DNA of 64,000 nucleotides from Struthio camelus (Eukaryota; Chordata; Aves; Struthioniformes; Struthionidae). Position 1 is the first letter of the stretch; the number at the start of each line of letters is the position of its first letter. A program made the translations under genes and the position numbers. Below are positions 1 to 64,000 of the stretch, piece after piece. The notes beneath the pieces are model-generated. The model was not told where the DNA came from, made no database searches, and was given only the letters and a program-made list of their open reading frames with translations. Location: contig NC_090956.1 in assembly GCF_040807025.1 (NCBI RefSeq), positions 1,724,517-1,788,516 on the forward strand. The letters are read 5' to 3'.

Positions 1-511
1 ATCCCCGTCTCACGAGCTCTTGAAATCGATTCAGGGCAAGGGGGGGGGGGGGGAAAGGCTTCAAATGAGCTTTATGAATCTTAATTGCGACAACGCTGAC
101 ACGAGCGCCACGTTGTGCCCCCAATACCCTACGCGTCCCGCGAGGGCTCGAACATCGGCTTAACCGGGCAAATCTCTCTCCCCGCGCGCGGCGGCGGCGG
201 ACAATCGGCCCCTTGTCCCCCCCGCCGCGAGGGCGCGGGGCCGCCGCGCTCGCCTCCCACGGAGCTCAAACCCGGCTCCCTCTGGCCCCGCTGCCCCAGG
301 TCAACCTTATCTTCCAGCAGCCGGAAAAATTCACGCAGCGGCGAGGACGAGGCTCTCGTCCGTGCCGGGACCCCCCCAGCCTCCCCCGCGGCGCCCGGGA
401 GGAGCTCCCTCCCTCCGGCTCCGGCGTGCCCCCCCCGGGGGTGCTTTCTGAGCAGGGGGGGGCTGCGGCGGAGGCGACCCGGCCCGCCGCAGCCCTCCGC
501 CCGCCCCGCAG
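1..511 (+). promoter_or_regulatory. 5' flank of the HEXD-like gene (CpG-rich)
   Basis: A run of 13 G lies near 41-53, followed by an AT-richer patch (about 55-100) and then CpG-dense sequence to the start codon. The bases just before the ATG (about 500-511) resemble a splice acceptor (pyrimidine-rich, ending in CAG), so the ATG exon may be preceded by an untranslated exon that I could not place. No TATA box is evident. Assignment as promoter is by position and composition only. Confidence 0.35.
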
Positions 512-513
512 GC

Positions 514-3500
514 ATGGCCTTCCAGCGGAGCCACAAGCTGAACCTCCTGCGCCTCGCCGTGCTCCTCGTCGTCGCCTTGGCCGGCATCAAGTTCCTCTTC
601 CGAGACAGGTGAGCGGCGCCCCGGGGCGGCCGCGGCGGGCTCGGCGCCCCGGGGGGCTGGCGGCGCCTCCCACCCCGCTCCGCTCCCCTCCGCGCAGTTT
701 CACCCTGGAGCTGCCCAAGGCGGCCGGCCGGGACGGCGGGTTCTGGGGCGCAGCGGGCGACGGCCCCCCGCGCGCCCAGCCCCGGAGCCGGCCGCCGGAG
801 CTGCCCGCCGCGGGACGCCGGCCCGGGCAGCGCCTCTCCAAGGACTTCAGCGGCACCCAGATGAGGCTGGTGCACCTGGACCTCAAGGGCGCTGCGCCCC
901 GCGTCTCCTACCTGGAGCAGGTGAGGGCGGCCCGACGGCGGGGAAGGGGCTGCGGGCACGGCGGAGCGCCCCGCGCCGGCAGCCTCAGCCTGCCCCCGCC
1001 GTCCCGCAGGTCTTCCCGCTCCTGTCCCAGCTGGGCGCCAATGGCATCCTGGTCGAGTACGAGGACATGTTCCCCTTCAAGGGGGAGCTGGAGACCCTCA
1101 GGTCCCCGTACGCCTACAGGTGAGCGGGGCGGCGTGCCCCTCTCCCCGGGAGGCGCTGCCCAGGGCAGAGCCGGCGCTGAGGCCGCCCCTGCCCTCCGCA
1201 GCGAGGAAGACGTCGAGCGGATCCAGCAGCTGGCGGAGCTCAGCAAGCTGGAGGTGGTTCCCCTGGTGCAGACCTTCGGGCACGTGGAGGTAGGCGAGAT
1301 GCCGGGAGCGCTCCCGTGGCCCCCGGAGGTGCAGGACGCCCTGGGGACGCCGCGGGACCCCCCGCCCCGGGGCAGGGCTGCAGCCCCCGGGGACGAGCCC
1401 ACCACCGGGGTCCCTCTCCCGGCGCAGTTCATCCTCAAGCACGAGAAGTACCAGCACCTGCGCGAGGTCGAGCGCTTCCCCAACAGCTTCAACCCGCACG
1501 TCCCGGACACGCTGGCCCTGCTCAAGAGCGTCCTGTCGCAGGTGATGGAGAAGCACAGGCGCTCCACCTGGATCCACATCGGCGCGGACGAGGTGAGCGG
1601 CGGGCCGTGGCGCCGGAGCCTGCCGGCGCGCGGTGGCCGCGTGGACCTCCGCGATGGCCCCGCACACCGAGGTGCCCGGTCGTGTCTTGGGCGCTGGAGG
1701 CTCCAGGCATGCTTCGCAGCATCCCCGTCTGCCCCCACATCCAGGTCTTCCACCTCGGGGAAGGGATGGACTCCAAGAACTGGATGAGCCGCAACAAGGG
1801 CGACGTGGGGACCATGTACCTGAACCACGTCAAGGAGGTGGTGAGCTTCCTCGCCGCGCAGCACCGGGGGCTGCGGGCCCTCATGTGGGACGACATGCTG
1901 CGCAAGATCGGCGTGGGAGCGCTGCGAGGTGAGGACGGGCTCGGGGCCGGCGCCGCGCGGGAAAGCCCCCGCCGCCGGCCCGCTCAGCCCCTGCCCCGGC
2001 TGCCCGCCAGAGTCGGGGATAGCGAAGCGGGTCTCGCCCGTGCTGTGGTTCTACGCCCCGGACTTCGACGCCCAGCAGATCGGTAAGGCGGCGCGGCGGT
2101 GGCGGAGACCTGCTGTCCCACCCGGCGCCGGTGCTGGACGGGACGGACCGGCGCTGGGCTCCAGCCCCTGCTGGGCGCCCCGCAGCTCCCCGCGCTCCTG
2201 CTGCTGGTGGGGCCGCAGGGCCTGCTGGTGGGTTGTCCCAGCCCGAGGCCGGGCGCCTGCCCCGTCCCCTGCTGTCCCCACGCCGCTGGGGCCGGGGGGC
2301 CGAGGGTGCCCCCAAGGCCGGCCGAGCCGGGAGCGCGGCCCCACTCGCCTCCCGCCGCAGGGCAGTTTGTCGCAAAATACGCCGAGAGCGGCTTCGAGAC
2401 GGTCTGGTTCGCCAGCGCCTTCAAGGGCACCACGGGCCCGGCCCAGGCCTGGACCCCCCTGAGCCACCACCTGCAGAACCACCTGAGCTGGCTGAAGGTG
2501 GTGGAGGCCATGCCGCGCTTCCCCTCCCTGCGCCTCCAGGGCATCGTCCTCACCGGCTGGCAGAGGTGAGGGGACCGCGGCCGGCACGGCGTCCCCCCGC
2601 CGCTGGCCCGGAGGCGACCGCGCGCCCCTGTGCCCGCTGCAGGTACGATCACTACTCGGCGCTCTGCGAGCTGCTGCCCGTCAGCATCCCGTCGCTGGCC
2701 GTGTGCCTGCAGACGCTGGCGAACGGTGAGCTCCCGGCGGGGATCCCGCCGCAGCGGGGCCGGCCGCGTGCCGGCGGGTCCGGGCTCCCCCCGCCGCCGC
2801 CCGCTCACCCGGGCGTTTCGGCCCGTCTGCTCGCCTCCCCCAGGGGGGTTCACGGAAGAGACGAAGAGGAAGGTCCTGGACGCGCTGGGCTTCCAGAGCA
2901 TCCAGCTGGAGCAGAGCAGGTGGTGGGTGCCCAGCGCCTCGGGAGGCGGGCGCCCCATGGGACCCACGCCTCGGGCTCCCAAACCCCTGCCCCAAGTCCC
3001 CAGACCCCTCGGGGCGGGGGGGGCCCCCACGGCGATGCCGGGCGCTCAGGGTCACCCCGGCGGGGGGGGGGGGCGACGGCCCCTTTCGCGGCTGCTGGAG
3101 CCCGCTGGGCTCTCGCCTCTCATCCTCGCTTTGCTCCTAGCGAGGGAAACGGAGCTTTTCCCGGCGCCGAAGTCTATCGCATGGTCGAGCAAGTTAACAA
3201 CCACTTGAAGGAGAGCGTGGTTAAGGTCCTGGAGGAGGAGAGGTAACGGCGGGGCCGGGCGGCTCTGGGAGCCGGCGGGGTCTGGCCGGGCCGCGCGGGG
3301 ACGTCAGCCGGCCCCGACGGCCGCGCGTGGGCTGCCCCCTCCGGCCCCGCGTCGGCGCCTTCCCGCGGGCGCATCCCGCTGGGTGCACAGCGCCCGTCGC
3401 AGCCCCGGGCGCCCCGGCCCGCCTGCGCTCCGGGAGCCCCGCCAAGGGGAGCGGGGGGCGCAGCACCCTGCCCCGCGGCACCGCGCCGCGCTTCTTTCTT

Positions 3501-3949
3501 TCTGTGAAACCTCTGCTCTGAGTGTTTGCAGGGGGGGCGACCTGACACCCCCCCCCCCCCCGCTGCACCTCTCCCAGCGCCGTCAAGGGCTGGTTCAGCC
3601 CCTACCACCGCAAGCACCAGTTCGGCAACCCGCGCAACATGGAGAGCTTCGGCAGCCGGCTGCTCAAGTACGTGGGGCGCCCGGCGCGGGGGGCCGGCGG
3701 GGCCGGGCTCGGCTGCCGGGACCCGGCTCTCACCCCGCGCTGCCTCCCGCCCGCCCCGGTGCCAGGATCCACGACGACTGGGAGAGCTTCGTCCGCACCC
3801 TGCGCTCGCAGCTGGAGAGCATCTACTTCCCCGACACGGTGGAGGAGTGGCTGGAGGAGAACGTCAACCCCTACCTGGACCCGCTGCGCGACCTGGTCCG
3901 CGACTACCGGGCCATCATCCGCCTGAACGCCCGCCCCAAGGTGCCGTAG
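514..3949 (+). CDS. Hexosaminidase D-like glycosidase, glycoside hydrolase family 20, membrane-anchored
   Basis: Expected to remove terminal N-acetyl-hexosamines (GalNAc/GlcNAc) from glycans, as HEXD does. Thirteen coding exons: 514-608, 698-920, 1010-1119, 1202-1289, 1428-1592, 1745-1928, 2011-2082, 2361-2565, 2643-2725, 2844-2919, 3141-3242, 3578-3667, 3766-3949; all introns are GT-AG and the sum is 1677 nt (558 residues). The family-20 acid pair is in HIGADE (D226, E227); a WDDM motif lies near 275-278, followed by LTGWQRYDHY and GWFSPYHR blocks and a conserved EEWLEEN tail. Residues about 9-28 form a hydrophobic segment after a basic start, so a type II (Golgi/secretory) anchor is inferred; the HEXD form I recall lacks it. 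The start has good context (G at -3 and +4), and no in-frame ATG precedes it. Introns are mostly under 250 bp. Could be called HEXD, but its location beside CASKIN1 suggests a paralogue. Confidence 0.9.
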
Positions 3950-4320
3950 GGGCCCGGTGGTGGGGCTGGTGGTGCCCGGCCCCGGCGGGGACCCCGCGAG
4001 CCGGCGGCTCCCGCGAGCATCCTGCGTCACGCTGAGCACGGCAGGACCCGCTGGAGCTGCCCTGCGCCCCGGCTGGAGGCTCACAGGCGTTGCGGGCACG
4101 TGGGTGCACCGTCCCCGCGCTGGCTGGCCTCTGGGTGACAAACGTGGCAAGCGGGGCCAGCGGTGGTGGCCAGGCCGGACCAGACCTCCCGCATCCTGGT
4201 GCCGGCGGCGGTGGTTGGCTGCAAACCTGTTCTGCTCGATACGGGGCTGCGGCTGGTTTTGTGCTGCACGGAGAGCTCCTGTGCCCCCCTTCCCCAATAA
4301 AGTATTTTCGTAGACGCGGC
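3950..4320 (+). other. 3' UTR of the HEXD-like gene
   Basis: The stretch between the TAG stop and the first poly(A) signal is free of further exon-like sequence. It ends about 20 nt after an AATAAA. Confidence 0.7.
4296..4301 (+). terminator. Poly(A) signal AATAAA of the HEXD-like gene
   Basis: A canonical AATAAA lies 347 nt past the stop codon and is followed by a GT-rich stretch (TGGGTGCTGGTGAGGTGAG) typical of a downstream cleavage element. Confidence 0.75.
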
Positions 4321-5398
4321 TGGGTGCTGGTGAGGTGAGCGCAGAGCACCGGCCCCCTCTCCCCAGAGGAGAGCTGCTGCAAGTATGTTGGGGGATGGTG
4401 TTTGTGGGTGCTGCTGGGAGACCCCCGTGCCGGGCTGAGCCCTCCCGGCGCTGCAGGCTGTTGCAAGCGAGGGCTTTCCGGAGGTGCTCGCCCCGTCCCA
4501 TGCAATGCGGTTTGTTCCTAGCTGGCCTGGGGCCCTCGGTGGGGCCTCTGGGCTTTTCACTGCACGTTTTTCTGCTCTTTAAAGAGGGCCTGGAAGTGGC
4601 GCGAGCCACGGAGGGAGCAGCAGCAGGGCCGCGCGGGCCGGAGCTCGCTGCTGCGTGTGCCCGGAGCAGGGTCGCGGTCACTCCGCTACGCCTGGAGCGG
4701 GCCGAGGCAGCAATTGCACCGAGGCGGGGGGAAGGCTCAGCGCTGGCACCGGCCCGGGGGCCGATTTGCTCCCGTTTCTCCTCCAGCGCCCGCCGGAGCG
4801 TTGCTGCTGGAGGTCGGGGGCTGCCCCGCAGCGTGGCGCGGAGCAGCGCCGGAGAGGCACCGGGGCAGGGGTGCCCCGCGCCGCGTCCCCGGGGCTGGGG
4901 GTGGAGAGCGGATGGAGCCCTCCCCGCGCAGGGGAAGCTGCAGGGCACGGAGGGGCCTGCGGTTAGGTGCGTTGTGTATGTTATGGGGAGGTGGAGGATG
5001 CGAGGGAAGCCCCCGGCGCCACGCCGCCAAGCCCCAGCCCCCCGCGCTGCAGCCCTGGCTGAGACCCGCGGCGAATGAGGTCCCCGTCCAGCCGCGCACC
5101 ACCAGGCTGCAGGATTAGAGGGCAGATTAGACGGCGTTTCGCCCTGGCAACCCAAATATCCTGGATTGGAAAGTGGGGGTGGGGGAGAGGAGAAGGACCC
5201 TGCTGTCCCTGAGGGGGGGTAAGCCCTGAGCCAGGAGGGGGCTGGGGCCATGCAGGGAGGCCTCGAGCTGCAGCCCAGAGGATGCACGGGGGCCTGGGCA
5301 GGGGCCTGGGGTGGGCAGGTGGCATCCGGCGGGGGGGGCTTGTGCAGCGGGCTTTGTTCCCCCCCATCCTTTCCTCTGTCCCACCCGCTAGCCAGGGT
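4321..5398. other. Intergenic, no gene seen
   Basis: GC-rich unique-looking sequence between the HEXD-like poly(A) site and the minisatellite. A half X-box (GGCAAC) occurs at about 5146-5151. No splice-linked exon or conserved protein stretch was recognised in either strand. Confidence 0.5.
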
Positions 5399-6520
5399 CT
5401 GCAGCTGCACCACCCCAGGGCACTGCAACTCCAGGTGCATCACAGCTGGACCACCCCAGGGCACTGCGACCCCGGGTGCATCACAGCTGCACCACCCCAG
5501 GGCACTGTGACCCCGATGCATCACAGCTGGACTGCCCCAGGGCACTGCGACCCCGGGTGCATCACAGCTGCACCACCCCAGGGCACTGCGACCCCGATGC
5601 ATCACAGCTACACCGCCCCAGGGCACTGCAACTCCAGGTGCATCACAGCTGGACCACCCCAGGGCACTGTGACCGCGGGTGCATCACAGCTGGACCACCC
5701 CAGGGCACTGCGACCCCCATGTATCACAGCTGCACCACCCCAGGGCACTGCGACCCCAGGTGCATCACGGCTGGACCGCCCCAGGGCACTGCGACCCCGA
5801 TGCATCACAGCTGCACCACCCCAGGGCACTGCGACCCCGGGTGCATCACAGCTGGACCGCCCCAGGGCACTGCGACCCCAATGCATCACAGCTGGACTGC
5901 CCCAGGGCACTGCGACCCCGATGCATTTCAGCTGGACCACCCCAGGGCACTGCGACCCCAGGTGCATCACAGCTGGACCACCCCAGTGTACTGCAACCCT
6001 GACGCATCACAGCTGGACTGCCCCAGGGCACTGCGACCCCGGGTGCATCACAGCTGCACCACCCCAGGGCACTGTGACCCCGATGCATCACAGCTGCACC
6101 GCCCCAGGGCACTGCAACTCCAGGTGCATCACAGCTGGACCACCCCAGGGCACTGCGACCCCGGGTGCATCACAGCTGCACCACCCCAGGGCACTGTGAC
6201 CCCGATGCATCACAGCTGGACCACCCCAGGGCACTGTGACCCCAAGTGCATCACAGCTGGACAGCCCCAGGGCACTGCGACCCCAATGCATCACAGCTGG
6301 ACAGCCCCAGGGCACTGCGACCCCAGGTGCATCACAGCTGGATCACCCCAGGGCACTGTGACCCCAGGTGCATCACAGCTGGACCACCCCAGTGTACTGC
6401 GACCCCAGGTGCATCACAGCTGGACAGCCCCAGGGCACTGCGACCCCGGGTGCATCACAGCTGGACCACCCCAGGGCACTGTGACCACCAACGTGCTGCA
6501 GCTGCCCTGCCCCAGTGCCT
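5399..6520 (+). repeat. Minisatellite, 40-41 bp unit, about 27 copies
   Basis: The unit reads GCATCACAGCTGGACCACCC then CAGGGCACTGCGACCCCGGG(T), with point variation such as GGACC/GCACC/GGACT and CCCGAT/CCCGGGT. Unit starts at 5478, 5518 and 5559 show the alternating 40 and 41 bp spacing. The array is C-rich on the + strand and keeps long open frames on both strands, but these encode only the repeat itself. Confidence 0.95.
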
Positions 6521-6529
6521 TGCGATGCC

Positions 6530-6990
6530 CAATGCTCTTCATCCCTTTTAACGGCTAGCTGGGGTACCGGCCCTTTGGAGTGGTGGGCCCCAAGGTTAAC
6601 TTGCAGAATGGGGACCCCAGCAAGGCTTTTAGACAGCAGCTTGTCTGAAAGAGCAGAAGTTTGGGTGCAATTTTGGGCAGGTGATGGATTTACCCTGCAT
6701 TTACTGGGCATCATGAGCACATTAACACCTTGTGCACAGCGGGCCCCCTTTCCCAACTGGCTCTTCAGCACTCTCTTCGTCCTCAGCGTGGCCAGGCATA
6801 CTCCACACTTTAAATGTCTCAGTGATTTAAACTGTAAAAAAATGCAAGAGGATGAATGCCACTGGCTGTTGTGTCTACAAAAGTGGAAAATGAGACAGTA
6901 ATAAGGGCTTTATTTAAAGAAATTGAAAAACAGCTCCAGCCTGATTGCCATTATTAGCCACCAAAGGCTGATGGTTGGTGATTGCAAAGG
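6530..6990. promoter_or_regulatory. AT-richer island upstream of CASKIN1, candidate regulatory element
   Basis: After the array the GC content falls sharply. The stretch includes TTTATTTAAAG, a CCATTATTAGCC homeodomain-like core and a repeated GGTTGGTGATTGC-like motif at 6955-6985, about 700 bp before the CASKIN1 start codon. It resembles a conserved noncoding element; conservation could not be tested. Confidence 0.3.
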
Positions 6991-6999
6991 CCAGGGGAT

Positions 7000-7697
7000 C
7001 AGGGCCTGCGGAGGGCACGCCACCGGGCACCGCCAAGCTGGGCTTTCCTGCCGGGTCGCCTCTCCCCTTCGGGGCTCTCCAGGGCTGTCGGTGCAGGCTG
7101 CGGCGCCCACCCAGGCCGGCCCCGGCCCTGCCGAGCCTGGCAGCCCCTTTGCTCGTCTCGCCCTGGAGGATCTGCCACCCTGGGGGTCTTCACCAAGGCG
7201 GGGGCTGCGCTTTGCCAGGGGACGGTGCCCAGGCGGGGACCTGCAGCAGGGCCTGGAGGAGCAGTGCTGGGGGGCAGCACGGGCTCTGCTGCTCTCCCCT
7301 CCGGGCAGGCGGGTGATGCCCCACCGTCCCAGGGCCGTCCCGGGGCTGGCGGAGCCCCTGCACCGGGGCCGGGGGCGCCGAGACCTGCCGGCTGCCTGCA
7401 CCGCGGCTGTGCCGGCGGGCTGGAGGGGGGTCCCGAGGGCGATGCGCCGCCGCTCCGAGCGCCCCCCCCGGCTCCTCCGCTACCGGTGGCGCCCCCCGCC
7501 CCGCCGCGCCCGCCGCGCCCCGCCCCGGGCGCCCGCCGCCGCCGCCGCCGCCGCCTCCGGAGCGGGCTGGGCTGGGCTGGGCTGGGCGGGGGGCCCGCGC
7601 CGAGCCGCGCCGAGCCGCTGCCCGCCCCTCGCCGGCGCCGCGGAGGATGCTCGGGCCGTGAGCCCCGGCAGGCGCGGAGCGCCGGCGCCGCGGAGCC
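7000..7697 (+). promoter_or_regulatory. CASKIN1: CASKIN1 CpG island, promoter and 5' UTR
   Basis: CpG density rises steadily toward the start codon. It contains a (CCG)n run near 7537-7555 and a (GGGCT)n run at 7564-7590 that ends in GGGCGGGGGG, which can serve as an Sp-type site and can fold into a G-quadruplex. The transcription start is not determinable from sequence. Confidence 0.55.
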
Positions 7698-7791
7698 ATG
7701 GGCAAGGACCAGGAGCTGGTGCAGGCGGTGAAGGCGGAGGACGTCGGCGCCGTGCAGAAGCTGCTGCAGAGGCCCAAGCCCGGCAAAGCCA
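7698..7791 (+). other. CASKIN1: CASKIN1 coding exon 1
   Basis: Encodes the first 31 residues up to [10 protein letters not shown] and ends with the first base of a Lys codon at an A|GTGAGT donor. Start context is GCCATGG. The next coding exon is 18.5 kb away. Confidence 0.93.
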
Positions 7792-8316
7792 GTGAGTGCC
7801 GCGGCGGCGGGGCCCGGTGCGCCGCGGCGGCGCCGGGGCCGGGGCCGGGGCTGGGGGGCGGCGGCGGCGCCGCGGGGAGGGAGCCGGGGCCGGGGGGCGG
7901 CGGGGCGAGCGGAGCCGGGCACCCCCCGCCCGGTGCTGGCGGGGCTCGGCCGGGTATTCGCCCCCCCCCACTCCCCGCCGGTGCCCGGCGCATCCCTGGC
8001 CCCCGGCGGCGCCTGCCGGTGCGGCGGGGCCGGGCCGACGTGCCCGGGGGGCGGCGGGGGGCGGCGGAGCGGCCCGGGCTGCGCGGTGCTCGGCGCTGCA
8101 GCCGCCGCTGCCGGCACCCCCAAAGCGGCCGCGGGGCCCCGGCAGCGGCCTCGCCGCCCTCGCCCGGGACCGGCCGCGTCCCCGAGCCCCGGCGAGCCAG
8201 GCCGGCCCGGGCCCGGGCCCGGCGCGGAGCGGGGCCGCGGCGAGGGTCGGGGCTCCGGCCCGGGGGCATCTGCGGACGTGCGTGTGTGTGTGTGTGTGTG
8301 TGTGTGCATGCACGGG

Positions 8317-8350
<34 letters not shown>

Positions 8351-8359
8351 ATGCACGGG

Positions 8360-8403
<44 letters not shown>

Positions 8404-8420
8404 ATGCATGCATGCACGGG

Positions 8421-8458
<38 letters not shown>

Positions 8459-8475
8459 ATGCATGCATGCACGGG

Positions 8476-8513
<38 letters not shown>

Positions 8514-8534
8514 ATGCATGCATGCATGCACGGG

Positions 8535-8574
<40 letters not shown>

Positions 8575-11500
8575 ATGCACGGGCTGTGTGTGTGTGTGTG
8601 TGTGTGCGAGATGCCCGTGCCTGCGTGCGTGCATCTGCGTGCATTTGCGTGTGCGCGGATGCGTGTCCGCGTGTGTGTGGATGTGCATGCGTGTCTGTGT
8701 TTGGGTCGGCGCCTCTGTTTGTGTGTCTGTGTGTATCCTGGCATATGTGTGTCTGGATGTGTCTGTGTTTGTGTATCTGCGTGTGGGGGTGTTTGGATGT
8801 ATCTCCATGTGTAGCCGAGCGTGTGTGTGCGGGGGGGGGGGATCTCTGCGAGCACCTTCATGCGTGTACCTGCAAGCACGGGTGTGCATCTCCGAGTGTA
8901 TCTAGCCTCGCTCTGTGCCTTTTAACAGCTCTGTGAAAGCGGTTCGCTGGGGACCGAGTTATTCGTGGTGCTGATGCAGCCGCAGGGTTCTGGCCTGGCG
9001 CGGGGGCCGAGCCGGGGCGGCCGGCGCCGTGCCCCGGGCTCCGGCGGTGCCGGCGGGAAGGGCCCGCGCAGCGCCGGCTCGCCGGGCCGCGGCTCGGGGC
9101 GCCGCACCCCCTTCCTGCCCCGCTCCCCCCGGAGGTGGGCATCCCCCGCGCCCCGGGCGTCACGCGGGGCTGCTGCGGAGTCCCCCTGTCCCTGGCTGTG
9201 CCGGGCTAGCGTGGCACTCCTTGTCCCTGGCTGCGCAGGGCTGTCACGGGTGGGGTAAGGCCGGCAGGGTGTCCCCTGTGTCCCCGGGGCCGGCATGGTG
9301 TCCCCCATGTCCCAGGTGCCACACGAGGCCAGTGGGGCGTCCCCTGTGTTCCTGGGGCCGGCGTGGTGTCCCCCACGTCCCAGGTGCCATGCGAGGCCGG
9401 GGGGTGTCCCCCGTGTTCCTGGGGCCGGCATGGGGTCCCCTATGTCCCAGGTGCCACGCAAGGCCAGTGGGGCGTCCCCTGGGTCCCCAGGACCGGCATC
9501 CGAGGTGCCATGCGAGGCCGGGGGGTGTCCCCCCTGGCCCCGAGGGCGCAGTCGCTCTCACCGCTAAGGGCACCGCGGTCCAGCTGCGCCCCAGCGGGCT
9601 CCGGGCCCCGCCAGCTCCCGGGGCCCCTCGGAGCCGCGTGCAGCGACGGGGACGGGGACCGCGCGGGGCGGCTGCGCCCTGGGCCCGGTGCGGGGCTGGC
9701 GAACCCACAGCTGGCGTTGCCGTGGCAACCCCCAGCTGTGCCGGGGACTCCCGGCGCCTCCTCCCCTCCCGCCTCTCCTGCAGGCCCCCGCGGCATCGTC
9801 CGCCGGCCGACGGGGGGGATGGATGCGCCCTGCCGCTGCCCGCGCTGGCCTGCTCCCGCGGCCCCTCCGGCCCGGGTCCTTCCCACCCCGGGAGCAGGCA
9901 CCGCGCTGCAGCGCCGGGGCAGCGGTCCCAGCGGGGCAGCGCGCGTGGCCGGGGGGCTGCTGCCGCGCCGGGAGCAGGCGTGCGGCGCCGGGCCCCGCGC
10001 CGTTCCCACGTGCCCTGCCTCCGGCGCTCCCCCCGCTCCGCCGCACGGGGAAGATTTGTAACTTTAGCTGGGTTATCTGGATAATATCCTATTCATGTGG
10101 GGTTTAAAAATGAGATTTTTAAAAATCCCTGCGTGAATGAACACGGGTTGCTATGGCGACGTGGGGCCCGCGCAGCGCGCGGAGAGAGTTTTCCTGGGGG
10201 CCGGCCGGGCGGCAGCGCGCGCCCCGCTCCCTGCCCGGGCGTCCATAATTGATGAGGTTGTCTGAAAGTTACGCAAATCAGATGCAGGATTTTGGCAGCA
10301 AGCGGCTCTCTCCCCGCTCCCCTCCTCCAAGGATGCTACCTCGAAGAATTGTAGTGACTTGGCGTTTTCCGGCGGGAGCGCGTCGCGCCGGTGCGCAGCC
10401 CGGGCAGACGCGGGTGCCGAGCGGGGCGCCCCGGGGCTCTGCGCCCGCCGGCGCCGGGGCCGCGTCGCGCCGGCCTCGCCAGCGGCAGCGGAAGGGCGCT
10501 TCGCTCGGCGGCCCTGCAGCGGCCGGCCGCCCCTCGCTGGCTTTTTGGAGCGAGCGGGCTGCTTGCGGGGGCGGCCGGCGCTTCGGCGCAGGGCGGCGGG
10601 GAGGCAGGCGCGGGGTGCGCCGGTGGGCGCTCCCGTCCCGCAGCACCAGTGCAGGATGGGGCCCGAGGCACGCGGCCAGCCGGCGTCTCGGCTTTGCCTC
10701 CGGCCCCGGGGCGAGAGCGTGCTGTTTCCCAGGGATCGGGGTTGGGGGGCCGGAGCCGGACCCCTTCGGGAGACCGGCGCCCCGTTCCCCGGCAGGACGC
10801 CGCCGCGCCGAGCGTCGGACAGAGCCCTCGCTCGCCGCCTCCGTCCCGTCCCCTCCGGCGCGGCCTCCTTTGCGACTGCCGGTTAATTCTGGGCTTTTTT
10901 TCTTTGCCTACGTTTGATTGCATTAATAATCTCCTCTGATAACAGTATTTAATAAAACCAGGCTAATATGGTGCAGTTAGGAAATGTCTTTGGCGTTTTA
11001 CAATTCAATTTCCATGCAGTACAAGGCAGGGCTGCTGCAAATGCAATTGCGGTGGGCAATTGCCCTCCGCCCCGCGCGCCCGCCGCCCCCTCCCTGTCGC
11101 CCGCGATAACGCTAAGTGAACTGCCGGGGCCGCGAGCCGTCCCTCTTGATGGCCCCCTAACGCCGCCGCGGCGGCCCCGGCAGAAAGCGCACGCGCGCAG
11201 GATGAGGCCGAGGTGCTGCTCGGCGGGCTCGTCCCGCGCGTGGGGGACGCGTCGCCGAAGCCTGGGGCCCTTGCCGCTGGGCTGGGAGCCCGGAGCGGGA
11301 CGCCGAGGGACGGATCCTGCCGGAGCGCGGCCCCGTTGCAGAGCGCCTCCGGCCGGGGGCCGCGGCGGGTCGGGGCCCCGCGGAGCCCCCTGTCCGCAGG
11401 GCCGAGGGGCGGTGGGGGAAAGGCCGGTGCGCCCCACGGGGGCCGGGGCGGCGGCCGCGCGGGGGGTGGTCCGGGCGCGCGGGGCCGCTGCTCCTGCCGC

Positions 11501-14500
11501 TGCTGCACTTAATGATGTGTCAGCGGTTCCCACATAAACTTCTTCTCGGGGTTTACAGCCGGCCTGCGAAGCCTCGCTCCGAGCGGGGACTCGGCAGCCA
11601 GGAGCGCGCCGGCGTCTGCCAAGTTTCCTTCCAGAGAGCGATTATTACTCAGCCTGGGGCGACAAGTGTTTATTTTACGTTTTTCTTGCATCTCGCCTTG
11701 GCGGGCCTGGAGCCGCGGCGGGTGCGAACCCTCCTGTCGCCTCCGGCCGCCCCGTCCGCGAGGCCGGGCGAGCGGCCCGGCCGGCCCTTCGCCGTGGCCG
11801 CCCCGGCCCCTGGGGGCGCAGCTCCGGCGGCTCCCCGGCCGCGGCTCCCTTCCCGCCGGAGAGCGGGCGGCCGGCCCCGGGCACGCGGCCTCGGCTTTCC
11901 CCCCAAAGGCGCCCAGGTGTTTGGCAGGGGCGCGGGATGCTCGCGGGATGCTCGCGGTGGCGGGGCCGGGCGCCGCGGCGTTCCCGGCGGGGCACCCCGA
12001 GCCAGCGCGGCGGCGGCCGCCCCGGTTGCTCTCGCCGGCGCGGTTTGCTCGTAGCCAGCCCGGCGTCTGGCTCCTCTCGCCGCTCTGCCCGCGCTCCCTT
12101 TAACTCTCGCCGGGCCGGCTGCGGCGGCAGGCGCCCGGGCGGCGCGCGCTGGGGCTGGAGCGGGACGCCGAGCCAGCCCCCGGGGTGTCCCGGGGCCGGT
12201 GGCAACTCCGAGAGCCGCCGGAGCGTTTCCGTGGTCCGGTGCCCGGGGGAGCACCGTGCAGCGCCCGCGCCCCGTCTGCGGCACGCGGGGCCCCCGAGGC
12301 GCCCGCCGCTCGGAGGGCTGCTCCCGGCTGGCCGGGTCCGGCTGCTGGGGGTGCGCGCCGCGCCGCGCCGCGCTGCACCGCGCTGGGTGCCGTGCCGCGC
12401 CGCGGGCGCTGGCTCTGCGCGGCCGGCGCGGCGCTGCCCTGCGGAGCGGCCGCGGGTGGGCCTCCGGCTGGCCGCGCGCCATAAACCCGCTGCGCGCTCG
12501 CCTCGCCCGGCCGCGGCGCGCAAGGTGCCTTTGAGAAGCCTTCAGAAACCCGCTGGGAGGGCGCTAGCGAACGCGACTGATGGCTGGGCGGCGCGCAAGG
12601 AAAAGGGGTCGGAAAGCGCGGTCTGGCCCGCGCCTCTGCCTGGGAGCGCCGGGGCGGCCGCTGCGGCCTCGTCGCGCCGCTGCTCGGGGCGAAGGCAGGG
12701 TGCAGACCCAGCGCCGCCTCCGGCCCGGCCCGCGGCTCCTCTTGCCCGGTCCCCTCTCGGCCCCGGAGGGACGCCGGCCGGCAGCGCGTCCCTGCCCGGG
12801 GCTGGGAGCGCTCGCACCGGCGAGTCGGCTGTTCGTGTCAGGCCAAAAGGGATCTTTAAGCCGTAATGAAATGTTAATAGTATTTTCCGACTCAATGCGG
12901 GAGTAGAAAATGAGGTGTTTAACGCCGGGCTCCGCAATGACAGGAGCAATCAGCCTGAAAAATGGGAAGCGGGGCTGCAGCGCGCCGGCTGCGGCGCGTC
13001 CCGCCGGGCTCGGGCCGCCTGCCCCGCGCCCCTGACGGACGGGTGCCGCCAGCGGCTCTCGCGCCGCGGGTGTCCCCCGGGCGAGGGCTGGCGGCGGGCC
13101 GGCTCGCGAACCTCCACAAAAATGGGGTGGGAGAAGCCGGAGGGAGCGCGCCCGGGCGGCTGCGGGGGCGATCGCCGCGCTGCTCCCGGCGGGAAGCACC
13201 GTGCCCGGCAGAGCCCGGCCGCCGTGCGGGAGCGGCGGCGTGGGGAGCGCGTGCTCTGCCCCGAGTCTCCTTGGGCCTCGCCAGCAAGGTCGCTGCCGCC
13301 GGCCTGGTGCAGAGCCAAGCGATTAGAGCAGGGATTGAGGCGGCCTCGTGGCTGCCGTGCCCTGGGGCGCCGCGGCCAGCCGGGGCTCCGGCTCCGCGCC
13401 CTGCCGCAGCCCTTCTCCGCTGCAGCCGGAGCAGGTTGGGGTTGCAGCCTGCAGAGCCGCCCCGGGCACTGCCTCCCCGAGCACCGTGCAGGTCAGCTCT
13501 GTGAGCGTGTCCCTGTGCATCCCGGTGCCCCTGTGTACATCCCTGCACATCCCTGTGCGTCCCTGTGCCCATCCCTGCCCATCCCTGTGCATCCCTGTGC
13601 ATGCATGTGCCTGTGCCCATCCCTGTGCATCCATGTGCCCATCCCTGTGCATCCCTGTGCATCCCTGTGCCCATCCCTGTGCATCCCTGTGCCCCTGTGC
13701 ATCCCTGTGCCTGTGCACATCCCTGCACATCCCTGTGCCCCTGTGTGTCCCTGTGCCCATCCCTGCCCATCCCTGTGCATGCATGTGCCCATCCCTGTGC
13801 ATCCCTGTGCATCCCTGTGCCTGTGCCCATCCCTGTGCATCCATGTGCCCATCCCAGTGGATCCCTGTGCCCCTGTGCATCCCTGTGCATCCCTGTGCCC
13901 CTGTGCACATTGCTGTGTATCCTTGTGCATCCCTGTGCCTTTGCGCATCCCTGTGCCCCTGTGCATCCACGTGCACCGCTGCGCATCCCTGTGCCCATGC
14001 ACATCTGTGTGCCGGTGGCCAGCTCCGCTGGATGCCTCCGGCAGCGCCTGCTTCCCAGGCCGGGCACGGGGCTCAGTGCTGGGGACCGCTCTCGGCTGCA
14101 GTAGCGGCCGGCCGATGCCTTCTGGAGGAGGCTGGTGGGAGCTTGGCGCTGTGCCACCTCCTCACCGAGGCGCCCGTAGGTTTTTGGTACGTTAATGCTG
14201 GAGCCGCCTGAGCGCACAAAGCAGCTGCCGGCCCTGCTCCTGCATTGCAGCTGGCCTGTTTACAGCGCGCTCCTCGGCGGCTCCGCGCTGCTCATCAGCA
14301 GCTATTCTTCCGGCTCTCTCCCTTCCAGCGTGCACAAATCCCGGGACTGTCTCTGACTGAGCCCTCGCGGCCCAGCTCCCCTGCAGGGCAAGGGGCAGGC
14401 GGCCTCGCGCAGCCCCTCGCCGGCCTCCCGGCGGCCGCTCTGCTGGGGACACGGGCGACCAGGGGTGCTGGGGCCAGCGCCGCCACCTTGCACGGCATCG

Positions 14501-17500
14501 CCTCTGCGATGCCCCGCGCCGGCGTCCCCTCCTCGCCGTCGGCAGCTCCGCGGACCCCCGCCGACGGCCGGCCCCGAGCCGCCGCGCAGGGGGCGCGTGG
14601 ATGGCGACGCGCTCAGCAGCGGAGGCGGGAAGGGCAACCGGGCCGTCGCGGCGTGGGGCCAGGAGAAATGGGGGCGTTAGAGGCCCCGTGTTGTACCGGG
14701 GCTGTCGCGTCGGTCTCGGGTGCGTGAGCGCCCATCGCAGGCGCCGGGGCAGCGCCCGGTTCCCTGTGGTTTCTGTGGGCGCCCTGCAGGCGGGGGCACC
14801 GCGCAGGGCTGCACCCACGCGTGCGCCCGGCCACCCGCTCCGGCTAAGCCCGGGAGCGCGGCGGGCCGGGCCGGGCCGGGGCTGTCCCGGTCCTGCCGCG
14901 GGCTGGCTGCTGGCGGGGCAGGTTGGGAGCGTTTTCCCGAGCCCCAGCCCCGACCTCTCCGTTTGCGGCCGGGTTTGCCCCCCGCGGCGGCGGGGCTGCG
15001 GTGGTCCCGCGGGTCCCCGCCGGCGGGGCTCGGGGACGCGGGGCGGCGAGGCGGGGGCGAGCGTGCCCGTCGCCCTCCCCGGCCGTCTCCGCCGCCGCGG
15101 TGGCGCGGCTCCCTTCCAGCCAGCCAGATTGCCGAAAATTACCTGCTTAACGTCGCCCCGGAGCGGTGAAAATAGACTTTCAATTAAGGCGCCGTGCAAA
15201 CGGCACCCGCGCGGCTTTCCGCGGAGGCGCGGGTGGGCGTTGGGCTGGCGCGGGGCTGACGGCGGGCCGGTGCCGGCACGGCGGCGCGGCGGAGCGTTTC
15301 CCGCAGCCCCGGCTCGAGCAGCCGGGCGCCGGCGGGGCGCGAGGCACGGCCGAGCCCCGAAACGGGCCGGGGGGACCCTGGCGGTGCCGTGTCCGCCGGC
15401 GGCCCCGGCCAGCAGAGCCGTTCCGAGCGTCGCGCAGCCGTCGTGCTGCTGGTGGCTGCGGGGGGCTGGAGAGGGGCGGTGGGGACGGGACGCGGCCGCC
15501 CCGGCTCCCCGGCGCGGCCCCGGGCTCGCAGCCCTGGCTGGGCGCCCGCGGCCGCAGGGGGGGGTCTCCGCCGGCCCCCCGGGGAGCAGGCGCGTGGCAG
15601 CCCCGGGCTCGGCTCGGCCCCCGGCGGGATGCTGCCGGGCCCGGGCGCGCTGCGCGGCCGCCGAGGTCGGGCGAGGACAGGGCTCGGGAGGACGGCGCGG
15701 CTCCGTCCCCCCCGGGGCTGCCACCCTGGCCCTCCCCAGCGGCCTGGCGTGGCGGCCCCCCCCCCACCCCCCCCTTTGGTTCTAAAAATCTCCTTTTAAA
15801 GGAAAAGAAAAATACAAATTAGTCCCTGCTGCCTCTTGAAAGCTGCGTTTGAGTCGCTTGCTCGGGGCCCCAGGGGAGAGGCCCCGGGCTGCTGCAGCGC
15901 GGCCGTGACTCAGGCTCCTACGGCCCCGTGATTCGGACGTGCGGATTGCTCCGCTCTCCCGGGAAGGCCCCGGCGCGGGCGCCGGGCGTCCGGACGAACG
16001 CGCGTCGGGCGCGAGCGCGGCCCCGAGCTCGCGGGCGCGGGGCGGCCGGGTCGGGGCTTTGCCCCTGGCGGGAGCTGGGCCGGGGGCTGCACCGGCAGAA
16101 GGCGCCCCGGGGCGGCGGGGCGCTCGCTCCCTGCGCAGCCCCGGCGTGCTGCTCCGCGAGGGCAGGGGGCTCGCTGCTCCCGCGGTGCTCCTGTGCCGGC
16201 CGCTGCCGGCTCTCCTGGCGTCGCCGTGCCTTGGCCCTGCCGGGCCGTCGCGGCGGGCTGAGCGTGGCCCCTGGGTGCCGGTGGCAGAGAGGGGGGGACG
16301 TTCCCACACGGGCTGTGAGCCGCGGAGCGCAGGGCCAGCGTCCCTCGCCTGCCCGGGCTTCGGAGACGAGCTGTGACGGGCAGCGGGGTTCAGGGGCGCC
16401 CGGCCGCGAGGGGCAGAGGGGCGCCCGGCGCGGAGGGGCAGAGGGGCGCCCGGCGCGGAGGGGGCAGAGGGGCACCCGGCCGCGAGGGGCAGAGGGGCAC
16501 CCGGCCGCGAGGGGCTGCGGGTCCCTGGCTGCGAGGGGCAGAGGGGCACCCAGCGCAGAGGGGCAGAGGGGCGCCCGGCCGCAAGGGGCAGAGGGGCGCC
16601 CGGCACGGAGGGGCTGCGGGCGCCCGGCCGCGAGGGGCAGAGGAGCGCCCGGCGTGGGTGGGCTGCAGGCGCCCGGCCGCGAGGGGCAGAGGGGCGCCCA
16701 GCGTGGGTGGGCTGTGGGCGCCCGGCGTGGGTGGGCTGCGGGCGCCCAGCTGTGAGGGGCAGAGGGGCGCCCGGCGCGGAGGGGCTGCGGGCGCCTGGCC
16801 GCGAGGGGCAGAGGGACGCCTGGCATGGGTGGGCTGCGGGCACCCGGCGTGGGTGGGCTGCGGGCGCCCGGCTGTGAGGGGCAGAGGGGCGCCCGGCGTG
16901 GGTGGGCTGCGGGCGCCCGGCTGTGAGGGGCAGAGGGACGCCCGGCATGGGTGGGCTGCGGGCGCCCGGCGTGGGTGGGCTGCGGGCGCCCGGCTGTGAG
17001 GGGCAGAGGGGCGCCCGGCGCGGAGGGGCTGCAGGCGCCCGGCCGTGAGGGGCAGAGGGGCACCCAGCTGCGAGGGGCAGAGGGGCGCCCAGCGCGGAGG
17101 GGCAGAGGGGCGCCCGGCGTGGGTGGGCTGCAGGCGCCTGGCCGCGATGGGCAGAGGGGCGCCCGGCCGCGAGGGGCAGAGGAGCGCCCGGCGTGGGTGG
17201 GCTGCAGGCGCCCGGCCGCGAGGGGCAGAGGGGCGCCCAGCGTGGGTGGGCTGTGGGCGCCCGGCGTGGGTGGGCTGCGGGCGCCCAGCTGTGAGGGGCA
17301 GAGGGGCGCCCGGCGCGGAGGGGCTGCGGGCGCCTGGCCGCGAGGGGCAGAGGGACGCCTGGCATGGGTGGGCTGCGGGCACCCGGCGTGGGTGGGCTGC
17401 GGGCGCCCGGCTGTGAGGGGCAGAGGGGCGCCCGGCGTGGGTGGGCTGCGGGCGCCCGGCTGTGAGGGGCAGAGGGACGCCCGGCATGGGTGGGCTGCGG

Positions 17501-20500
17501 GCGCCCGGCGTGGGTGGGCTGCGGGCGCCCGGCTGTGAGGGGCAGAGGGGCGCCCGGCGCGGAGGGGCTGCAGGCGCCCGGCCGTGAGGGGCAGAGGGGC
17601 ACCCAGCTGCGAGGGGCAGAGGGGCGCCCAGCGCGGAGGGGCAGAGGGGCGCCCGGCGTGGGTGGGCTGCAGGCGCCTGGCCGCGATGGGCAGAGGGGCG
17701 CCCGGCCGCGAGGGGCAGAGGGGTGCCCGGCGTGGGTGGGCTGCGGGCGCCGGGCAGCGGTGCCCAGCCGCGGGGGGCAGTGGTGTATCCAGCTGTGGTG
17801 AACAGCAGCGTGTCCAGCTGCGATGAGTTGCAGGAAGGTCCGTTGTGATGGTCAGCATGGTTTTCAGCTGTGATGGGCAGCAGGCACCCAGGTGTGCCGG
17901 AGAGGGGTGCGTCCGCCGGGGCAGGGCGAGCGGCGCCGGTGCCCTCCGCCCGCCGGTCCGTCCCGGCCGCGCCGCTGCGGGCACCCAGAGCCCTGCTACG
18001 AGTGCGCCTCGGCAGCGTCCCGCGAGCTTCCCCTGCATTATTTATACAGTCCGAATTGATCATAGGATGATAATGGCTTTATTAGCATCTGAACGTAGTG
18101 TGGGCTTGTTACTTGACGTGACCTTGGCTGCAGGAATAGAAACGTTTCCCTGTTGGACAACTGCTGGGAAGAGCTCCCGGCCTCGGCACAGCCTCTGCCT
18201 GCGGGGCTCTCCGGGGCCCTGCCGGCCGGCGCAGCGTCGGGAGGGGACGCGGGCGTCCCGCCGCGGTGCCTGGAGGCTGCGCCGGAGGTGGCCCCTGCCC
18301 GGTGGCGGCCCTGGGGACCATGGGAGGTCCCGGGGGACCCTGGAGCTGGGTGGGCAGCGCGGCCCCGCAGCGACCACCCAGGCTCTCCGTTCCCGGCGCG
18401 ACGGCTCGGGAGGCGCGGACAGGAAAATATTGCCGCTCTTGCCAGGGCTCCTAGTGCAACAAGAGCTTTCAACACCCGTTGTTTGCGTGGCACTCGTCAG
18501 CAAGGATATAATTAAGAGCAGCTATTTTTGATGCTTCCTTTATCTGGCGGCTCACAGCGATGCTGTTGCAGGATCCCCCCTCACCCACCGAAACAGGCGC
18601 TCGGCTCCTGCGCGCCCGTCTTCCCTGTGCGGGAACGCGGGTGCAGGGGTGCAGGAGCGCGGGTGCGGGAACGTGGGTGCAGGGGTGCAGGAGCGCGGGT
18701 GCGGGAATGTGGGTGCAGGGGTGCAGGAGCGCGGGTGCGGGAACGCGGGTGCAGGGGTGCAGGAGCGCGGGTGCGGGAACGTGGGTGCAGGGGTGCAGGA
18801 GCGCGGGTGTGGAAACGTGGGTGCAGGGGTGCAGAAACGCGGGTGCGGGAACGTGGGTGCAGGGGTGCAGGAGTGCGGGTGCGGGAACGAGGGTGCAGGG
18901 GTGCAGATACGCGGGTGCGGGAACGTGGGTGCAGGAGTGCGGGTGCGGGAACGCGGGTGCAGGGGTGCAGGAGTGCGGGTGCGGGAACGTGGGTGCAGGG
19001 GTGCAGATACGCGGGTGCGGGAACGTGGGTGCAGGAGTGCGGGTGCGGGAACGCGGGTGCAGGGGTGCAGGAGCGCGGGTGCGGGAACGCAGGTGCAGGG
19101 GTGCAGGAGCGCGGGTGCGGGAACACGGGTGCAGGGGTGCAGGAGCGCGGGTGTGGGAACGCGGGTGCAGGGGTGCGGGAACGTGGGTGTGGGAACATGG
19201 GTGCAGGAGTGCGGGAACGTGGGTGCAGGGGTGCAGGAGCACGGGTATGGGAACGCGGGTGCAGGGGTGCAGGAGCGCGGGTGCGGGAACGCGGGTGCAG
19301 GAGCGCGGGTGCGGGAACGTGGGTGCAGGGGTGCAGGAGCGCGGGTATGGGAACGCGGGTGCAGGGGTGCAGGAGTGCGGGTGCGGGAACGCGGGTGCAG
19401 GGGTGTGGGAACGCGGGTGCAGGGATGCAGGAGCGCGGGTGTGGGAACGCGGGTGCAGGGGTGCAGGAGCGTGGGTGCGGGAACGCGGGTGCAGGGGTGC
19501 AGGAGCGCGGGTGCGGGAACACGGGTGCAGGGGTGCAGGAGTGCGGGTGCGGGAACGCGGGTGCAGGGGTGCAGGAGCGCGGGTGCGGGAACGCGGGTGC
19601 AGGGGTGCGGGAGCGTGGGGGCAGGAGCGCGGGTGCGGGAACGCGGGTGCAGGAGCGCGGGTGCGGGAACGTGGGTGCAGGGGTGCAGGAGCGCGGGTAT
19701 GGGAACGCGGGTGCAGGGGTGCAGGAGTGCGGGTGCGGGAACGCGGGTGCAGGGGTGCAGGAACGTGGGTGCGGGAACGCGGGTGCAGGGGTGCGGGAGC
19801 ACGGGTGCAGGAGCGCGGGTGCGGGAGCGCGGGTGCAGGGGCGCGGGCACACGGGAACGCGGTGCCCGGAGCCAGGGCTGCTCCCGCCGGGCCGCCCCGG
19901 CATCTCCCTGCTCGTGTCCCGTGCCGCTCCCCTCCGCCTCGCAGGGCGGATGCGGGTGGGGAGGGACCCAGGCGTCCTGCTGCCCCCGGGCTCTGAAGGG
20001 GGAAGATCGGCAGGGACCGTGGGCGTAGCAGGGGAGCGCGACCGCTGCGGGGGCAAAGACAAGGGTCAGCGGGAGGCTTTGGCATTCGGCAGGGCTCCGC
20101 AGGGCCCCTGGGGCTGCCTGCTCCCCCCGGCCGCCTCCTGCGTTGCAGCACAGGGAACAGGGAGGAATGAGCCCAAAGCAGCCATCGGGGCGGAAGGAGC
20201 CCCTGCCGTGTCCCGGCTGCGTCCGGCGGGCTCGACGCCTGAGGGTCGGCCCTGCGGGTGGCCGCGCCGGGGGTCCCGGCGGCTCGGCGGGGGAGGCTGC
20301 CGGGGCGGCCGCCACGGCTTTCCCCTCATTAGGTGGATGTTGATTCAGCGGAGGTTGGAGCCATCTGCTCGGAGCAGACGCCCGCTCCCCGCGAGCCGGC
20401 GCGTCGCTGCCGGGCGGCCCTGCGCCGGGGGGAGCGCGGCGCCCCGCGCGAGGCGCCCACCCTGCCGCGAGCTGCCGGGACCGGTCTGCGTCCCGGCCGT

Positions 20501-23500
20501 GCCGCCGCCGGCGCGGTCGTCCAGGCGCTGCCACGGCCGGGATCTGCTCCGTCAGCGGCGGCTCGGCCGGGAGCCGCCGGGACCGGGGACGGCTGGCGCT
20601 GGCTCTGCGCGGGTGCAGCATGCCGGCGGGCGCTTCGTGGCCCGGTGCCGGGCAGGGAGCCGCGGCCCCGGCGGGGCGGACGGGCCGGGGGAGCGCGCTG
20701 CGGTGGCTCGGCCTCGGGTGCCTTCCGGCAGCGCCATGCCCTGCTCCAAGCGAAGGCGTTCGGGAGAGTCGTAGCCGGGACGAGGTCCCCGCGGCGGCAC
20801 CCGCAGCGCTCCCGCAGAGCCCCGGGGGCCGGGCTGCGGGGAGGAGCCCTTGGGGCGGCCCCGGCCCCGGCGAGCCGGCTGCGTTCCCGCGCGGCGGCGG
20901 CGGCCGGCCGGGCTCCCCTCCCGCTCGTGCTCTTTGCCTTTTGCAGCCGGTGTTTGTAATCAGCCGAGCTCCCCGCCGCCTTCGCTCTGCCTCGGTTTCC
21001 CCTGCGGTTGCGTGCTGTTGCCGAGCTCTCTCGTGGCTGGCTGTCCCGGACGTGCAGCCTCCGGGGCAGCGCCGGGCGCTGCGGGGGCCCCCGCGCGGCG
21101 GGGCGCAGGGGCTCGCACCCGGCCCTGCTGCCGCCCCAGGCGAGGCGCCGAGTGGGGCGGCCGCGCTGGCCGCGAGCGCCGCGGGGCCTCCCCGGCGGCC
21201 GGGGGAGCTGCTTGCGATGGCTCCTTTCCTCGAGTGCTTGCAGGAGAACCGCGAGTCCCAGCTGGCACTGGGCATCCCTGTCCTTAACTGCTGTCAGTAG
21301 GTTTCAGAATCAACGCCAGCTCTAGCAGAGGGGCCGGGCTGGCTCCTGGCCCTCCTGAAGCAGCCTCGAGGGACGTGTTGCAGCAGGCCTGGGCCGGCTC
21401 TGAGACCGTGGCAGCGCTGACGGTCCAGCGGCGCCGGGGCCAGACCGGCCGGCGTTCGTCGTTTCGGCGCGGCAGCCGGGGCGGAGCGGGGCCGGGCGCA
21501 GGTCGGGGGCGGCCGAGGGGGCTCGGCCGGGCCGCCGCTGCCGCCGGCTGCGGGTGACGGGGCGCCGTGCTGGGCGCAGGGGAGCTGCGCGGGGCCGGCG
21601 CTCGCCGCGGCTGGGGCGCCCAGCGGGTCGCGGCGGCTGCAGGCGCGGCGGGGCGCGTTTCCCCGCGACGGCGTGTTCGAGTCCGGCGCTGGCGGCAAAG
21701 GCCCGGGCGCGGGGCTGCCCGGTGCAGCCTCCCTGCCTCCGGCCCGGGCCGCGCGCTGCTGCCGTTTGGTGTTAAAGAAGCCGCTTTTGGGGTTCGAAAC
21801 GGCGGATAATGAGCTGCTGGTTGGGAAGCGAGAGTTGAGCAACGTCTCCCTCCCTCCGCGGCGGAGCGGGCTGCCGGCGGCGGGTCTCGCCGGGCGCAGC
21901 GGCGGGCCGCGCTCCGGCGGCGGGCAGGCGGAGGGGCCCGGCGGGCCGTGCCGGGAGCTGGCCGGCGGCCCGTCCCCGGGCCGGGGCGGAAGACTGGAGG
22001 CACTGTTCGGTGCCCGCTGGCGGCCGCCGGGGCCTTTTGTCCCCGGGCGATTTGCATCTCCCGAGGCGGCTCTGCCCCTCTCGTGGGAGCGGCTAATTGG
22101 AGCGGGGCCGGCGGCGGGAGCGGAAGCGGCCGGGCGCCTCTCCACGGGCGCTGAAAGGCTCCATTGTGGCCGTGCTGGCAGCGGGCTCGGCCCCGCAGCC
22201 GGGGTCAGCGCTGGGGCCCAGCGCCCCTCCGGTGCCGGCAGCGCTGCGTCCTCCGGGCGATGCTGCCGCTGCCCCGCGCCCCAAAGGATGCCCAGACCCC
22301 CCCGACACCCCAAAGGATGCTCGGACCCCCCGGCGCCCCAAAGGATGCCCGGATCCCCCTGACACCCCAAAGGATGTCCGGACCCCCCACGCCCCAAAGG
22401 ATGCCCAGACCCCCTGGCGCCCCAAAGGATGCCCGGATCCCCTTGACACCCCAAAGGATGTCCGGACCCCCCCTGGTGCCCCAAAGGATGCCCAGACTCC
22501 CCGGGGCCCAAAGGAGGCCCGCACCCCCCCGGCACCCCAAAGGATGCCCAGACTCCCCCGGCACCCCAAAGGATGCCCAGACTCCCCCGACACCCCAAAG
22601 GATGCTCGGACCCCCTGGCGCCCCAAAGGATGCCCGGACCCCCCCTCGTGCCCCAAAGGATGCCCAGACTCCCCGGGGCCCAAAGGAGGCCCGCACCCCC
22701 CCGGCACCCCAAAGGATGTCCGGACCCCCCCGACACCCCAAAGGATGTCCGGACCCCCCGCGCCCCAAAGGATGCCCAGACCGCCCAGGTGCCCCAAAGG
22801 ATGCCCAGACCCCCCCGGCATCCCAAAGGATGCCCGGACCCCCCCCGACACCCCAAAGGATACCCGGATCCCCCTGGCACCCCAAAGGATGTCTGGACCC
22901 CCCGCGCCCCAAAGGATGCCCAGACCCCCTGGCTCCCAAAGGATGCCTGGATCCCCCTGGCACCCCAAAGGATGCCCGGACCCCCCCCGACACCCCAAAG
23001 GATGTCCGGACCCCCCGCGCCCCAAAGGATGCCCAGACCGCCCCGGTGCCCCAAAGGATGCCCAGACCCCCCGACACCCCAAAGGATGCCCAGACCCCCT
23101 GGCACCCCAAAGGATGCGCAGACCCCCCCCGACACCCCAAAGGATGCCCGGACCCCCTGGCACCCCAAAGGATGCCCAGACCCCCGACACCCCAAAGGAT
23201 GCCCGGACCCCCTGGCACCCCAAAGGATGCCCAGACCCCCGACACCCCAAAGGATGCCCGGACCCCCTGGCACCCCAAAGGATGCCCAGACCCCCGACAC
23301 CCCAAAGGATGCCCGGACCCCCTGGCACCCCAAAGGATGCGCAGACCCCCCCCGACACCCCAAAGGATGCCCAGACCCCCTGGCACCCCAAAGGATGCGC
23401 AGACCCCCCCCGACACCCCAAAGGATGCCCGGACCCCCTGGCACCCCAAAGGATGCCCAGACCCCCGACACCCCAAAGGATGCCCGGACCCCCCGACGCC

Positions 23501-25206
23501 CCGGGGGCGGAGCAGGGTCGGGCCGGCGCTGCCGTGGCCCCCGACACCCCGGGGCCGGCGCTGCCGCAGCACCCGGCCGCTCGGCTGCGGGCGCAGGGCT
23601 GCCTCATCTGCATGCAGATGGCCCCTCTCCTCTGCCAGCGGCTCTGCTCCTCCAGGCCGGGAATTTAAAATTCAATCAGGACTTAACGTGCTCTGAGGAG
23701 CTCTAATTAAGCGCAGGCTAGCTCGCAAAAGCTCAGGCCCTCGTTTCATTCGCTCGCTGCTCCTTGCTGCTGCAGCCAGACCTCAGCGGAGCTGCAGCGG
23801 TGCAACCCCTCGGCCCCATGCACCGGGGGCTGCGTGCGACCCAGGGGGCTGCGTGCGACCCAGGGGGCTGCATGCCACCCACCGGGCTGCGCAGGACCCA
23901 CGGGGGCTGTATGGGACTCGGGGCCAGTGTGGGACCCAGGGGAGCTGCGCGGGACCTGGGGGGCTGCACCGGACCCAAGGGGGCTGCGCGGGACCCAGGG
24001 GCTGCATGGTACCCAAGGGGTCTGTGTGGGACCCGGGGGTCTGTGCGGGACTCAAGGGGGCTGCACAGGACCCAGGGAGCTTTGCAGGACCCACAGGGCT
24101 TGTGCAGGACCTGGGGGGGCTGTGCAAGACCCAGGGGGTCTGCATGGGACCCAGGGGCTGCCTGGGACCCACGGGGGCTGTGCAGGTCCCAGGGGGGCTG
24201 CCTGGGACCTGGGGGATGCAGCATGGGACCCAGGGGCTGTGCAGGACCTGGGGGCTGTGCAGGACGTGGGGGGTTATGCAGGACCTGGGGGGCTATGTGG
24301 GCCCCGGGGGGCTGTGCGGGACCCGGGGGCTGGGAGCTGGCCGTGCCCCGCCGGGCCGGTGAGCAGAGGCAGGGCGCGAGGAGCGAGCGAGCCCTGGCGG
24401 GGCGGGGGGACGCCTTCTCCGTCGCTCCCACCCCGATTCGGCCTCCGCTTTCCCCCTTGCCTGGAGTCGCTCCCCCCCGCCCGCCGGGCTGTCGCCTGAC
24501 GAGCGCTCGTGCCCCAACTCGCGTTTCCTGCGGAGCCGCCGGAAGACGGCCGGCCTCCCCCTGGCGACGGCCTCCCCCGGGCGACGGCCTCCCCCGGGCG
24601 ACTGCCCCGGCTCGGGGGCACCTCGGGCGCTCCCTCGTCCCCGCCGGCTCCAGGCCCTGCGCCGCCGGCCCTTCGGCCTCCCTCCTCCTCCTCTCCCCCC
24701 CCAGGGATGCAGGGTTGCCATGGCGACTGCCGGATGTGCACGAGGATGCAGGGCTGGATCCGGGCAAGGCCCGGGGAGGGGGGCGCGGGGCTTGGCCGGG
24801 GGTCCTGCCCGCTCGGGGGCTCCCTGGGCCGCCGCTGCTCTCCTCCTCCTCGTTCAGGCCCGCGAGGACGAGCGCGTTGGTGGGAAAGCCTGCGCGGCGG
24901 TTGTGGGCGACCCCGTAGCTCTGGCCCCGTCCCTCATCGCTGCGCTAGCCGGGTCGCTCCCAGGTGCTTCAGCTTCCCCCGCGGCGGCGCGCGCTGCTCA
25001 CGAGCGCCGGCCCGGGCGAGGGCAGGGGGGACCCCGATCGGGGTGCGCGGCGGGAAGCTCTGGCCGTGCTGCCGACGGCACGGCCCCGGGCTCTGCAAGG
25101 GGCTGCTGCGGCCCCCGACGCTGCCGGAGCACCGATGCACCCGGGGCTCAGCTCCGGCCCTGCGCCCGGCCGAGACACATGCTGCCGCCGAGCCGCTGTC
25201 CTGGGC

Positions 25207-25263
<57 letters not shown>

Positions 25264-28200
25264 GGCGGCGGCGGCAGTGGTGGCAGCAGCAACAGCAGCA
25301 GCAGCAATGCCCCTTCTCCCTTTTGCATTTTCCCCTTCTCCCCGTTACCGTTCGTGTTAGTCGGTGCCGAGCTTGGCGCACCAGGGCCGCCGCTGATGTG
25401 CCCCCCAGAACGGGACGCCCCGCGTCACCGTCCCCTCTGGGGCTGGCCGGGGCGCTCTCCGGGGTTGCTCTGGGCAGGGCGAGCAGGGCGCTGGTCCCGA
25501 GCGGCGGTGCGGGAGCTTTTGCCGCTGTTTGCTTGCGCGGGGCCCGGGGAAGGGCGGTGGGTCCAGCCCGGCGGTGCGGGGCCAGCGCAGCGGCCTCCCC
25601 GTGCCAGTGGAAGTGCCCCGGGGACAGGCTGGCCGGGGCTGCCGCGGGGCCACCGGGAGGATGGCGGGACCAGCGGTGTCCCCATCCCTTCGCCGTGACT
25701 CTGCACAGGGGGAGCAGGAGCGCACTTCCTCGGGGCGCGTCCGGAAGGGCTTCCCTCTCCCCTCTCCCGCTCTCGGTCTCTGCCACCGACCAGCAGTGAC
25801 ACCTGCGTGCGTCCCCTGCGTGCGGGGAGCCCCGCTGCGGGGCTGCCACGTGCCGAAGCCGCGCGGGCAGGGTGCAGAAGTGGCGCTCTGGCTGCTCGGC
25901 CGTGCCCGGGGCTTCCGGGCCGGAGCAGCCCAGCGGCGCGTCGGCCGCGCTGCGCCGCCGGCCGGGAGCCCTCCTCTGGTCCGGCCGCGCCGCCCTCTCT
26001 GCCGCCCTCTCGCTCCCAGCGCAGAGTCGGGCCCCGGCTATTGCCCAGGGCGGGAGTTTTGCTGGCCGACTCGGGCGTCAGCCCGCGTGCTCGGGCAGGA
26101 CGAGCCCCGCTGGCTGCTTCCCGCCAGGCGGCGTGGCGGGAGCTGTGTCCATGCCCGCGTCTGTGCCCGCGTCGGTGCCTGCAGGAGGCTGCCGGGGCGC
26201 CCTGCAGCCTGCGTCCGAGCACGAGGCGGGGTCCCGGCGCTGCTCTCCATCCCTCCTCCGTCTCCTCCTTAACGTGCTTTCCCCTTTCTCTCTCTCCCAG
26301 AGCTCCTTGGATCAGCAAAGAAAGTTAACGTCAACTTCCAAGACACCGACGGGTGAGTGGGAGCCCTGCTCCCGTCGCGCGTGCCGCGGGCGCCACTGGG
26401 TGCAGCGAGCAGAGGTGCCAGTGCTGTAGCATGTAGCGAGCAGGCGTGCGGGTGCCGAGGTGTGCGGTGGGCAGACATGCAGCGGGCGGGCAGGTGTGTG
26501 CCGAGGCGTGCGGTGGGCACACATGCAGCGGGCGGGCAGGTGTGTGCCGAGGCGTGCGGTGGGCACACATGCAGCGGGCGGGCAGGTGTGTGCCGAGGCG
26601 TGCAGGAAGCAGGCGTGCAGTGAGCAGGTGAGTGTGTGCCAAGGTGTGCAGCAAGCGCGCGTGCGTGTGCCGAGGCGTGCAGCGAGCAGGCATGCGTGTC
26701 CCATGGCGTGCAGCGAGCAGGCGTGCGTGTGCCGAGGCGTGCAGCGAGCAGGCGTGCGTGTCCCATGGTGTGCAGCAAGTGAGTGTGCGTGTGCTGAGGT
26801 GTGCAGTAAGCAAGCGTGCGTGTGCCATGGCGTGCAGCGAGCAGGCGTGCGTGTGCCGAGGCGTGCAGCGAGCAGGCGTGCGTGTGCCACGGGGCCGTGC
26901 ACGGCAGCATGCAGCGAGCGGGAGAGCCACGTGCGTTTGTGAGGGGGTGCCCAGCTCCCTGGTGAGATGAAATCCAGCTCTTGGGGCTCTCGCCAATGAA
27001 TTGCTCGTTATTGCTTCCCGGCAGGCTTCTCCCCCTCCGGCTCGGGGGGCCTCTTTCCGCAGAGCTGCTCCTGCAGGGCAGCGGCTTCCCCTGCCGCAGG
27101 CGGAGCGGGATTTACCGCGGACGGGGCACCCTCCTGCTCGCGGGCGCCCGGCAGCCAGGGCCCTTCCCCGCCGCGTCCCCCGCGCCGGGATCCCAGCGGG
27201 GAACCGGTCTTCCCTCTCCTGCCCCTTAGCCGGCCAGAAGGGCTTTGCAAGCCCCCTCCCCTCTGCAACGCGCCCGGCTGCGTTCGCACCGGGCAGGCAG
27301 GGACATCAGAGGCGGCAGGAAGCCAGAGCTGAAAGGAAAATTAATAGCTGCGAAAAGCAGGCTCGTTATCTGCCCGGCCTCTTCCTGCTCTTGCTGCGGG
27401 TGCCGGGCTCTGATGGCGCTTTGTAGGCAACAGCCCCGCGCCGGCTCCCGTGGGGCGAGGGGGGCTGGCCGGCCGTGACCCGCCGGGCTGTGCCGGCGGC
27501 GCGCCGCTCCGGAGCCGACATCAGACGGGCGGCGAGCAGAGCCCGGCGCGCGCGGGGCAGGCAGCGACGGCCGTGCCCGGCGCCGCGGCCGGGGCAGCCC
27601 CGCGGGGACGGCCGGGGCTGCGGGGAGGCGGCGGGGTGGGAACGGCACGTGAGCGGAGAGGCTGGAGGCGGCCGGGGACGCGCAGCCAGGCAGCAGCCTG
27701 GGCTCCCTGCTCATCCTCGGCTCCCGCGCAGCGGCCTGCCGCAGCCGGCGCAGCCCGGCGGGGAGCCGGGCGCCGCCGGGGAGCCGGGGCGCAGCAGCGG
27801 GGCGGCGGGAGCGGGCGCCCTCTCGGTACCCGCCGGCGTGTCAGTGGATGCGTGCGTGCCGGCGTGCGTGCAAGCGTGCGCCTGTGCAGCGGAGCGTGCA
27901 TGTGCATGCAAGCGTGCATGCGTGCGCGGGAGCGGGAGCGCGCTGGGGCTGGCCGTGCCGGCTGCAGGCGGGCCGGAGGGCGCTCGCGTGGCTGCGGCGC
28001 TGGCAGGGCGAGGGAGCTCGTGGCCCCACGGACCCCCTTGCGCTGCGGCTGCGGGAGCCTGCGGGCTGCGCAGGGGGCTGCACGCCGCTGGGCCAGGCTG
28101 GGAACGCGGTTGACAGGCCCTGCGCTCGCTCCCAGCGAGGGACCAGGATGCTCGGTCTCCCCCGCCCCTGGCTGTGCCTCAGTTTCCCTGTCCCTTTGCT

Positions 28201-31200
28201 GTGCTTGCTGGCCCTCTGGCCGTGGGCGAGCGGCGCGCTGGTCTCGCTGCTGTTTGCACGGGGGACGCTGGCCTGCAAGTCGCGTGGCCTTTGCAAACGG
28301 CTCTGCAAACGGAGCCCCCGCAACAGCTCGGGGCACGGCTGCAATTTGCACCATCTTGAGCCGATTGGAGCAGGGCGCTGGAGCGGAAAACGTTGCCGTT
28401 TCCCAGGCAGACGTTTGGGATCAGCCTCCGGAGCGAGCTGTCTCGTGGCGCTGCGGCCCCCCCGCTGCGGCAGGGGAGTCACCGCCGCCGGCGCCTCCGT
28501 GGGGGACGCGGTGGCCAGACGGGGCCGGTCCTCGAGCAGGAGCGCTCGGCCAGCGTTCGCGGGCGACACGGGGTCGCCGGCCCGCCGCGGGCCGGGGGGC
28601 GGACGCGGGCCGTTCCCACGCTCGGTGAGCACCGAGGGGGCCCGGGGCCGGGCTGGGGCCGCCCGAGCCCGGCGCAGCCGAGTGGGCGCCGCCGGGAGGA
28701 GCGAGCGGGGCAGCGGCTGGCCGCTTCCTCGAAGCCCGCCGGGCAGCGGGGGCCAAGTGCCGGCTCCGTTTCCCAGCCCGCGGGCCCCCCCGGCGATGCC
28801 GGGCGCCCGGTCGAGGCGGCCGCTGTGCCGTGCAGCCATCTGGCGCCGGCCCCCCCGCGCTGCCCCGCGCCGCCGGGGAGAAGTGGGTCAGGCGGGGAGG
28901 GCGGCTGCCTCCCCGCGCCGGCCCAAGCCGCCCGCCCAGCGCCCAAACTCGCCCCCTGCCCCGGGGCTCCGGCCCCTCGGGGTCGCAGCGGTGCCGGCCC
29001 CTCGGGGACGCTCGGCCGGCGAAGGGGTTTCCCCGGGGATGCGGGGGCGGCGGGCGATGCCGGGTGGGGGCCGGCGGGCGGCGGAGCGCGGCGGAGCGCT
29101 TCGGCGAGGCTCGGCGGGCTGCGGGGCCGGCCGCAGGGCGCCGCGGCCCCCCTGACGCTGCCACTGCTGCCCCCCAGGTTCTCCGCTCTGCACCATGCGG
29201 CGCTCAACGGGAACACGGAGCTCATCGCCCTGCTGCTGGAGGCTCAGGCCGCTGTCGACATCAAGGACAACAAAGGCGAGTGCCCGCGGCTGCCGGAGAG
29301 AGGGGCCGGGGCCGGCTCGGCAGCGGCAGGGCCTTGGGGCGGGCGCGCTGTCTGGGTCGCGGGCGCCGGGGCAGGAGGCAAAGGAGAGCCATTGCCAGAG
29401 CAGCTCCCGAGCCCCTGCGGCGCTGCACGGACAAGGCTGCTCCATCCCGGCCGCGGTGCACGGAGGGAGGCTGCTCCATCCCGGCCGCGGTGCACGGAGG
29501 GAGGCTGCTCCGTCCCGGCCGCGGTGCACGGAGGGAGGCTGCTCCATCCCGGCCGCGGTGCACGGAGGGAGGCTGCTCCATCCCGGCCGCGGTGCACGGA
29601 GGGAGGCTGCTCCATCCCGGCCGCGGTGCACGGAGGGAGGCTGCTCCATCCCAGCCTCGGTGCACGGAGGGAGGCTGCTCCATCCCGGCCGCGGTGCACG
29701 GAGGGAGGCTGCTCCATCCCAGCCGCGGTGCACGGAGGAGGCTGCTCCATCCCAGCCGCGGTGCACGGAGGGAGGCTGCTCCATCCGGGCCGCGGTGCAC
29801 GGAGGAGGCTGCTCCATCCCAGCCGCGGTGCACGGAGGAGGCTGCTCCATCCCGGCCGCGGTGCACGGAGGAGGCTGCTCCATCCCGGCCGCGGTGCACG
29901 GAGGGAGGCTGCTCCATCCCGGCCGCGGTGCACGGAGGGAGGCTGCTCCATCCCGGCCTCGGTGCACGGAGGGAGGCTGCTCCATCCCGGCCGCGGTGCA
30001 CGGAGGAGGCTGCTCCGTCCCGGCCGCGGTGCACGGAGGGAGGCTGCTCCATCCCGGCCGTGGTGCACGGAGGAGGCTGCTCCATCCCGGCCGCGGTGCA
30101 CGGAGGGAGGCTGCTCCATCCCGGCCGCGGTGCACGGAGGGAGGCTGCTCCATCCCGGCCGTGGTGCACGGAGGGAGGCTGCTCCATCCCGGCCGCGGTG
30201 CACGGAGGGAGGCTGCTCCATCCCGGCCGCGGTGCACGGAGGGAGGCTGCTCCATCCCGGCCGCGGTGCACGGAGGGAGGCTGCTCCATCCCAGCCTCGG
30301 TGCACGGAGGGAGGCTGCTCCATCCCGGCCGCGGTGCACGGAGGGAGGCTGCTCCATCCCGGCCGTGGTGCACGGAGGGAGGCTGCTCCATCCCAGCCTC
30401 GGTGCACGGAGGGAGGCTGCTCCGTCCCGGCCGCGGTGCACGGAGGGAGGCTGCTCCATCCCAGCCGCGGTGCACGGAGGGAGGCTGATCCATCCCGGCC
30501 GCGGTGCACGGAGGGAGGCTGCTCCATCCCGGCCGCGGTGCACGGAGGGAGGCTGCTCCATCCCGGCCGTGGTGCACGGAGGGAGGCTGCTCCATCCCAG
30601 CCTCGGTGCACGGAGGGAGGCTGCTCCGTCCCGGCCGCGGTGCACGGAGGGAGGCTGCTCCATCCCAGCCTCGGTGCACGGAGGGAGGCTGATCCATCCC
30701 GGCAGGTGCCGTGGACCCCTTTGCAGTCTCCGCTGCCCTGCGGCTCACCACTGCGCTCGTCCCTCCTGCCCGCAGGGATGCGGCCCTTGCACTACGCTGC
30801 TTGGCAAGGCAAGAAGGAGCCCATGAAGATGGTGCTGAAAGCGGGCTCTTCGGTGAACATCCCGTCGGACGAAGGGCAGATCCCCCTGCACCTGGCGGCG
30901 CAGCACGGGCACTACGACGTGGTACGGCGGCGGGGCGCCGGGGCAGGCAGCGGGTGCGGGGGCCGTGGCGCGGCCGCGCTGCCCTCGCCGCGGTGCCCCC
31001 GCTGCGCCCGCAGCACGCTCAGGCCGCTCTCTCGCCCCCCCAGTCCGAGATGCTGCTGCAGCACCAGTCCAACCCCTGCATCATGGACAATTCGGGGAAG
31101 ACGCCGCTGGACTTGGCGTGCGAGTTTGGCCGGGTCGGGGTAAGTCCTTGCAACGCGGGGCCCTCCGGCAGGCAAGTTGGGCAGCGGCAGGGCGAGCTTC

Positions 31201-33222
31201 CCGGCCCGGAGCAGCCCTTGGGGAGGCCGCCGGGGAGGCGAGGGCCGGGACCGTGGGGCTGCGGGGACGCGGGGGCTGCCGGAGCCCCGGCAGGCAGCTG
31301 AGCTGTCTTTGCAGCCCTGCTCCGTCTGTGTTTGCTGATCCAGGTGGTCCAACTGCTCCTGAACAGCAACATGTGCGCGGCCCTGCTGGAGCCCAAGCCC
31401 GGCGACACCACCGACCCCAACGGCACCAGCCCCCTGCACCTGGCAGCCAAAAACGGGCACATCGACATCATCCGGTGAGCGGCCGGCGCCGCGGAGGGCT
31501 CTGCGGGCGCCGACGGCTCTCTCCGGCCGCCCGGCGCCTCGCTGACCCTCCCCGTGCCGCCCGCAGGCTGCTGCTGCAAGCCGGCATCGACATCAACCGG
31601 CAGACCAAGGCGGGCACGGCGCTGCACGAAGCGGCCCTCTGCGGCAAGACGGACGTGGTGCGGCTCCTGCTGGACGTAAGGGCCCTCGCGCGCGGCCCCG
31701 GCAGGGCGGCCGGGGCTGCCGAGCCCGAGGCGGGTCCCGGGGCCGGCGGGCAGCGCCGTGCCCAACCCCGTCTCCGCCGTTGCAGAGCGGGATCAACGCC
31801 CACGTGCGCAACACCTACAACCAGACAGCTCTGGACATCGTCAACCAGTTCACCACCAGCCAGGCCAGCAAGGAGATCAAGCAGATGCTGCGGGGTGAGC
31901 GCCGGCGGGGGCGGCCGCGGGGCAGGCGGCGAGCCCTGGCGCCCGCGGCCGGGCCGGCTCGGCGGCGCCCTGCAACGCCGCCCGCTCTGTCCCCGCAGAC
32001 GCCTCCGCCGCGCTGCAGGTCAGGGCCGTCAAGGACTATTGCAACAACTACGACCTGACCAGCCTCAACGTGAAAGCCGGGGACGTCATCACGGTGAGTG
32101 CCGGGGGCCGCCGGGGCGCCGCGGGGCTCCGCGGGGCCGGCGCCCTGCCCTCACGCCGCCTCCCGCCCAGGTCCTGGAGCAGCACGCGGACGGGCGCTGG
32201 AAGGGCTGCATCCACGACAACCGCACCGGCAACGACCGCGTCGGCTACTTCCCCTCCAGCCTCGTCGAAGCCATCAGCAAGCGAACAGGCAAATACCCGC
32301 CCCGTCCCCGCCGCGCGCACCGCCCCGGCGCGGGGCTGGGGCCGGCTCCCCGGCCGGCTGCAACCGTCCCGCCGGCTCCGGCGGGCTCCGGGGGGGCCGG
32401 CGGTGGCGCTGCGGGGCGGTGTGCGGAGGGCGGCGGGGGCGAGGGGCCGCCGGCTGCGCCGCCGCGGCCGTCGCGGGCCGGTGGGGCCGCGCAGTGCGAG
32501 GAGGCGGTGCGAGCCGCTGCCGCCCCCGGCGCCCGCCGCTGCCCGGCCCGCGCTCCCGCTCCTGCTCCCTGGCTCGCCTCTGGGCCTCCGTTCCGGCTTC
32601 TCCCCGTTTCTTCGCTCGCTTCTTCCGTTTGCTGCTGGTTTTTTTGGTTTTTTGGTGTTTTTTTTTTTGTTTTTTTTTTTGGTTTTGGTTTGGTTTTGGT
32701 GGCGCTGAACTCGTCTCTATTATTTTGATTCTTTTCATTTTGTCTCTTGTTATGTTTTATTATCAGGTTCATGGGAGACTGTAACAATCCCCCAACAGTA
32801 CCAAAAGATCCCGCTCCCGGCTTACGGGGCTGCTGTGCTAAACGGTGACGCCTCGTGCCATCCGTTCCATTCCCTGCCTCCACCTCCACCTCCACCTCCA
32901 CATTCCCATCAGACTCTTTTCAGTTCCTTTGGCTATCACAGGCTCTCCCCTAGCAGTGCCGACGAGCCGCGTTACGGACAAGGTAGTTCACCGCTCGCTT
33001 CATACTTTCGATGGATTCCTTCCTTCCTTCCCTCCTTCCTTCCCTCCTTCCTTCCCTCCTTCCCTCCTTGTTCGTTCTTTCTTTCTTTCTTTTTCCTTTT
33101 TTAGTGTGTATATCTATTCTTTCCTTTCTGTTCGGCTTCTCTCCCCTTTGCCTTGGTGCCTGCCGTGTGTGTGCACGCAGGTGCGTGTGTGTGCATGCAG
33201 GCGTGTGTGCGTGTGCACGCAG

Positions 33223-33291
<69 letters not shown>

Positions 33292-36200
33292 GGCACGTGT
33301 GCATGCAGACCTGTGCGTGTGCACATGTGCGTGTGTGTGCACACCCAGGTGCGTGTGTGTGTGTGCATGCAGGCGTGTGCGTGTGTGCGTGCATGCAGGG
33401 GTGTGTGTGTGTGCATGCAGGGGTGTGTGTGTGCATGCAGGGGTGTGTGTGTGTGTGTGTGTGCGCACACATGCAGGTGTGAGCATACAGACGTGTGTGG
33501 ATGCACGTGTGTGAGCATTGATGAGTGTGTGCATGCATGCGCCCGTGCATGTGTGTGTGTGTGTGCACGTGCATGCAGGCGTGTGCGTGTGCGTGTGCGT
33601 GTGCAGGTGCGTGTGCGTGCAGGCGTGTGCGTGCAGGCGTGTGGGTGCGTGTGCATGCCAGCGGACCCCCTCCCCTGCACTCCCCTGGCCTGAGCTGCTG
33701 CAGCATTAGCGCGGCACACGGCTCGGCTGCGGCCGGCCCCCCCGCCCCGCCGCGGGCGTCCCCGGCTGCCAGGCAGGTCTGGGGCAGCGCTGCGCCCCGG
33801 CCCCGGCCCCGGCTCTGCAGAGGGCCCAGGCGCGACGGCAGGTTGCGCCTGCCGTGCCCGGGGAGGTAGGGACGCAACAGCCCGCTGCGGTTGGTGCCGC
33901 GGGAACGGCAGCCCCGGGGGCGCATGGAGCCGCGCGGCCGCGGCCTCCGGCACGGGAAGCGGCGTTCAGCAGCCAACGAGCGTCTCCGGTTGCGGCTGGC
34001 GCGGCGCCTGGGTGCTGCCGCGCTGGTGCCCACGCGGGGCGGCGCGGGCGTGGGTGCTGCCGCGCTCGGTGCGGGATAAAGGCTTCGGCGGCCCGGCCGG
34101 GCTCGGTGCAGGGCGTTGCTGCGCCGCGGCGCCGTGGGGTGCAGGCGAGCGGCGCTGCCGTTGCCTTCGGAGGTCCAGCGGTGCCGGGCAAGAGACGGGA
34201 AAGCTTTTGGCCGAGGTTGGCGCTGCGCGTCGGGCCGCGCAGGGCTGCGCTCGCCCGCTCCGGCCGGCTGGCGGTCACCGTCGCTTGCTGCCAGCTCGGG
34301 CGCCGCCGGCGAATTTATCACCTTGCGCCGTCTGCCCCGTGCTGCAGCCCGGCCGCTCGGAGCGCCTGGAGGAGGAGGAGGAGCAGGTGCCGGGGGCTCA
34401 TGGCAGGCCAGCCCGCGCCCCGCACCCTGCGCCGCCGCCGCCGCGTGCCGCCGGCCTCGGAGCCCTGGGGCGAGAGCGGCGCGCTGGCGGAGCGGGGTCT
34501 CGTCCGGTGCCCGGCGCCCCGGGGCCGGCCGGCTCACGGCCGCTCTCTCCGCTCTGCCCCCAAGGTTCGCGCGGGGCCGACGCCAGCCCGTCCCACCTCT
34601 CCGCCTCGCAGGGCGGCCCGGGCGCCGCGCCACCTCCCGCCGAGGAGATCTGGGTGCTGCGGAAACCCTTCGCAGGTAGGGCGGCGGGGCCTGCGCCCCG
34701 CGCGCGCGCGCCCTGCGGCCGCCTCCGGGCCCCGGGCGAGCCTGACGGCGTCTCCTCCCCGCGCGCAGGTGCCGACCGCAGCAGCCTGGGCAGCACGGGC
34801 AGCGGGGCCAGCGCCCGCAGCTCGGGCAGCGGGCAGAGCGCCGGCAGCGGGGCGCACGCCCTGCACGCCGCCTCCGAGGGCGTCAAGGTAAGGCGGCCGC
34901 CCGCGGCGGCGCTTAGCTCTCCCGGCAGCTGCCAGGGCTCCCAGGCCGCCCCGGCTCACCCGGCGCCCCTGCGCCCGCTGTCCCCCGCGCCCCTGCCCGG
35001 CCGCCGAGCCCGTGGCAGCGCAGCACGCGGCCGAGGCCGGAGTCGCGTAGCTCTGCTGCCTCTCGCAGGGTGTCTCTTCGCACTGCGCACTGCACGGTGC
35101 GTGCTGCGCGCTGCCAACTGCACGTCGCCCAGCACCCGTTGCAGATGTGCACAGCTCGCTGCTGCCTGCCCACTGCATGGTGCACGGTGTGCACTGCATG
35201 CTGCCAGCTGCACATCACCCAGGGCCCGTTGCAGCTGCGCACAGCTCGCTGCCACCTGCCCACTGCATGGTGCACGGTGTGCACTGCATGCTGCCAGCTG
35301 CACATCACCCAGGGCCCGTTGCAGCTGCGCACAGCTCGCTGCCGCCTGCCCGCTGCCCGGTGCACGGTGTGCACTGCATGCTGCCAGCTGCACATCACCC
35401 AGGGCCCGTTGCAGCTGCGCACAGCTCGCTGCCGCCTGCCCACTGCATGGTGCATGGTGTGCACTGCATGCTGCCAGCTGCACATCACCCAGGGCCCGTT
35501 GCAGCTGCGCACAGCTCGCTGCCGCCTGCCCGCTGCCCGGTGCACGGTGTGCACTGCATGCTGCCAGCTGCACATCACCGCCGCGCTGCAATGCCCGCTG
35601 CCCCCCGCACCCTCCCCGGCGTGGCGCCCCGCGTGCTCCCAGCCTGCGGCGGCAGCCTGGGCCCTCGCTGCCAGCCCGCGCTGGCAGGCACCGCCGGCGT
35701 GCGTCAGGCTGCCTTCGGGTGCCGCCGAGCCGCGGGCTCCCGCCGCCTGCGAGGCGCCATCTGTGCTGCGAGCGGTGCCGCTCGCCCGCCGCTGCGCCCC
35801 TCCCTGCCCGCCCGCGCCGCCGGGCTGCAGCGGCAGCGGCCCCCAGCCCGCCGGCCGCCCGCTCCCCTCACTCCTGCCTCTGCTCCCCCTCCTCGGCGTG
35901 TTTTTTCAGCTGCTGGCGACGGTCCTTTCCCAGAAGGCTGCTGCGCAAGAGACTGCCGTGGGCGATGGGCCGGCCAAGGCGCAGGACGTCCCCGCAGGTG
36001 CGTGGCCACCGGCGGCCCCGCGGCGCGCACCAGCGCTAGCCCCGGCCCTGCCCGGGCCTTGCCGGGGATGCAGTGATTTGTCTTGTTTTTTTTTTTGATT
36101 GCCACGGCACCGGTCGCAAGAAGAAAAACGTGTGGGTAAAAAATGACTCTCTCGCCTTTCGGCTGCTGCCAGGCCTTCTCCTGCCTCGGTTAGTGGGGGC

Positions 36201-39200
36201 ACGGCGGGGGGCGGCGGGCGGCGGGCGGCGGGCCGGCAGCGCTCCAGCCCGGCCCCTTCCCTTCCCTTCCCTGCCCTTCCCTGCCCTTCCCTGCCCGGCC
36301 GCTCGCCGGCCCGGCCGGGCTCCGCCGCTGCCCGCGCCGCCCGGGCAGGCTCTGCGCCGGGGGTCCCGGCCGGCTGCCCGCGCCGCGGGGCTGCCCACGC
36401 CGGGGGGCGCGCGGGGGCGACGCGCACGTGGGCGATGCACGCGCCAGGGGGACACACGTGCCGGCGGGGGGGGGATGCTGTGTTTGCAGAGAGGCGCGTG
36501 GCGGCGGCGGCGGCGGGGGGGGGATGCACATGCCAGGGGGATGCATGGGCGAGAAGGATGCCCATGCAAGGGGGTTGCACACGCGAGGAGGAAGCACACG
36601 CAAGGGGGATGCACACGCAAGGGGGCTGCACATGCAAGGGGGCTGCACACGCAAGGGGGATGCACACGCAAGGAGGAAGCACACGCAAGGGGGATGCACA
36701 CGCAAGGGGGTTGCACACGCAAGGGGGATGCACACACAAGGGGGATGCACACGCAAGGGGAATGCACATGCAAGGGAGATGCACACGCAAAGGGGATGCA
36801 CACGCAAGGGGGATATACACACACACAGAGCAGGCACACGCAAGGAGGAAGCACACGCAAGGAGGAAGCACATGCAAGGGAGATGCACACGCAAGGAGGA
36901 AGCACACGCGAGGGGGATGCACATGCAAGGAAGAGGCACGCACTGGGGTTGCACAAGCAGGAGATGCACCCAAGAAGGGGTTGCACATTGCAGCAAGGGG
37001 AGAGGGTTGCTCTTGTCGGTCTGATGGGAAGCTCCAGGCAGAGATTTCCGGACAGCCCTTGTGACCCCTCGGGGCCCGCAAAGGCTGCCGGGGCGGCCGG
37101 CCTCAGGGTGGGAGCTGTGGGGCTAGCAGGGCCCCTGCTGCGGGGTGCCGGAGACGAGGCAGTTGTGCAGCGTCCTCGCCGGAGGGGCGGTGGGGTGGGC
37201 AGTGCCTGGGTGCGCGGCACAGCCGGAGGAGCAGAGAGCGGCGGGTTTGGGCAGCAGGAGCCGCTCAGGCCGTGGCCTCGGGGGTGCAGGGAGCCCCACA
37301 AACCGGCTCCAAGGAGGCCGGGACCCTCCGCTCCGGCCCGCGGGCACTGCAGCCCCCGGCGCTGCAGGTGCCGCCGGCACGAGGCTGCAGCACGGCCGGC
37401 GAGTGCCCCACGGCACCGCGGCGTCCTCCTGGGTGAGCCGCCGGCCCCTCGCTCGCGGGATGCGCCCTGCGCCGCGTCCGCTCCCGAGTGCCGGGATCGG
37501 ATGGGCCCCGGCCGCGGTGCAAGGTGCCGCCTCGCTGTGACGCCCTGGGTGAGCCCGGCGGCGGGCGGGCGTCCCACGGCCCCTGCGGCGCCGGCACCGG
37601 CCCCGCTGCTGCCGTGTCCCTCCTGCGCAGGAGCTTTGCCCCCAGCACGGAGCCCAGCAGCCCGGCGACTCGGCTCGCGCGCACCGGGGCCGGGACGCCT
37701 TGGTGGGAGGCAGCGGGGCCCAGCGGCCCTCGCCCCACCGAGGACGGGCCCCGGCCCCGTGCTGACGGGTCCCTCTCCCCCGCCACCCAGGTTCGTCGCG
37801 GACGCAGAGCGTGGCCAGCTCCCCGTACGCCCCCCAGCCCCCGGCAGAGCAGCAGCTGAAGAAGATGGAGTCGATGTCGGAGGGGAAGGTGAGCACGGGG
37901 CTTGGCGGAGCGCGGCAGGGGAGCTGGCGGGGTCCGGCATGGAGCCAGCGGGGAGCGCGGGGCCGTGGGGCAGCCCTCGCTGTGCACCAGCGCTCACCAT
38001 GCACCGGCCCTCACCGTGCACGGACCCTCACCGTGCACCGACCCTCACCTCGTGCACCACCCATCACCGTGCACCGACCCTCACCTCGTGCACCACCCAT
38101 CACTGTGCACCAACCCTCGCCCTGTGCACCAGCCCCCACCGGGCACCAGCTCTCGCCGGGCACCGGCCCCCCACCATGCACCGGCCCTCACTGTGCGCTG
38201 GCCCTCGCCGTGCACCAGCCCTCGCCGTGTACCCTGCAGCCGTGCAGGAGCCATGAGTCACCAGCGTGAATCATCCCTGCGGCTGCTGGGGCTGCCGCCA
38301 GCTGCGCCAGCCTCCCACCGCCCCGGCCCTGGGGACCCGCCTGTCCCCGGGGATGTGCCATGCGGGGTGGCCTGAGCCGCGGGGCCGAGCAGTCCTGCTC
38401 GCTGCCGCCTCTAAGCCAGGGCCGCGCTGCCAGCGCGTGCACTGGTCCGGGGGCAGCCTGCCGTGCCGGGGGGTCCCCGTCCGGCACGTGCGCCCCGGAG
38501 CAGCCAGGAGCCCCGGGCTCCCCCAGCGCGCTGGCTCTGCGGGGCGTCCCCAAAGAGAAGCGGGCCGTGGGCCCCGTGGCGGCGGGCGGGGAGCGCGACT
38601 GCCCTGAGCCGTGCCGCTCGCAGAGCTCCGAGGCCGTGTACCAGTGGCTCTGCAAGTTCCAGCTGCAGCTCTACGCGCCCAACTTCATCAACGCCGGCTA
38701 CGACATCACCACCATCAGCCGCATGACGCCAGAGGTGAGGGCCGGGCGGCGGGCGCGGGGAGGGGGACGAGGCCGGTGGCGGTGACCCACCTTTCTGCCC
38801 TAGGACCTCACGGCCATCGGCGTGACCAAGCCAGGGCACAGGAAGAAGATCGCCTCCGAGATCAACAACCTCAACATCCCCGAGTGGCTCCCGGAGTACA
38901 AGCCGGTAAGGGCTGTGCCGGTCCCCAGACCTGCCCCGGCCATGCTTGGGGCCCCGTCCCCACTGTCCCCCTGTCCCCGCACTCCCGGAGAGGGGCTGCG
39001 CAGGGGGAGGTGACGCCAGGCGCTGGCTCCCCGCTCCCAGCTGGTGCCCGCATCCCACGGCTCCCAGCGCTGCGTGTGCACGTCAGCTCCTGACAGCTCG
39101 GGGGCTGGCGCCAGCCGTCACCACTTGGATGTGACACTGCATGTTCCCCCCACCATCCCCAACACCTCACCCCATGCCAGTGCATCTGGGGGGGACCTGG

Positions 39201-42200
39201 GAGCCCCGGGAAGGGGGCTGGAAATGGTCCAGGAGGGTCCCAGGAGCAAAGAGACGACCTGAGGATGGCAGAACCCCCCTTGGGGCCATCCTGGCTGGAG
39301 GAGGCACCTGCATGGGACCGGGTGCACCATAGTGTTGGTGCTCAGCCCGAGTCCTGCGAGGGGCAGGGAACCGTCGGCCAGTTATAACCTGTCCTCCCAC
39401 ACAGGCCAACCTGGCCCTGTGGCTCTCCATGATCGGCCTGTCCCAGTACTACAAGGTGCTGGTGGAGAATGGCTATGAGAACATCGACTTCATCACAGAC
39501 ATCACGTGGGAGGACCTACAGGAGATTGGCATCACCAAGCTGGGTAAGGCCCAGCCCCTCAGCACCGCGCGCTCCAGCTTCTCCCCGTTCCTTGGCCTTG
39601 GCCGGGGCTCGATGTCCAGGGCCGGCCCTCGCCATGACCCACCCCGATGCCGCATGCTGTCCTCAGGCCACCAGAAGAAGCTGATGCTGGCGGTGAAGAA
39701 GCTGGCAGAGCTGCAGCGGGCCGAGTTCGGCAAGTACGATTCGGGGACGCTGAAGAAGAAGGCGCCGCCGCCGTCGCCAGAGGTGCTGGCCATCGAGTCG
39801 CCGCCCCCGGAGCCGCCCGAGTGCCAGTCACCCAAGATGACCACCTTCCAGGACAGCGAGCTCAGCAACGAGCTGCAGGTGGCCATGACGGGCTCGGGTG
39901 AAGGCCCCGAGGAGCCCGCCGAGAAGCAGGCCAACCACGTGGCCCACGTGCGGGAGGCCTCCGGCTACCGCTCGCCCTCGGGCCGGCACGCTCCGGACAG
40001 CGGCCTGGGCAGCCGGGCCAAGCACATAAGCAGCTCGCAGGAGCTGCTGGGCGACGGCCCCAAGGTGCCCAGCGCCGCCATCTCCAAGAGCCAGGAGTAC
40101 CTGGCGGAGGAGGCCAAGGAGGGTCCCCCGGGGCCACCCAAGGAGGTCCGGCCCCTGCGGCACGGCCACACCGTCAAGCGCGCCAGCGTGCCGCCGGTGC
40201 CCGGCAAACCCCGGCAGTCCTTCCCGCCCTCGGCCGGGCACTTCACGCCGCCGCAGACCCCCACCAAGCCGCGGCCCGCCTCCCCCCAGAGCCTGCTGGT
40301 GCCCCACGCCACGGCCAAGGTGAAGCCCACGCCGCAGCTGCTGCCGCAGGCCGAGCGCCCCATGTCGCCCCGCTCGCTGCCCCAGTCGCCCACCCACCGC
40401 GGCTTCGCCTACGTGCTGCCGCAGCCGGCGGAGGGCGAGGGGCCGCCGCCGGGGGTGCCCGTGCTGCCCGTGTCGGTGCCCGTGCTCTGCCTGCCGCCGC
40501 CGGGCGAGGGCGAGGAGGAGCCGGGGCGGCCCAAGAAGCGGGCGCACAGCCTCAACCGCTACGCCGTCTCCGACAGCGAGCAGGAGCGGGACGAGCTGCT
40601 GGTGCCGGACGCGGGGCCCTACGCCACGGTGCAGCGCCGCGTGGGCCGCAGCCACTCGGTGCGGGCCCCCTCGGGCGCCGACAAGAACGTCAACCGCAGC
40701 CAGTCCTTTGCCGTGCGCCCCAAGAAGAAGGGGCCGCCGCCGCCCCCGCCCAAGCGCTCCAGCTCCGCCATGTCCAGCGCCAGCATGGCCGAGGACTTCC
40801 CCAAGGAGGGCGAGGGCGAGGCGGCGGCCGGCCCCGCCGGCGAGGACGACGAGGCCCGAGAAAGCTACCGGGAGCAGCGGCGGGCCAGCGACTTCGGGGG
40901 CAGCGTGGACACGGGCAGCGCGGGCAGCGTGAAGAGCATCGCGGCCATGCTGGAGATGTCCTCCATCGGCGGCGGGGCCCGGGCGCTGGCCTTGCAGAAG
41001 CCGCACGGGGCCGGCGGGCCGGGGCCGGCCAAGGGGCCCGACGGCTACTACCTGCAGCCGGGGCCGCCGCCGGGCAGCCCCGAGCGGGCCCGCGTGGCCA
41101 CCGTCCTGGCCACGGTCAAGCACAAGGAAGCCATCGGGTTGGACGGGGAGGTGGTCAACCGGCGCCGGACCATCAGCGGCCCCGTCACCGGGCTCATCGC
41201 GGCCGCCCGCCGCGAGCGCTCCGACAGCGTCAAGTCGGACACGGGGGCGGACGGCCCCGCGGAGCGGCTGCGGGCCGAGCACGGGGGCTCCCCCCGCGAC
41301 GGCTCCTCGGAGAGCATCCCCTTCGCCGAGGAGGGCGCCCTCACTATCAAGCCGCGGCCGCGGCCCCTGGGGCCGGCCAGGCCGGAGGCGGGCGAGGGGC
41401 TGCTGCCCGCCCACCGCCACGGCGACCTGGCCAAGGTGGAGGCCAGCGCCACGCTCAAGCGGCGCATCCGGGCCAAGCAGAGCCAGCAGGACAGCGTCCG
41501 CTTCATCCTCACCGAGTCGGACACCGTCAAGCGCCGGCCCAAGGCCAAGGACAAGGAGCCGGCGCTGGAGCCTTCCCCGCTCGCCGTCTACCAGAACGGC
41601 ACCGGCACCATCAAGCGGCGGCCGGGGGCTGAGCCCGGCGGGGCCGAGCCGCCGCCAACCCCGCCGCCCGCCGCCGCCGGCCCCGAGCTCGCCCCGCCGC
41701 CCGCCGCCGCCGAGCCCAAGAGGCCCTTCAAGCCGCCCGTGTCGCCCAAGCCCGTGCTAACGCAGCCGGCGCAGAAAGTCCCCGGGCCGCCAGCGCCCGC
41801 CCCCAAAAAGGTGCCCATCCCCGGCCCCGGCAGCCCAGGTAGGTGCCCGGCGGCGGTGGGAGCCGGCCGCCCGCGGTCCGCCCCCCTGCCCGGCGCGGCG
41901 GCCGCCTTGCCCCACGCCCGTCCCCTTCTCTCCGCAGAGGTGAAGCGGGTCCACGGCACGCCGCCCCCGGTGTCCCCCAAGCCCGCGCCGCCCCCCACGG
42001 CGCCCAAGCCCCCCAAGCCCCACGCCGCCATCCAGTCGGTGAGCGCCGGCTCCACGCCGGCCCCGTCGCCAGCCAAGCAGCTCGGCGCCGCCATCAAGCC
42101 CTCGAGCACGCCGCCCTCGCTCTGCTCCAGCCCCGCCAAGCCCCTCTCGCCCGGCGGGCCGCCCCAGCAGGTGCCGGTGAAGCCGCCGCGCTCCGCCATC

Positions 42201-43304
42201 GCCGGCCCCTCCGTCGACGCCGCCAGCGCCGAGATGGCGCACCAGAAGCTGGAGGAGACCAGCGCCTCCTTGGCCGCCGCGCTGCAGGCCGTGGAGGAGA
42301 AGATCAAGCAGGAGGACAGCCAGGCGGCAGAGTAAGGCCGGCGGCGGGCGCGGGGTTGGGCATGGGGGGAGCCGGGGATGCTGCCGGCCCCCGGGGAAGG
42401 GCTCGGGGCTGGAGCGCTCCTCCGAGCTGCGCGCGGGGGGCGGTGGGGCTCGCGAGGCTGCAGGTGGCATGGTGCCCGGTGGTTGGGTTGTGCCAACACG
42501 CTGCAGGACAGGGGCTGCTTTGGGGGGCGGGGGGGGATGCTGGGACGGGCACCGTGCCAGAGCACCATGGGGATGGGGGTCCTGGTTGGGACACCATGCT
42601 GGAGCACCATGGGGATGTGGGACACTGTGGGGGGGACACCGTGCTGGAGCACTGCAGGGATGGTGGGGAGACTGGGGGGGACACCATGGCAGAGCACTAT
42701 GGGGATGGGGGACCTGGTTGGGACACCGTGCTGGAGCATCATGGGGATGGTGGGGACACTGTGCCACAGAACCATGGGGATGGGGGGGGGGGGAGTTGGG
42801 GGGCACCGTGCCAGAGCACCATGGGGATGGGGGACCTGGTTGGGAATACCACACTGGCGTGTCATGGAGGGCGGGGAGGAAACCGGGGGGACACTGTGCT
42901 GGAGCACTGCGGGGATGGTGGGGACACCATGCCGGAGCGCTGTGGTGATGGGGGAACCTGGCTGGGACACCTTGCTGGAGCGCTGTGGGGCTGGGGGATG
43001 CTGGGTGACACCATACCGGAGCGCTGTGGGGCTGGGGACACCATGCCAGAGCACTGCAGGGATGGGGGGGACATGGGTTGGGACACCGTGCCAGAGCACC
43101 GTGGGGCTGGAGCAAGCGGGGGGACCCGGGGCAGGGCACCGCGGCGGGGTCGGGGGGCGAGGGGTGGGGCCGCACGGCGCTGAGCCGGCCCCCGTGGCTC
43201 GCCCCAGCTCCGCCGTGGAGGCGAAGAGCACCGTGAGCATCCTGGACGACATCGGCAGCATGTTCGACGACCTGGCGGACCAGCTGGACGCCATGCTGGA
43301 GTGA
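7698..43304 (+). CDS. CASKIN1: CASK-interacting protein 1 (Caskin-1), complete coding region, 20 exons
   Basis: Neuronal scaffold that binds CASK at synapses and is reported to bind receptor phosphatases of the LAR family. Exons: 7698-7791, 26301-26352, 29178-29275, 30776-30921, 31044-31139, 31344-31474, 31567-31675, 31786-31894, 31999-32093, 32171-32288, 34565-34675, 34769-34887, 35910-35997, 37791-37888, 38624-38734, 38804-38905, 39405-39543, 39667-41838, 41938-42331, 43208-43304; total 4479 nt, 1492 residues (human about 1431). Order: ankyrin repeats about 48-275, SH3 281-347, CASK-binding EEIWVLRK 376-383, SAM1 489-555, SAM2 559-622, proline-rich 650-1440, tail ending DQLDAMLE. Start follows the family N-terminus ([17 protein letters not shown]). 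Introns 3 and 10 use GC donors. Near-collinear with the human protein. An optional exon at 32767-32982 would give 1564 residues. Confidence 0.96.
8277..8614 (+). repeat. Compound GT / GCATGC microsatellite with higher-order unit
   Basis: Runs of (GT)8-20 are separated by (GCAT)1-4 and the spacer GCACGGGCTCTG or GCACGGGCTG, forming a unit of about 50-65 bp repeated roughly six times. Looser GT-rich sequence continues to about 8830. Alternating purine-pyrimidine of this length can adopt Z-DNA. Confidence 0.95.
9262..9540 (+). repeat. Minisatellite, about 67 bp unit, about 4 copies
   Basis: The motif GGGGCCGGCATGGTGTCCCC recurs at 9286, 9354 and 9421, and in degenerate form near 9487, giving 67-68 bp spacing. 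Confidence 0.85.
9716..9729. promoter_or_regulatory. RFX X-box, site 1
   Basis: GTTGCCGTGGCAAC consists of perfect inverted halves GTTGCC and GGCAAC and differs by one base from the classic RFX dimer site GTTGCCATGGCAAC. It lies 2 kb into CASKIN1 intron 1. Confidence 0.55.
10030..10165. promoter_or_regulatory. AT-richer island with X-box, candidate enhancer
   Basis: Contains TTATCTGGATAATATCC, GTTTAAAAATGAGATTTTTA and, at 10147-10160, GTTGCTATGGCGAC, which differs by two bases from the RFX dimer site GTTGCCATGGCAAC. It is flanked on both sides by sequence of more than 70 percent GC. Confidence 0.4.
10235..10370. promoter_or_regulatory. AT-richer island, candidate enhancer
   Basis: Carries CATAATTGATGAGG, an octamer-like ACGCAAATCAGATGC and AAGAATTGTAGTG in about 130 bp. 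Low CpG and ordinary base composition contrast with the neighbourhood. Confidence 0.35.
10870..11070. promoter_or_regulatory. AT-richer island with homeodomain cores and palindromes, candidate enhancer
   Basis: Includes GGTTAATTC, GATTGCATTAATAATC, TAACAGTATTTAATAAAACC and CAATTCAATTTCC. At its right edge GCAATTGC (11043-11050) and the 12-bp palindrome GGGCAATTGCCC (11054-11065) sit 3 bp apart. Confidence 0.4.
11505..11700. promoter_or_regulatory. AT-richer island, candidate enhancer
   Basis: Contains CTTAATGATGTGTCAGCGG, CCACATAAACTTC, GCGATTATTACTCAG and GTGTTTATTTTACG separated by GC-rich sequence; the TGTTTATTTTAC stretch resembles a forkhead site. Confidence 0.35.
12825..12970. promoter_or_regulatory. 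AT-richer island, candidate enhancer
   Basis: Holds CCGTAATGAAATGTTAATAG, TTCCGACTCAATGC, GGTGTTTAACG and GACAGGAGCAATCAGCC within 140 bp, all unlike the flanking CpG-dense sequence. Confidence 0.35.
13500..14010 (+). repeat. Minisatellite of CATCCCTGTGC-type units
   Basis: About 500 bp of irregular 10-18 bp units built from CATCCCTGTGC, CCATCCCTGTGC and CCCCTGTGC. Boundaries are gradual. The pyrimidine-rich strand is +. Confidence 0.93.
15115..15200. promoter_or_regulatory. Short AT-richer island, candidate regulatory element
   Basis: Contains GAAAATTACCTGCTTAACG and GAAAATAGACTTTCAATTAAG, with TAAT/TTAA homeodomain-type cores, in otherwise highly GC-rich DNA. Confidence 0.3.
15775..15860. 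promoter_or_regulatory. Short AT-richer island, candidate regulatory element
   Basis: Contains TTCTAAAAATCTCCTTTTAA, an A-rich run and ACAAATTAGTCCCTGC. Evidence is composition and position only. Confidence 0.25.
16381..17755 (+). repeat. G-rich minisatellite with an exact 539-bp higher-order duplication
   Basis: Basic blocks are GAGGGGCAGAGGGGCGCCCG and GCGTGGGTGGGCTGCGGGCG in varying order. From about 16621 to 17183 the sequence is repeated 539 bp downstream (17160-17722) with no mismatch in the lines compared. The array is G-rich on the + strand and open in several frames. Confidence 0.95.
18025..18175. promoter_or_regulatory. AT-richer island, candidate enhancer
   Basis: Contains TGCATTATTTATACAG, TTGATCATAGGATGATAATG, CTTTATTAGCATC and TTGACGTGACC (one base from a CRE core). 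It separates two G-rich minisatellites. Confidence 0.4.
18455..18560. promoter_or_regulatory. Short AT-richer island, candidate regulatory element
   Basis: Contains CAACAAGAGCTTTCAACACC, GGATATAATTAAGAGC and TTTTTGATGCTTCC, including a TAATTA core, just before the 36-bp array. Confidence 0.3.
18636..19862 (+). repeat. G-rich minisatellite, 36-bp unit, about 34 copies
   Basis: The unit is GGGTGCAGGGGTGCAGGAGC followed by GCGGGTGCGGGAACGC; GGGAACG or GGGAATG at 18667 and 18703 shows the 36-bp step. Some copies lack 10-12 bp. Because the unit is a multiple of three, frames stay open across the array on both strands; the longest (about 900 codons, minus strand, 18552-21275) is purely this effect. 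Confidence 0.96.
22040..22110. other. Short AT-richer patch in CASKIN1 intron 1
   Basis: Contains GGGCGATTTGCATCTCCCG (an octamer-like ATTTGCAT) and GCGGCTAATTGGAGCGG. A weak candidate regulatory site lying about 170 bp before the 28-bp array. Confidence 0.25.
22278..23508 (+). repeat. C-rich minisatellite, about 28-bp unit, about 43 copies
   Basis: The unit is CACCCCAAAGGATGCCCGGA followed by CCCCCTGG, varying as CCCAGACCCCCGACA. Near 23080-23500 alternating unit types form near-perfect dimers of about 56 bp, suggesting recent expansion there. Confidence 0.96.
23595..23770. promoter_or_regulatory. Candidate neural enhancer: palindromic E-box pair plus TAATTA core
   Basis: At 23605-23620 CATCTGCATGCAGATG is a perfect 16-bp palindrome holding two CATCTG/CAGATG E-boxes (the proneural bHLH type) around GCATGC. 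It is followed by GAATTTAAAATTCAATCAGG and CTCTAATTAAGC (TAATTAA at 23704-23710). The island lies between two minisatellites in intron 1 of a neuronal gene. Confidence 0.45.
23828..24335 (+). repeat. G-rich minisatellite, about 22-25 bp unit
   Basis: Irregular units of the type GGGGGCTGCGCGGGACCCAG repeat about 20 times with frequent T substitutions (TGTGCAGGACCTGG). Confidence 0.93.
24545..24603 (+). repeat. Short tandem repeat, 17 bp x about 3.5
   Basis: CGACGGCCTCCCCCGGG-type units occur in direct succession, with the first copy reading CTGG in place of CGGG. Confidence 0.8.
24714..24727. promoter_or_regulatory. RFX X-box, site 3
   Basis: GTTGCCATGGCGAC differs by one base from the RFX dimer site GTTGCCATGGCAAC. 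It is 1.6 kb upstream of exon 2 and 15 kb from site 1. Confidence 0.5.
25209..25262 (+). repeat. (CAG)18 trinucleotide repeat
   Basis: Eighteen uninterrupted CAG units in CASKIN1 intron 1, followed by a GGC/GTGG-interrupted stretch and a second CAG/CAA cluster to 25307. It reads as polyglutamine in one frame, but no splice-linked exon contains it. Confidence 0.98.
26301..26352 (+). other. CASKIN1: CASKIN1 coding exon 2
   Basis: Encodes (K)[17 protein letters not shown], matching the family at the point before the first ankyrin repeat. The acceptor CTCTCTCTCCCAG and donor GG|GTGAGT are strong, and phase matches exons 1 and 3. Confidence 0.95.
26353..29177 (+). other. CASKIN1: CASKIN1 intron 2
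   Basis: Begins with a minisatellite (26430-26925). The rest is GC-rich with an AT-richer patch at about 27310-27430 and a GTGCGTGC-rich patch at 27835-27930. No further exon with a family match was seen. Confidence 0.8.
26430..26925 (+). repeat. Minisatellite: 46-bp units then about 30-60 bp units
   Basis: GTGCGGTGGGCACACATGCA-type units start at 26462, 26508 and 26554 (46 bp). They grade into GCAGCGAGCAGGCGTGCGTG-type units with alternating GCCGAGG and CCCATGG segments. Confidence 0.93.
29178..31894 (+). other. CASKIN1: CASKIN1 exons 3-8: ankyrin repeat domain
   Basis: Six exons encode successive ankyrin repeats with recognisable [40 protein letters not shown] and LHEAALCGK helices. Exon 3 ends at AAAG|GCGAGT, a GC donor; all other borders are GT-AG. 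Intron 3 is occupied almost entirely by a minisatellite. Confidence 0.95.
29437..30705 (+). repeat. Minisatellite in CASKIN1 intron 3, about 34-bp unit, about 37 copies
   Basis: The unit is GGAGGCTGCTCCATCCCGGC followed by CGCGGTGCACGGAG (33 or 34 bp). Variants CGTGG, CTCGG and AGCC are interspersed. The array fills nearly the whole intron between exons 3 and 4. Confidence 0.97.
31999..32288 (+). other. CASKIN1: CASKIN1 exons 9-10: SH3 domain
   Basis: Encodes [39 protein letters not shown] and [11 protein letters not shown]. The usual ALYDY ligand-binding motif is altered to AVKDY, in line with the atypical SH3 of this family. Exon 10 ends at AACAG|GCAAAT, a GC donor. Confidence 0.93.
32767..32982 (+). 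other. CASKIN1: Candidate in-frame cassette exon of CASKIN1 (exon 10b)
   Basis: A long polypyrimidine tract ending TTTTATTATCAG precedes 216 nt (72 codons) that enter and leave in the same phase as the exon 10/11 junction (G|GT in, G| out) and end at CAAG|GTAGTT. The frame is open and reads [20 protein letters not shown] and so on, with eight consecutive prolines near the middle and PRYGQ at the end. Base composition is far less GC-rich than the surrounding intron. It would add a Pro- and Ser-rich segment between SH3 and the CASK-binding motif. I do not recall it in the human reference protein; exon status is inferred. Confidence 0.65.
33015..33100 (+). repeat. Pyrimidine-rich TTCC/CCTT simple repeat
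   Basis: About 60 bp of CTTCCTTCCCTCC units followed by TTCTTTCTTTCTTT, just after the candidate exon donor. Confidence 0.9.
33160..33660 (+). repeat. GT-rich microsatellite with GCATGCAGG interruptions
   Basis: A (GT)n core of about 30 units at 33224-33284 is followed by shorter (GT)n blocks separated by GCATGCAGG. Resembles the array at 8277 in motif but lacks its regular spacer. Confidence 0.93.
34565..34675 (+). other. CASKIN1: CASKIN1 exon 11: CASK-binding motif
   Basis: Encodes a Ser/Pro-rich linker ending [12 protein letters not shown] (EEIWVLRK at residues 376-383), the known type of motif recognised by the CaM-kinase-like domain of CASK. The acceptor is CCCAAG and the donor GCAG|GTAGGG. 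Confidence 0.93.
35100..35582 (+). repeat. Minisatellite, exact 90-bp unit, about 5 copies
   Basis: GCACTGCATGCTGCCAGCTG starts at 35191, 35281, 35371, 35461 and 35551, so spacing is exactly 90 bp, with few substitutions. A degenerate copy precedes it from about 35100. Located in CASKIN1 intron 12. Confidence 0.95.
36121..36135 (+). other. CASKIN1: Possible 15-nt microexon in CASKIN1 intron 13
   Basis: A T12 tract (36085-36096) and an AG at 36119-36120 precede 15 nt that are followed by GTAAAA. Phase fits between exons 13 and 14 and would insert five residues (reading E-E-K-R-V). It sits in a short low-GC patch 123 bp after exon 13. Speculative. Confidence 0.25.
36519..36990 (+). repeat. Minisatellite, 17-bp unit
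   Basis: GGGGGATGCACACGCAA and GAGGAAGCACACGCAA units repeat about 25 times in CASKIN1 intron 13, decaying toward the right end. Confidence 0.95.
37975..38250 (+). repeat. Minisatellite of CACCGTGCACC-type units in CASKIN1 intron 14
   Basis: Irregular 17-20 bp units of CCCTCACCGTGCACCGA alternate with CTCGTGCACCACCCATCA; the combined 42-43 bp dimer occurs twice near 38040-38110. Confidence 0.88.
38624..39740 (+). other. CASKIN1: CASKIN1 exons 15-18 (start): tandem SAM domains
   Basis: Exon 15 (38624-38734) and exon 16 (38804-38905) encode SAM1 ([20 protein letters not shown] to EWLPEYKP). Exon 17 (39405-39543) and the first codons of exon 18 encode SAM2 ([20 protein letters not shown] to [15 protein letters not shown]). 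Tandem SAMs of this family polymerise into fibres. Confidence 0.95.
39667..41838 (+). other. CASKIN1: CASKIN1 exon 18: long proline-rich region
   Basis: A single 2172-nt exon encodes about 724 residues rich in Pro, Ser and Lys. Family blocks are intact: [90 protein letters not shown](K/R)[39 protein letters not shown]. Third positions are nearly all G or C. Confidence 0.96.
41938..43304 (+). other. CASKIN1: CASKIN1 exons 19-20 and intron 19: C-terminal tail
   Basis: Exon 19 (41938-42331) has PPPVSPKP-type motifs and a helix [20 protein letters not shown]. Exon 20 (43208-43304) encodes the invariant tail [20 protein letters not shown] and stop. The donor GCAGA|GTAAGG overlaps an in-frame TAA, so intron retention would end the protein after SQAAE. 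A minisatellite lies between them. Confidence 0.94.
42540..43130 (+). repeat. G-rich minisatellite in CASKIN1 intron 19, about 43-bp unit
   Basis: GAGCACCATGGGGATGGGGG-type units start near 42559, 42602, 42646, 42691, 42733 and 42814 with GACACCGTGCTG links; spacing is 34-47 bp, about 13 copies. Confidence 0.93.
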
Positions 43305-45240
43305 GGGGCGGGCGGGCCCCGGCCAACCTCAGGGCTCACGTGGGCACAAGGGCACAACGATCCGCGTCCCCCGGCCCCGCCGCCGTCCCCGCTGTACAGC
43401 CCGCCCCCCCCCAACCCCTCCGCCTGCCCCATCCCTCGGGGTTTGCACAAAGAAGAAGATACCTCAGGATTGTGCTCACGGGCTCGGCGCCCGCCCGCCG
43501 CCGCGCCAAGCCTCCGGCAGGACTCCACTTTGCAGAAGCAAAAAAAAAAAAAAAAAAAAACAAATCACAACACAACCACAGAAGGAACAAAGCAACACGA
43601 TGCAGCCCAAAAACGCCTCCCTCGCTCACCGCGTTTCGGGACGGGGTGATGGGGGGGGGTCTGGGTTTTGCTTTTTTGTCTCTACCTACCTGCCGCGCGG
43701 CCCCGGGGCTGCCGCCGGCGCGTGCTGCCCCTCGCCTGGTGGCGCCAGGCCGCGGCCCTGCGGAGCTGGGCTCGTGGCCGCTCCACTCGGGCAACTTCGC
43801 TTTCTTTCTTTTTTTTGGTTTTTTTTGTTTTTTTTTTTGTTTTTTGTTGTTTTTAATTTCCCTTCTGTTTGCAGTTGCTGCGGGAGCACGGGGGGCGCGA
43901 GCCCGTGGGGCGGCTTGCCCGGTCCCGGCCCCGGCCCCGGTGGCAGCGCGTGGCGTCTCCGCTTCGGGCACGGGGAGGGGGGTCGTGGGTTGTTTGGTTT
44001 TTTTTTGGGTTGTTTTGGTTGAAAATCGGCAGCGAAAGTCACGTTTCGGCGTGGGGCAGCGCCCAGCGCCCGCCCCGCGCCACTCGCTGCCCCCGCGCCA
44101 GCGGGGAGAGGACAGTTATAAGCTATAAAGAAGTATTAATTTATTGGAGGGGAAGAAAAGAAAAAAAAGATATAAAACAGATTTCCCCCACCCACCCCCC
44201 AAAAAGATAATAAAAAGAATAAACTTTAACAAATATATATTTAAAAGATTTAAAAATATTAGCAATTATATATAAAGCAGTTTAAAAAAAAATCAAGAGA
44301 AACTGGATTTTAGCTTGAGAAAAAACTATTAGACTATACTAAGCTGTGTGTCTTGTGGCAAACTCATTCTAAGAGTAGCACAAATATATACCTTTTATCT
44401 CGTCGGAAGGTACGTGCAAACAGTTCTGTTTGGGTTTTTCTGTTCGAATTCAGTGTAACTTTATTTTTACACAGTTAAGAACTCAAAGGATGTGCCTTGT
44501 TTTATGGAGGTTTTTGTTAACTCTTATACTGAAGGTGTTTCATTTATTTTGGAGTGTCTTCAGGTTCTGATTTTCTTTGGTTTGTTTTTTGGCATTTGTT
44601 CTGTGCGTGCGTGTGTGCGTGTGCCCGCGTGCGTGTGTGCGTGTGCGCCGGGGTGCTCCCTGGGGCGCACAGCTGTATATTCATGTATAAACAGGAGTCG
44701 GAGTCTGGTTCAGTCGCTTGAGGTCCGATGAATGCATTTTTTTGCTTGTGGTTTCAAGACAAAGTGTTGGTGTACTTTTCTTTTCTTGAGACGTACAGAC
44801 TGGTCTCTCTCGCTCTCTCTCTCTCTCCTGTTGTGTTCGCTGATCCAGATGTGTTTGGCACAACTTTGAAATTTCTTTAAAAAAAAAACAAAAAAAGACT
44901 TTAAAAATAACAAAAAAAACCCCACCCGCCTGAAAATATCTGTTCAAAAGAAAAAATATGTATCTTAAAAAAAAATCCATAAAGTTCTACATGATGGATA
45001 TATACATATATATTTTTTATGATTAAGTTATGGACTCTGTATTGTATCCCATCTGTCAAGCTATGCATCTTGGTGCTTTTCCCTGCTCTTCTGTGCTTAG
45101 ATTTCACCTCTACTCGTCTTATTCTTCCTATTCTGAATAGTAGATGGCTCGTGGTGCTGTGAAGAAGTTTGCTCCTATACAAAGTCTGGCAACAAATATT
45201 TAAAGAAAAATAAAAAAAAATAAAATCCCGCCGGCTGCCA
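43305..45240 (+). other. CASKIN1: CASKIN1 3' UTR
   Basis: GC-rich for the first 200 bp, then A20 at 43541-43560, several T/G-rich runs (43800-43860, 43995-44025, 44575-44590), and AT-rich sequence from 44100 on. Candidate poly(A) signals occur near 44209, 44218, 45209 and 45219. A long AU/GU-rich 3' UTR with several polyadenylation choices is likely. Confidence 0.75.
45209..45224 (+). terminator. CASKIN1: CASKIN1 distal poly(A) signals
   Basis: Two AATAAA hexamers (45209-45214 and 45219-45224) occur where AT-rich sequence ends and GC-rich DNA resumes. Earlier AATAAA copies at 44209 and 44218 may serve a shorter form. Confidence 0.6.
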
Positions 45241-45950
45241 CCGCTGTTTGTGACCAAAACCCCCGAACCGCCGGCCGTCACGCGCCCGGGACCCCACGTG
45301 CGCGCTGGGGGCTGGCGGGCGGCGCGGGAGCGGGCCGTGCCGGGGCGCGGAGCATCGCTGCCCTGGGCTGCCGCTGCCCGGCTGCGGGCCCGGACAGGAG
45401 CGGCGGCGCTGCGGCAGCCGGCCGCCCCGGCTCTAGCTGTTGGGGGGAGCCGCCGTCCCCGCTGGAGCCCACCTCGGTGCCGGGTCCGCTCTGGCCCCCT
45501 GCCGCGCGTGGGGTTCGCCTGTGGTCGGTCCCGGCTGCCGTGGTGCTCTGGCCTCTCTCGTCCGACTGGGTCTCTCGCCGGCAGGAGCAGAGATGAGCAT
45601 CGCCTCTCGGGGACCAGCTCGCCCAGCTTCGCGCCCGGGGACGCTTCAGGTCACTGCAGCAGTTGTTTTACAGTGTATCGATGAGAAAGACATCAACGCG
45701 CTTATTACAGGAGGAGGAGGTAAATCACTGAAATTAAAAAGCATGCAGGCAACCACCAGCCTCATTTTTCACAGCCGCTGCCATCGCTGTCCCTCCAGGG
45801 CCCGGCGCAGAGGAGCTAAGCACTGCTCTTGGCAGCAGCTCCGGGCTGGAAGGGCCTGGGGCTGGAAAGCAGGTGACTGCGGCAGGATGGCTGCTGGCAG
45901 CCGGCTCCCACCGAGGGCCTGCCACAGGGCCCGCAATAACTCACGCTAGC
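45241..45950. other. GC-rich spacer between convergent CASKIN1 and TRAF7 ends
   Basis: About 700 bp between the two poly(A) sites. It includes a stretch with splice-like borders (45674-45719, after TTGTTTTACAG and before GTAAAT) that I cannot connect to any gene. Confidence 0.6.
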
Positions 45951-46766
45951 CAGGAACAACTCTTTCCACTTTTATTGTCAATGAAGAAATAATCAAATCT
46001 ATATTACAATCTTAAAAACAGTAGAAAATGTGAGTAAAAATGCAACGGAGGCTTTTTCTCTTTAATGTGGAGACCATTATTACAGGGTGATGAACAATGG
46101 ACTTGTGTTACTTGATTTGAGAACTAGCTGTGGCATAAAAATCGTACCTGGCTACTCAAGAAAACACCTCTTCCCAGATGGATCAGCCTGACATCTTGGC
46201 AGTAAAATTAAATACTAGAGACAGAAAGGGGTTGGGGACCCAACCCAGGGCAAGGCCTAATAGTTCTACCATTTACAAAGGGACCAGCATCCCAGCGCTC
46301 GTCCCCCTCGACAGGCCGGCTCCTGCCCGCGACAAGCTGAACCGTTCAGTCCTGCCGTCGGCCGAGAGCCACACTGCTTTCGCACCAGTGCTGCACGGGG
46401 CTGCATGTGGACTGGAGCCCTGGCTTCGCAGCCAGCCCCCTCACTCCAGAGGATGCTCCCCACTTGTAGAGAGGAAGAGACACAGTGGAGAAGGCGGCCT
46501 TGGCACCAAACCAGCTTCTGCTACAGTTCCAGTTAAATATGGCAGATCTGAGGGACATCTGGGGATCCTCGGGCCAAAACCATCTTGGGAGCTGCCAGTC
46601 GGGGTCCCTACGGGTGGGGAGACTGGCCAACGGGAGGCAGCAGGCAGTGGTCGGTGCGGGGCAGGAGCTGCAGCAGTTATTTCGTAGTGGTGTTAGTCAC
46701 CCAGCAGGCCGATGGAGGGGAGGCGTTTTTGGTCTTTCAGTGTGCAGGACTAGCGTGGTACTCTCA
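45951..46766 (-). other. TRAF7: TRAF7 3' UTR
   Basis: About 800 nt lie between the TAG stop (46767-46769) and the poly(A) site, on the minus strand, with ordinary base composition. Confidence 0.7.
45971..45976 (-). terminator. TRAF7: TRAF7 poly(A) signal
   Basis: TTTATT on the + strand reads AATAAA on the minus strand, the first such hexamer after the TRAF7 stop codon. Confidence 0.65.

Positions 46767-64000
<17,234 letters not shown>

Follow-up and report, generated by a model that had tools for sequence, protein, structure and literature searches.

The stretch of ostrich (Struthio camelus) DNA considered here, 64,000 nt in all and referred to as the window, lies on a 23-Mb contig of a genome searched as 1.45 Gb in 262 contigs, and carries the CASKIN1 gene on its + strand. 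By our own reading the first exon, read from MGKDQELV, would start near 7662; exons from ~26303 to 43308 are supported by alignment with CASKIN2 (C19) from this genome. For the SH3 region the match to Caskin-1 (PDB 7aty, E 3.8e-17) is stronger than that to Caskin-2 (2ke9, E 4.2e-12), and the CASK-interaction domain (CID) containing EEIWVLRK scores 83.5 bits against PF16600, for a cut-off of 30. A SAM domain (PF00536, 43.9 bits), SAM_2 and the Caskin proline-rich region (PF16907, 113.4 bits) are likewise above their cut-offs, and the Caskin tail (PF16632, 32.4 bits) falls just below its cut-off of 35. Beyond the 3' end of CASKIN1 the GC content drops, to 0.39-0.59 over 44001-64000 compared with ~0.67-0.79 upstream of 44000. 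Long minisatellite arrays with units of 17 to 122 nt occupy the upstream flank and introns of the gene, at 5402-6486, 16392-17755, 18627-19822, 22272-23502, 29413-30703 (38 copies of 34 nt with 95% matches), 35091-35579 and 36519-36930.

Four exons on the + strand frame the region of interest. The first SH3 exon (31999-32093) is placed by its CASKIN2 match and splice scores, and the second (32171-32288) by the match to 7aty and by an end common with CASKIN2; a Pfam search with this second exon by itself returned no SH3 match. The CASK-binding exon with EEIWVLRK (34565-34675) has phase 1-1, and the next exon (34769-34889) holds the remainder of the CID, the PF16600 match covering both.

A candidate exon between the SH3 and CASK-binding exons

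Within the intron that separates the second SH3 exon from the CASK-binding exon lies a candidate cassette exon (32767-32982, + strand) of 216 nt, encoding 72 residues. An earlier note had proposed it from the sequence, and the boundaries, the acceptor TTATCAG|G, the donor AAG|GTAGTT and the length that it gave all match the DNA. Its assertion that the segment could be included or skipped without a frameshift also holds, the phase being 1-1 and the joined readings open both ways: the exon ending at 32288 leaves one codon base, and the candidate restores and leaves the identical phase. Only the frame that this upstream exon requires is open, the other five containing 2, 2, 2, 2 and 5 stops. A T-rich tract and AG acceptor precede the candidate (32620-32766; GC 0.27-0.38 per 60 nt), with successive values of 0.27, 0.37 and 0.38 over 32620-32799 compared with 0.88-0.90 over 32320-32559. 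Inside it, (CCTCCA)4 at 32877-32900 encodes the eight prolines that the earlier note had described, which together with the preceding leucine read LPPPPPPPP. The donor GTAGTT is followed by TTCC/TTTC pyrimidine repeats (32983-33160) and then by a TG-rich minisatellite region (33164-33658). A 411-nt DNA query places once in the genome, in a search that passes over simple repeats and words of very high frequency; the candidate is single copy and therefore not a dispersed repeat, and a repeat origin is unsupported.

On the splice-site matrix that supplied all splice scores given here, the acceptor of the candidate scores 10.7, above four neighbouring CASKIN1 acceptors (6.4-7.2, including 6.4 for the CID exon). 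It does not rank first within the gene, as the best AG near ten further CASKIN1 exon starts ranges from 3.9 to 13.9. Its donor, without G at +5, scores 6.6. Across the whole window, 19 of 4202 AGs equal or better this acceptor and 85 of 2837 GTs this donor. The donor upstream, at 32288, is a GC (CAG|GCAAAT), a feature that the earlier note missed, and scores 2.8 versus 9.8 and 8.9 for two other CASKIN1 donors, the latter that of the CID exon. The place of this exon end is secure, because the CASKIN2 exon stops at the same codon, with GT. GC-AG junctions make up ~0.8% of splice sites in human and mouse protein-coding genes, and in both species the genes that carry them tend more to be alternatively spliced (PMC7242645). 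The weak GC donor lends some support to reading the candidate as a cassette exon.

Motifs that might govern inclusion surround the candidate. Five TCTT lie at +94 to +136 beyond it, and 11 TGCATG lie at +210 to +670, all inside the TG-rich minisatellite region. A similar array at 8305-8684, also within CASKIN1, contains 14 more; of 57 TGCATG counted along the + strand of the whole window, these two separate arrays thus supply 14 and 11. Because the motif belongs to the minisatellite, its count was given little weight for RBFOX control, an argument downweighted further by the like array.

Composition, codon usage and chance

The candidate sits in a complex block (32670-33059) with a GC content of 0.50, the lowest among complex clusters defined by GC up to 0.60 and complexity of 90 or more (next lowest, 0.56). 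Such ordinary composition within a GC-rich or repetitive intron had been taken to suggest constraint. That argument proves weak: with GC up to 0.62 and complexity of 95 or more, 16 other clusters without a known exon occur over 7600-43400, and low GC was for this reason not accepted as proof of constraint. Merged to 15, none of these clusters contains an equally good candidate exon, and two do so at looser cut-offs. Nine low-GC, complex clusters with no known exon are scattered over 8820-18659, probably in the first intron, and are possible regulatory elements.

Codon usage was scored on a human codon table. The open frame of the candidate, at -0.214 against a best of -0.189, comes third among the six; its value is reached in 22% of 5000 shuffles, and removal of the octaproline leaves the frame third. 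The coding frame came first in all seven control stretches from CASKIN1 and CASKIN2, just narrowly in the CASKIN2 linker exon, with one control stretch (39401-39700) containing an intron near 39546-39662. The candidate hence shows no coding signal by codon usage, a feature that is not strictly defining in a short proline-rich exon.

How often an equally good exon might arise fortuitously depends on the space searched, and in each case the cut-offs were the candidate's own splice scores, chosen after it had been seen. Over the whole window, in phase 1 and at lengths of 45-400 nt, three candidates of this standard or better, 32767-32982 among them, appear on the + strand and none on the - strand. 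The other two are a segment outside the gene (4787-4966, + strand), scoring at least equal to the cut-offs, and a 372-nt segment made of simple repeats of the same intron (33105-33476, + strand), scoring above 32767-32982. At lengths of 150-330 nt, a limit that excludes the 372-nt segment, and in all three phases over 7800-43300, 32767-32982 is the sole sense candidate and there is no antisense one; looser cut-offs (9 and 6) over the same range yield six sense and three antisense candidates. When the intron was block-shuffled, 25 of 300 copies (8.3%) contained an equally good candidate of at least 180 nt, and the segment itself, shuffled 5000 times, remained open in 16.8% of cases. The candidate exceeds chance only partly.

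Paralogue, peptide and possible partners

The 72-residue peptide (14 Pro, 9 Ser, 5 His and 5 Gln) has no Pfam match of its own. Against the rest of the genome the matches listed (39, with E up to 10) are weak, the best at E 0.01, and among them no retrocopy or second copy with the exon was seen. No relatives were confirmed in viral and prokaryote contigs, and an orthologue could not have surfaced in any of these searches. A literature search on Caskin1 splicing, isoforms, microexons, novel exons and the paralogue brought up no report of such an exon among the papers listed, and one with pieces of the peptide found no match. In the Caskin papers searched by term, 'splic' is absent and 'isoform', where present, refers to Caskin2; in PMC7350591, which combines Caskin1 with alternative splicing, Caskin1 appears only as a table entry.

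CASKIN2 possesses a linker exon (L014, minus strand, 8481-8663; 183 nt) that resembles the candidate in lying directly after the SH3 exons, in its phase of 1-1 and in being proline-rich. Tempting as it is to take it for the candidate's counterpart, the two are no more alike than shuffles (local z -1.1, a score equalled by 91% of 3000). A slightly better alignment with it is given by the CASKIN1 CID exon (local z 2.1, 4% of 3000 shuffles; global, 7%), so the CASKIN2 linker exon may instead correspond to that exon, minus its CASK-binding motif. No EEIWVLRK segment was seen in it, and the Caskin1-CID match that CASKIN2 keeps (L019, C19:8398392-8398481; profile positions 9-38, 37.7 bits) sits in the exon that follows. 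The CASKIN2 linker exon also has two in-frame acceptors 36 nt apart, scoring 9.0 and 9.8, such that it may start at 8663 (183 nt) or further upstream (219 nt), making a 12-residue alternative possible.

As the earlier note had it, 26 residues separate the insert from EEIWVLRK; the linker from the SH3 domain to EEIW grows from 26 residues to 98 with the insert. The Caskin1-CID match itself is almost equal without and with it (83.5 and 83.2 bits), and an effect on the CASK interaction through linker length is possible. Changed SH3 interactions, the other consequence proposed at the outset, are disfavoured: human Caskin1 SH3 is described in parts of PMC7830187 as having no canonical proline-binding groove, making it unlikely that the octaproline would bind the protein's own SH3 domain.

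A different class of partner may be considered. LPPPPPPPP fits the Ena/VASP EVH1 core [FWYL]PX(hydrophobic)P, with LPPPP at residues 37-41 and further prolines after, and the best PDB match of the peptide, though insignificant (E 0.12), is 7lxe. That structure represents EVH1 ligands of the FP4/FP8 type, in which ABI1 carries FPPPPPPPP (PMC8789275, in part); the candidate motif is similar, but leucine replaces phenylalanine and acidic flanks are absent. In the same sections extra prolines are reported to raise the affinity of ABI1 for Ena/VASP EVH1, and the LPPPP of PCARE is, in its own context, the tightest ligand known to those authors. LPPPP generally binds more weakly than FPPPP, as given in part of PMC4165403. 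The core motif is common, with 4,994 instances in the human proteome (PMC8789275, in part), and had no match in a 975-residue CASKIN1 reading from SAM2 to 42332, which passes through the intron near 39546-39662. Caskin1 is reported to bind Abi2 via its proline-rich region (passages of PMC7830187 and PMC3549760), which would make a link to actin plausible.

Competing readings and their meaning

We consider it probable, by a modest measure, that some CASKIN1 transcripts include 32767-32982 as a real, symmetric cassette exon; the evidence that it is a real exon at all is moderate. The cassette exon first put forward draws strength from the splice-site and phase anatomy, to which the weak GC donor upstream can be added, and gains nothing from codon usage. 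Its most serious competitor, which we regard as unlikely while giving it appreciable weight, is a pseudo-exon: intron sequence in which convincing splice sites and an open frame arose by chance, and which is not spliced in. The frequency of equally good candidates in shuffled introns and of open frames in shuffled segments would fit this, as would the absence of a coding signal with the octaproline in or out and the higher score of the repeat-made segment in the same intron. Against it stand the exact phase fit, the want of a second candidate of 150-330 nt as good on either strand and in any phase across 7800-43300, and the tightness with which the complex low-GC block brackets the candidate, with simple repeats just outside.

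The segment might otherwise be real in another sense. Were it an exon that almost every CASKIN1 transcript of this lineage contains, rather than an alternative one, its acceptor, stronger and closer than that of the CID exon, would be readily understood, and CASKIN2 has a proline-rich phase 1-1 exon at the corresponding place; that exon, however, is not detectably similar, and the weak GC donor upstream together with a candidate donor lacking G at +5 speaks against near-constitutive use, which we think very improbable. We attach very little probability to the segment being a non-coding element under conservation, or what is left of a lost exon, with the composition kept for a non-coding reason. 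The other low-GC complex clusters and the codon usage would accord with such an origin, but none of the merged clusters holds an equally good candidate exon, and a relic would be expected to have lost its frame or splice sites.

If the cassette exon is real, its inclusion could be decided at the weak GC donor at 32288, which would choose between a near, strong acceptor (32767) and a far, weaker one (34565). Repressors of the PTB type might bind the pyrimidine-rich repeats that flank the exon, and RBFOX might bind the UGCAUG sites between +210 and +670. Skipping would yield the standard CASKIN1 protein, and inclusion would add 72 probably disordered residues, lengthening the SH3-CID linker from 26 to 98 and bringing in LPPPPPPPP, which could recruit Ena/VASP or profilin. 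A more specific proposal is that regulated splicing in neural tissue gives one CASKIN1 isoform an Ena/VASP docking site, the ABI1-like LPPPPPPPP, directly ahead of the CASK-binding segment, which would tie the CASK-neurexin scaffold to actin polymerisation; we regard it as improbable.

Symmetric alternative cassette exons in the linkers of neuronal scaffold proteins form a general class. The candidate is like its members in having a length divisible by three, the same phase at entry and exit, a Pro/Ser-rich peptide without a Pfam match and pyrimidine-rich flanks, and differs from them in being a prediction from genome sequence. If real, it would add one more case to a common type and would establish no new principle. 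Mice that lose both CASKIN1 and CASKIN2 are impaired in novelty recognition and spatial memory, as reported in PMC6856520. A real exon would mean a longer CASKIN1 isoform whose CASK-binding segment is carried by a linker nearly four times the standard length, and which also bears a possible docking site for actin regulators; it would thus constitute a control point in a synaptic scaffold.
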